Origin: Tachypleus tridentatus
Taxonomy: Eukaryota; Arthropoda; Merostomata; Xiphosura; Limulidae
Length of the DNA stretch: 64,000 bases
NCBI RefSeq assembly: GCF_004210375.1
Contig: NC_134837.1
Coordinates: 21,895,586 to 21,959,585, forward strand
Direction of reading: 5' to 3'
Of the stretch, positions 1-64,000 are shown piece after piece. Positions within the stretch are counted from its first letter, which is position 1. Each line of letters starts with the position of its first letter. The position numbers were made by a program, and so were the translations under genes. The notes under the pieces were generated by a model, which saw only the letters and a list, made by a program, of their open reading frames with translations, was not told the origin of the DNA and ran no database searches.

Positions 1-145
1 ATGAAGAAAAATTAAAGTTAAGACACTTATTACTAGTTTTAAGTCCTGTAAAACCTTGGAGATAATTGTTTACTATTTAACATAACATAACAAAATGTGC
101 ATCATTATTGCATAAAAAAATATGAAATGAAAATTATATACATAC

Positions 146-319
146 TAAGATATCCATATGATTATAATAGTCTTGAGCAATATCTTTGTCAAACAAGTCA
201 GGCTCATCACAAAATGGACACTTCAGCTCAATGATGTTCTGATCTTTGATCTTTACAGTAAAATATGTCTTTAGGCAGTTTCTACATGCCTGATGAGAGC
301 AATTAATCATAGACACCAT
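146..319 (-). CDS. LUBEL (RNF31): LUBEL-like gene, exon 13: RBR RING1 domain
   Basis: 174 bp, 58 codons, acceptor ATTTGTTGCAG/ATG and donor ATCTTA/GTATGT, phase 0. It begins MVSMINCSHQACRNC and contains ELKCPFCDEPDLF. Together with CDLC of the previous exon it completes the RING1 C3HC4 ligand set: C-x2-C, C-x-H-x2-C-x2-C, C-x2-C. The first residue is not an initiator Met; it follows Glu of exon 12. RING1 of RBR ligases recruits the E2~ubiquitin. The HOIP-like YF after the fifth Cys and the terminal DIL support the assignment. The IBR, the catalytic-Cys RING2 and the C-terminal domain must lie left of base 1. Confidence 0.97.
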
Positions 320-3300
320 CTGCAACAAATGCAATATCCTTCAATCATGTATAAGCAGTTAAAAATACATACTTTAATCATATAAGTGGTTATTTGTATT
401 CTGTATATTTTCACGATTGTAGCTATACCCAAACATTTTGATTAGATCTTGTAATTGTGATTACAATAAGTTATAATTATAATTTTATCCAATGCTGTAC
501 TTGTGACTGTGATAGCTTTATGGCACCCTTTGTTGTTTGTTTTTTTCATTATTATAGTTATATTTAAAATACATTAAAATGCCTGAATACTTTTTCAAGT
601 GTTATGTTTGTAATTATTGTATGATTAACATAAACTACATCTTTCAAAGTGTAATAAATAGGTTAAAGCTATATTCTTACTTCTGCTGCTGCATATGTGT
701 TGCTACACAAATCACAATCCTGTTGTAAAAATGTTACTGCTTGTTCTATAGAGTCACATATTTTTGCTGCTTCTAGTGCTTTCTCTTCTTCAAACTGCAT
801 TTCTAGTAGTTTTACAGCTATTTCAGCTTGCTGTCGGGTTCTGCATCTTCCTTCAGCAATGTAATTTGCAAGAATCTGGAATAACATACTGCAATAACTA
901 CACAAAGAATAGATGTTTGACTTATAGATTTTTCTGAAGAGACAAGTTTCCTTCTAGTAATATAGTTTATTAGAAAAAACTAGATAATATAATTTTACCT
1001 AAACAAGGCACTGCAGACTTTAATTACTGCACTAAGAAAGTCTACTGTACTTAAGAAGACAATCTTATTGTAGCTAATCGAAATGTTTCTTTACCTTTGG
1101 ATAAAATGTAATCAAGAACTTGGACAGTCTAAGTCATATCAGATGCAATAATAATGAATTCTGAGACAGAAATTCCCAAAAGGGATTGCCACACATAAGA
1201 GAAGAATAAGTCCAGAAAATTCCATTCTGGAAAAAAGCCATTGTCTTAAACTCATCAGTTCAGTTCTGCCTCATAAAAGGAATTATTAGAATTTAAGAAA
1301 CTGTTTTGTTCGTTAATGTTTCCAATGAAACTTAAAAAGTTATTAGGTTAACAAAACATAAAAGTTTTTCAAAGACTGTTACAGTAATAACAAATATTCA
1401 TGAAAATTGTCCATGTTTATAAATGTCAATGATTATCACTAATGTTATGGCTGAATGAAACACTTAAAACATAACATTAAATAGAAGCCTTCTAAAGTCA
1501 ACTTAAGTTCTCACCTGTGTAACTTTTTAAATCACAGGTTGCAAATTATTTTTCAAGTAAGAAATTTATAACATATTTTCATTAACTTGGTTTTATTAAA
1601 TGTATCATGCTGTGATATTTCTAACATAGTTCTTGTATGCTGCTACTTAAATCCACAACATTCCTATTAAATATTATATAGGCTACAGTTTTCCTGTTAA
1701 ATGTTAGTTAAGCTAAAATGTTCCTCTTAACTGTTACTTATATTACAATATTTCTGTTAATTTTACTTAAGTTGCAATGTTCCTGTGACTATTGCCTAAG
1801 CCACAATGATCTGAAAAAAGATTATTTGCAAGTATTTACAACTAAATAAAAAACAATCAGGTCCAAATAGATTTACAAGACAAACTACTGACATATTAGT
1901 GTTTGAATTCTGCCTATTCATCAAATACAACCATTTTGGAGGAAATGGACAGACAAGGAAAATAAGTGCTACTGAAATAAAATTTGAATTATTTGGATTC
2001 AAATGAACTGCAGTGCTTCTCTGATATAAAGCAACTATTTTTTAAAACTAAATACAAAGAAGTTGATTTGGTTTGTTTGAATTTCATGCAAAGCTACATG
2101 AGGACTATCTACTCCACCTATCCGTAATGTAGCAGTGATAGGCTAGAGTGAAAGTAACTAGCCAACAACCATATACTGCCAACTCCTGAGCTATTCTGTT
2201 ACAACAAATAGTGTAATTAATTATCACATTATAACATCCACAACTGGAAGGGCAAGAGAGCATGTTCAATGATAAGAATATGAGCCCATGACCTACAAAT
2301 TGAGATTCAAGCACCTTAACCATTAGACTAAACAAAAGAATTCAACAGTTTAGGAATACAAACAATGGTAGAACAATTTGTTCATGACAAATGCCACAAA
2401 ACCAATGTAATCATACTTCAAAATGCTTTCACTTTGATAAGTCTGAATAACAAAGAAAAACACTGATTCTATAAAAGGTTTTTTCAATGAATGGGTATAG
2501 AATCTTCTGCAGTATTATGTACCATCAGAAGTCACAACCACTATGAGAAATTAATCAATTCTGTGGCAGATAATATATTCCAAATAAACATGGAAAATAT
2601 GTCATAAAAGTCCAGGCTTGTTAAGATAGTATCACATCCTATGTGTAAAGTTTGTAAGTATATACAAGAGATAAAGGGAAGCCAAAAAAAAAGACAAAAA
2701 CTAAACTGCACATGATCCAAAGGCCAGAAAACAATACATCAGTTTAAACTGTGATCACTTCTTTCAAGTTTTATAATACACATTCATAAGATTGAAGTGT
2801 ATTTCATTTATACAAGTAAAATCTTGACCTGTAACCTTGGTTTATATCAGGTCTACCACTTTACATGTAGTACCTGTTTGCTCAATATCCATTTATCCTA
2901 TATTGAAATATCATATCTAGAAGGTTGAGGTAGGTTTGCTACATAACAGTAATCTTTTGAACTTGATCTTGAGCCCAATGTCAATTCAAAAATTAATTAA
3001 ATCCAGAACTTTATATGTAGTAGTAACTGTTTAATAAGTTACATCAAAATCCACCCATCTGATTTTGAGATTTCCTTTCAACAAGATTGAGACAAATCGA
3101 CAAATTAACAAGGCCAAACCTCCCACTCAGTGATGTATTGCATATGGCATAATAAACTCAACAAATTTCTTAAAGTTTGTCAGTGTTTTTAAGCGAAAAG
3201 TTGTAACTTGTTCAGTCATGATATTCATTAGAGAACAATCATTGGACATACTTATTTCCATATAACAAGTATATCTACTTTTTCTTAATTATGATTTATC

Positions 3301-6300
3301 CATTACTTAACATAAATATGATTTAGATCACTGAAATAAAACAATCAAAAGGGGCAAAAAATAACTCATTTTGCAGAGTTTTGGTTTTCATAGACAGTTC
3401 ATATTTGCTAACTTTGACCTGAAAAAAACTTAAGTACAAAAGTCAAAATGTCATTCCACTCTAAAAATAGGCAAATACAGTCCATTAAAGCCAAAGGTGT
3501 ACTTTACCTAAAATACTTTGAAATAAGATATTTGCACTAATATATGTTTTAATATGAGTTTAAAACAAACTAAACTGTACTTTAGAGGGACATGTAAAGA
3601 ATATACCTGTTCTAGTTCAGGTTGATGTAGTGCAGAACTCTTTTTATCCAAACTAATTTTAGTTGACTGGCTTTTCACTTTCCTGTAAGCACTTTCTTTT
3701 CCACTTCTGTCACATAACTTATCATGCACTTTTTCTCTTTTTCTCATTCCTTCATCATCTACTGAAGGTTTTACATCAGCTGGGGATTCTTCATGATAAT
3801 TTATATCAGCTATTGCCAAACCAGAGGGCATTTCTTCAGTTGTAAATTCACCTTTAGATTTTTCATTTCTGTCATCCAATTTACTATTTACATTTTCTTT
3901 CTTTTGCATATTTCTGTCAATTGACATAGATTTCACATCATCTGAGGTGTTCTGCTGATAAACTTCATCAGATACTGCTAAGCCAGAAGGCTTTTCTTGA
4001 GTTACTGATTTATCTTCAGAGTTTTCAGTTTTATCATAAGATTTATCCTTTACTCTTTCCTTCTTTTGTTTCCTCTCATCTTTCAAAGGTTTCACTTCAC
4101 TTGAGGTCTCCTGCTGAGAACCTTTATCAGGTACTGCTAAGCCAGAAGGCTTTTGTTGAGTTATTGATTCACCTTTAGACTTTTTAATTTTATCATAAGA
4201 TTTATCCTTTACTCTTTCCTTCTTTTGTTTCCTGTCATCTTTTGAAGGTTTCACTTCACTTGAGGTCTCCTGCTGAGAATCTTTATTAGATACTGCTAAG
4301 CCAGAAGGCTTTTCTTGAGTTATTGATTCATTTTTAGACTTTTCAGTTTTATCATAAGATTTGTCCTTTACTCTTTCCTTCTCTTGTTTCTTGTCATCTC
4401 TTGAAGGTTTCACATCACTTGAGGTCTCCTGCTGAGAAACTTCATCAGTTATTGTCAAGCCAGAAGACTTTTCTTTACTTACTGGTTCATCTTTAGGTTT
4501 TTCAGTTTTATCATAACACTTATCATTTTCACTTTCCTTCTTTTCTGTCTTTCTCTCATCTCCTAAAGATTTCACATCGACTGAGGTGTCTGGCTGAGAA
4601 TCTTTATCAGATATTGCTAAACCAGAAGGCTTTTGTTGAGTTACTAATTCATCTTTATACTTTTCAGTTTTATCATAAGATTTATCCTTTACTCTTTCCT
4701 TCTTTTGTTTCTTGTCATCCCTTAAAGGTTTCACATCACCAGAGGTCTCCTGCTGAGAAACTTCATCAGTTATTGTCAAGCCAGAAGACTTTTCTTTACT
4801 TACTGATTCATCTTTAGGTTTTTCAGTTTTATCATAACACTTATCACTTCCACTTTCCTTCTTTTCTGTCTTTCTCTCATCTCCTAAAGATTTCACATCG
4901 ACTGAGGTGTCTGGCTGAGAATCTTTATCAGATACTGCTAAACCAGAAGGCTTTTGTTGAGTTACTGATTCATCTTTAGACTTTTCAGTTTTATCATAAG
5001 ATTTATCCTTTACTCTTTCCTTCTTTTGTTTTTTGTCATCTCTTGAAGGTTTCACATCACTTGAGGACTGCTGAGAAACTTCATAAATTATTGTCAAGCC
5101 AGAAGACTTTTCTTTACTTACTGGTTCATCTTTAGGTTTTTCAGTTTTGTCATAAGATTTATCATTTCCACTTTCCTTCTTTTCTGTCTTTCTCTCATTT
5201 CCTAAAGATTTCACATCGACTGAGGTGTCTGGCTGAGAATCTTTATCAGATATTGCTAAACCAGAAGGCTTTTGTTGAGTTACTGATTCATCTTTAGACA
5301 TTTCAGTTTTATCATAAGATTTATCCTTTACTCTTTCCTTCTTTTGTTTCTTGTCATCTCTTGAAGGTTTCACATCACTTGAGGACTGCTGAGAAACTTC
5401 ATCAATTATTGTCAAGCCAGAAGACTTTTCTTTATTTACTGGTTCATCTTTAGGTTTTTCAGTTTTATCATAAGACTTATCATTTCCACTTTCCTTCTTT
5501 TCTGTCTTTCTCTCATCTTCTAAAGATTTCACATCGACTGAGGTGTCTGGCTGAGAATCTTTATCAGATATTGCTAAACCAGAAGGCTTTTGTTGAGTTA
5601 CTGATTCATCTTTAGACTTTTCAGTTTTATCATAAGATTTATCCTTTACTCTTTCCTTCTTTTGTTTCTTGTCATCCCTTAAAGGTTTCACATCACTTGA
5701 GGTCTCCTGCTGAGAAACTTCATCAGTTATTGTCAAGCCAGAAGAGTCTTCTTTACTTACTGGTTCATCTTTAGGTTTTTCAGTTTTATCATAAGACTTA
5801 TCATTTCCACTTTCCTTCTTTTCTGTCTTTCTGTCATCTCCTAAAGATATCACATCACATGAAGTATCTGGCTGAGAAACTTTATCTGATACTGCTAAGA
5901 CAGAAGGCTTTCCTTGAGCTATTGATTCATCTTTAGACTTTTCATTTTCGTTATAAGTTTTATCTTTTACCTTCTTTTCAATCTTTCCATCATGTTTATC
6001 AGAGGGTTTATCATCAGATTTATCATGTATCTTAACAAAATGTGCATCATCCTTATCTAATGATCTTTCTAAAGATTCTTCCTTTTTTTTCTTTATTTCA
6101 GTTACTTCCTCTTTTTGCTCAGGTTTACTAGCTGCTTTTACAGGATGTGCAACCTCAACTGAAATTTTATTATCACAGATTTCACCTTTCATATTTATTT
6201 CAAGGCACTTTCCATTATCTTCATGTTTATCAGATAGTTTCACATAATGTGCCCCACCAACTAATTGTTTGTCTGAAGTTTCTTTACTTTTTTCCTCTAT

Positions 6301-9300
6301 TTCAGATCTTCCATTTTTCTCCTCAATTTCATTAAATTGTTCAGAAATGTACATCTTCTCAATCGTTATTTCTTTCACAGATTCTTCATTTATCTGTTTG
6401 ATATTAACTTCCCCCTGCCTTTTCTCAGGTCCATCTGATGGTTTGACAGAATGTGCATTAGTATTAAATGAGTTATCTAAACTTTCTCCACATTTCTCTT
6501 TTATCTCATCCTCTTTTTTATCATAATGCATATCCTTATTCAATGATTTATTCAAAGATTCTTCACTTTTTCTCTTTATTGCTGATTTCATCTCAATCTT
6601 ATTAGATTCAGATGATTCTACATTAACTATATCCTCAATCAATGGTTTATCTGAAATTTTTTCACTTTTATCCTTCAGTTCATCTTTTTTATTCTCTTGA
6701 ACAGACTCAGTAGATTGTTGAACAGATTTTCTATCACTTGTCATCAGGTTTCCTAGTGATTCTTCAATTTTTCTTTTACTTCAAGTTTCATTTCTTTCTC
6801 TTCAGGCTTGACAGGTGATTTGACAAAATGTGATTCATCAGTGACAGGTCTATCTAAAATTTCTTCAAGCTTTTTCTTTCTTTCACCCATTTTACCTTTT
6901 TTGTCAAGCTCACCAGATTGTTTAATAGAATGTTCATCTTCAATGAAAGATTTATCAAAAGATTCTTCAGTTTTCGTTTTTGTTTCAGACTTCCTTTCAA
7001 TCTTATCATGTTCATCAGGTGATTTTATTGAAAGAATATCCTCAGCCAATGACTTGTGTAAAGGTTTTTCACTTTTGTCCTTTATTTCATCCTTTTTATC
7101 CTCCTCAACAGTCTCAGTAGATAGTTGAACAGATTTTGCATCCTCAGTTATTAGGTTTCCTAATGATTCTTCAATTTTCTCTTTCACTTCAAGTTTCTTT
7201 TCTTTCTCTTGAAGCTTATCAGATGATTTGCATAAATGTAATTCATCAGTGACAACTCTATCTAAAGTTTCTTCAGGCTTTTTCTCTATATCATTCTTTT
7301 TATATATTTTGTCAGGCTCACCAGATTCTGTAACAGAATGTTCATCTTCAACCAATGATTTATCCAAAGATTCTTCAGTTTTGGTTTTTATTTCAGACTT
7401 TCTTTCAACCTCATCATGCTTACCAGATATATCCTCAGCCAATGGCTTATGCAAAGGTTTTTCACTTTTGTCCTTTATTTCATCCTTTTCATCCTCCTCA
7501 ACAGTCTCAGTAGATAGTTGAACAGATTTTGCAACCTCAGTTATGAGGTTTCTTAATGATTCTTCAATTTTCTCTTTTACTTCAAGTTTCATTTCTTTCT
7601 CTTCAGGCTTCTCAGATGATTTGACAAAATGTGATTCATCAGTGACAACTCTATCTAAAGTTTCTTCAGGCTTTTTCTCTGTATCATCCTTTTCACATAT
7701 TTTGTCAGGCTCACCAGATTCTGTAGCAGAATGTTCATCTTCAACCAATGATTTATGCAAAGATTCTTCAGTTTTCGTTTTTATTTCAGACTTTCTTTCA
7801 ATCTTGTCATGCTTACCAGATATATCCTCAGCCAATGGCTTATGTAAAGGTTTTTCTCTTTTATCCTTTATTTCATCCTTTTTATCCTCCTCAACTGACA
7901 GTTGGACAGATTTTGCATCCTTAGTCATTAGGTCTTCTGGTGATTCTTGAATTTTCTCTTTTACTTCAAGTTCCATTTCTTTTTCTTCAGGCTTGGCAGG
8001 TGGTTTAACAAAATGTGATTCATCAGTGACAACTCTACCTGCAGTTTCTTCGGGCTTTTTCTCTCTATCATCCTTTTCACACATTTTGTCAGGCTCACCA
8101 AATTGTTTAAGAGAATGTTCATCTTGAATCATACATTTATCCAAAGATTCTTCAGTTTTCGTTTTTATTTCAGACTTTCTTTCAATGTTATCATGCTTAC
8201 CAGATATATCCTCAGTCAATGGCTTATGTAAAGGTTTTTCACTTTTGTCCTTTATTTCATCCTTTATATCCTCCTCAACAGTCTCAGTAGATAGTTGAAC
8301 AGATTTTGCATCCTCAGTTATGAGGTTTCCTAATGATTCTTCAATTTTCTCTTTTACTTCAAGTTTTATTTCTTTCCCTTCAGGTTTGGCAGATAATTTG
8401 ACAAAATGTGATTCATCAGTGACAACTCTATCTAAAGTTTCTTCAGGCTTTTTCTCTGTATCAACCTTTTCACATATTTTGTCAGGCTCAGCAGATTCTG
8501 TAACAGAATGTTCATCTTCAACCAATGATTTATCCAAAGATTCTTCAGTTTTGGTTTTTACTTCAGACTTTCTTTCAACCTTATCATGCTTACCAGATAT
8601 ATCCTCAGCCAATGGCTTATGTGAAGGTTTTTCTCTTTTATCCTTTATTTCATCCTTTTTTTCCTCCTCAACAGTCTCAGTAGATAGTTGAACAGATTTT
8701 GCATCCTCAGTTATGAGGTTTCCTAATGATTCTTCAATTTTCTCTTTTACTTCAAGTTTCATTTCTTTCTCTTCAGGCTTGGCAGGTGGTTTCACAAAAT
8801 GAGATTCATCAGTGAGAACTCTACCTGCAGTTTCTTCAGGCTTTTTCTCTCTATCATCCTTTTCACACATTTTGTCAGGCTCACCAAATTGTTTAAGAGA
8901 ATGTTCATCTTGAATCAAAGATTTATCCAAAGATTCTTCAGTTTTCGTTTTTATTTCAGACTTTCTTTCAATATTATCATGCTTACCAGATATATCCTCA
9001 GCCAATGGCTTATGCAAAGGTTTTTCACTTTTGTCCTTTATTTCATCCTTTTTATCCTCCTCAATAGTAGATAGTTGTACAGATTTTGCATCCTTAGTCA
9101 TTAGGTTTTCTGGTGATTCTTGAATTTTATCTTTTACTTCAAGTTTCATTTCTTTCTCTTCAGGCTTGGCAGGTGGTTCAACAAAATGTGATTCGTCAGT
9201 GAGAACTCTACCTGCAGTTTCTTCAGGCTTTTTCTCTATATCATTCTTTTTATATATTTTGTCACGCTCACCAGATTCTGTAACAGAATGTTCATCTTCA

Positions 9301-12300
9301 ACCAATGATTTATGCAAAGATTCTTCAGTTTTGGTTTTTACTTCAGACTTTCTTTCAATCTTTTCATGCTTACCAGATATATCCTCAGCCAATGGCTTAT
9401 GTAAAGGTTTTTCTCTTTTATCCTTTATGTTATCCTTTTTATCCTCCTCAACTGACAGATGGACAGATTTTGCATCCTTAGTCATTAGGTCTTCTGGTGA
9501 TTCTTGAATTTTCTCTTTTACTTCAAGTTCCATTTCTTTTTCTTCAGGCTTGGCAGGTGGTTTAACAAAATGTGATTCATCAGTGACAACTCTACCTGCA
9601 GTTTCTTCGGGCTTTTTCTCTCTATCATCCTTTTCACACATTTTGTCAGGCTCACCAAATTGTTTAAGAGAATGTTCATCTTGAATCAAAGATTTATCCA
9701 AAGATTCTTCAGTTTTCGTTTTTATTTCAGACTTTCTTTCAATGTTATCATGCTTACCAGATATATCCTCAGTCAATGGCTTATGTAAAGGTTTTTCACT
9801 TTTGTCCTTTATTTCATCCTTTTTATCCTCCTCAACAGTCTCAGTAGATAGTTGAACAGATTTTGCATCCTCAGTTATGAGGTTTCCTAATGATTCTTCA
9901 ATTTTCTCTTTTACTTCAAGTTTCATTTCTTTCCCTTCAGGTTTGGCAGATAATTTGACAAAATGTGATTCATCAGTGACAACTCTATCTAAAGTTTCTT
10001 CAGGCTTTTTCTCTATATCAACCTTTTCACATATTTTGTCAGGCTCAGCAGATTCTGTAACAGAATGTTCATCTTCAACCAATGATTTATCCAAAGATTC
10101 TTCAGTTTTGGTTTTTATTTCAGACTTTCTTTCAACCTCATCATGCTTACCAGATATATCCTCAGCCAATGGCTTATTCAAAGGTTTTTCACTTTTATCC
10201 TTTATTTCATCCTTTTTCTCCTCCTCAACAGTCTCAGTAGATAGTTGAACAGATTTTGCATCCTCAGTTATGAGGTTTCCTAATGATTCTCCAATTTTTT
10301 TTTTTACTTCAAGTTTTATTTCTTTCCCTTCAGGTTTGGCAGATAATTTGACAAAATGTGATTCATCAGTGACAACTCTATCTAAAGTTTCTTCAGGCTT
10401 TTTCTCTGTATCAACCTTTTCACATATTTTGTCAGGCTCAGCAGTTTCTGTAACAGAATGTTCATCTTCAACCAAAGATTTATCCAAAGATTCTTCAGTT
10501 TTCGTTTTTACTTCAGACTTTCTTTCAACCTTATCATGCTTACCAGATATATCCTCAGCCAATGGCTTATGTGAAGGTTTTTCTCTTTTATCCTTTATTT
10601 CATCCTTTTCATCCTCCTCAACAGACTCAGTAGATAGTTGGACAGATTTTGCATCCTTAGTCATTAGGTTTTCTTGCGATTCTTCAATTTTCTCTTTTAC
10701 TTCAAGTTTCATTTCTTTCTCTTCAGGCTTGGCAGGTGGTTTCACAAAATGAGATTCATCAGTGAGAACTCTACCTGCAGTTTCTTCAGGCTTTTTCTCT
10801 CTATCATCCTTTTCACACATTTCGTCAGGCTCACCAAATTGTTTAAGAGAATGTTCATCTTGAATCAAAGATTTATCCAAAGATTCTTCAGTTTTCGTTT
10901 TTATTTCAGACTTTCTTTCAATATTATCATGCTTACCAGATATATCCTCAGCCAATGGCTTATGCAAAGGTTTTCACTTTTGTCCTTTATTTCATCCTTT
11001 TATCCTCCTCAACAGACTCAGTAGATAGTTGTACAGATTTTGCATCCTTAGTCATTAGGTTTTCTGGTGATTCTTGAATTTTATCTTTTACTTCAAGTTT
11101 CATTTCTTTCTCTTCAGGCTTGGCAGGTGGTTCAACAAAATGTGATTCGTCAGTGAGAACTCTACCTGCAGTTTCTTCAGGCTTTTTCTCTATATCATCC
11201 TTTTTTATATATTTTGTCAGGCTCACCAGATTCTGTAACAGAATGTTCATCTTCAACCAATGATTTATGCAAAGATTCTTCAGTTTTGGTTTTTACTTCA
11301 GACTTTCTTTCAATCTTTTCATGCTTACCAGATATATCCTCAGCCAATGGCTTATGTAAAGGTTTTTCTCTTTTATCCTTTATTTCATCCTTTTTATCCT
11401 CCTCAACTGACAGATGGACAGATTTTGCATCCTTAGTCATTAGGTCTTCTGGTGATTCTTGAATTTTCTCTTTTACTTCAAGTTCCATTTCTTTTTTCTT
11501 CAGGCTTGGCAGGTGGTTTAACAAAATGTGATTCATCAGTGACAACTCTACCTGCAGTTTCTTCGGGCTTTTTCTCTCTATCATCCTTTTCACACATTTT
11601 GTCAGGGTCACCAAATTGTTTAAGAGAATGTTCATCTTGAATCATACATTTATCCAAAGATTCTTCAGTTTTCGTTTTTATTTCAGACTTTCTTTCAACC
11701 TTATCATGCTTACCAGATATATCCTCAGACAATGGCTTATGTGAAGGTTTTTCTCTTTTATCCTTTATTTCGTCCTTTTTCTCCTCCTCAACAGACGCAG
11801 TAAATAGTTGGACAGATTTTGCATCCTTAGTCATTAGGTTTTCTGGCGATTCTTCAATTTTCTCTTTTACTTCAAGTTTCATTTCTTTCTCTTCAGGCTT
11901 GGCAGGTGGTTTAACAAAATGTGATTCATCAGTGAGAACTCTACCTGCAGTTTCTTCAGGCTTTCTCTCTGTATCATCCCTTTCACACATTTTGTCAGGC
12001 TCACCAAATTGTTTAAGAGAATGATCATCTTGAATCAAAGATTTATCCAAAGATTCTTCAGTTTTCGTTTTTATTTCAGACTTTCTTTCAATGTTATCAT
12101 GCTTACCAGATATATCCTCAGTCAATGGCTTATGTAAAGGTTTTTCACTTTTGTCCTTTATTTCATCCTTTTTATCCTCCTCAACAGTCTCAGTAGATAG
12201 TTGAACAGATTTTGCATCCTCAGTTATGAGGTTTCCTAATGATTCTTCAATTTTCTCTTTTACTTCAAGTTTTATTTCTTTCCCTTCAGGTTTGGCAGAT

Positions 12301-15300
12301 AATTTGACAAAATGTGATTCATCAGTGACAACTCTATCTAAAGTTTCTTCAGGCTTTTTCTCTGTATCAACCTTTTCACATATTTTGTCAGGCTCAGCAG
12401 TTTCTGTAACAGAATGTTCATCTTCAACCAAAGATTTATCCAAAGATTCTTCAGTTTTCGTTTTTACTTCAGACTTTCTTTCAACCTTATCATGCTTACC
12501 AGATATATCCTCAGCCAATGGCTTATGTGAAGGTTTTTCTCTTTTATCCTTTATTTCATTCTTTTCATCCTCCTCAACAGACTCAGTAGATAGTTGGACA
12601 GATTTTGCATCCTTACTCATTAGGTTTTCTTGCGATTCTTCAATTTTCTCTTTTACTTCAAGTTTCATTTCTTTCTCTTCAGGCTTGGCAGGTGATTTAA
12701 CAAAATGAGATTCATCAGTGAGAACTCTACCTGCAGTTTCTTCAGGCTTTTTCTCTCTATCATCCTTTTCACACATTTTGTCAGGCTCAGCAAATTGTTT
12801 AAGAGAATGTTCATCTTGAATCAAAGATTTATCCAAAGATTCTTCAGTTTTCGTTTTTATTTCAGACTTTCTTTCAATATTATCATGCTTACCAGATATA
12901 TCCTCAGTCAATGGCTTATGCAAAGGTTTTTCACTTTTGTCCTTTATTTCATCCTTTTTATCCTCCTCAACAGTCTCAGTAGATAGTTGAACAGATTTTG
13001 CATCCTCAGTTATGAGGTTTCCTAATGATTCTTCAATTTTCTCTTTTACTTCAAGTTTCATTTCTTTCTCTTCAGGCTTGGCAGGTGGTTTAACAAAATG
13101 AGATTCATCAGTGAGAACTCTACCTGCAGTTTCTTCAGGCTTTTCCTCTCTATCATCCTTTTCACACATTTCGTCAGGCTCACCAAATTGTTTAAGAGAA
13201 TGTTCATCTTGAATCAAAGATTTATCCAAAGATTCTTCAGTTTTCGTTTTTATTTCAGGCTTTCTTTCAATATTATCATGCTTACCAGATATATCCTCAG
13301 CCAATGGCTTATGCAAAGGTTTTTCACTTTTGTCCTTTATTTCATCCTTTTTATCCTCCTCAACTGACAGTTGGACAGATTTTGCATCCTCAGTTATGAG
13401 GTTTCCTAATGATTCTTCAATTTTTTCTTTTACTTCAAGTTTCATTTCTTTCTCTTCAGGCTTGGCAGGTGGTTTAATAAAATGAGATTCATCAGTGAGA
13501 ACTCTACCTGCAGTTTCTTCAGGCTTTTTCTCTCTATCATCCTTTTCACACATTTCGTCAGGCTCACCAAATTGTTTAATAGAATGTTCATCTTGAATCA
13601 AAGATTTATCCAAAGATTTTTCAGTTTTCGTTTTTATTTCAGACTTTCTTTCAACCTTATCATGCTTACCAGATATATCCTCAGCCAATGGCTTATGTGA
13701 AGGTTTTTCTCTTTTATCCTTTATTTCATCCTTTTTCTCCTCCTCAACAGACGCAGTAAATAGTTGGACAGATTTTGCATCCTTAGTCATTAGGTTTTCT
13801 GGCGATTCTTCAATTTTCTCTTTTACTTCAAGTTTCATTTCTTTCTCTTCAGGCTTGGCAGGTGGTTTAACAAAATGTGATTCATCAGTGAGAACTCTAC
13901 CTGCAGTTTCTTCAGGCTTTCTCTCTGTATCATCCCTTTCACACATTTTGTCAGGCTCACCAAATTGTTTAAGAGAATGATCATCTTGAATCAAAGATTT
14001 ATCCAAAGATTCTTCAGTTTTCGTTTTTATTTCAGACTTTCTTTCAACCTTATCATGCTTACTAGATATATCCGCAGCCAATGGCTTATACAAAGGTTTC
14101 TCACTTTTATCCTTTATTTCATCCTTTTTATCCTCCTCAACAGACTCAGTAGATAGTTGAACAGATTTTGCATCCTCAGTTATGAGGTTTCCTAATGATT
14201 CTTCAATTTTCTCTTTTACTTCAAGTTTGTTTTCTTTCTCTTCAGGCTTATCAGATGATTTGACAAAATGTGATTCATCAGTGACAACTCTATCTAAAGT
14301 TTCTTCAGGCTTTTTCTCTGTATCAACCTTTTCACATATTTTGTCAGGCTCACCAGATTCTGTAACAGAATGTTCATCTTCAACCAAAGATTTATCCAAA
14401 GATTCTTCAGTTTTGGTTTTTACTTCAGACTTTCTTTCAACCTTATCATGCTTACCAGATATATCCTCAGCCAATGGCTTATGTGAAGGTTTTTCTCTTT
14501 TATCCTTTATTTCATCCTTTTCATCCTCCTCAACAGACTCAGTAGATAGTTGGACAGATTTTGCATCCTTAGTCATTAGGTTTTCTTGCGATTCTTCAAT
14601 TTTCTCTTTTACTTCAAGTTTCATTTCTTTCTCTTCAGGCTTGGCAGGTGATTTAACAAAATGAGATTCATCAGTGAGAACTCTACCTGCAGTTTCTTCA
14701 CGCTTTTTCTCTCTATCATCCTTTTCACACATTTTGTCAGGCTCACCAAATTGTTTAAGAGAATGTTCATCTTGAATCAAAGATTTATCCAAAGATTCTT
14801 CAGTTTTCGTTTTTATTTCAGACTTTCTTTCAATATTATCATGCTTACCAGATATATCCTCAGTCAATAGCTTATGCAAAGGTTTTTCACTTTTGTCCTT
14901 TATTTCATCCTTTTTATCCTCCTCAACAGTCTCAGTAGATAGTTGAACAGATTTTGCATCCTCAGTTATGAGGTTTCCTAATGATTCTTCAATTTTCTCT
15001 TTTACTTCAAGTTTCATTTCTTTCTCTTCAGGCTTGGCAGGTGGTTTAACAAAATGAGATTCATCAGTGAGAACTCTACCTGCAGTTTCTTCAGGCTTTT
15101 CCTCTCTATCATCCTTTTCACACATTTTGTCAGGCTCACCAAATTGTTTAAGAGAATGTTCATCTTGAATCAAAGATTTATCCAAAGATTCTTCAGTTTT
15201 CGTTTTTATTTCAGACTTTCTTTCAATATTATCATGCTTACCAGATATATCCTCAGCCAATGGCTTATGCAAAGGTTTTTCACTTTTGTCCTTTATTTCA

Positions 15301-18300
15301 TCCTTTTTATCCTCCTCAACTGACAGTTGGACAGATTTTGCATGCTCAGTTATGAGGTTTCCTAATGATTCTTCAATTTTTTCTTTTACTTCAAGTTTCA
15401 TTTCTTTCTCTTCAGGCTTGGCAGGTGGTTTAACAAAATGTGATTCATCAGTGAGAACTCTACCTGCAGTTTCTTCAGGCTTTTTCTCTCTATCATCCTT
15501 TTCACACATTTTGTCAGGCTCACCAAATTGTTTAAGAGAATGTTCATCTTGAATCAAAGATTTATCCAAAGATTTTTCAGTTTTCGTTTTTATTTCAGAC
15601 TTTCTTTCAACCTTATCATGCTTACCAGATATATCCTCAGCCAATGGCTTATGTGAAGGTTTTTCTCTTTTATCCTTTATTTCATCCTTTTTCTCCTCCT
15701 CAACAGACGCAGTAAATAGTTGGACAGATTTTGCATCCTTAGTCATTAGGTTTTCTGGCGATTCTTCAATTTTCTCTTTTACTTCAAGTTTCATTTCTTT
15801 CTCTTCAGGCTTATCAGATGATTTGACAAAATGTGATTCATCAGTGACAACTCTATCTAAAGTTTCTTCGGGCTTTTTCTCTGTATCATCCTTTTTATAT
15901 ATTTTGTCAGGCTCACCAGATTCTGTAACAGAATGTTCATCTTCAACCAATGATTTATCCAAAGATTCTTCAGTTTTGGTTTTTATTTCAGACTTTCTTT
16001 CAATCTTATCATGCTTACTAGATATATCTTCACCCAATTTCTTATGTAAAGGTTTTTCACTTTTATCCTTTATTTCATCATTTTTATCCTCCTCAATAGA
16101 CTCAGTAGATAGTTGGACAGATTTTGCATCCTTAGTCATTAGGTTTTCTAGTGATTCTTCAATTTTCTCTTTCACTTCAAGTTTCTTTTCTTTCTCTTCA
16201 GGTTTGGCAGATAATTTGACAAAATGTGATTTATCAGTGACAACTCTATCTAAAGTTTCTTCAGGCTTTTTCTCTGTATCATCCTTTTGATATATTTTGT
16301 CAGGCTCACCAGATTCTGTAACAAAATGTTCATCTTCAATCAAAGATTTATCCAAAGATTCTTCAGTTTTGGTTTTTATTTCAGACTTTCTTTCAATCTT
16401 ATCAGATAGGTTAAACAACTGTTCATCAGTCTCATTGTAAGATTTATCCAAAAATTCTTCATATTTCTTTTTTATTTCTGGTTTCTTTCGTTTTTTGTCA
16501 GGTTCTCCAACTGGTTTAATATAATGTGCTCCCTCATTACATGATTTTTCCAAAGAACCTTTGCTTATTTTCTTTATTTCATATTTTTCCTCTTTTTCAA
16601 ATGTTTCATCAGGTGACATATCTGGTTTGTCACCATTAAGAGATTCTAACCTTCTATCATCTCCAAAATTAATGCAATGAGATTCCAATGAGTTACCAGC
16701 CATCAGAGGATCTGCTTCATCTTCAGCTGTAGAATAATTAAATAGAGATTTAAATCTTTCATCAGCAGCAAAATACCAAGGATGCGAGTTTGATTCTTCT
16801 TCACCTGTAGAATACTCAGCCAATGATTCTAGTCTTTCATCAGCTGTAGAATATCCAGCCAATGATTCCAGTCTTTCATCAGCTGTAGAATATCCAGCTA
16901 ATGATTCTAGTCTTTCATCAGCTGTACAATATCCAACCAGTGATTCCAGTGTTTCATCAGCTGTAGAATATCCAGCCAATGATTCTAATCTTTCATCGGC
17001 TGTAGAATATCCAGCTAATGATTCTAGTCTTTCATCAGCTGTAGAATATCCAACCAATGATTCCAGTCTTTCATCAGCTGTAGAATATCCAGCCAATGAT
17101 TCTAGTATTTCATCAGCTGTAGAATATCCAGCCAATGATTCTAGTCTTTCATCAGCTGTAGAATATCCAGCCAATGATTCTAGTCTTTCATCAGCTGTAG
17201 AATATCCAGCCAATGATTCTAGTCTTTCATCAGTTGTAGAATATCCAGCCAATGATTCTACTCTTTCATCAGCTGTAGAATATCTAAAATAGGATTCTGC
17301 TTCTTCTTCAACAGTAGAATAATCAAAGAATGATTTTGATATATTATCAGCTGCAGAGTGAGCAATATTTGATTCAGAATATAAAGTTTCAGTTTGACTA
17401 AGATCTGCATCAATAAACGACTTGCTTATGTCACACAATGATGTTGTATTCTCCAGAAACAAAATATCATGTTCTTTTTTTCCTTCTGGCATGTTTATGA
17501 TCTCATAATCATCAAGAGTAGAATGATTGGACATTTCTTCCAACTTTCTCATGCTATTCCCAAGCCTTTGGGTGGTACAGTTGGTTGTAGAACTAAAGTC
17601 TATTACTTCATAGTCTTCCTCACTCAAAACTTCAGACCATTTTGGCTGTTCTCCAAAATATTCACACACTATAAAATCAGTTTCATCCTCACTTTCAACA
17701 TCAGCACCTACAGATTCACTCCCAGAATGGCTTTCAACAGAATCCATTTCAAATTCATGTTCTTCTTCTATTCTGTTTGGTAGACAAGCAGAGTCGCATT
17801 CTTCTCTTTTCTCTGACAAACTAGAAAAATTTAAAGTTTCAGTATTAACCTGCTCATACAACTCCATATCATGCTTTTGCACTTTTTTCTCAGACAGAAT
17901 AGCAGAATTGAAATCATAACCATTCTCACCTGCATACAATTCCAATCCATGTTCTACATCCGTTTTGTCTGACAAACTTACAATTTTTAAATATTCATCA
18001 TCAACTTCTTTAGAAAGTTTCAACTCACTTGCTTCTTTTATTTCTTCTGATACTCTAGAAGATTTTAAATCATAATTATCATCCTTCTCATGCATTTCTA
18101 GTTCAAATTCTTCATATGTTCTGTCTGATGAATTAAGATATTTTAAATCCTTCTCCTCACACAGTTCAAATTCATATGCTTCATCTATTCTGTGTGACAA
18201 ATTAGAATATTCTAAATCTTCAAGATCATTTTCTTCATACAGTTCCATTTTAGGTTCTTCTCCTGTTCTGTTTGATAAACTACCAAATTTTAAGTCATCA

Positions 18301-21300
18301 ACATCATCCTGCTCATACAGTTCAAATTCATGTTCTTGTACTCTTTTCTCTTTGTCAAAACAGAAATTAGCAACGTCTTCACACAGATTCAGTCCTGGTC
18401 CAGGTCCTTCTCCTATTCTCTCTGATAAACTAGCAGATTTTGAATTCTGATTCTCATCCTCTACACACAGATTATATTCATTTTCTTCCTCTATTCTGTC
18501 TGACAAACTAGCATATTTTAAATACTCAATATTGTCCAGCATATATAGTTTCAATTCATTTTCTTCCTCTATTCTGTCTGATAATCTAGCAGATCTTATA
18601 TTTTCAATGTCATCCTGCATATATAGTTTCAGTTCATCTTCCTCTATCCTATCTGACAATCTAGCAGATTTTATATTCTCAGTGTCATCCTTCATATACA
18701 GTTTCAATTCTTCTTCTTCCTCTATTCTGTCTGACAATCTAGCAGATCTTATATTCTCAGTGTCATCCTCCATATATAATACCAAATCGTCTTCTTCCTC
18801 TATTCTGTCTGATGATCTAGTAGATTTTGTATTCTCAGTGTCATCCTCCATATATAGTTTCAATTCATCTTCTTCCTCTATTCTGTCTGATGATCTAGTA
18901 GATTTTATATTCTCAGTGTCATCCTCCATATATAATACCAAATTGTCTTCTTCCTCTATTCTGTCTGACAATTTAGCAGATTTTATATTCTCAGTGTAAT
19001 CCTTCGTATATAGTTTCAGTTCATCTTCTTCCTCTATTGTCTCTGATGATCTCCCAGATTTTACATTCTCAGTGTCATCTTGCATATATAATGACAAATC
19101 ATTTTCTTCCTCTATTCTGTCTGACAATCTAGCAGATCTTATATTCTCAGTGTCATCCTCCATATATAGTTTCAATTCATCTTCTTCCTCTATTCTGTCT
19201 GATGATCTAGTAGATTTTGTATTCTCAGTGTCATCCTCCATATATAGTTTCAATTCATCTTCTTCCTCTATTCTGTCTGATGATCTAGTAGATTTTATAT
19301 TCTCAGTGTCATCCTCCATATATAATACCAAATCGTCTTCTTCCTCTATTCTGTCTGATGATCTAGTAGATTTTGTATTCTCAGTGTCATCCTCCATATA
19401 TAGTTTCAATTCATCTTCTTCCTCTATTCTGTCTGATGATCTAGTAGATTTTATATTCTCAGTGTCATCCTCCATATATAATACCAAATCGTCTTCTTCC
19501 TCTATTCTGTCTGACAATTTAGCAGATTTTATATTCTCAGTGTAATCCTTCGTATATAGTTTCAGTTCATCTTCTTCCTCTATTGTCTCTGATGATCTCC
19601 CAGATTTTACATTCTCAGTGTCATCTTGCATATATAATGACAAATCATTTTCTTCCTCTATTCTGTCTGACAATCTAGCAGATCTTATATTCTCAGTGTC
19701 ATCCTCCATATATAGTTTCAATTCATCTTCTTCTTCTATTCTGTATGATGATCCAACAACTTTTATATTTTCAATGTCATCCCTCACATATAGTTTCAGT
19801 TCATCTTCTTCCTCTATTCTGTCTGACAATCTAGCAGATTTTATATTCTCATTGTCATCCTCCATATATAGTTTCAATTCATCTTCTTCCTCTATTCTGT
19901 CTGACGATCTAGTAGATTTTATATATTCAATGTCATCCTCCATATATAATACCAAATCGTCTTCTTCCTCTATTCTGTCTGATGATCTAGTAGATTTTGT
20001 ATTCTCAGTGTCATCCTCCATATATAGTTTCAGTTCATCTTCTTCCTCTCTTCTGTCTGATGATCCAACAACTTTTATATTTTCAATGTCATCTCTCACA
20101 TATAGTTTCAGTTCATCTTCTTCTTCTATTCTCTCTGATGATCTACCAGATTTTATATTCTCAGTGTCATCCTCCATATATAATACCAAATCATCTTCTT
20201 CCTCTGTTCTGTCTGACAATTTAGCAAATTTTATATTCTCAGTGTCATCCTTCGTATATAATTTCAATTCATTTTCTTCCTCTATTCTGTCTGATGATCT
20301 ACTAGATTTTATATTCTCAGTGTCATCCTCCATATATAATACCAAATCGTCTTCTTCCTCTGTTCTGTCTGACAATTTAGCAGATTTTATATTCTCAGTG
20401 TAATCCTTCGTATATAGTTTCAGTTCATCTTCTTCCTCTATTGTCTCTGATGATCTCCCAGATTTTACATTCTCAGTGTCATCTTGCATATATAATGACA
20501 AATCATTTTCTTCCTCTATTCTGTCTGACAATCTAACAGATCTTATATTCTCAGTGTCATCCTCCATACAAAGTTTCAATTCATCTTCTTCCTCTATTCT
20601 GTCTGACGATCTAGTAGATTTTATATATTCAGTGTCATCCTCCATATATAATACCAAATCATCTTCTTCCTCTGTTCTGTCTGACAATTTAGCAAATTTT
20701 ATATTCTCAGTGTCATCCTTCGTATATAATTTCAATTCATTTTCTTCCTCTATTCTGTCTGATGATCCACTAGATTTTATATTCTCAGTGTTATCCTCCA
20801 TATATAATACCAAATCGTCTTCTTCCTCTGTTCTGTCTGACAATTTAGCAGATTTTATATTCTCAGTGTAATCCTTTGTATATAGTTTCAGTTCATCTTC
20901 TTCCTCTATTGTCTCTGATGATCTCCCAGATTTTACATTCTCAGTGTCATCTTGCATATATAATGACAAATCATTTTCTTCCTCTATTCTGTCTGACAAT
21001 CTAACAGATCTTATATTCTCAGTGTCATCCTCCATACAAAGTTTCAATTCATCTTCTTCCTCTATTCTGTCTGACGATCTAGTAGATTTTATATATTCAA
21101 TGTCATCCTCCATATATAATACCAAATCGTCTTCTTCCTCTATTCTGTCTGATGATCTAGTAGATTTTGTATTCTCAGTGTCATCTTGCATACATAATGA
21201 CAATTTATCTTCCTTTTTCTTGTCTGACAATCTAAGATGTTTTGTATTGTCCTCCTCATCCATTTCACACAATTCAACTTCATGTTCTTCACCTACTCCA

Positions 21301-24300
21301 CCTGACAAATTTACATACCTTAAATCCTTGTTGACTTCAATTTGCTCAGACTGTTCCAAACCAAATTCCTCTTCTATTCTGTCTGACAGTAATTCCTCTG
21401 TCACAATATTACCTGAGTGCAATATTTTGCTCTCATTACTACGATCATCCTTCAAAATATCCCCTGCTACAGTGTTCACCAACATGTCAGTATTTATTTC
21501 AAACTGATGTCTTTCAAGGTGATTCACATTCTGGCTTTCTGTTTCAAGTTTGGATGAAGAACTGGTTTCAGTATGTCTATCTTCCTTCATATTTGTTTGA
21601 AGCTTATGAACAGAAACAGTTTCAGGTTGGCTTTCTTCCTTTATGTCTCTTTCAAACTTGTGCATAGGACACTTCTCTTCCTTTTTATCTGTTTCAATCA
21701 CATGTACAGAACTGGTTTCAGGATGCATCTCTTCCTTCCTATCTCTTTCAAGCTTGTGTACAAAACTGATTTCAGAGTGCCTTTCTTCCTTTTTATCTGT
21801 TTCAACTTTATGTATAGAAATGGTTTCAGGATCCATCTCTTCCTTCTTTTCTGTTTCAAGTTTATCTACACAAATAGTTTCAGGATGCCTCTCTTCCTTC
21901 TTATCTGTTTCAATTTTGTCTATACAAATGGTTTCAGTATGCTCGTTTTCCTTCTTATCTGCTTCAAAGTTGCCTATACAAATAGTTTCAGGATGTCTCT
22001 CTTCCTTCCTATCTCTTTCAAGCTTCTGTAAAGAAATGGTTTCAGAGTACCTCTCTTCCTTTTTATCTGTTTCAACCTTATGTATAGAACTGGTTTCAGG
22101 AATTATCTCTTCCTTATGTTCTATTTCAAATTTCTCTGTACAAATAGTTTCAGGATGCCTCTCTTCCTTCTTATCTGTTTCAATTTTGTCTATACAAATG
22201 GTTTCAGTATGCTCGTTTTCCTTCTTATCTGCTTCAAAGTTGCCTATACAAATAGTTTCAGGATGTCTCTCTTCCTTCCTATCTCTTTCAAGCTTCTGTA
22301 AAGAAATGGTTTCAGAGTACCTCTCTTCCTTTTATCTGTTTCAACCTTATGTATAGAACTGGTTTCAGGAATTATCTCTTCCTTATGTTCTATTTCAAAT
22401 TTCTCTGTACAAATAGTTTCAGGATGCCTCTCTTCCTTCTTATCTGTTTCAATTTTGTCTATACAAATGGTTTCAGTATGCTCGTTTTCCTTCTTATCTG
22501 CTTCAAAGTTGCCTATACAAATAGTTTCAGGATGTCTCTCTTCCTTCCTATCTCTTTCAAGCTTCTGTAAAGAAATGGTTTCAGAGTACCTCTCTTCCTT
22601 TTATCTGTTTCAACCTTATGTATAGAACTGGTTTCAGGAATTATCTCTTCCTTATGTTCTATTTCAAATTTCTCTGTACAAATAGTTTCAGGATGCCTCT
22701 CTTCCTTCTTATCTGTTTCAATTTTGTCTATACAAATGGTTTCAGTATGCTCGTTTTCCTTCTTATCTGCTTCAAAGTTGCCTATACAAATAGTTTCAGG
22801 ATGTCTCTCTTCCTTCCTATCTCTTTCAAGCTTCTGTAAAGAAATGGTTTCAGAGTACCTCTCTTCCTTTTTATCTGTTTCAACCTTATGTATAGAACTG
22901 GTTTCAGGAATTATCTCTTCCTTATGTTCTATTTCAAATTTCTCTGTACAAATAGTTTCAGGATGCCTCTCTTCCTTCTTATCTGTTTCAATTTTGTCTA
23001 TACAAATGGTTTCAGTATGCTCGTTTTCCTTCTTATCTGCTTCAAAGTTGCCTATACAAATAGTTTCAGGATGTCTCTCTTCCTTCCTATCTCTTTCAAG
23101 CTTCTGTAAAGAAATGGTTTCAGAGTACCTCTCTTCCTTTTATCTGTTTCAACCTTATGTATAGAACTGGTTTCAGGAATTATCTCTTCCTTATGTTCTA
23201 TTTCAAATTTCTCTGTACAAATAGTTTCAGGATGCCTCTCTTCCTTCTTATCTGTTTCAATTTTGTCTATACAAATGGTTTCAGTATGCTCGTTTTCCTT
23301 CTTATCTGCTTCAAAGTTGCCTATACAAATAGTTTCAGGATGTCTCTCTTCCTTCCTATCTATTTCAAGCTTCTGTAAAGAAATGGTTTCAGAGTACCTC
23401 TCTTCGTTTTTATCTGTTTCAACCTTATGTATAGAACTGGTTTCAGGAATGATCTCTTCCTTATGTTCTATTTCAAATTTCTCTGTACAAATAGTTTCAG
23501 GATGCCTCTTTTCCTTCTTATCTGTTTCAATTTTGTCTATACAAATGGTTTCAGTATGCTCGTTTTCCTTCTTATCTGCTTCAAAGTTGCCTATACAAAT
23601 AGTTTCAGGATGTCTCTCTTCCTTCCTATCTCTTTCAAGCTTCTGTATAGAAATGGTTTCAGAGTACCTTTCTTCCTTTTTATCTGTTTCAACCTTATGT
23701 ATAGAACTGGTTTCAGGAATTATCTCTTCCTTATATTCTATTTCAAATTTATCTGTACAAATAGTTTCAGGATGCCTCTCTTCCTTGTTATCTGTTTCAA
23801 GTTTGTGTGCACAACTGGTTTTAGTATGTCTATCATCCTGCCTATCTGCTTCACTACTCTGTGTAGATATATTTTCAGGGTGCCTTTCTTCCTTCATATA
23901 TGTTTCAAGCTTCTGTACAGGATGTTTATCTTCCTCCCTGTGTGTTTCTAGCTTGTGTATAGGACTAGTTTCTGGATGCCTCTCTTCCTTTCTATCTCTT
24001 TCAACCTTATGTACAGAACTGGTTTCAGGATGCCTCTCTTCCCTCATACCTGCTTCAAGTTTAGCTATGCAAATAGTTTCAGGATGCCTCTCTTCCTTTC
24101 TATCTCTTTCAAGCTTGTGTACAGAACTGGTTCCGGAGTGCCTCTCTTCCTTGTCTGTTTCAACCTTATGTATAGAACTGGTTTCAGGATCCATCTCCTC
24201 CTTCTTGTCTGTTTCAAATTTGTCTATACAAATAGTTTGAGGATGCCTCTCTTCCTTCTTATCTACTTCAAGTTTGTCTATACAAATAGTTTCAGGATGC

Positions 24301-27300
24301 CTCTCTTCCCTTCTGTGAGTTTCAAGCTTGTGTATAGAACGGATTTCAGGATGGCTTTCTACTTTCATATCTATTTCAAGATGTCTCTCCTCCTTCTTAT
24401 TTTCTTTTCCAAATGTTTGTAGAGAGCTGATTTCAAAACGTTTCAAAGGATCCTTGTCTGTATCCAAGTACTTTATGGTTTTGGTTTCATCTCTGCTTTT
24501 ATTGAGCTTTTGTCCTGAATTTATTAAATGAGACTTTGTTAAATTATCATATTTCATAGAGTCTTCATCACATTGGAAACCTGAACTATCACTTAAAGAA
24601 ATATGGTGATTACCTATATTAACGTTTTTATCCTCAACATAAAAATTTTGATTTTCTCTATCAGAAAGTTGGTGCACATTAGTATTTTTTGTTTCTCTGT
24701 CAGTAAAATAATATTCTGTGCTATTTTGCTCATCACTAGTATAAAGATTTTGTCTTCCATGCTGTGAAAGAGGGAGGCCTTGTGTTATATATTCTTCTTC
24801 ATATATACAAGACCCTTCCATTTGTATCTCATCATTATCACTTTTCTCTTTACTACAATAAGGATACTGTGTTTGTGCATCAGAAATGGGACAACCATCT
24901 GTAAAATATTCTTTTACATCAATATAAAAATCTTGAGGCCTTACATCATGAAGTTGATTACCATCTTTGACCTTTTCCTCTTTACCAATATAATGATATT
25001 GGGTTTCTAACTCAGAAAGTTTTAACCTATCTGTGGTGAATTTGTTTTCAACAACAATATTTTCTTGGGATTCTATTAACCCTCTTGTTTGATTAACATT
25101 AATCACATTAGTATACAAGTTTTCTGCTTCCTCTTCTTTGTCATTAGCTTCTAAATTCATCATTGTTGATTTCTGTTGAATCTTACTTTCCTTTTGAATC
25201 AAAGCTAATTTGCTAAGGAAACCAGAATTTCGAAGATTTGTCTTTGTATCTTTCTCTTCTGTCATGTAATTATTATTATGATTGTGAGCTACTGTTTGCT
25301 GGGTACTGACAGTGTTTTCTGTCTCTCCTGAATAGGTTCTTGACCTATTAGATACTGGAGAGGGACAGAGAAGATTATGTTCACTGTTACCTTTGGTTCT
25401 TTCTTCTAAGTTTGAGATATGTTGTAGAAATGGTGTCATTGCTGATTTTGCCAAAGCAGAATATGCCTTTTCTATATTGCCCTCATTCGTTGTTAATGCC
25501 AAAGCTATTTCTTTTGTTGGAAAGTTTCCTCGTGACATTAACTCGAGAAACTAAAAAATATATATAATATAGGTGAGTTTCCTTTTCTACCACATACTTT
25601 TATTATTAAAATAAAAAAATTTGAACAAAAATGGAAAAAGTGACATGTATCTGTTTTTATAAGTGTTATATACATAGAATTATCCTACAACTCAATTTGA
25701 GCATTATTAGATACATATGTACAAAATAAATTTGAAGTTGCATATTTAGAACTATTGGAAAAACAGGTTTACAAAATATATTTTTGTTATATTCTTTTGT
25801 TTTTTAATAATTATCAAACATTTACAAAACAGAAATATCTTATGTAAGCTTAAAACATCACTTGCAAAGGTTAATAAGTTAAAACATGTCACAAAGCTAA
25901 AATGTATTGCACAATAAAACTTTAATAAAAAGGACAACAAGTAATTATTGTAAACTAAAGGTAAGTTTTTAGATTCTGTCAATAGTTTTAACAACTGGCC
26001 AGGATTAGCTAAGGGATCTAATCACTTGAATAGTATAAAGATTTTTTTTATTTGTGTAAACAGTCCTTCTCAGGGTTCTCTAGGACATTTCTTATAGTAT
26101 ATCTACATGGACCTTGACCACAACCATGAGGTCAACCTAAAACTACGTTGATTTCCTTATTGTGCTAGGCACTGCTTAACCAAGATGGCTTCTAGTTCAG
26201 ACTAAGGCTTGATAATTGCCTTAGTAGAGCCATGTTCTATATACCATAGAACTACCCAAAAACAACCAAAATGAAATCAACCAACAAAAAGAAGACACCC
26301 AAAAGTCCCAACTCACACAATGCTCAACTGCTGATGCTGAGGAACTGAACACCCCCTGCACCATGTCTAAAACTACCTTTCAAACGTCACCAGAAGTCCT
26401 CATCAGAGGAGTCACAGGCATTTATAGACAGCCTCATGCAGCTAGAAAACTTCACTAACTGTTCCCAACAATCATATTCACTAATATATTCTGCCTACCC
26501 AAGACAGGCATCATTGTGAAGTGCACACAACCTAAGGAGTACATCATGATTCTCATGTCCTGTCCAGATATTGCCTTCAGGGAAAGGAACTTGTCAGTCA
26601 AAAGGACCTGAAGTCTACCCTTGGATATCTCTAAGCAAGAGATCAATGATGAATTGAAAATCCAGAGGATCAATGTCACCAGAGTAGAGCACATAAAATC
26701 TACCAGAACAAGCCTTATAATTCCTTTAGTCCATTTTACCTACAACCTAAAGATGACAGAAAACCTTATCTGTGATGCTATCACCTTATGGTAACTTCAC
26801 CACACTTTTGAACCCTTCAAAGCTAATGCTCCCGAACTAGTACAGTGCTTCAACTGACAGCATTTCAAGTATACTAAGATCACCTGTACTGCAGCTACTA
26901 GATGTGTCCAGTATAGAGACCATCACCAAGTAACTGAATGACCCAATATAAGAAAAGTTACCTGCTCCAATTGTAGACGACAACACACCTTATCTTACCA
27001 ATGATGCATGAAATTCAAAGCCATTTTAGATTTACTCCACTAAGCCCTCAACCCCACCAGTAAAGACCCACAACCACAGTCCATAGGAATCTGTCATTGA
27101 ATACCTTTTACCACAACTATCAAACTACCTTAAAACCTTAAACATCAACCAGCATTACTTTGAAGACCTATGCTGAAGCAGTTCAATTCCTGTCTTCTAA
27201 AGTCAAAATAAAAACTCACTTACTAGTGTTGTATGCCTGAATCACCACCTTTTTGAACAATGTATTCTTGATTTGCCATGAAAACACCACCATCAGTGAC

Positions 27301-30300
27301 TTCCATTACACCATAACCAAACTTTGTATGGCAGTGCAGTTGTACTTTGAATCCAGTGAGACAAGCAACCCCCATCATGCTGATGAAACTCTTCAACAAA
27401 TATTGAGTGGGCCAAAATTTCACTGTGTTAGTCCCTTCAGTATTGTAATGGTTTGTTTCCTATATGTTAGTATCTAGGGTGGCCTATTTTATAAAATATT
27501 TGAACTACTCCAGTTATGGAAAAGTATTAATGCTAATACTGTAAGCATAAATAAGAATTCACTCGATACTAACAGCCAATTTAAACTTTCAGAATACAAA
27601 ATAATCTTTATACCTAAGTCTTCTAATACTTGTGGAGTAGCCCTATTATACAGAAAAAACAACAAAAACTTTTGCCCCTATTAACACATCTTATAACTAG
27701 TAGCATAGATTTTTTTTACACCCGATGGGGGGATGATTTTTGCAACCACTTACATGGACTGTTCAATTTGCAAAGTGGTAGTCTCTGATTACGTGAACCT
27801 GAAAGCTGTAAACATGCAGTTACAGAGTAATCTTGTTGCCACAATACTTGCATGTATACTTAGACCTAGTAACTGATACTTACAAACTATCCCTTAGATC
27901 GAAAAGCTGAAAAGCTTAGAAGCATGTCCATATTAAAGATGTACATTTTGATTATTGAAAAAGCCTACATCTAGGCCTAATTATGTAATTTGATTGATAA
28001 GAACACGAGAATCACAAGAACAAACACACAATTTGTAGGCCTGTGATGCAATAAAACAATTCAACAGACCAAACTGTAGGGGAGGATGATTGTATGCACC
28101 ACACCCCCCAACTAAAATGAAGGGGGAATGTATACCCTCCATTCCCCCAGGATCTATGCCCCTGCTTATAACAATAAGGTCATGATTTTTTTCAAATACA
28201 TTCTCCTAGTCAACCCACTATCACTTCTATTGCACTTTACATATCACCCTCAATAAGATCTGATACCAGTTTCTAACAAGCAATATAAAATCAATACCCC
28301 AACACTATTGTAATAGGACACCTTAATTCCGAACATATTGACTTCAATTGCAGAATAACTAACTCAAATGGAAAAAATACTGAAACAATTCACAGAACTC
28401 AATAATCTAGAAACTGTAAATTCAAATGTTATGACGCACACACATACCAACAGATCTCAAGATATAATTGCCTTTCTGGTAGTTCCCTTGTCTTAGGTGA
28501 TCACACACTTAACTTTCAAGTTTAGAACAATATCATTGGTGACTATAGCTCAATTTTCTTCAAGTTATACCACAACATTAATACCTCTGGTAGTCAACAG
28601 ATCAAAATTTTTTATTTCTCCCATACCAATTACATTAACTATCTCAACACCAGCTCACTCAATTTAACTGACCATGTAACCTATATGTACTCATTGAAAA
28701 TCATTATAGATTCAATACTTCTAATTTTCACAAAATTTGGCAGTCTTTCAGTTAACATAATAAGTCTCTCACATCAAAATTTGGCAGTCTTTCAGTTAAC
28801 ATAATAAGTCTCTCACATACACAAAATTTGGCAGTCTTTCAGTTAACATAATAAGTCTCTCACATACACAAAATCATATTTTTTTTAGTGAAATATTTTT
28901 AAGAAACTAAGATAAATAAATAAATCTAAATTACCTTTTTTTTCTTTTGTGAATGACTTCAAATTGTAACATGAAACTACATTAATTTATCCTAGGCAGC
29001 TTTAAGCTGGTAACAGTTGTAAAAAAGACTTGTTGAATCAATTTACAGAGGATCTAATAAAAAACAAACCACAGTCACTAGTTTTTTTAAATGTACAAAA
29101 AGCCTCTGAGTTGACATGGCACAATGGAATATGATATAAATTAACCCACAAATACCCACAAATATTGTTATCTGGAGTTATTCTAGTGACAAGTGCACTG
29201 CAACAATAATAATCCAAACTTCATAATATACAGTATCTACATCTTGTAATAAATGTTATACAGCTCTCACCCCTTCTAAACCCAAGCCAGAGCCTTTCTC
29301 AGGAAAATTAATAAAAGAAGAAAAAGGTTTCATAACCTAAATATCACACTTAATAATTCAAATATAATGTTCTCGAAATCTGTCAAATTTCTTAGAATAA
29401 TATTAAATGAATCATTAAATTGGACTCTACACCTTAAAAATGTAATAGTCATTTATCTATATTACTTTGGAGGAATTAACGAAGGCTGTAATAATAAAGT
29501 AATAACCATGATATATAAAGCCCATTTAAGACTCTCTTCTGTATAAGGTAACACCTTTTTCTAGAATATGTCAAATCACCAAATGAATAGAATTCAAAAT
29601 TTCCCAAATCAAGCAATTAAAACTACACACTTTCACATGTACCTTAATAAATTTAAAGACTTATCACCAATTAAAGAACTCACATTTCCATTAACCTATA
29701 AATTTTATAAACATGCCACTAAACGTAACTCAATAATCTGTGAATTTTCACAATTACCCAATACCCTAAACACATGGCAACACTATATATATATTCTATA
29801 AATAAGATTGATCATTTAAGCAGCATTAATATCTAATCTAAATTTTTCTATGTGGTAACACAAACTAGTAGGAAACAAACATTCATCCTGATGTTTACTA
29901 AACTGTTATTTATTTCAGCATTTGAGCACTAAGATAATAGTCCATTCAGTGTTTGCCTAGTGAAAATTATTTTCTTGGGGTACTCCCATTTCCTCCACAA
30001 TAGAATTTTTATGTATCAAGTTTTTTTAGTTACTTACCTATTCATAAACCCAGGCACATATTTTAATTCAATCTTAAATTAATAACTCTCACAATTTAAT
30101 TACTTGATCCTAAGACCTCTCTTTTTCTCTTCTTTATCCAAATTACAGAAAGTTAATCTCAACTATTTTAATATTCATGTATATTCTGTCAAACAAAATA
30201 CCATTAACTTGGCAATTTTCTCTGGACATAGCTTCAGTTTACTTTCTTAGAACCTTAGACACCGTCACCATCTAATTCATTCTCTTCATCTCATAAGCTG

Positions 30301-33300
30301 CTTCATTTCTTGTCTCATATTGCATACTAGCTTGACCCTCCCCATCACCTTAGGATGGTGCTAACCAATAATGCCCATGCAAGACAAAGCTTAAATGTTT
30401 AAAACTTAAAAACTTAATCACATTATTATATTAATCAAAATTTAATTACACTTGGACCTTTGCTTCTAAACTCAGCTACTGCATAATAATACAGCATATG
30501 TGAAGTGAAGATAAACAATAGCTTCTGAGTGCCCTGATTGTCTGTCAGGATTCTTTGAGACCTGAATGACCTTAAATAAAATATCTACCAAATAAATTGA
30601 TTGCTTGATTATTGGAGATCTTCTAGGTGTTTTGGCAATGGTAAAAATATTATTAGCAAAAGTGGAGATAAGTACAAGATAAAGCTACAAAGAAGATAGA
30701 TCTTTATTATTACATATTAAATAGAATCTAGCAAAGAGATGGTAAGCAAAAAATTAACAAATGGCAGACAGCACCTCAGGTTGAGAGGGGTCAGAGAGAT
30801 CAATAGCTTTAAGAAAACGAAAAAACAGCATTGACAAAATGAAGAATAATAGGAACAACCAAGAAAAACATAATGTATGATCTCTGGTTAGGAACAACCA
30901 AGAAAAACATAATGCATGATCTCTGGTGAGCTGTTACAAGTTTGATATAAAGGAAAGTCCTAAATCACAATTATAAAGAGAGGGTAGAACTGAAATAACA
31001 AGTGTCAATGGAAAGACATCTATGTGGGACAACAAAATGTTTTCTATTGGGGAGTGTAATAACTACTGTAACTCAAAATTTTTCAGTTGTAAAGGCAGCC
31101 CAGGACTGTGTCCAATCGAAATGTATTTGTGTATAAAGGTTATGACAAAAATATTGCAAAATAAGGGAGAAAAATCTCAATGAGAAGATAAAATAAAAGT
31201 TACAATAAAAGAAGCTTTAAACATTTTTAACATTTGCACACTCATAGAATAGCTGTCACCATTAGCTAACCTGTTAAGCTCTTTACATTTACAAAATAAA
31301 TAAAAAAAACGACTAATTTCTATAATACCCAAGACCAAAATCTTTATTTAGAATAATACAACAGTTTTATTACTTTACAAAGATTCTATAATATTTAAGT
31401 CATTTTATGAAAGGTTTTAAACATTATGCTAGTTGGCAGAATGAGAGGTACTTACCACATATTCAGCCAAAGTTGGTTTCTTTACTTTATGTATAAGTAT
31501 TACAGTTTTATGTCACTTCTGAATGTTTGCTCAATGCAAATTAAATCACAATTACATGAAATTTTAATATAATACCTTTATCATTCTGTTTTACTTTCTC
31601 ATTAAGATCAATAGTAGCATATCATAATTCATGACACTAAAAATAACATTACAGTACAATTAATGTGGCTTTTAAATACATTAACTATTTGTGTATAAAA
31701 ACTTTGAGCATATAACAAGCACATCCTGATACTCTTTGAATAATTATTCATGTCATATAATCAGGTACATTATGATGCCTTTAACCTATTGCAGTACTTA
31801 TTATAAAACCTGTCAATAATATGAGAATTAAATCTTCTATCTTTGCCATCACAATTTAAAAAAATTCAAGTCCAACAAGGCTACATGAGGGTTATTTGCA
31901 CTGGCCATCCATAATTTAACAGTGAAAGACGAGAGAGCAGGCAGCTAATCATCAACACCTACTGCCAACTCTTTGCCTACTCTGTTACCAACAAAACGTA
32001 GGATTGACCATCACATTATAGTGCCTCCATGGCTGAAAGGATGAGCATGTTTGATGGGATGGGTATTCAAACCCATGACCTGCAGATTGTGAGTTGAACA
32101 CTCTAACCACCTGGCCATACCAGACCTTTTATAACGGATGCAACTATCTAAAACCTTCAAAACAAACCATGAAAGTTAACAGATCATTTCTGAGATCAAT
32201 AACACAAATTCCTATGCAGGACCATGATAATCCAAAATTATTTTTTGTACACTATTATTAAATGAAAGAAATCATCTAATTCAACAATAATGTTCACAAT
32301 ATTCAACCAACAATCCTTTTCAGTTTCTAACATGAACTGAATGACAAAACTTACTGAATTTATGTTTGTTTTCAAATGCATGAACATACTGCTATCATGC
32401 CACCACATAAAAAAAACATGTCATCCATATAATTAAACAGTTGTCTAAATGAAATAACATTTAAAATACATGTTTCAAAATTATGCATTAACAGCTCCCA
32501 TCTTCTTTATAAATGCAAAGGATGTATCAGACTGGCTAATTACGTAAATGTATATAATTTGTTCCTTATTGTAACCATTTGCTTCTCCTGATGACAATGG
32601 TGTAAACCATTGCCTAAACATGTAGAGAGCACTCAATACGGCTTGAGGTTTATTTCAGTAAAGTTTAATTGTGCAATACATTTTAACTTTGTGGTGCATT
32701 TTAGTTTTATAAATATCCTGTTTATTTTTCTCTTACTTTTCTCTTTCGACTCTTCACACACTCACTGACAGCTGCTAAGATATCCCCCTCATAAGTTCTT
32801 AATGATTCCTGAGCCTCAGTCTCAGATATAATCCCTATAAAATCTTCCTTCTCATTGTAAGCATACTCTTGTGCTACATTCACCACTGCTTCAGTCATTT
32901 TTTTCCAATTTTCTTGAAGCCATGATATTGGATTTTGCTTTCCACATTTTTTCAATGCTATAGGAAGATCCTCTGCTACAAAACCAAGTCTTTCTATTTC
33001 CTTCAAGATAAAACAAATTAATTACCAGTATAAATAAGTATACCAATACAAAATGTAAAAAAAAGAAGCCTAGTTTTTATTAAGTAAACAGAAAAGTTGT
33101 AAAATGCTTTCTTAGTATGAATAAATATAAAAAAAAATTAAATACACTAACTGTACATCTTGTGATGAATGATCCAGGCTTTTATTATTCAAACTTTCAG
33201 TTACTGATTGGTGAAAATGATATATTAGAAAAGTTCTAAAATTATCTACAACTGATACTTGTATCTCTCACATATATCGTAGTTGTTGTTATTACATTTG

Positions 33301-36300
33301 CCTTTTGATCAAATTTTCAAGTTCAGGATAGCATCTACAAGTTTTATAAAAAGGCTGTAAATAATTTAAAACCTTAAATAACTATTTAATTTCAAAAGTA
33401 TAAAGTTTATTAAAATTACTAGTGATTTTTCATTGGTACATACAAATCTTTATACATATCACTGAATGTTCTCTAAATCTTAAATAACATTTAACATAAA
33501 CAATTCTGAAACTATCTTAAAGAGAAAGCTTGTAAACAACCAAAACAGACCTTAATCATTTGAATGATTTCAACTCCTTCATTTTGTTCGCTTTCCTGTC
33601 TTAATCGAAAGGCTAGTTCTTCCATACTTTGATGTAACTTTGAACTAGGAGATTGCGTTGTATCTTGATTATGAATACTCTGTAGTATATTATGCAATAT
33701 AAAAATAATAGTTAGCCTCAAAACCTTGTTAAGTATGCAAACATTGACATATGACTTAAGATATAATCTCACATAAACAAAAATGTTTTATATTAAGCAA
33801 AATGACTTTGTTTAAATACTATTACAAGTTTAAAATGTAGATTCACTAATTTTTAATTATAAAAATGTGTTTATATACAGATCTTACCTTTATTTCTTGA
33901 CTATTCACATTTTAGTACTACATAAAACAAATGGTGCTTTAGGTGCAGTTCCTAAAGTTTTTGATCTGATGTATCAATACTCCATAGAACATAAAATCCT
34001 TTTAATTCTTTTGCATTTTAATGCTACAGTAAAACATTAACAACCTTTACATAGAACTTAACAATACAATTCCCCATAAAATATAAAAATGCTTTAAAAA
34101 CAAAATGTTTATAGTTATTTGTTCTGCTGAAAGAAACATTAAATTTTTTTTTACACTGAAGTCAACTTTATTTCTGGATTATGAACATTTTAGTTCCCCA
34201 TGAAACATAAAAATGCATTGGAAACAAAAGCTCTCCTGTACATTTTAATGCTATTTAAAACAATTTTAAATATGTTGAAATGATTGTTGGTTTTAACTGT
34301 ATCTGTCTAATATAGGGAAACTAAAACAGTGTTTAATACAAACTAATGTCCTTTGTATCTGACTTGGGTGAGGAAGTGGTGAAGCTTGTTTATAATAAAT
34401 GTACTTTGATATTCCAGAGAAATGGAAAATTGAAACTTTCAGTAAAGTCGTAAATAATCTTACATAATCTCTATTTGCAAAATTTCGTATGAAATCTTCT
34501 TCCTTCCTGTCCCCTGTGAATTCTTTCACATTCGTTTTTCCACTTTGGATAACTTTAGTATTCATTTTGTCTTTCATGACGTCTTTAGCATCCTTAACAT
34601 CTTGTGTAATGACTGTAAGATCCCAAAATGAGAGTCGTCCAGCAGCAGCCGAACCAGGTTGAAACTGGAAGTTTGCTAGAGAAAAATCAGTATGCTCTGT
34701 TGATAGGGATGGGCGACTAATACTACGATATAATGAATCTGTTCCAATATTACCTTCAAGGTAATCCTGAAAACAGGAGAAAGGAACCTTCTTTTTTGAA
34801 ATGATGTCTCTGTCAAGAGATGATCCTCTTGCATTTACAATATTTTTGGGCTTAATAATGTAGTCAGTTTGTGTATGGTTGTCTAGCAGGGGATTACATG
34901 TCTGGGCTATTTGATTTGTTGTAGTTTCTTGATGACTAGAAGTTGAAACTACTGAGGCAGGAATGATAGAAATATCAGAATTCTGGACAGAAGAGTCTTT
35001 TTTCTCATCTTGTTTTACACAAAACAGAGCTGGGGTTTCTTCATTAACAACATGAAGCAAGTAGTTGTTATCACTAGAACCTTCAGTAAGATCTTTTGGT
35101 TTCACTTCTAGTGATCTAACAAAATCCTTAGAGTTAAGATTTGAAGACAAAGACTCAACTTCTTTATTGAGATCATTATTTGATAAAGCACTATTTCTTT
35201 TGTATCCATTTATTTCTTCCTGTTTCAATGGGTTTTCCAAAATGCCTTTTGTTTCCTTAAATAAAAGAAAAATAGCTTCACAATTACAACATCTAGTATC
35301 AACTACGTTATTCAGTAATCTGTAAGTATGGGATAATAAATTAACAGATTATAATGCAATAGCATAACACATAAATCTCATGATTTTGCATTTTTAAACT
35401 ACTAAAATTACAAAAACATGTATTGAATTTACATTCACTCTTTTATGATTCTATTACTTAGCAATAAGTGTTTGATTCTAGTAATCATTAGATGGTGTCC
35501 AATTTTAATACTCAGTAAAAACTGCACCATTACTAAACAAAATATGAAATAAATGATTGTAACTAACCAACATTCCTCCCAAATAAAATTTCAAATTACA
35601 TTATGTGATGTCAGCTAAACAAAATTCATAGGTAAAGTGTCATTTTTCAGTCATCTATCATGAAATTACAAGGCACAAGTAAGGAGTTTTACCTTAAAAT
35701 ATAAAATCCATATTAAATTTTGAAGAATTCACACTATATGTGAAAATGCATGACTGCTTAGCAATTATTTTAAAATACATGTTTGTTAAACAAGAGGGAA
35801 TTGCCTTGGAAACTTTTTTTTTGTTGCAGATCTTGCAAACTGCAAATAAATGCATCAAAATAAATTATAGCATACCATGTTATGATTTCTTTTGTTTTTG
35901 GCATCTGATTCTTGTTGAAGTGAAGATTGACTGGAACATTTAGATGTCCTTTTTTCAAGCTGAGCCCTTTTGAGTCTAGCTTTTGAATTTGTCCTACAAC
36001 ATATTTCACAGATCCAGCTTCCTGCTGGATTTCGGAAAGTACAATGTTCACACTTCCATTGTCGATTTGGAATCCATGAATTAACCTTCTGAGATAAGTC
36101 TTGACTGGATGAAGCATTTGAAGCTGATTCTAAAAGTAAAAGTTCACAAGTATATAGTAAGAAATGTATAAATACGTACATATTGTAGCATGAACCAATC
36201 CATGTCTGAAAAGTTCTTATCATGTAATTAAGACAAACCATTTGACATAATTCATGTAAGTACAATGTATATAGTTTAGTGCTACTCAAATATTTTTTTC

Positions 36301-39300
36301 TCACAGAATGCAAGATTCTAAACTATTTGAAAATTGGAAAAAATATATTTTAAAAACGTTATTTAAAATTTGAAAAATCCTGATTTCTAACTCTTGATTT
36401 ATGCAATAAAAGTAAACTTACTGGAACCATCAGTTTCTTGATTTCTTATAAAATCTTCTTCACTACTTGATTCACACTCAATTCGTTTTGATTTAAATCG
36501 ATGTTCTTTACCCTGTCTCTTACTACTAAGTCTCACTGATGTTTCACTACTTCCACTAAGGCTTCGCCTCTTATGTCGACTTCCATGATGGTTGTAACGT
36601 GTTGAAATAGAAGGAGAAGCTGGAACAGACATGTTTTGTCGTTGTTCATGAAATGGCTCCATATTATCTTCTTGTATGAACCGTCCAACAGAGAAATAGG
36701 AACCTATTTAGATCAAAGTAAAATAAAATTTATGTTTAACACAGCTGAAAGACATATAGTTTCATGGTTAAAACTGATACATTTCTTACAGTATATTTCT
36801 GTTTCAAACTTTTATTTAAAATATGAAAGATTCAACGAGTTGTGAGAGGATATAATTTTCCTATACAGAAAATGCATTTCCCAAAAGATACTTCCCTCCT
36901 CTCATAATAATAACTATTCCCATTTGTTGCTACCCTCTGCATGTGAACTTTTTATTACACATGCCACCAGCCTTCCACTCGCCCTCTCCTATTGGAATCA
37001 AAGGATTCCAAGATGTATATCATACAAACCATCATGTGTCACTTCTCCACCAACAGGAGCATAGTTCACTTGTGTGATGCATGTGACTCCCTCTATGCAT
37101 CTTTATCGATGAATTACTCAGAAATTTGGCAGATGGCAGAAAAGTGGAAATGAGTAGAAAGAATGGTGGAAAGTACCTATGAAAAATACATTTTCAATAC
37201 AAGAAAATTATAACTTCCATTATGGTGCTTCCCTCCTCTCACAAGAATAGCTAAAGTCCCACATTAATTAGAAGGAGGGGCCTGTATAAGGGAAGAACAG
37301 ATGTATTCCTCAAAAGCATCTGAAAGATACCTCCATTGATGAGAGAGTTAGATCCTAAGACCCAAAGAGAAGAATTGCACCACTTCTGATCTTGGTATAC
37401 TTTTAGACCATATGTGTAATGTGTAAAAAATCAGGGTAGAAAGAAGAGGAGTACATCTGAATGGGAGTGGATGTGGTAGAAAAGTAATCCTAAATGGAGA
37501 AAGACATGGTAACTCAATTCCACAATAAGAAAAATGGAAAACAAGCATGCGTCAAATGGTATATAGTGATTATGGTCCAGTTGATTGTACTAGGATAAGT
37601 CAACTACATCCAAAATCTCCTTGTAGGGTACCAACATCCACACAAGGGTAGGATAAGAATCATACCATCATTACTCCTTGGAATGACACAGGATTAGCTT
37701 TGAATTATCAATATAAAAATGTGACATCCAGCATCCAAAGGAAATCTGTTACATGCAATCAACTCCCAAAACCATCAAACATGTTGGAATCATCCAAAAA
37801 ATATAACACCCATATAATAAGAGGGAACAAGGAAAAGCCAAGGTTAGAATGGAAACAATTCAACATATTGCAGCTGTGACTTAGAACCAAGAAGGAGAAA
37901 TAAAGGAAGGAAGACAGTCAACTCAAAAACTGTATAAAAGCTTATGTTAATTTTTTTTTTAAATATAAAACCAGCCTGTGAGGTATTGACATCCAAGTAA
38001 AAGTAGAATGAGGGTTCACAATTGAAGGAGTGAACTGCATTTTGATGTATCGTTCCATTGTATGGTAGATTACAGATAGAAGAATATCAGATCATCCACA
38101 CCAGTAGAACACCACTGCTCTACTCTGAACTGAATTGTAAAAGCTATCTCATATGAAACCCATCCAGCAGGATGTCTCTATGGTTAATCACTCCAGCAGC
38201 TTGGAACTAAAATGTGGTAAGGAATCCCATACTCCAATAGAAGAAAGAGGAATTCTGAGAATGTGTTGGAGAGCCCAGAGGTACACTGACACTCAATACA
38301 GTGCAACAGATGATCACAAAACCCTATTTTGAAAAGTAGACAAAAACAATTTATTCAACCAAGGCATGGCAGGATAGGTAGTTATACCCTTTTTCTTTAA
38401 CCATGAGGTATATGGGTTGTATAGTCTGGTATGGGCCAATTTATGAAGTGAATATGATGAGATTATTCACCTACAAGTAATCTTGTGAAACACCCAGTCT
38501 CAAAGGTGAGCATGTGAAGCTATGGAAAAGAAAGCACCAGTCAATCTGCCATACAGTACAGATTTAGTGTTAAAGAATACCTGGTCAGCTACCACTTGCC
38601 ACAAAAGGGGATCCATGTATTGAAGGTATGAAGAATGGACTCCTGAAAGAAAAAAAGTATTAATAAAGACTGACCCATTGTCAGAGTTGCACCAAAAATT
38701 AAAGTACAATCACACTAGAAGGTGAAAACTGGAAGAAGTCAAAACCATGATATGATGTAAATAATGGGAGATGAACATGTCAGAGGTGGGCTACATTGTA
38801 GAACTTCCTACAAAGATCTATGAAGACAAGAAGCAAGGGAAAAATTGAGGTGTCAAATTAGATGGCAGGTAACACAGAACAAAGTAAGTGAGGTAGCAGA
38901 CAAGGAGGAAGAAGCCAACTGGATTAAATAACAAACCTAATTAGTGAGGGCAAAAGGGGAGAGATCTCTGGATGAATAAGATAGCCACAGGATAAAGACA
39001 TGGGATAGGGAATCACAGAAGGTAACCATGAGGCTAATGCACTGATGAAAGCCACACACAGGACACAGAAGTCTATCTGGGCTGAGATAGCCTGGGCCCA
39101 TGTTGAAAGACATTTCACTTTGGCTGATAAACTTCCATGGAAGAAGGATAGACAGATTGAGCCAAATGAAAGGCTACATGATGGAAGAAAGCAGATCAAA
39201 TTGCAAAGGACCAGACAAAGTATAAAGATGGAGGACATGAAGTATTGGATGCAGAACAGGTGACTGGGATTGATGACGAAGGTTGGGTAATAAGGGAAGT

Positions 39301-42300
39301 GATACGAGAGAGAATAACTATAGTTGAAGTAAATGAGGAAAAAATGGCTGGGCTGGCTTTAAGAAAGCAATAAGAAGAACTTTGCATAAAGTGACATAGA
39401 TAGTGTAAACTACCTGATGAAGCACTGAGATAGAAGAGTAAACATATAAGAATTTGTGTGACCAGTCCAGGCTGATGACATCTATAGTCAAGTCTGAGGA
39501 TGAAGTACTGTGGGCCAAAAAACGACGTAACTGGTAATTGGGAGGAGTGGCAAATGCATTACTTAGTGGAAAAAAAACATAGATTGCAAAGTCACTTACT
39601 GATTGTGCAAAGTCTACTGAAGGGCACACACATATATATATATATAGCTGAGGGGAATTAACTGTGTTATAGAAGACTGTTTCTAAAAAGTTACAGAACC
39701 TCATACAGAAAGTGAGGAAGCAGACAGAGTGTGGCAATGCAAATTAACAGTTCCAAAGAACAGAGTTGTAGGGAAGAAGGTTGAGCTTGGCTGAGGTGAA
39801 TGTTGAAAAGACATCTAAATGCACAAGGTATTGGGAAGGATATAGAAAGGACATCTCCAATTTCATCAACCAGACTACCTGAGCAGCTTTAGGAAAGAGC
39901 TGATAAGTATGACTGGTGGCACCTGCTCAGAATGGGCCAAAAGTAGCCAGTCATCAATGTAAAAATGCCCTAGAGCATGAAGATAATGAATAAAAACTTT
40001 CACCACTCATAAAAAAAAACAGAGTGAGCTGAAACCAGCCTGAAGGGCATGGTGTGAAATCAGTACACTACCCTCTGTGGATGAACTGAAGATAAGAATG
40101 AGATCATACAGAGGTGGGAATATGCAGATAAGCATAGGAGAAATCCATCCTGGTAATTCATAGACCTAGAGAAAATCAAAGTGTGGCATGGGACTCCATG
40201 GTGAGAGATGAACAAAAAAATTGAGGCAGGACAAATTAGTGATGGGCCTCCAGTCCCCAGTCTTATTGAGAACTACAAACAGACAAGAGCAAAACTCCAG
40301 TGAATAATGTGTAACAGATACAATAGCCTGTTGGGTGAGGAGGTCTTGTACTGCCTCTGCTAGAAACTGGCAAATTAAGGGATCCCTACAAAAAAGGAAG
40401 GAAATGGATCCTTGGAACAGGACAAGTAGGGCAAGAAATATAATTTTTTTTAGTCTTTCTGTCAAAACCTGAAATTTCAAACACTGGTGACAAAAGGATG
40501 CCACTGATGAGTAAAAGCCACAAGTCAAGCACTCACTGGGTTAGAACCCACCAGGTAGTTACCAGAACTGTTGGCAGCACATTGTAGACCATTAAGAATG
40601 AGAGACAGGTAAGGACTATGAAGGGGAAGAACAGGAAATTGGAATCAGCATGAAACTTGGTTCCAAAACAAGATAAATTGGCCACTAAATGCGAAAGGGT
40701 AAAGTGTTGTTGTATAGATACTACCATATGAGACTTCAAGGGCTCCAGGACTGTATCAAAGATGAAATCTCTTACAAACAGAGCCATATACAATTCCCAA
40801 AGATAAGGAGCAGGTAAACAGGTTGGAGATAAGATAGCATCATGAATTAAAAGGTCCCAACAACAGAAGAACTATGTTTACAAAACCAGAGGTGGAGATG
40901 ATAAATGAGAGAACATGGAGAAAGAAGGTTGAGGACATCCCCAGAAAAGTCTCAGATTTCTGTGAAGAACCTCAGGCAGAAGATAAATTGTGGAAAGCTA
41001 CCACAAAAAGTCTTGAGGGTAAGATGGGAGTGGAAAAATTGGGCATGGATGAGACTAACAGCAGATTTGAGGTCCCCCTCCCCAACAGGTAAAAACCAAA
41101 CTCAACAGTTGTTGGTTAAGATATGAACACTCAACCTAATGATAAGCAAGGGCAGACTAAGCCAAAACCCATGAAGGATGAGGCATGTCAACACTATACT
41201 CCAACTGAGAGGCAAACTGTTCAGCATGAATTCAAATTATTCATGCAATTTTGGAGGACTTGGTTTATAAGATATAAGAGCAAGTAGTAAAATATCACAC
41301 ACCTGAGAAATAAAGTAAAACACAACTGTGGAAGGCTAAAGAAAATCCTTAGGAAAGGTATGGGAAGACATGACAAATTCAAGTGAGATGGGAAAAGGTG
41401 ATCAAAGTCCTTATCAGCCTGCCCAGGTTCTCTATGTTCAGAAGGAAGTGGGAAAATATCTGGAAATAAAAGTTGACGTAAATAAAATCCAAGTTCCCTG
41501 TGAATAAACGTAGATGAATCTCCTGTGGTAAAACACCTGTCAAACACTAGATACCTGAAATGGTAGCATATAAATGAAGTTAAATTAGAAAACAGTCAAA
41601 ATATGTTAAGTTAGTGAAAGTGAAGTCAGACTACATAACTGTTAGTGTAGTTGTAATGTTCAGTATTTTAAAGTGAGTTTCACAGTTTAAAAGATATAAG
41701 GAAAATACTTTGTCTTGTCAAAGGATGTTCTAAAGTAACTGAACCAGATTGTGTGGCTTTTGACTAAAATGAGACAATTATTTACAGTTCTAGATACAAC
41801 TGAAGTAACCCATGAGGTAATGTAAGTGAATTTATTACAGACTGTATAATAAGAAATGGAGTATTGAAAAATAAGTCATATTGTCAATTGGGCTATAAAA
41901 TAGCTGAAAGCCTGTCTGGACTTTTGACAGGAAAAAAGAATTACTTAGAATTTTAGATACAACTGTGATATCCTATAGTGTATATACTTTTGACTTGTTT
42001 TGAATATATTATTTTAAAAGAAATAGATTGTGTGCTGTACATTTATTGTTTGAATTTATAAGCAACAAATCACAGACACTTACTGTAAAAGAATCCCAGC
42101 CAATACACAAAATCCTGATGCTACTAAAATAACAAAAAAGTGTTAAAACGTCTTTGTGCCTGAAAAGTAAAAAATGTTTAAAAAGCATACTACCTTCAAT
42201 AAAGTGCTCTAATATTATCAGGACATGTTTTCAGCTATTGTTTCTCGTGATAAATTAAATCATTCATATGTGCATGTTTCTTATTATGCTGTCAATCTGA

Positions 42301-45300
42301 TCAAATATAACTCCATGAAAATGCAGGATGTGTTTCTATAAGAGTAAAAAAAATCAGATTTAAAAAGTATTTAGAAAACTTTTAAATTACAATATCAGAA
42401 AAAAAACTAACTTAATAACTATTTAAATAACAACTTGTTTTAAAGCTACAGCTTATTTGACACATTAAAGGTTATGTTTTAAAATGGTCCCTTGTCATTT
42501 TAACATTTTGAAGGTTTAGTGGCCATTATATAAGAAAACATCAAATACTGGCAAAAAAACAATGGAGTTTTTTTATGCATTAAAACTTCTTTCTAACCTG
42601 GTGGTGCCATGGAGTCATGCATCATGCTCTGTGTTCGTCTAACAGGCTTCTGAAATGCATGGGATGAAATTTCTTCTGACATTTCATCACTATCAAATTG
42701 TCTGCTTGGTAATTCCCCACAGGAACCTCCATACCATGAAGGGAAGTCTGGGTGTAAATATGATTCGTTTTTACTTATAAGAGGATGTGGCAATATATCA
42801 GAGTGATATGGATGAGCTGAGGAAATATCAGCAGCACTAAAACTCTGAATTCTGGAAGAAAAATAACATCCTACTTAAATATGCATGCACTTTTTCAAAA
42901 ATAAATACACTGGTTGCCTGCAATACTTCTTTATTTTCATTTTGAATGTCACACAAATATCAATGTATTTAGATAAAAAGGTGTTATATATAATGTATAT
43001 AGTGTTTAAATATAAAAAACCTCTTTAAGATTTATGACTATTGATACAGGGAAAAATACATTTTCACTCAACAAAGACAGAATGGACTGTGTCCATGCCA
43101 TGCTATTAAGCCATACCAAGGTCATTATAGTGTGGTATCCCGTAATCCTAGATTATATATATCAATGATCATTCAATAAATTGAATGTTTGTTTCCATAT
43201 CACAAAGTTAAATCATATCAATGTCCTAGAGAACTGTGCCCATACCTACTGTTAAATAACACCATAGCCCTAGTATGGTATCCTCCAATCCTAGATTACA
43301 GACATCAGTAATCAGTAAGCACTGCTAAGTCAGAGAAAAGCCCAAGTGTGTTGTCCCACAATCATATACTTAGTGATCATTCAACAAAGACAAAACTGGC
43401 TGTATCCATATCATAATGTTAGGTCAGACCAATGTCAACGAAGACAATGTACTGTTTTCTTGCCATAACATCAAATCAGACCAAAGTCCAAGTATATATC
43501 AGCTACATCAATAAAATCATTCTGATTTAATATATTCATGGGCAGGTTAAGTTTATACTAACTTACTGAAAATTCTGTACCATCCTTCCACTTGTGTATT
43601 ATCCACTCACAAGAAAGTGATAATTATAGAGAAGCATTATCAAATAAGTATAAGCTCTAACTATGAAGTAACGAAACTTATTTTAGTAACTATAGCTTGA
43701 GACAAAAACTAATGCTAGTTTATAACTACTCACATAGTGTTCACAAGGGCAGTTACTTCAGACACTTTGTACCAACAACAAATTACTCAAGTTTATCTGA
43801 ACAAAGACAGTTTATTTTCTTGTGTTCATCTACACTTATATGATATTATGATTTCTTTATTCATAAATAAAGACTATTTTATTTAATTATGAAAATTTTA
43901 ATGAAGTTATGCTGTTACTGGGATAAATTTTGTATGCATACAAAACTAAAGGCATTTCAAAATTAATAAGATTTTAGATTTGCGTATAAAATATATGTAT
44001 TTTCTGGCAGTATTCTTTAGCCACTTCAAACAGAATGATTTCACCGAATTAAAGAATTTTGAAGTAACACTGTCCCTGTAATTGTTGAAAAACAAAATAT
44101 GAAATTAATAATAATCACAGCTCTACTATTTTAGACAAACCTGTTTGTCAATATGATGGTTTCTGTATTTAACAATAAATATATTTTTTGAGAATATTAA
44201 ACTTGTAATTTAATTAAATTACTCAAAGAATTCTAATTACAACATTTGATATTGTGTTATTACTTTTTTTTGTCTACAACTTAGATGCATATTACAACAC
44301 ATCTGATGCATTTTCATGCAACTACAGTCAGACTGTTACAGCTCTACTGATTCATTCATGTTAAGTATGCTAAAATTAACAGTTTAAGAGATAAAGTAAC
44401 AGGAGATATTCAATCAATTATAATTTCAGAACAAACTGAATACTGTATATGACTAATTTAACAACAATTAAATTAATTACATCATTAGGTTTTAGAGATC
44501 TTAAATGTGAACAGAAGAAAATGTCATATATGTACACATATATATACAGAAATAAAAATCTATTGATAGTATTTTAAAACACCCAAGTTAATTGTAAAAT
44601 GGGCTTTCTGTAAGACAAAATTACACTTATATCACCAAAAAACTTTTATTTAATAAATAAAATATAAAAACTTTATTCTAACAATTTACTTTTGAATGTA
44701 TTTTTATTATACATGAATATTAATCCATAAGACAAATCACTTCACTGGTTCTTTATACCTGAAGTTAATACCACACACAATGTTACTTTTCAGAGCAAAA
44801 TGTTTTAAAATAAATCAATGGTACCATGGAGTATGTAGGCATATATTTAAAGAAAATGGCAGAGTAAATAAGCTTACGAGCAACCACCTCTGTGGTATTA
44901 ACAACAGTGATAAACCTAACAAGTAATTCAGTTCGTGGTGTATATGCTGACATAAAATCACTTTCATGTCTGAAATAATATATTTTAAATTAATTTTTGA
45001 TTTCAAATGCCAAAAAATTTTGAAAAGTTAAATTATGATCAATTGTTTGGCTTGAGATTAATGAAAATGAATTACCTCATCATGCAAACACCTTTGTGGT
45101 AATGAAATGTTGCCAGCAGTAACCATATAAATAATGTTCATATTGGCATAAAACACTGATGTTTAAAAATTCAGTCTCTTGTTAAAATTATATATATTCT
45201 AAAATGTATAAATTATTAACACAACAAAGTGTAAAATTATTCACCACACAGTAGATTCTTAACACACACACCTGTTTGGACCTCCTGTTGCAAAATGAGG

Positions 45301-48300
45301 ATATGGTCTACCTCTTGGAATTACCCTTGAGGCAAAAGGGCTTCCAGAAGAGACTGAACTGTTTTCATTCCATATAGTTTTCTCATCTACCCATTCTTGA
45401 TTATCAACTGGCCATTGCTCTGTTGATTGTGTTATTATATTGTCCTAATTATTTATTGACAGAAAAACAAAATTACTTAAGTTAATCTTTGAAAGTTTTA
45501 TTCAAATACAAATGCTTGATTAACTCCATTAATTATTGAAATGTTTCTTGTATTTCAGTTTCTAGCCTTGTAAGTGTGACTGTGCCTATTAATAATCTTA
45601 TTAACAAATATCAGTTTAAAAAATAAATAAAAATTCATATAATATGAATATTTAAAGTGCTTTTTCAGCAGTACTTGTTTGAAGTAATTAACTGTAAGAA
45701 AAGCAAGTCTCTTATTCTTCATCTTACTATATTATTCAAGCAAAATAAATATAATTATGATTACGAAATATTTTAACAATATTAAATACTTTCTGTTAAA
45801 TGGTTATGTTGTTTATAATACAAAAAGGTCTTTTTCTACAAAAATATATCTCATTTCTTGTACACCAATGAAATTATATGTTCAAAAAGATAAGAAAATA
45901 CGGTTTTCTACAAAGTAGAAATAAGCCTCATGTAAATAATCCTACTGAGAACCACATGAACTGTGGTACTTTCATTAGTGATAAACCTAACAAGAATCTC
46001 GTCCTGTGGTATTCTTATTCAAATCACATTCATGACTGAATTAATATACTTTAAATGAATCATTTATTTTTATGCCAAGCAACTTGGAGTGGATTAAATT
46101 ATGATCAACTTCTTGGTTACAGGTCTATAAAACATAAATGGTTTCATCATGAAAACCAGCTTTAGCATTTGTGACCAGTTGTCACAAAATAATTTAATTT
46201 AGCTTGTTACAACGAGAACAATACAAACTTTTAATTCAGATAAGAATCATACCAAACAATGTCACATACACATTTATTTTATATGGAAAATAAACTGCTA
46301 CATATATATACATATTGTACGTGTATAACACTTGACATTTTTTGTGTTAATCTGCTTAGAATAAGAGCAGTATTCAATACTATTTTCGCAAGTAGAACAA
46401 GAATATCTTTTGGCATAGAAAGAAATCTTTTTACAGATAGTAAGAATTGATCAGACATACTTTGATAAATAGAAATAAAACTATTTGACAACTACAATAT
46501 TAGATAAAACTTTTCAACACATACACCTTCTCCTACCTAGTTAATTCAATTATTCTCTTAATCAAAACATATACCTATATATGTATATATATACACACAC
46601 ACATAGGCCTGGCATGGCCAGGTGGGTTAAGGTGTTCGAGTCATAATCGAAGGGTCATGACTTCAAATCTCCATTGCACCAAACATGCTCGTCCTTTCAG
46701 CCATGGGGTCGTTATAATGTTACGATCAATCCCACTATTCGTTGGTAAAAGACTAGCTTAAGAGTTGGCGATGGGTGGTGATGACTAGCTGCCTTCCCTC
46801 TAGTCTTACACTGCTAAATTAGGGACAGCTAGCACAGATAACCCTCAAAACAAATATATACACACACACATATCAACACTAAAGACACATAGTAAATAAT
46901 AAATGCAAGTCAATTAAATAAATATAAGTCAGAATATCTCATCTCCTAAATGGCCACTAAATCTTCATCATAACAAAAACAAGAGAACTACGTACAAAGA
47001 AAAGGTTCTGTAATGACCTGCAGTAGCATAAATAAAACAGGATGAACTTAAACATGGTCTAAAATAGTTGATAACCATGTTTTTTTTATATAAAGAAAAG
47101 TACAGTGGTAATTTTGAAAATAATCACTTCCTTAGGCCAACAACCAACAACATGAGAAATGAAAATGGTAGGATGGATTAAAACAAACTGAGAAAGAGGA
47201 AGGGATATGTAACAGCTACAAACAATAATTTGTCTAAATAGATATGATGTCCATCATTATTAAAAAAATCATGTAAACATGTGAGTTGAAATAACTGCAT
47301 TACAACAATATGCAAGATATTTCAATAAACTCATGATTCCCCCACATTAAATATTTTAATGTAAGATTAGTAATGTTCATAACTCGTACAATGCTTTTTA
47401 TGATATTTTGTTATTTATTGAGTTAATAGGTTAAAAAATGGATTTAAAGTAAAACTTACTTTTGCATGCAAACCACTGTTCTGTTTTTCTGCAGGTTTGT
47501 TTATCACTCTCAAATCTGGAGTTGTCTGAGCTCGAAAAATTGGCTGTCCTGCAGAGAGAAAGTTTAATAATGGTGTGTGTATATATATATATATGTATAT
47601 ATACACACAATATATAAATATGACTTAAACATACAAAAAAATAAACTTAGCACATTGCTAGTTTTAAATTAAAATCATGATTTCACATGCTGTTGAAAAC
47701 ACCAATACTTTATTATGAATTACTTAAAATCAATTAGGCATACATACCAAGGCTTAAAGCAGACTTCAGACTTCTTTTCTAATTTTGTGTTCATTCATCT
47801 TTTTTTATTGTTTGCTTGAAGGTTTCCTTTTTTTTCAATCACATTGTGTTAATTTTTGGCCAAAACATATTAACACTGTAAAACTAACAGCCTCTTTCCA
47901 ATTATAAATTAAATTCTTTATTTGTTAATAAGAACAATTTTGTGTGATTTTGTTTTTATGACATTGAAATCAAAATGTTTTTTGGCTTTCTGAAGTTTTC
48001 AAAGCAAATCTACTACAGCAAGATCATACATGTATTAACTCTATGAAACTCATAAAATATATAATAATAGTGAGTAAGCAAAATGAAACTGGTTTAACAG
48101 TTTTGATATTTTTCACTGGACTTGAAAATATTCAGACAATTGACACAGGATTTCACAGTTACTTTAGAACTGCTATTCATGATTTCAGAGAAATTCTTGT
48201 ATACTACTGTTCATTAATTCATAGTTACTTATAGAACTGCTATTCATGATTTCAGAGAAATTCTTGTATACTACTGTTCATTAATTCATAGTTACTTATA

Positions 48301-51300
48301 GAACTGCTATTCATGATTTCAGAGAGATTCTTGTATGCTACTGTTCATTAATTCATAGTTACTTATAGAACTGCTATTCATGATTTTAAAGAGATTCTTG
48401 TATACTACTGTTCATTAATTCATAGTTACTTATAGAACTGCTATTCATGATTTCAGAGAGATTCTTGTATACTACTGTTCATTAATTCATAGTTACTTAT
48501 AGAACTGCTGTTCATGATTTCAGAGAGATTCTTGTATACTACTGTTCATTAATTCATAGTTACTTATAGAACTGCTATTCATGATTTCAGAGAGATTCTT
48601 GTATACTACTGTTCATTAATTCATAGTTACTTATAGAACTGCTATTCATGATTTCAGAAAGATTCTTGTATACTACTGTTCATTAATTCATAGTTACTTA
48701 TAGAACTGCTATTCATGATTTCAGAGAGATTCTTGTATACTACTGTTCATTAATTCATAGTTACTTATAGAACTGCTGTTCATGATTTCATTTCAGAGAG
48801 ATTCTTGTATACTACTGTTCATTAATTCATAGTTACTTATAGAACTGCTATTCATGATTTCAGAGAGATTCTTGTATACTACTGTTCATTAATTCATAGT
48901 TACTTATAGAACTGCTATTCATGATTTCAGAAAGATTCTTGTATACTACTGTTCATTAATTCATAGTTACTTATAGAACTGCTATTCATGATTTCAGAGA
49001 TTCTTGTATACTACTGTTCATTAATTCATAGTTACTTATAGAACTGCTGTTCATGATTTCAGAGAGATTCTTGTATACTACTGTTCATTAATTCATAGTT
49101 ACTTATAGAACTGCTATTCATGATTTCAGAGAGATTCTTGTACACTACTGTTCATTAATTCATAGTTACTTATAGAACTGCTATTCATGATTTCAGAGAG
49201 ATTCCTGTATACTACTGTTCATTAATTCACAGTTACTTATAGAACTGCTATTCATGATTTCAGAGAGATTCCTGTATACTACTGTTCATTAATTCATAGT
49301 TACTTATAGAACTGCTATTCATGATTTCTGAGAGATTCTTGTATACTACTGTTCATTAATTCATAGTTACTTATAGAACTGCTATTCATGATTTCAGAGA
49401 GATTCTTGTATACTACTGTTCATTAATTCATAGTTACTTATAGAACTGCTATTCATGATTTCAGAGAGATTCTTGTATACTACTGTTCATTAATTCATAG
49501 TTACTTATAGAACTGCTATTCATGATTTCAGAGAGATTCCTGTATACTACTGTTCATTAATTCACAGTTACTTATAGAACTGCTATTCATGATTTCAGAG
49601 AGATTCCTGTATACTACTGTTCATTAATTTATAGTTACTTATAGAACTGCTATTCATGATTTCAGAGAGATTCTTGTATACTACTGTTCATTAATTCATA
49701 GATAATTTACTTACCACTCTTCATTACTTCATAGTTACTTATAGAACTGCTATTCATGATTTCAGAGAGATTCTTGTATACTACTGTTCATTAATTCATA
49801 GTTACTTATAGAACTGCTATTCATGATTTCAGAGAGATTCTTGTATACTACTGTTCATTAATTCATAGATAATTTACTTACCACTCTTCATTACTTCACA
49901 GTTACTTATAGAACTGCTATTCATGATTTCAGAGAGATTCTTGTATACTACTGTTCATTAATTCATAGTTACTTATAGAACTGCTATTCATGATTTCAGA
50001 GAGATTCTTATATACTACTGTTCATTAATTCATAGTTACTTATAGAACTGCTATTCATGATTTCAGAGAGATTCTTGTATACTACTGTTCATTAATGCAT
50101 AGTTACTTATAGAACTGCTATTCATGATTTCAGAGAGATTCTTGTATACTACTGTTCATTAATTCATAGATACTTATAGAACTGCTATTCATGATTTCAG
50201 AGAGATTCTTGTATACTACTGTTCAATAATTCACAGTTACTTATAGAACTGCTATTCATGATTTCAGAGAGATTCCTGTATACTACTGTTCATTAATTCA
50301 TAGTTACTTATAGAACTGCTATTCATGATTTCAGAGAGATTCTTGTATACTACTGTTCATTAATTCATAGATAATTTACTTACCACTCTTCATTACTTCA
50401 TAGTTACTTATAGAACTGCTATTCATGATTTCAGAGAGATTCTTGTATACTACTGTTCATTAATTCATAGTTACTTATAGAACTGCTATTCATGATTTCA
50501 GAGAGATTCTTGTATACTACTGTTTATTAATTCATAGATAATTTACTTACCACTCTTCATTACTTCATAGTTACTTATAGAACTGCTATTCATGATTTCA
50601 GAGAGATTCTTGTATACTACTGTTCATTAATTCATAGTTACTTATAGAACTGCTATTCATGATTTCAGAGAGATTCTTGTATACTACTGTTCATTAATTC
50701 ATAGTTACTTATAGAACTGCTATTCATGATTTCAGAGAGATTCTTGTACACTACTGTTCATTAATTCATAGTTACTTATAGAACTGCTATTCATGATTTC
50801 AGAGAGATTCCTGTATACTACTGTTCATTAATTCACAGTTACTTATAGAACTGCTATTCATGATTTCAGAGAGATTCCTGTATACTACTGTTCATTAATT
50901 CATAGTTACTTATAGAACTGCTATTCATGATTTCTGAGAGATTCTTGTATACTACTGTTCATTAATTCATAGTTACTTATAGAACTGCTATTCATGATTT
51001 CAGAGAGATTCTTGTATACTACTGTTCATTAATTCATAGATAATTTACTTACCACTCTTCATTACTTCATAGTTACTTATAGAACTGCTATTCTTGATTT
51101 CAGAGAGATTCTTGTATACTACTGTTCATTAATTCATAGATAATTTACTTACCACTCTTCATTACTTCACAGTTACTTATAGAACTGCTATTCATGATTT
51201 CAGAGAGATTCTTGTATACTACTGTTCATTAATTCATAGATAATTTACTTACCACTCTTCATTACTTCATAGTTACTTATAGAACTGCTATTCATGATTT

Positions 51301-54300
51301 CAGAGAGATTCTTGTATACTACTGTTCATTAATTCATAGATAATTTACTTACCACTCTTCATTACTTCACAGTTACTTATAGAACTGCTATTCATGATTT
51401 CAGAGAGATTCTTGTATACTACTGTTCATTAATTCATAGATAATTTACTTACCACTCTTCATTACTTTATAGTTACTTATAGAACTGCTATTCATGATTT
51501 CAGAGAGATTCTTGTATACTACTGTTCATTAATTCATAGTTACTTATAGAACTGCTATTCATGATTTCAGAGAGATTCTTGTATACTACTGTTCATTAAT
51601 TCATACATAATTTACTTACCACTCTTCATTACTTCACAGTTACTTATAGAACTGCTATTCATGATTTCAGAGAGATTCCTGTATACTACTGTTCATTAAT
51701 TCATAGATAATTTACTTACCACTCTTCATTACTTCACAGTTATTTCAAGTTATTTCATTCAATGTTTTGTAAGTATTGTAGCTAATTCTATTCATTGATC
51801 CTCAGATATTTCATATAATGCTATTCATTAATTCATAGAGTATTTCACATACACCTGAACTGTTCATCACTACACAGATATTTTCTACAATGATCTACGT
51901 GTATCCTCAGTTAAGGTTCAGAAAACTGGACAGAATTTCATAATTATTTCGTTTATCACCCTTGTTTTACTTATATGATTTTTACACAGTGTTCATGAAT
52001 GTACTCTGTTTCATGTTTTTTCCATTTCAAAATATACAGTAATCATTTCTTGTTTTATTTAAAATATTAACACTTGACTGTACAGAATTTTTTATCTCAT
52101 TTCTTATGTACACAAAAAAACCTGTGAGCTGTCTGAATATTATAATTTAACATGTAGCATTATGTTATTAATATTTAAAATAAGCTTATCAAATCTTTTC
52201 AGTATATGTACTACCCTCTATAAGAAGGTAAACACTAGTGATTTTTATTGTTATGATGCTCCACTGCAGTTACGAATAGATGGACTATTATGCTGTGTAT
52301 ATGCATAACACTATGAAATGACTTTTACCTTCACAGATTATATTTATTATAATTCAAAATAAAATGCATTAGAAAAAAAAAATGCACTTAACAAGCTAAC
52401 ACTTCATACTATATATATATATATTTATTTTCAAACACAATATATTACCAAGTTGATTTTTAATGCATAGATCATGTAGGTTTGATTATAATAATATATC
52501 CACACTGCAATTAGTTCATACATACATATGTATATTTCTGAATATTTCTGAACTAGTTCTTAATACATGAATTATGTGGACCTGATTAAAACAATGTATT
52601 CACACAGCATTCTCTTCTCAATTCAGTTCAAAAACATCAAACAGATTCATTACTAAAATATTTTCCCTGAAATAATATAATGAACTTTGAAATTATATTG
52701 CATATATTATTTTATAATGCTCAAAATCATGGGAATTTTAACTAGAACAACATTCTGTATGTGTACCTATAATGTGCTCAGTTCCTATAACATCATAGTC
52801 TTGTGGAAGAGGATGTCCAGATACAAACTTGTTGCTTCGATTGTCTGACCATAAGAAGTCTTTCTCAGTGCCTGCCTATATATTAAACAAAAATGTCAAA
52901 AAAAGTAAAATTAATAAATAACCGGTTCTAAACAAAACATATTTACTGATCTTGGTCAAAAATTCAAATATATTTACATATATATATAAAATCTCTGGTG
53001 CCAAGAACATCTCAATAAACATTTATTTAATAAATTTACCATAAAACACACCAATTCTAGTCAAAAGGTTCTAATTTAATTTAATATTTTGTAATTGTAC
53101 TAAAAATATTATGATCTTGATATCAGATCTGCCTTATTTTGAGATTGATCATCATAATTTTCAAAAGGAATCAAATTTAATTATTAAAAATATGCCAAAT
53201 CCAATTCAATGTTGAAGATCGACATTTATGATTATAAAATCAGGTATTTTATGAACTTAGGTTTATTCAGATATAGAAATAACATCATATCCATTGGTAA
53301 TTGTACACAATAACCTAGTAAACACTGAATTCACATATGTAGGCACAATAACAGTCTATTCCTATATTATTTTTTTGCATTTTACTATCATAAGACGATC
53401 TATACATATATAACTTTTCTGTTGTAATTTTAAAACAAATAATATCCTGTACAGTTATTACTTTAAGTTCTAACTTGGGATCTTTAACAAACTTTGAATG
53501 CACACACTCAATTACATATCTTTATTTAGTTTAATGCCACAAGTTTATCAAATAAGTAATAATGGTGACCTCCACTGTATATATTATCATGTTTGAGTTC
53601 AATAAGAGCATCAAAAAATGAAATCTATTTGTCAATCCTGTAACATGTAATTATAATAATCATTAAATATTTTAATATGTATCATACACAGAAATTTAAA
53701 CAGAAAAAATATTATGTGTTTCTGTTATCCTTATTTATTTATTCTACATGTACATTGTGAAGTACAATGAACAAGTCAGACAGTAATTATATTTTTCTTC
53801 TCTGTCTGGTTGAATCTCTTCTTTTACAGCTGTGTAAATGATGATGTAAGACAATTTTGGTTATCTTTGAGACCAAACATGAATAATAATATGGCTTTAA
53901 AGTTAGGATTTCTGGAAGTCTCATCTGTATTAAGATATTTGGCCTCTTAATGGGATCAAATTCACTTCAGAAATAATCATTTTTGTTTTGCTTATTTTGG
54001 ACATTAAAATTCTTTTCTTCTTCGCAAGAGATCAAATTACCTTACTATAATATTTCCCTACTTTTAATCTTCTTTATTACTGTTTTCTCAACATGGACAC
54101 TGTTTTTAGGTACACACAAGCTAACCACATCACCACACTCAACCCCAAAGTTACAACTACAAAAACTTTCACTGACTGACTTCACATTCTCAGAGGACAA
54201 CTCATGACCACTGTCTGTGATAATTATTATTTTTTAACAGGATAATTGTGAAGAAGTTTCAACTGACCTGGACCAATCATGAGAGATTCTGGAAGTTTCA

Positions 54301-57300
54301 TATGTCACCTTTCATCAGAAGTGGTAAACTTTATATGAGTGTTTTCCACCTCTCATCTACACGTATGAGGTTAGATCTCTCAAAATTGGGGTTATAGTAC
54401 TTTATTCTTACATTCAAAGAAAAGTGGAAAGATGTTGTCCTAGCTTCCTTAATCTCCAACATTTTAAACTTTATAAGCATCATGAAGTCAATCTAATATT
54501 TATTAATGTTATTTTATTTGATGTCTTTATAAAAATTTCATTAATATGTTTAAGTACTAATTTTCAGCTTCTTAGTCAAGGTTGTGTGAGTGTATGTGTG
54601 TTTTCTTAAAGCAAAGCCACATCGAACTATCTGATGAGCCCACCGAGGAGAATCAAACCCCTGATTTTAGCGTTGTAAATCTGTAGTAGTGGGGGGCCTT
54701 AGTTAATGATACAAGATACACCACTTTTTAAAATAATCCATCACAATCATGATCTGTTCCCTTCAAATCAATTGACTTGGGCCATAGTGATGATAACAAA
54801 ATTGCTCTTTCGAGCAGTGCTTCAGTACTATAGCAAACAGTTTACAATGCATTTTCGTTGGTGCCAGTCATGGAGGGACGTTTTCCCTGTGTTGAACAGT
54901 GTGGGATGATACATATATATATATTTACCCTGCACTTTAAAGTTTTCTTAAACATATATATATTCCACTATCTCTGTCATATTTTTCTATGTACGTGTGT
55001 ATTGAACTGGACTACAATGGCCCATACCCATTTCAGGTATTAAGTCAACTGAAAACTAGAACGTGACCTGTTCAATACTGCTTTACAGTTTCCAAGGCCA
55101 AACTGCATCCTACATAAAGTCTGGACTACTCCAGTACTTTCACTGATGGTGTTATTTTAGTGTCCCAATAGTTTATGGAGCATAAGAAATGCACTTCAAT
55201 GCACATTAAACGTATCCTCTCAAAATGCACAAGCGATATATACTTTCCAAAAGAGATTTCATTACTTTAAACCAAAGTTACTGACTTATAAAACATTCAA
55301 TGGGAATTATGTAATCAATTCCGGTAAATTTATAACATGTTTTTAAGAAAACAGTAAAAAAAATGCCGAAAACACCAATTTTCCTAACTTAAATATGTAC
55401 AGGCATAAAAAACCCGATAAAAACACCACTTAAAATGAACAAAATGTGATTTATTTGTTTTTAGATACAAAGCTAAAATACAATGAGCTATTTGTGTTGA
55501 GCCTAATGGGCACATCTAAATCGAGTTTAAAGAAAGTAAATTATAACTTTGCCTCAACTAATCTACAAACAACAAAGAACACAAACTACTGGACACTTAT
55601 TATACCAGTAATGTGAAATGCCACACCCTCTACTGGTTAATGAGTTTATATATAATTAATGATGTCATGTAATATTTTTAAATGGCATCCCCAATCTCTC
55701 CATTCCCTTCACATATAGTCATACTCCACCCTAAAGTCGAGACTGGCACCCAAAATTCTTCTAGTTTGTTTATAAAAGTAATTACTCACTCTTCTCTTTC
55801 TCGGATTGGTAGAATATAACTAGAATCTTACATATCGTAACATTTCTTTGTATTGTTGGATGGTTATTTTCGATTATTTGTTAAAAAGAAGGATGTAAAT
55901 TCTAGTTCATTTAATGATAACAAAAGTATTTTATTTCTTCAACTACAAATTTTTAAAGATGGTAGGATACTTCCTAATTTCTCTCATATGTCAAGAATAA
56001 AATAAGATTAACTAAAGGTTTAAATTACAAATCAGAATGAATACATTTATAAATTGGTCTCTGAATCTTTGTTGAAGAGTAAATAAAATGTTTTCCAAAG
56101 ATTTCTCAAACTGTCTTTCCTCCCACGTTTCTCTGCTTCCTCGACATTTCTAAGGTAGTTAGTCTCTGTTTCACTGACGTTCTGGGCAAACTTGATTCCG
56201 TATTTACCTATCTGTATGTCAATGTTCGCTAATGCTTGCCTGTAGCGTTTCAAGACCGTAGTATAAAATACGCTCAGCTGTTTCTAAGTGAACGTTAATC
56301 GGGCTTTTTCTATTTGGAGTCTATAATCGTGTGAACGAGCATTGTATCTGAAATTATGTTACATCAACTAGGATAACCTCGTGAAATGTAAGTTGTTTTA
56401 CTTATAGAAACTGCGGATACCTTAGAAAACTGTATTACTGAACAAACCATTTCGTAAATGTCTCTCAGTCAACTTATTACAAAAGTTTAAGAAAACACCA
56501 CAGCGACAATGAATACATTTGTGAATTATCTGCTCTATAAAAAGACTGTCACAAATAAGTAACAGTTTGAGTTATGTTCTATATATGAACTTTCAACAGT
56601 AATTTGAATTATTTGTTCTGTCAAAGGCTTTCCAGTGGTAATTAATAGACATTAGGGTATTTTCTCCAAAACGGACTTCTAACGTAATAATTAACAAACA
56701 ATGAGTTACTTGCGTTATATTCGGACTTTGAATGAAAATACGATAACCAACAGACTTTGAGATAACTTCTCCTGTTTGTTTGTTTGGGAATTTCGCACAA
56801 AGATACTCAAGGGCAATCTGTGCTAGCCGTTCCCCTTCCGTAATTTAGCAGTGTAAGACTAGAGGGAAGGTAGCTAGTCATCACTACCCACCGCCAACTC
56901 TTGGGCTACTCTTTTACCAACGAATAGTGGGATTTACCGTCACATTATACACCCCCACGGCTGGGAGAGCGAGCATATTTAGCGCGACGCGGGCGCGAAC
57001 CCGCGACCCTCGGATTACGAGTCGCACGCCTTAACACGCTTGGCCATGCCGGGCCAGAAGAAAAGAAATAATAGTCATCAATCAAAGGAAAAAAACCAGA
57101 ATCTTAGAGTTAAATATTTCAGGAAATAGAACTGAACAACTTGTTTTTCAATGAAGTAATTATAGAAAATGCGATCTATGAAACGGAGCACAGATTAGCA
57201 GTTGCTCAAGAGTTAAACAGAGCCCATTTTTATATACTATGATCTTTTATGTTGACTTGTCAAAACATAACAAAATAGTGAATACATAAGCTTTTTTAAT

Positions 57301-60300
57301 GATATAAGTTTATAACAATTAAAGTTCAACTTTCTATGATCCAACCAAGAGCATGAACACGCAATTTTACAAATATTGTCTGTGTTCTTACAATAACTAT
57401 GCCACCGGGGGGTTGGGGTGCACCTAAAAGAAGCAAGGCAAAACTAAAGCCAACAGTTGATGCCAGATGAAATCAACTTATTGAGGTATATAATGTAAAA
57501 AAAAAAAAAAAATTTGCTACTGTCTCTAACAGTATACAGATAGTCAAGAAATATCCAAGATACATTACAAAGACAAACATGAGAAAGTTTGTTGGATTTA
57601 CTTCGTACTGTAAGTAACTTTTCCGTTTTTCCTCATAAGATTAAACACTCATTTTGAGAGGAAGTGTGATCTATTATTCCAAAAAAATCTGTACTGCCTA
57701 AGAAACAAGTGTTGAATATAGATCTTTTCCTTTTATGGCACTAACATCAAAGGGAATATTAAGGTAGTATTATTGCAACTTAGTAAAAATGAAGAATGTA
57801 TTTTAGCCAGAAAAGCTTTAAACCAGTATTGAACCTTTTGCGCAGTAAAAAAACAAAAAAACTTCATTCGACAGAACAAGGATAACCTACTGAAACACAA
57901 GTTATGAAATGGTTTAGTCTCTTTTTATTTAAGTAGCTTATGAATATTAAAAATTTGTAATGATTTAGTAGTTAGGTGTACAAGTGCCTCAGACTGAAAA
58001 TTGTCCAAATTTAGAACATGAAAATTCAGACATTTTTTTTTAATGTGGAAAAGTATTCTATCGCAGTCTAAGTCATTGATAGTTTGGATAAAGGTCTCCT
58101 CAGGAAAAGAAAGGAACGTCCATCATATTTCAAAACTAAGAACACCAAATTGTTATTATTGTATATACAGTTCAGCCAGTAGAGACTGAAATCGAATGCT
58201 TTGAGGGCAAACTTACATTGGTCATTCATAGCGACTGCAGAGAATAATAAGAAACTACAAATTCTGTATCGTATGTCTTCAGTAAAACAATTAAGGGTCC
58301 GATTTTTAATTTTTCCATGGTAACTTCCAATAGCCAGGAGGAAGAAGAGAGGGCCCAAGTAAACGGTTAGTAATTCCAAGACTCTTCGTCAAGGTAAATT
58401 GTCATTGAGAATTGTGTGACTTCTAATAAAACAAGATATTCTCAGTTTCATTGCAATGGCACCTCAGCTTGAAGAGTTCTCTTTCATAATCATAGCATTA
58501 ACTTTGTAGATGAGGTTGTGCTTTTGATTGGATTGATATATGGTGGTTTAAAAACATAACTGTGTGAATCTCTCTGCTTCCATGAAGAATTCATTTACAT
58601 ACCTTATTGTATAGGTATTTCTCTTCAGAAAGAGTAATTCAGTATTCCTTCAACCAACTCACAAGTTTTGAGGTCATTTTGTATGCTTAGTGAGCGTGGA
58701 ATGAATACCTGTCTTCCATGTGATATTCACAGGAAAAATGTAGATAACTGAGCTGTGTTTATATGGTTATCCTGGTAGTGGAAAACTATTTCATAAAATG
58801 AATGAAGCATTTCACCCTGAAAAATTTTTATTCTGCAAAGAATATCAGTTGCATGAAAAACAATGTATACAGGATTTGAGATTCGAAATAAATTCAAATT
58901 TGACAGGTGCTTCTTTGCAAAATTTGTCATTTTGTGTGAGTTAGGCTTTAGAACAGTGTTTCTCAATCACCAATCTTCGAACAACACCTTGTCAACAACA
59001 CCTTGCAAATGTGTGGGTTTTACAAAAACTAACATAATATTCATATGTAAATCTAATTTGTTTCGTTGTATTTGCATTTGAAAAATCCGCGACAGTTTAA
59101 GGAGGCACAAAACTGATTCTTAGAATTAAAACCAAAGCAAAACGTTGACTTAGAATAAAATGTACTGCTGAATATAGGAACATCACGAACAAAGACAAGT
59201 GTAAATTTATGGAAAAGAAGCAAGAGGTTAGTCTGATTATTTATCCAAGTTTTTATGATAGTAAAGTACTCCAACGTGTGGTCTTCTAAATTTATAATGA
59301 TCAGAAGAGAAATAAAATTCTCAATAACTATCATGTCTCGAAATCCACCTATAAATAAGATGTTGTCACAGATTTTATCTTAACAGAGCAAGTTATGAGA
59401 GACATAAATTACCAGCATCAATCAAAAGGTCAGGCAAGTCGTGAGCTAGTTTAAGAAAAGACAAAAAAATACCTGTTTCCTTTAGCTGCTGCCGGTGAAT
59501 ATTGCTATACCATATTCTGTAACATAAAATACGGTCCTTTTTTTTTTCTCTTAATTTATAATTCAGTGGCACGTCTTTGGGCTTACAATAGTAAAAACTG
59601 ATGTCGATACCCGCGATTTACAGAGCCAGATAGCTTTTTATGTAGCTTTATGGAAAATTAGGGACGGCTAGCGCAGACAGTTCTCGTGTATCTCAAAATT
59701 CAACCCAAAATCATTAAACATTCTATCACCAAAATGGCTAAAAGACACCTATAGTCCCAGAAATATACAAGTCACACTACCAGATGCAAAACCCCAACAT
59801 AAAAAAAAAATTGTAACAAGAGATATAAACATCGAAGACATAAATAAAAAATTAAAAATACAAAACATATAATTTTAACAAAATCCAAAGAGTCATGTCA
59901 GCTAGAATTCAAAAGCTTACCATTCTCTTTAAGATTACACTACACGAAAATGGACATATTATCGACGTAATTAAAAATGGGGTCACCATATGTTGTCAAA
60001 GATACACATTGCAAGAGGTGAAAACACCGGCAATTATAGTAGCACTGTGCTTCAATTGCCAAATAGATAGTACAAATAAACAGTAATCCACATCTATTAT
60101 CACAGCCATCACAAACATGGTAATAAACTGTACGGCCGAAATACAAAATCCTAATAATGACACAACTACATAACCATACTTATATCATTAGCAACAAAAC
60201 ACTTACTACTAATTCCACCATAAATAATTTAGACATTAATGACCAACACTAAAACATAAATTCAGTGTTCTTCATGTGAATATCCAAGGTGGTCTTGCTT

Positions 60301-63300
60301 CCAAGAGATACGAGATTGAAGATTTGTAGATGCTAATATTATGTGTATAACCGAGACTCTTATCACAAAGACGTTGTCTTTAAAATTTAGCAGCAATATA
60401 ACCGTTAGGGCAGATAGAAAACATATGCAGCGACCCTAACCGAGGTGTAGCCCTAATCTATAAATTAACATTAGCAATCACAAGCATAAACTTCGAAAGC
60501 ACAAATTAGTGCATAGTCATAGATGTGACAATAGCAAATAACCTCAAAACTACAATCGCAGGGATCTACTACCTACTCACGAGTTAAAGTTAGAGTTCTT
60601 AAATAGTAAAAAGTCAGTATTTTTAAGTGACTTAACGTCAACTCACTGGTGCACACGCATAAATTCTATGTATCGCTTCTTGAGATTTAAATATAAAATA
60701 TATAGAATTTCATGTTGCACAAGATATAGATAGTTACCATTTTCTTATATAGTGTAACTTCTATCTTGCCCTCCACCAAACCAAACCAATACCGGAAACA
60801 AAATTTAACTACAATAAAGCAGATTGGCAACATTACAAAGGAAAGTTAGACGAATTAACACCAGATTCAACAATAACAAGTACCTCATGTCCACAAAACA
60901 TGGATTTTTTTGGTTTTTTTTTTATTTCGCGCAAAGCTACTCGCGGGCTATCTGCCCTAGCCGTCCTTAATTTAGCAGTGAAGGACTAGAGGGAAGGCAG
61001 CTAGTCATCACCACCCACCGCCAACTCTTGGGCTACTCTTTTACCAACGAATAATGGAATTGACCACATTATAACATTATAACGCCCTCACGTCTGGGAG
61101 GGCGAGCATGTTTGATGCGAGCGGGATTCGAACCCCCGAGTCTCAGATTACGAGTCGAACGCCTTAACACACTTGGCCATGCCGGGCCGCTACTCAGAAA
61201 CAGAAATCAGTTATTACTTGAACATCTCAAGGCACTCTTCAACCTTTCACTCAAAAATGGTATATCTCTGTCTCTTAGAAGCGAGCGAATATCCTCGTGT
61301 CTTTATAAACCAAGCTATCTGACCAGATGCGTAGAAAGAATTGTAGAAATAATAATAAATGACAGATTAAATCATTACCATTTTGTTAGATTGACTGAAA
61401 TCGTAATACATAGCTTTAACAAAAGAGAGTGCACGGTTGTTTGCCTTCTCGGTTTATAGAAGACTTTCTATACAATCTGGCATTCAGATCTAAGGTTCCG
61501 GGTGTTAAGAGTTGGAATTACCGCAAGGAGTTAGTCATTCGCTGGTTATCAAACTTTATAGAAAATAGAAAATGTCTTATAAACGTCGAGAGCACTTACT
61601 CCGAGTATTTTACTCCAGAGGCAGGAATAGCTCAAGAAGGGGTATTTATGCCCATACTCTTCATTATGTATTGATATGTACGTAAAATGCTATTAAACGA
61701 CTAAATTTTCTGTTTCACTTCAAAATTTGCAGACGATGTAGCTATCTAGATTTTCGAAACGCCATCAATAGCGGCGATGAATTTACAGCCCTCATTAAAC
61801 AACATCTCGGAACATTGTTCTAAGAAATTAATAAAAATACCAAAAACACAAATCTTAGAGTTGGTAAAAGTAACGAAACTAAATAAAATCAGCCCCAAAC
61901 TATAACTTAACGAAACACTTCTCCAAACAGCCATTTCAGCAAAATTTCTTGATCTAATCTATGACACAAAATAAACCTGGCAAAAACATATAAATGAAAT
62001 TTGAAACAAAATCTTGAAAAGAATAAATCAAATTAGAAGTTTGTCAGGAAATAATACAGGTACACTGGCTAAAATGTTACAAATATACAAACAATATATA
62101 CGATCAATAATAGGATACGCTTGCCCAGCATAGATCAATGTCGCACCCAAGAGAATTAAACAACAAAATGCAGTACTTACTATAGTACATATAAAGTTCC
62201 CCGCTCAACAATCTCTAAATTTCTACATAAATACGCAAACAAAAAAATCACTCCATGACAGAATTCTAAGCAGATCATTCACGTACTTCAAGAAAAAATT
62301 AAATAAAAACGATATGTTACGCGCATTAGATCGCTATATCATACGTGATGGAACTTTTAAATATGTACCATACGTTTAGTAATGTGCCATCTATTGCTAG
62401 ACCTATATAACTTATAATTTTGTTATTATGTAGTGTATTAAACGGGTATTTATGTAAATACACTTAAAATAAGCCAACAATAGGGAAAGCACTGACATAT
62501 ATGTCTCCCAGTGTAAATGATGAACGTTAGAACATAAATTGCCGTGATATGGGTTTTGAATTCATATCAATTAATATTTGTGAAGGCAATGCCTTCTATT
62601 GTGTTGCGTTCAACATTTAACAGTTGCCTAAACATAAAATTGATAATAACACCATAAATGAGGAAGGGGAGAGGTAAGGAATGCACCTAGCCCTCCCACG
62701 TCAATCCAAAAAACCTAAATACCAATAAATAGAAATAGTGTAAGTATATTTAGCCATGACTTTTTTGCATATCACCTAAATGTTGAAAAGTATTTAATTA
62801 ACTACAACCTACATTTGTTTAAAACTTACATTCAGTTTCACTGTGGAAGGACATTTTGAGTAACGTTAAACATGTCAGTATTTATGTCAATAGATGATTA
62901 TATTATATTTAAATGTCGATTTATTTTGTTAAATATTTAAACTGATAGACAAGAGGGAAGTCTGATAGTCACTAGCATCCACCACCAACTTTTAGGCTAC
63001 TATTGCCTGACCAATAAAGTGATTTGGTCATCACTTTTATAGCATACTCACGACCAAAGTGCAAAGGGCATTTATTAAGCAATACGTCGTGAACCATGAA
63101 CCATCGAATCACAAGAGTTCAAGCAAATCAATAAACTACGCTATGCTAATATGTAAACGGGTGGTGATATATATATATATAAATTTTACATGTATTTCTT
63201 GATAATATGTCATTCGTATTTTGAGGAAATTAGATATATCATTACCTATGTAAACAACGTTTGTGATTTTACATCACAATTAAACATAATCAATAAGTGT

Positions 63301-64000
63301 TAAAATAACTTTGATTAGCTGAATATGACAACGAATCTGTAATAGTTTTCACTTCAATGAATTTCTGCCTTAAGAACCTAATGTAACTACGTAATGTCAG
63401 ATTGCGTAGGAAGTGGTAAATTATTACAGGTTTCAAAACTTGGGGGAGTGGCTTTAAACATATAACTCAAAAAAGGAAATAAAAAACGAGTGTCAGGTGG
63501 AACAGTTGATATATAGGTTGAGTGGAGTCACCTAAATATTTATACAAGTGTGTAATACAGTAAAGTATATATTTCGAATTTGTAATACATCTAACATATC
63601 ATTTGGTGCTAACTTCGTAAAATTAGATAATAGTGTTAAACTACATATTGTTGTCAATGTTATATCTAAGGTATGTTTGTTTTTAAGCAAAAAGCTACAC
63701 AAAGGACTAACTGTGTTCTGCTAAACGTAGGTGTCGAAACCAGATTTATAGTATCATAATATATTTAAGGAATCACGAACTAAACATTAAACTTAATTTT
63801 ATAAACTTGTAAAACTATACAATAAAACTACTAAACTTGATCAATGAAACAATAAATTCATAACATAAAATACGCTTTACAAATGTTAACTACGTGTAAA
63901 AAAAATTATGTTATGAGTTCCATGAAGAATATTTACCTCAGGTATGGAGCTCACTCCAAAACCCCTATAGGGAGTTTTTTTTTTCTTCCGACGAGGCGGT
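146..64000 (-). CDS. LUBEL (RNF31): LUBEL/RNF31-like linear-ubiquitin E3 ligase gene (both ends outside window)
   Basis: Thirteen exons on the minus strand form one reading frame. Reading 5' to 3', the visible domains are an NZF zinc finger (35876-36129), UBA-like helices (33551-33000 and the first 45 or so codons of the 25550 exon), a giant repetitive linker, a third UBA-like segment and an RBR-type RING1 (875-146). HOIP/LUBEL proteins share this order; they build Met1-linked ubiquitin chains in NF-kB/IMD and stress signalling. RING1 has the HOIP-like CPFC and PDLF residues and ends in the HOIP-like MDIL. All twelve junction phases agree (0,1,0,2,1,1,0,0,0,0,0,0). The promoter and first exons are right of the window; IBR, RING2 and the C-terminal domain are left of it. 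Joined exons give more than 8,200 codons, far longer than human HOIP (about 1,070) and, from memory, fly LUBEL (about 2,900). The family call is firm. Single-transcript continuity across the 11-kb first intron is inference. Confidence 0.93.
320..680 (-). other. Intron between exons 12 and 13
   Basis: 361 bases of AT-rich sequence with a donor GTAAGA and an acceptor TTTGTTGCAG on the minus strand. I see no repeat or open frame of note. This intron splits RING1 between its first and second zinc-ligand pairs. Confidence 0.9.
681..875 (-). CDS. LUBEL (RNF31): LUBEL-like gene, exon 12: UBA-like helices and start of RING1
   Basis: 195 bp, 65 codons, acceptor TTATTCCAG/ATT and donor GCAGAA/GTAAGA, phase 0 at both ends. 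It opens with ILANYIAEGRC and helical AEIAVKLLEMQFEEEKALEA, followed by DSIEQAVTFLQQ. This is the helical segment that directly precedes RING1 in HOIP and LUBEL. The CDLC near the end is the first zinc-ligand pair of RING1; the remaining ligands are in the next exon. The frame is open a few codons past each end, so the borders are set by splice consensus and phase. Confidence 0.96.
1640..1808. repeat. Degenerate ~45-bp tandem repeat
   Basis: About four diverged units share the core ACA(A/T)T-GTTCCT-(G/A)TTAA(A/C)T-TTACTTA. Non-coding and intronic. Confidence 0.5.
2089..2330 (-). mobile_element. Decayed tRNA-derived SINE
   Basis: On the plus strand this shows the SINE tail (AAAGCTACATGAGG), then GTAGCAGTGATAGGCTAGAG and ACTGCCAACTC, and ends in the inverted tRNA-like head (ACCTTAACCATTAGACT). 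The order matches the better copies at 56774 and 60909. Heavily mutated. Confidence 0.75.
3607..25550 (-). CDS. LUBEL (RNF31): LUBEL-like gene, exon 11: giant ~22-kb repetitive coding exon
   Basis: The exon runs from acceptor TATTTTTTAG/TTTCTCGAG to donor GAACAG/GTATAT. Long open stretches share one strand: 25550-23052, 21836-11478, 10967-6753 and 6744-3607. They are broken only by eight single-base indels (see separate entries). Correcting these gives 21,948 bases, exactly 7,316 codons, in phase with both neighbours. The first 45 or so residues complete a UBA-like domain (GNFPTKEIALALTTNEGNIE). The rest is highly charged, repetitive and almost certainly disordered, built from successive tandem-repeat families. 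Its place between the UBA-like region and RING1 makes it a giant linker in an otherwise ordinary HOIP/LUBEL layout. No retrotransposon interrupts it, although every long intron contains one, which argues that the frame is maintained. Whether a full-length transcript is made is unknown. Confidence 0.93.
3700..5970 (-). repeat. Coding repeat family E: alternating 54-residue (162-bp) units, 14 copies
   Basis: Fourteen units share S-Y-D-K-T-E-K-x-K-D-E and P/S-S-G-L. Two sub-types alternate through the first ten: one with SVTQQKPSGLAISDKDSQPD and one with PVSKEKSSGLTITDEVSQQE. The effective unit is therefore a 324-bp dimer. The last four units (nearest 3700) do not alternate and are more diverged. 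Two units lack two residues (QQSS for QQETS) without losing frame. Very Lys-rich and probably disordered. Confidence 0.93.
6768..6773 (-). other. Single-base deletion, the uncompensated frameshift
   Basis: Sister units read TTTTCTCTTTT on the plus strand here; this copy reads TTTTTCTTTT, one base short. The upstream frame ends at a stop at 6753, and the downstream frame is open from at least 6744. Restoring one base makes the whole exon a multiple of three and joins L-E-V-K-E-K to the expected I-E-E-S. It is the only indel not purely within a homopolymer, so it is the first one to verify. Confidence 0.8.
10971..11497 (-). other. Cluster of four compensating single-base indels
   Basis: Compared with sister units, T runs at 11492-11497 and 11201-11206 each have one extra T, while those at 10971-10974 and 10998-11001 each lack one T. 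Frames run 2, 1, 0, 1, 2 (coordinate modulo 3) and return to the original after the cluster. All four lie in homopolymers, which points to assembly error rather than a real 0.5-kb out-of-frame segment. Confidence 0.85.
16798..17303 (-). repeat. Coding repeat family C: 13-residue (39-bp) units
   Basis: Twelve consecutive units of Y-S-T-A-D-E-R-L-E-S-L-A-G, with single substitutions (Val for Ala, Cys for Ser, Ile or Thr for Arg). About four degenerate units flank the block, extending the trace to roughly 16700-17330. The pattern suggests a short amphipathic acidic helix repeated in register. I know no named repeat family with this sequence. Confidence 0.95.
17810..18430 (-). repeat. Diverged acidic repeats following family B
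   Basis: The protein continues with units that keep a skeleton of L-S-[DNE]-[RK], then E-x-E-L-Y-E and D-D-x-x-x-L-K, but vary in length (about 25-33 residues) and sequence. Examples are LYEQDDVDDLKFGSLSNRTG and ELYEENDLEDLEYSNLSHRI. They look like the older edge of family B, preserved where homogenisation did not reach. Confidence 0.75.
18430..21240 (-). repeat. Coding repeat family B: acidic 26-residue (78-bp) units
   Basis: About 35 tandem units resembling S-[SL]-D-R-I-E-E-E-D-E-L-K-L-Y-M-E-D-D-T-E followed by N-I-K-S-[TA]-[RK]. The region is strongly acidic, unlike the Lys-rich families beside it. Matching marker units at about 19072, 19618, 20476 and 20944 are 546, 858 and 468 bases apart (7, 11 and 6 units), so blocks of several units have been duplicated as higher-order segments. 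The frame is intact throughout. Confidence 0.95.
21890..23760 (-). repeat. 270-bp higher-order repeat, 7 near-identical copies
   Basis: A landmark string recurs at about 21938, 22208, 22477, 22746, 23016, 23285 and 23555, a spacing of 270 or 269 bases. Five 18-residue units (90 residues) form one higher-order unit. Copies are almost identical, which implies very recent expansion or homogenisation. The three 269-base intervals each lack one T of a five-T run and so break the frame; together they restore it. Confidence 0.95.
22330..23141 (-). other. Three single-T deletions (frameshifts) in the 270-bp repeats
   Basis: The T runs at 22330-22333, 22599-22602 and 23138-23141 have four T where sister copies (near 22060, 22870, 23410, 23675) have five. 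Each removes one base from the coding strand. The three losses sum to one codon, so the frame before 23141 and after 22330 is the same, but stops occur between. Homopolymer consensus error in a long-read assembly is the simplest explanation. Real inactivation would need transcript or short-read support. Confidence 0.85.
24615..25045 (-). repeat. Degenerate Tyr-rich ~25-45-residue protein repeats in the giant exon
   Basis: Within the apparently unique N-terminal part of the giant exon, about four diverged units carry a Q-x-x-Y motif (TQYHY, PQDFY, TQYPY, RQNLY, NQNFY) and a Y-[FI]-T-[DQ] motif (EYFTDG, EYITQG, YYFTDR). Units vary between about 25 and 45 residues. They look like an older tandem array that has decayed beyond the clean families further along. 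Recognised by eye only. Confidence 0.5.
27698..28164. mobile_element. Non-autonomous hAT-type DNA transposon with 8-bp target duplication
   Basis: A 467-bp insert splits the LINE relic. Identical 8-bp CTTATAAC flanks lie at 27690-27697 and 28165-28172. The ends are imperfect inverted repeats: TAGTAGCATAGAT on the left, and the complement of the right end reads CAGGGGCATAGAT. An 8-bp duplication and a CAGNG-like terminus are hAT hallmarks. No transposase frame is present. It is younger than the LINE it interrupts. Confidence 0.8.
28732..28872 (+). repeat. Three-copy ~47-bp tandem repeat within the LINE relic
   Basis: CAAAATTTGGCAGTCTTTCA and the following AACATAATAAGTCTCTCACAT occur three times in a row with nearly no differences. 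This is a recent local triplication inside otherwise decayed LINE sequence. Confidence 0.9.
30852..30928. repeat. Two-copy 39-bp direct repeat
   Basis: GGAACAACCAAGAAAAACAT followed by AATG(T/C)ATGATCTCTGGT occurs twice in direct succession with one mismatch. Non-coding. Confidence 0.85.
31875..32126 (-). mobile_element. Decayed tRNA-derived SINE
   Basis: The order matches the SINE consensus read in reverse: GGCTACATGAGG, ATAATTTAACAGTGA, ACTGCCAACTCTTTG, GGATTGACCATCACATTATA, GATGAGCATGTTTGATG, ending ACCACCTGGCCATACCAG. Substitutions throughout show age. Confidence 0.85.
32737..33000 (-). CDS. LUBEL (RNF31): LUBEL-like gene, exon 10: UBA-like domain
   Basis: 264 bp, 88 codons, acceptor TTATCTTGAAG/GAA and donor AGAAAA/GTAAGA, phase 0 on both sides. 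The helical start, with ERLGFVAEDLPIAL at exon residues 3-16 and NPISWLQENWKKM at 23-35, has the UBA-like pattern of LUBEL proteins. A second helical unit (EAQESLRTYEGDILAAVSEC, near residues 62-81) leads into the start of the giant exon (FLELMSRGNFPTKEIALAL), so the intron splits a UBA-type domain. The assignment comes from recalled family pattern, not a profile search. Confidence 0.9.
33001..33550 (-). other. Intron between exons 9 and 10
   Basis: 550 bases, AT-rich, no recognisable element. Confidence 0.8.
33551..33679 (-). CDS. LUBEL (RNF31): LUBEL-like gene, exon 9: start of the UBA-like region
   Basis: 129 bp, 43 codons. The acceptor is ATACTACAG/AGT. The donor AAG/GTCTGT is weak at positions +3 and +4, but it is the only one that keeps phase. 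The second half is a predicted helix (SMEELAFRLRQESEQ) and then VEIIQMIK. This runs directly into EIERLGFVAEDL of the next exon. The combined helical segment resembles the region before the RBR of LUBEL/HOIP, where UBA folds lie (in HOIP a UBA contacts the HOIL-1L UBL domain). Both ends are in phase 0. Confidence 0.8.
33680..34463 (-). other. Intron between exons 8 and 9
   Basis: 784 bases, AT-rich. A loosely repeated phrase about CATAAAACATAAAA(A/T)GC with TTTTAATGCTA is seen several times between 33910 and 34260, suggesting a very degenerate tandem repeat. Nothing else is seen. Confidence 0.75.
34464..35255 (-). CDS. LUBEL (RNF31): LUBEL-like gene, exon 8: long disordered linker
   Basis: 792 bp, 264 codons, from a pyrimidine-rich acceptor (TTTTCTTTTATTTAAG) to donor GATTAT/GTAAGA. 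The product is Ser/Asn/Thr/Lys-rich with no recognised domain, so it is probably a flexible linker between the NZF finger and the UBA region. Late in the exon there is a compact segment (FQPGSAAAGRLSFWDLTV). Near the end, KEEDFIRNFANRDY repeats the EEDFIRN heptapeptide of exon 6. The coding frame continues past the donor into the intron, so the end is set by the consensus GTAAGA and by phase with the next exon. Confidence 0.87.
35256..35875 (-). other. Intron between exons 7 and 8
   Basis: 620 bases of AT-rich sequence with no recognisable element. Confidence 0.8.
35876..36129 (-). CDS. LUBEL (RNF31): LUBEL-like gene, exon 7: NZF ubiquitin-binding zinc finger
   Basis: The 84-codon product carries an NZF/RanBP2-type zinc finger at exon residues 24-43: W-x-C-x2-C-T-F-x-N-x6-C-x2-C. 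All four Cys ligands, the Trp and the Asn are present. The Thr-Phe pair after the second Cys, plus a hydrophobic residue (Ile) between the last two Cys, match the ubiquitin-contact triad known from the Npl4 NZF, so ubiquitin binding is likely. A Lys/Arg/Gln-rich tail follows. HOIP uses NZF fingers for ubiquitin and NEMO binding, and LUBEL also has NZF fingers. The acceptor is TTACTTTTAG/AATC and the donor is ATG/GTATGC; phase is 1 in, 0 out. Confidence 0.95.
36422..36703 (-). CDS. LUBEL (RNF31): LUBEL-like gene, exon 6: Ser/Arg-rich segment
   Basis: 282 bp from acceptor CTAAATAG/GTTCC to donor TCCA/GTAAGT. It encodes 93 complete codons in a strongly basic Ser/Arg/Lys-rich segment (HGSRHKRRSLSGSSE, RFKSKR), then an acidic patch SSSEEDFIRNQE. 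An internal ATG at 36662 is not taken as the start, because the open frame and a phase-matching acceptor extend beyond it. The heptapeptide EEDFIRN recurs near the end of exon 8, so it may be a short linear motif. Disorder is likely. Function is unknown. Confidence 0.85.
36704..42597 (-). other. 5.9-kb intron largely filled by a DIRS-like element
   Basis: From about 36850 to 41560 the base composition is less AT-rich than the surrounding introns. 41560-42597 is ordinary AT-rich intron with nothing recognised. CTTCCCTCCTCTCA-type strings recur at about 36893 and 37232 and may belong to the element's terminal region. Confidence 0.7.
38900..41560 (-). mobile_element. DIRS-like (tyrosine-recombinase) retrotransposon relic, pol region
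   Basis: On the minus strand, in order: NKTGDWRPITNLSCLN (within 40166-40528), like the DIRS reverse-transcriptase K-x-G-x-x-R-P-I-x-x-L-x-x-L-N motif; FHTMPFRLVSAHS (40021-40062), matching F-x-A-L-P-F-G-L-S-S-A-P; the catalytic box FYIDDWLLLAHSEQ (39921-39965), with YxDD intact; SFLYPSQYLVHLD, the S-x-L-x-P-S-Q-x-x-x-F-L motif (about 39830-39855); and SLDWSH with LLIAFLKPAQPFFP (39318-39480), the conserved segment after the RNase H domain of DIRS elements. Frames are broken, so it is dead. The recombinase should lie at 37-39.2 kb but I cannot recognise it with confidence. Ends are approximate and the element may extend to 36850. Same orientation as the host gene. Confidence 0.8.
42598..42851 (-). 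CDS. LUBEL (RNF31): LUBEL-like gene, exon 5 of those visible
   Basis: 254 bp with a strong acceptor (ATTTTTCTTCCAG) and donor CCACCAG/GTTAGA. It encodes 84 complete codons. The middle is rich in Ser, His, Pro and acidic residues, and the end is basic then Met-rich (KPVRRTQSMMHDSMAPP). The RRTQS stretch resembles a basophilic-kinase or 14-3-3-type site, but that is inference only. No domain is recognised. Phase is 2 in and 1 out. The next intron (36704-42597) contains the DIRS-like element. Confidence 0.82.
43065..43520. repeat. Degenerate ~110-bp tandem repeats
   Basis: About four diverged units share phrases such as ACTGTGTCCATGCCAT / ACTGTGCCCATACCTA / CTGTATCCATATCATAATG, then GTATCCnnnAATCCTAGATTA and ATCA(A/G)TGATCATTCAA. 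Non-coding. Confidence 0.6.
44875..45095. repeat. Diverged duplication, arm 1 (other arm 45948-46170)
   Basis: Shares with 45948-46170, in the same order and direction: GTGATAAACCTAACAAG, TCACATTCATG-type and CTGAA(A/T)TAATATA phrases, TTAAATTATGATCAA(T/C)T, and a (T/C)ATCATG(C/A)AAA phrase. The arms flank exon 4. This could be an old local duplication or two copies of an unknown interspersed repeat. Confidence 0.65.
45272..45444 (-). CDS. LUBEL (RNF31): LUBEL-like gene, exon 4 of those visible
   Basis: 173 bp, 57 codons plus two bases, between acceptor ATAATTAG/GAC and donor AACAG/GTGTGT. The product is Trp-containing and polar (for example EQWPVDNQEWVDEK), then basic and Pro/Gly-rich (VIPRGRPYPHF). 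No known domain is visible. It ends in phase 2 and joins the 42851 exon through an Arg codon. Two diverged copies of a roughly 220-bp non-coding sequence flank it at 44875-45095 and 45948-46170. The donor GTGTGTGTG is usable but not ideal. Confidence 0.8.
45445..47459 (-). other. Intron between exons 3 and 4
   Basis: 2 kb, AT-rich. It contains the second duplication arm (45948-46170), an AT/AC microsatellite (46570-46604) and a SINE (46606-46852). Nothing else is recognised. Confidence 0.8.
46606..46852 (+). mobile_element. tRNA-derived SINE, near full length
   Basis: Starts GGCCTGGCATGGCCAGGTGG and continues GTTAAGG, a tRNA-like A-box region. A weakened B-box follows (TGACTTCAAATC), then the body phrases CAAACATGCTCGTCCTTTCA, CACTATTCGTTGGTAAAAGA, CTAGCTGCCTTCCCTCTAGT and TTAGGGACAGCTAGC. 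AC-rich and AT-rich simple sequence lies on both sides. Inserted antisense to the host gene. The same body occurs in at least four other copies here. Confidence 0.92.
47460..47548 (-). CDS. LUBEL (RNF31): LUBEL-like gene, exon 3 of those visible
   Basis: An 89-bp exon with a strong pyrimidine-rich acceptor (CTTTCTCTCTGCAG) and a consensus donor (AAAA/GTAAGT). After the split Gly codon it encodes 29 residues, including QPIFRAQTTPDLRV. No domain is recognised. The Thr-Pro and polar content suits a disordered linker. Phase is 1 in and 0 out, agreeing with both neighbours. The exon lies just downstream, in transcript direction, of the 67-bp minisatellite. Confidence 0.78.
48164..51735. repeat. 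67-bp minisatellite with eleven 100-bp variant units
   Basis: The 67-bp unit contains TAGAACTGCTATTCATGATT, then TCAGAGAGATTCTTGTATAC and TACTGTTCATTAATTCATAG. About 48 units run head to tail with few differences. Eleven units (near 49700, 49870, 50370, 50537, 51038, 51138, 51239, 51339, 51439, 51605 and 51706) carry an extra 33 bp containing ATAATTTACTTACCACTCTT. On the gene's strand this gives a consensus splice donor G/GTAAGTAAAT. The array lies wholly in an intron of the ligase gene. Confidence 0.97.
51253..51321 (-). other. Possible 69-bp cassette exon in a long minisatellite unit (one of eleven)
   Basis: On the gene's strand, AATGAACAG/TAGTATAC is a possible acceptor with a poor pyrimidine tract, and GAAGAGTG/GTAAGT is a consensus donor. 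The 69 bases between are open in one frame: two bases, 22 codons (parts read VYKNLSEIMN and NYEVMKS), then one base. Exon 2 ends in phase 1 and exon 3 starts in phase 1, so inclusion would keep the frame and add 23 residues. This is a prediction from phase and splice sites. The 31-base gap between adjacent long units is too short for a normal intron, so at most one or a few units could be used together. Confidence 0.3.
52767..52875 (-). CDS. LUBEL (RNF31): LUBEL-like gene, exon 2 of those visible
   Basis: This exon of 36 codons plus one base lies between acceptor ATATATAG/GCAGG and donor ATTATAG/GTACAC. The product contains the pieces EKDFLWSD and GHPLPQDYDVIG. It resembles no domain I know and looks like a low-complexity linker from the N-terminal region of the ligase. 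It ends in phase 1, which matches the start of the 47548 exon exactly. The intron between these two exons contains the large minisatellite. The call rests on splice signals, the open frame and phase agreement. Confidence 0.75.
54608..54700 (-). mobile_element. Second SINE family, fragment
   Basis: AGCAAAGCCACATCGAACTA, TGAGCCCACCGAGGAGAATC and AAACCCCTGATTTTAGCGTT form a tRNA-like segment (B-box complement GAATCAAACCCC). It differs from the main SINE body and is a separate tRNA-derived family. Confidence 0.7.
56047..56278 (-). other. Unassigned open frame, helix-like
   Basis: Open between an in-frame TAG at about 56288-56290 and a stop at 56047, with no ATG at its start. The product is rich in charged residues with a coil-like pattern (SETETNYLRNVEEAEKRGRK) and ends LWKTFYLLFNKDSETNL. 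No family is recognised. It could be a transposon remnant, a last exon of something else or chance. A phase-fitting place in the ligase gene is excluded by the stop. Confidence 0.2.
56774..57055 (-). mobile_element. tRNA-derived SINE, full length
   Basis: Reads in reverse from TTTGGGAATTTCGCACAAAG through ATTTAGCAGTGTAAGACTAG, GTAGCTAGTCATCACTACCC and GCCAACTCTTGGGCTACTC to the tRNA-like head complement (GAACCCGCGACCCTCGGATT and TTGGCCATGCCGGGCC). The B-box is well kept. It is the best-preserved copy in the window and one of the few GC-rich patches. Confidence 0.94.
59562..59695 (+). mobile_element. SINE fragments (composite)
   Basis: AATTCAGTGGCACGTCTTTG with AGTAAAAACTGATGTCGATA and CCCGCGATTTACAGAGCCAG looks like a third tRNA-like SINE type. 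It is joined to AATTAGGGACGGCTAGCGCA, the 3' part of the main SINE. Fragmentary. Confidence 0.6.
59702..62385 (+). mobile_element. Second Jockey-like non-LTR retrotransposon relic
   Basis: On the plus strand, 59895-60086 gives an ORF1 end with NGVTICCQRYTLQEVKTP and a knuckle start (LCFNCQ). Near 60285 VNIQGGLASKRYEIEDL begins the endonuclease. 60805-60885 reads FNYNKADWQHYKGKLDEL, the region before the reverse transcriptase. After a SINE insertion, 61308-61470 reads RCVERIVEIIINDRLNHYHF and FNKRECTV (RT motifs); 61560-61674 contains GIAQEGVFMPILFIMY, a decayed G-V-P-Q-G-S-x-x-x-P-x-L-F-x-x-Y; and FADDVAI at about 61728 is the catalytic box. Downstream RT/C-terminal traces reach about 62380. 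Dead. Confidence 0.85.
60909..61188 (-). mobile_element. tRNA-derived SINE inserted in the LINE relic
   Basis: From ATTTCGCGCAAAGCTACTCG through TAATTTAGCAGTGAAGGACT and CAACTCTTGGGCTACTCTTT to GGATTCGAACCCCCGAGTCT and TTGGCCATGCCGGGCC. Well preserved, with an intact B-box complement. LINE coding similarity resumes after its right end, so it is the younger insertion. Confidence 0.94.
62935..63125 (-). mobile_element. Very decayed SINE
   Basis: The main SINE order can still be followed: GACAAGAGGGAAGTCTGATA, ATCCACCACCAACTTTTAGG, CTACTATTGCCTGACCAATA, TTTGGTCATCACTTTTATAG, then a region resembling the head complement. Many changes. Confidence 0.6.
63672..63762 (-). mobile_element. SINE fragment (third type)
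   Basis: GTTTGTTTTTAAGCAAAAAG CTACACAAAG, TGTTCTGCTAAACGTAGGTG and TCGAAACCAGATTTATAGTA resemble in reverse the tRNA-like fragment at 59562. Short and degenerate. Confidence 0.5.
63937..64000 (-). CDS. LUBEL (RNF31): LUBEL-like gene, 5'-most visible exon (partial)
   Basis: The last 64 bases of the window, read on the minus strand, are open for 21 codons ending GFGVSSIPE. A clean donor follows (GAG then GTAAAT). The segment is Pro/Arg/Lys-rich with a run of four Lys and starts outside the window. It ends in phase 0, which is what the next exon at 52875 requires. I recognise no domain, and an 11-kb intron separates it from the next exon. Without transcript data it is a good candidate rather than a certainty. 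Confidence 0.5.

Follow-up and report, generated by a model that had tools for sequence, protein, structure and literature searches.

A 7,316-codon exon built largely of in-frame tandem arrays lies between the UBA domains of a LUBEL gene in Tachypleus tridentatus

In this work, we analyzed a window of 64,000 nt of Tachypleus tridentatus DNA (GCF_004210375.1, NC_134837.1, positions 21,895,586 to 21,959,585; contig C13). Positions 3607-25550 of its minus strand were found to form one coding exon of a LUBEL gene, as a first-pass annotation of the sequence had observed. The genome contains coagulin genes, which identify it as that of a horseshoe crab. The features below are given in window coordinates, in the order of transcription.

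63889..64000, minus strand: part of a B-box-like open stretch that runs past the right window end (C13:21959474-21959848)
35858..36322, minus strand: open stretch in which an NZF/RanBP-type zinc finger exon lies; it scores below the PF00641 cut-off and is conserved in the paralog
32737..33000, minus strand: exon before the giant one, carrying the first half of the HOIP-type UBA pair (PF16678)
3607..25550, minus strand: giant LUBEL exon on contig C13, with 7,316 codons, both borders in phase 0 and eight one-base breaks
25416..25544, minus strand: HOIP-type UBA pair, second half (positions 106-148 of PF16678), within the first ~45 exon residues and conserved with the C1 paralog
21674..24380, minus strand: 18-aa units in tandem, with a higher-order repeat of 90 aa (270 bp) and three identical frame breaks
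18413..21212, minus strand: acidic array of 26-aa units, SDRIEEEDELKLYMEDDTENIKSTRS-like, about 36 copies (TRF)
16797..17284, minus strand: about 12.5 tandem copies (TRF) of a 13-aa unit, YSTADERLESLAG
6628..16404, minus strand: 25 anchored copies of a 131-aa (393-bp) unit in tandem; a higher-order repeat spans five units (1,956 bp), and five frame breaks fall here
3804..5970, minus strand: array of 53-aa (159/318-bp) units, lysine/serine-rich
681..875, minus strand: following exon, with a UBA2-like stretch (sub-threshold PF00627) and the first RING1 cysteines, phase 0
146..319, minus strand: RING1 exon; the IBR, RING2 and LDD exons lie further left, outside the window

Splice sites were found at both ends of the giant exon, where TTTTTTAG abuts TTTCTCGAG and CTAGAACAG abuts GTATAT. 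Correcting eight one-base breaks brings its length from 21,944 bases in the assembly to 21,948, or 3 x 7,316 codons, and both neighboring exons join it in phase 0, as they do in a paralog on contig C1. The single exon of some 7,300 residues, its eight indels, its corrected length and its phase, all claimed in the first-pass annotation, were thereby reproduced by the exon junctions and by a codon-usage dynamic-programming path, which also placed the breaks. Six open runs of at least 120 aa span 21,536 of the 21,944 bases, with shorter runs filling the two gaps. Once the breaks are allowed for, none of the 7,308 codons read is a stop, and the lack of stops among the 821 codons outside the arrays (P about 3e-33 from base composition) indicates that the open frame is not due to chance. 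The claim that no transposon interrupts the exon fits both this open frame and the absence of transposon families from a Pfam scan of it. Depletion of splice-like sites was rejected as proof of the exon: it holds three acceptor-like pyrimidine-AG sites, whereas 27 kb of sequence that is mostly intronic holds 21, and six donor-like GTRAGT sites, but codon-shuffled controls were similarly low for four of five patterns. AGGTRAG occurs once in the exon, where these controls predict 4.9. We drew no inference from these counts.

Judged by its sequence, the gene is a LUBEL, since the exon starts in a HOIP-type UBA pair and ends before UBA2-RING1, and the RBR-LDD exons follow; it looks functional. The earlier description of an exon running from a UBA-like domain to the RING1 region was right in its placement and is refined here, in that the exon begins in the second half of the UBA pair and stops before the UBA2-like stretch and RING1. 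The Pfam model UBA_HOIP matches across the junction with the preceding exon (E 2.9e-37) and in the start of the giant exon alone (27.2 bits, cut-off 22.4; E 4.3e-6), and in a genome search the two halves of PF16678 each scored above cut-off, at two loci. On the catalytic side, E3_UbLigase_RBR (E 1.7e-24), IBR and IBR_1 (both above cut-off, with generic RING models below theirs) and LDD (PF18091, 86.2 bits against a cut-off of 23) were matched. The best PDB matches over RING1 to LDD are RNF31 chains, among them the human RNF31 RBR chain 5edv (E 1.9e-90), with the GGC of RING2 aligned. Three further domains fall below their cut-offs: UBA2 beside RING1 (PF00627, 13.9 bits in C13 against 22.4; not listed for C1), which is placed as in the fly, and the N-terminal NZF (PF00641, 23 bits) and B-box (PF22586, 17.7 bits; cut-off 27 each), whose stretches are both conserved in the paralog. 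A six-frame search for PUB (E up to 0.1), which a split exon could escape, found none near the C13 or C1 loci and one match in the genome, on contig C8. UBA_HOIP, RBR-LDD and no PUB near the locus together bear out the assignment to the LUBEL rather than the HOIP type.

Human HOIP/RNF31 is alike by sequence in its UBA_HOIP pair and RBR-LDD; at about 1,070 aa, it is without the giant spacer, unlike the C13 gene. It also has a PUB domain (PMC5090701, excerpts), for which neither horseshoe-crab locus gave a match nearby. Drosophila LUBEL (CG11321) also resembles the C13 gene: according to the excerpts of PMC5090701, it has no PUB and carries a B-box, an NZF, a HOIP-type UBA1, a long spacer, a UBA2 next to RING1 and the RBR-LDD. 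The fly protein has 2,892 aa (PMC5090701, excerpts), in agreement with the length of about 2,900 given in the first-pass annotation, and its UBA1-UBA2 distance is about 1,270 residues vs. about 7,270 here. In Penaeus vannamei, another arthropod, LUBEL is likewise described as a homolog of HOIP that has the RBR but no PUB (PMC12154395, excerpts).

About 82% of the exon consists of five in-frame tandem arrays, each of a different unit, with unique linkers between them and TRF periods that are all multiples of three. Array copies match at 74-92% in the main TRF rows; in the 131-aa array, identity is 94.6% at a lag of 1,956 bp and 89-93% at other lags, with degenerate copies at the edges. No match to the 131-aa units was found elsewhere in the genome. 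An identity of the 26-aa repeat as a UIM-type ubiquitin-binding motif was rejected for want of Pfam or pattern support: UIM matched neither the piece of this array (E up to 1) nor five runs covering most of the exon (E up to 0.1), and the UIM core pattern is absent from all five unit consensuses. A match of the 13-aa array to the PCF11 RFEG-repeat, which scored 29.6 and 20.4 bits where the cut-off is 43, was also rejected. Ubiq-Cytc-red_N (30.8 bits vs. a cut-off of 22.9) and Mustang (27.3 bits vs. 27) pass over the whole protein in the run at 6756-10973 with no single stretch passing alone, and were taken for weak scores summed across repeat copies. Other sub-threshold Pfam matches in the spacer were set aside as composition effects.

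The C1 contig carries a largely collinear LUBEL gene whose homologous exon has 883 codons, vs. 7,316 in C13; only one of the two genes is expanded. The two are ancient paralogs. The second half of the UBA pair (PF16678 106-148) is 58% identical between them, significant alignment of the C13 spacer to the paralog is limited to its first 45 residues, and BLAST found no homology with the paralog for a 351-aa upstream run. Over 518 unique codons silent sites are saturated, so they provide no date for the duplication. The C13 gene matches human RNF31 at 306.9 bits vs. 366.5 for C1, so a relaxed constraint on the whole C13 gene is possible, though pN over these 518 codons is 0.25.

Comparison of array copies shows selection for an open frame and none visible on residues. 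Counting only codons one base away from the array consensus, pooled omega is 1.04 (55 silent and 161 replacement changes), with no stops vs. 9.1 expected (P 9e-5); a 12-rate model gives an omega of 0.89 and no stops vs. 13.05 expected (P 2e-6). An omega of 0.9-1.0 with 0 stops where 9-13 were expected indicates that the reading frame, unlike the residues, is maintained. When codons with several changes were split into single steps, replacements did not depart from expectation in charge class (77 vs. 88.5 expected of 193, p 0.11) or in hydrophobicity (32 vs. 28.1 expected of 193, p 0.41); this count yields four apparent stop steps vs. 10.6 expected, and no actual codon is a stop. Neutral replacement rates would also be expected of a dispensable region.

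These observations are best explained, in our judgment with good probability, by a translated and probably disordered tether that joins recruiting and catalytic modules and was expanded by tandem duplication. Several rounds of in-frame duplication would have produced the inter-UBA spacer exon of 7,316 codons, which the mRNA would retain whole. The spacer would then tether the recruiting part, with B-box, NZF and HOIP-UBA, to the catalytic part, with UBA2, RBR and LDD. As translated, it has 46% charged residues, a net charge of about -721 and a mass of 846 kDa, and all nine sub-regions lie on the disordered side of the Uversky boundary (low mean hydropathy, high charge). By this composition the chain is probably disordered, presumably also in the cell. 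Its sole function may be that of a flexible spacer, with almost free drift of its residues and perhaps of its length. On this reading, growth of the spacer is tolerated because residue identity hardly matters, and the frame is held, we infer, because the catalytic domain lies downstream. The first-pass annotation had offered, as a possibility, a giant scaffold or spacer that might, for example, cluster linear-ubiquitin synthesis; the neutral change within arrays speaks against a scaffold that depends on its sequence and is more in keeping with a tether or with passive filler.

It is conceivable, though doubtful, that length itself is functional: once one paralog had undergone sub- or neofunctionalization, its spacer could give linear-ubiquitin synthesis a long reach or a scaffold resembling a condensate. 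The frame has stayed free of stops despite about 5-11% divergence among the 131-aa copies, expansion is confined to one paralog, and the fly spacer is long too (UBA1 end 1187, UBA2 start 2457; PMC5090701, excerpts). However, the downstream catalytic domain explains the open frame without selection on length, and the charge class and hydrophobicity of replacements match expectation. A bolder proposal, which we regard as improbable, is that one LUBEL paralog became a tethered ligase after genome duplication, with a selected, length-polymorphic polyelectrolyte linking substrate recruitment and linear-chain synthesis; its 7,316 residues would give this chain a contour length in the micrometer range, and only its length and charge would be inherited traits, not its sequence.

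Another theory is an isoform switch, in which the exon is used mainly in adapter isoforms that lack catalysis, or catalytic isoforms skip it. Phase 0 at both borders means that skipping preserves the frame, and three of seven annotated fly LUBEL polypeptides are without the UBA2 or RBR domain (PMC5090701, excerpts). Skipping would nevertheless remove the second half of the UBA pair, which is conserved in the paralog, and we consider a switch unlikely.

The eight breaks lie near window positions 23141, 22602, 22333, 11495, 11209, 11001, 10972 and 6767. If they were real, translation would end early, and the C13 copy would be a pseudogene or encode a truncated protein. The three breaks in the 18-aa-unit array are the same shift in three of seven anchored copies of the 90-aa repeat, and C13 is the copy less similar to human RNF31, both of which suit decay. 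Yet all eight breaks fall inside arrays, at or beside A runs (the other five in the 131-aa-unit array), with none in unique parts; there are no stops, and the splice sites, like the RBR and UBA signatures, appear intact, which makes decay improbable. An array length inflated by misassembly, to which the similarity of copies and the imperfect base calls suggested by the breaks might point, is the least credible explanation, since the many differences among 131-aa copies fall in a regular five-unit order with degenerate edge copies, which simple copy error does not produce, and unique linkers part arrays of five different units.

Exons as large as this have a precedent, since MUC4 exons reach 22 kb (PMC2360313, excerpts). 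Exon 2 of MUC4 is likewise a single very large exon of mostly in-frame tandem repeats; it differs in encoding a mucin, in having only one repeat unit, of 48 bp, and in being known to vary in length (PMC2360313, excerpts), whereas the present exon belongs to a ubiquitin ligase and holds five different arrays. RNF213, described as the largest human E3, is predicted to be mostly structured and is also giant, at 591 kDa (PMC7311170, excerpts) vs. 846 kDa for the C13 spacer alone. Our literature search found neither a giant LUBEL nor a comparable ubiquitin ligase in the text it covered; among the papers listed, LUBEL and horseshoe crab co-occurred only in PMC8191737, and "LUBEL" in PMC6275457, on a mite genome, proved to be the name of an author. 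If expressed whole, the C13 protein would be an E3 ligase considerably heavier than RNF213, with its 591 kDa (PMC7311170), and a signaling-enzyme counterpart of the giant mucin exons. Together, the 883- and 7,316-codon paralogs, in the same place and with the same flanking domains, constitute a natural experiment on spacer length in linear ubiquitination.

The giant exon of the C13 gene occupies the spacer between two ubiquitin-binding regions of a linear-ubiquitin ligase. This gene follows the fly LUBEL domain plan: it carries the HOIP-type UBA pair, a UBA2-like stretch, RING1, IBR, RING2 and the linear-chain determining domain (LDD) without a PUB domain nearby. The window corresponds to C13:21895586-21959585.

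Features of the C13 LUBEL gene
Window 25550-3607, minus strand: giant exon (inter-UBA spacer)
3′ of the giant exon: UBA2-like stretch, sub-threshold match
After the UBA2-like stretch: RING1
Outside the window, past RING1: IBR, RING2 and LDD

The Pfam profile UBA_HOIP matched the preceding exon plus the beginning of the giant exon at 2.9e-37, and the giant exon alone at profile positions 106-148 (27.2 bits, cut-off 22.4; window 25416-25544). The joined 409-residue C13 piece matched human RNF31 RBR chains at 1.9e-90. In a search of the genome (2.17 Gb, 205 contigs), the sole PUB match lay on C8 and none near the C13 or C1 LUBEL loci. According to PMC5090701, fly LUBEL has a representative isoform of 2,892 residues, with constructs for UBA1 at 1042-1187 and UBA2 at 2457-2513; the spacer in which the giant exon is placed is therefore long already in flies, at ~1,270 residues. 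The C13 codons joined were 88 + 7,316 + 409, and the total is estimated at > 8,000 residues, an estimate only since the N-terminal exons, visible by homology, are partly modelled. The intron after the RING2 exon (~9186 of the neighboring stretch L001, C13:21879186) has an apparent GC start, AGG/GCAAGT, where the paralog has GT, and a 67-bp minisatellite of ~53 copies (window 48152-51706) lies in an apparent intron upstream of the giant exon.

At its borders, TTTTTTAG/TTTCTCGAG and CTAGAACAG/GTATAT, the giant exon has ordinary splice sites, and its joins with the preceding and the following exon are both in phase 0. On the minus strand, 21,536 of its 21,944 bases fall inside six open runs of at least 120 aa, and the two gaps between long runs are occupied by shorter ones. 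A codon-based path crosses the exon with eight one-base breaks and a net length of 21,948 bases, or 3 x 7,316 codons, as claimed in the first-pass annotation; none of the 7,308 codons read is a stop. All eight breaks lie within arrays delimited by tandem-repeat (TRF) rows, at or adjoining A runs, and three of them are one and the same shift, which recurs in 3 of the 7 copies anchored for the 90-aa repeat. The breaks may be real variants; we read them as residual base-call errors, left because array copies there are too similar for correction.

Five arrays with different units make up 17,939 of the 21,944 bases (82%), all with TRF periods that are multiples of three.

Arrays of the giant exon: unit length; units compared; omega
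18/90 aa; 6 (90 aa); 0.47, resting on few variants (6)
26 aa; 33; 1.12
13 aa; 13; 0.68, resting on few variants (15)
131 aa; 24; 1.03
53/106 aa; 11 (53 aa); 1.30

One minor TRF row (period 22, 1.9 copies) lies between arrays. In the 131-aa array, 25 copies are anchored, and the 24 intervals between them mostly measure 131 or 128 codons. This array has a five-unit order, with 94.6% identity at a 1,956-bp lag and 89-93% at the remaining lags. All 22 genome-wide matches to two 131-aa units were inside the giant exon.

Codons were compared with the consensus of their own array, each distinct one-base variant being counted once, and degenerate array edges and linkers were left out. There were 55 silent variants (56.7 expected without selection) and 161 replacements, giving a pooled omega of 1.04. 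Stop variants numbered 0 vs. 9.1 expected (P 9e-5) or, with twelve base-specific rates, under which omega was 0.89, 0 vs. 13.05 (P 2e-6), P values that serve only as guides since variants of one array are not fully independent. By coarser counting, neither charge-changing replacements (77 of 193; 88.5 expected) nor new hydrophobics (32; 28.1 expected) departed clearly from neutrality. Outside the arrays, 821 codons are also stop-free (chance P ~3e-33). From the missing stops, the near-neutral replacement and the stop-free non-array codons, it follows that the frame is under selection and the residues, at least at this resolution, are not.

UBA_HOIP and the LDD profile PF18091 each had four genome matches, at the C13 and C1 loci, with no third locus among the best candidates scored.

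The C1 paralog
C1:50.11-50.19 Mb, plus strand: second LUBEL gene
C1:50153926-50156574: homolog of the giant exon, 883 codons, phase 0/0

Exon order from B-box to LDD is common to both genes, diverged linkers excepted; a 351-aa run in a C13 linker (34296-35348) had no significant match to the paralog. Eleven ungapped exon pieces of our choosing, 518 codons in all, show 55% residue identity, saturation at silent sites (pS 0.845, fourfold identity 33%) and a pN of 0.25, which points to an old duplication after which replacement changes were constrained. The pair likely goes back to a genome duplication. C1 LUBEL is closer to the HOIP family than C13 LUBEL; the C13 and C1 genes score 306.9 vs. 366.5 bits with the human RNF31 RBR and 128.4 vs. 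158.8 bits with UBA_HOIP. The only significant alignment between the two spacers covers residues 1-45 (58% identity); every other match has E >= 1.8. The C1 spacer has one 300-nt repeat in two copies (88% identity), a net charge of +10 and 28% charged residues, vs. -721 and 46% in C13. C1 carries two tandem copies of the exon that encodes the C-terminal LDD end, each with splice-like borders (C1:50184782-50185104; 4782-5104 of stretch L014); they are possible mutually exclusive exons. Stretches within introns of both paralogs share ~42-63% translated similarity in the same order (window ~37300-41600 vs. C1:50127800-50133300). They probably derive from a single transposon family whose copies have decayed; the three window stretches compared with Pfam had no match.

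The genome search also gave 19 matches to coagulin, a family not known outside horseshoe crabs, and the animal is accordingly taken to be a horseshoe crab. Several coagulin-like loci, including a group on C7, occur besides one near-complete cluster.

Coagulin and coagulin-like loci (whole genome, G000)
C11:9016804-9022066: cluster of four pieces covering profile positions 1-70 and 75-174 of 174 (best E 1.5e-25)
C11:42.93-42.96 Mb
C7:19.2-20.5 Mb
C7:29.07 Mb

Giant exons of in-frame repeats of similar size are already known from mucins; PMC2360313 describes MUC4 exons of up to 22 kb, with a variable 7.5-19 kb array in exon 2. RNF213, called the largest human E3 in PMC7311170, is 591 kDa, whereas the C13 spacer alone is 846 kDa. 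Among the matches listed, neither the literature on LUBEL/HOIP evolution and chelicerates nor that on horseshoe crabs and LUBEL or linear ubiquitin described a giant LUBEL, within open-access PMC. The word "ubiquitin" was not found in the main text of one horseshoe crab genome paper (PMC7210998).

In a plot of charge against hydropathy, all nine sub-regions of the spacer lie on the disordered side. A Pfam scan of five open runs covering most of the giant exon found UBA_HOIP at its beginning. Ubiq-Cytc-red_N and Mustang exceeded whole-protein cut-offs in the 131-aa array and were taken for summed repeat scores, as no single stretch passed. NCBIfam gave nothing above cut-off in five array pieces. 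The main possible complication is alternative splicing, as skipping the giant exon would leave the frame intact, but it would also cut the UBA pair. With the exon retained, the spacer most likely serves as a flexible acidic tether joining the recruiting modules to the RBR. Its frame would be held because the catalytic end needs translation, while its growth in C13 LUBEL would be tolerated because the identity of its residues is unimportant.
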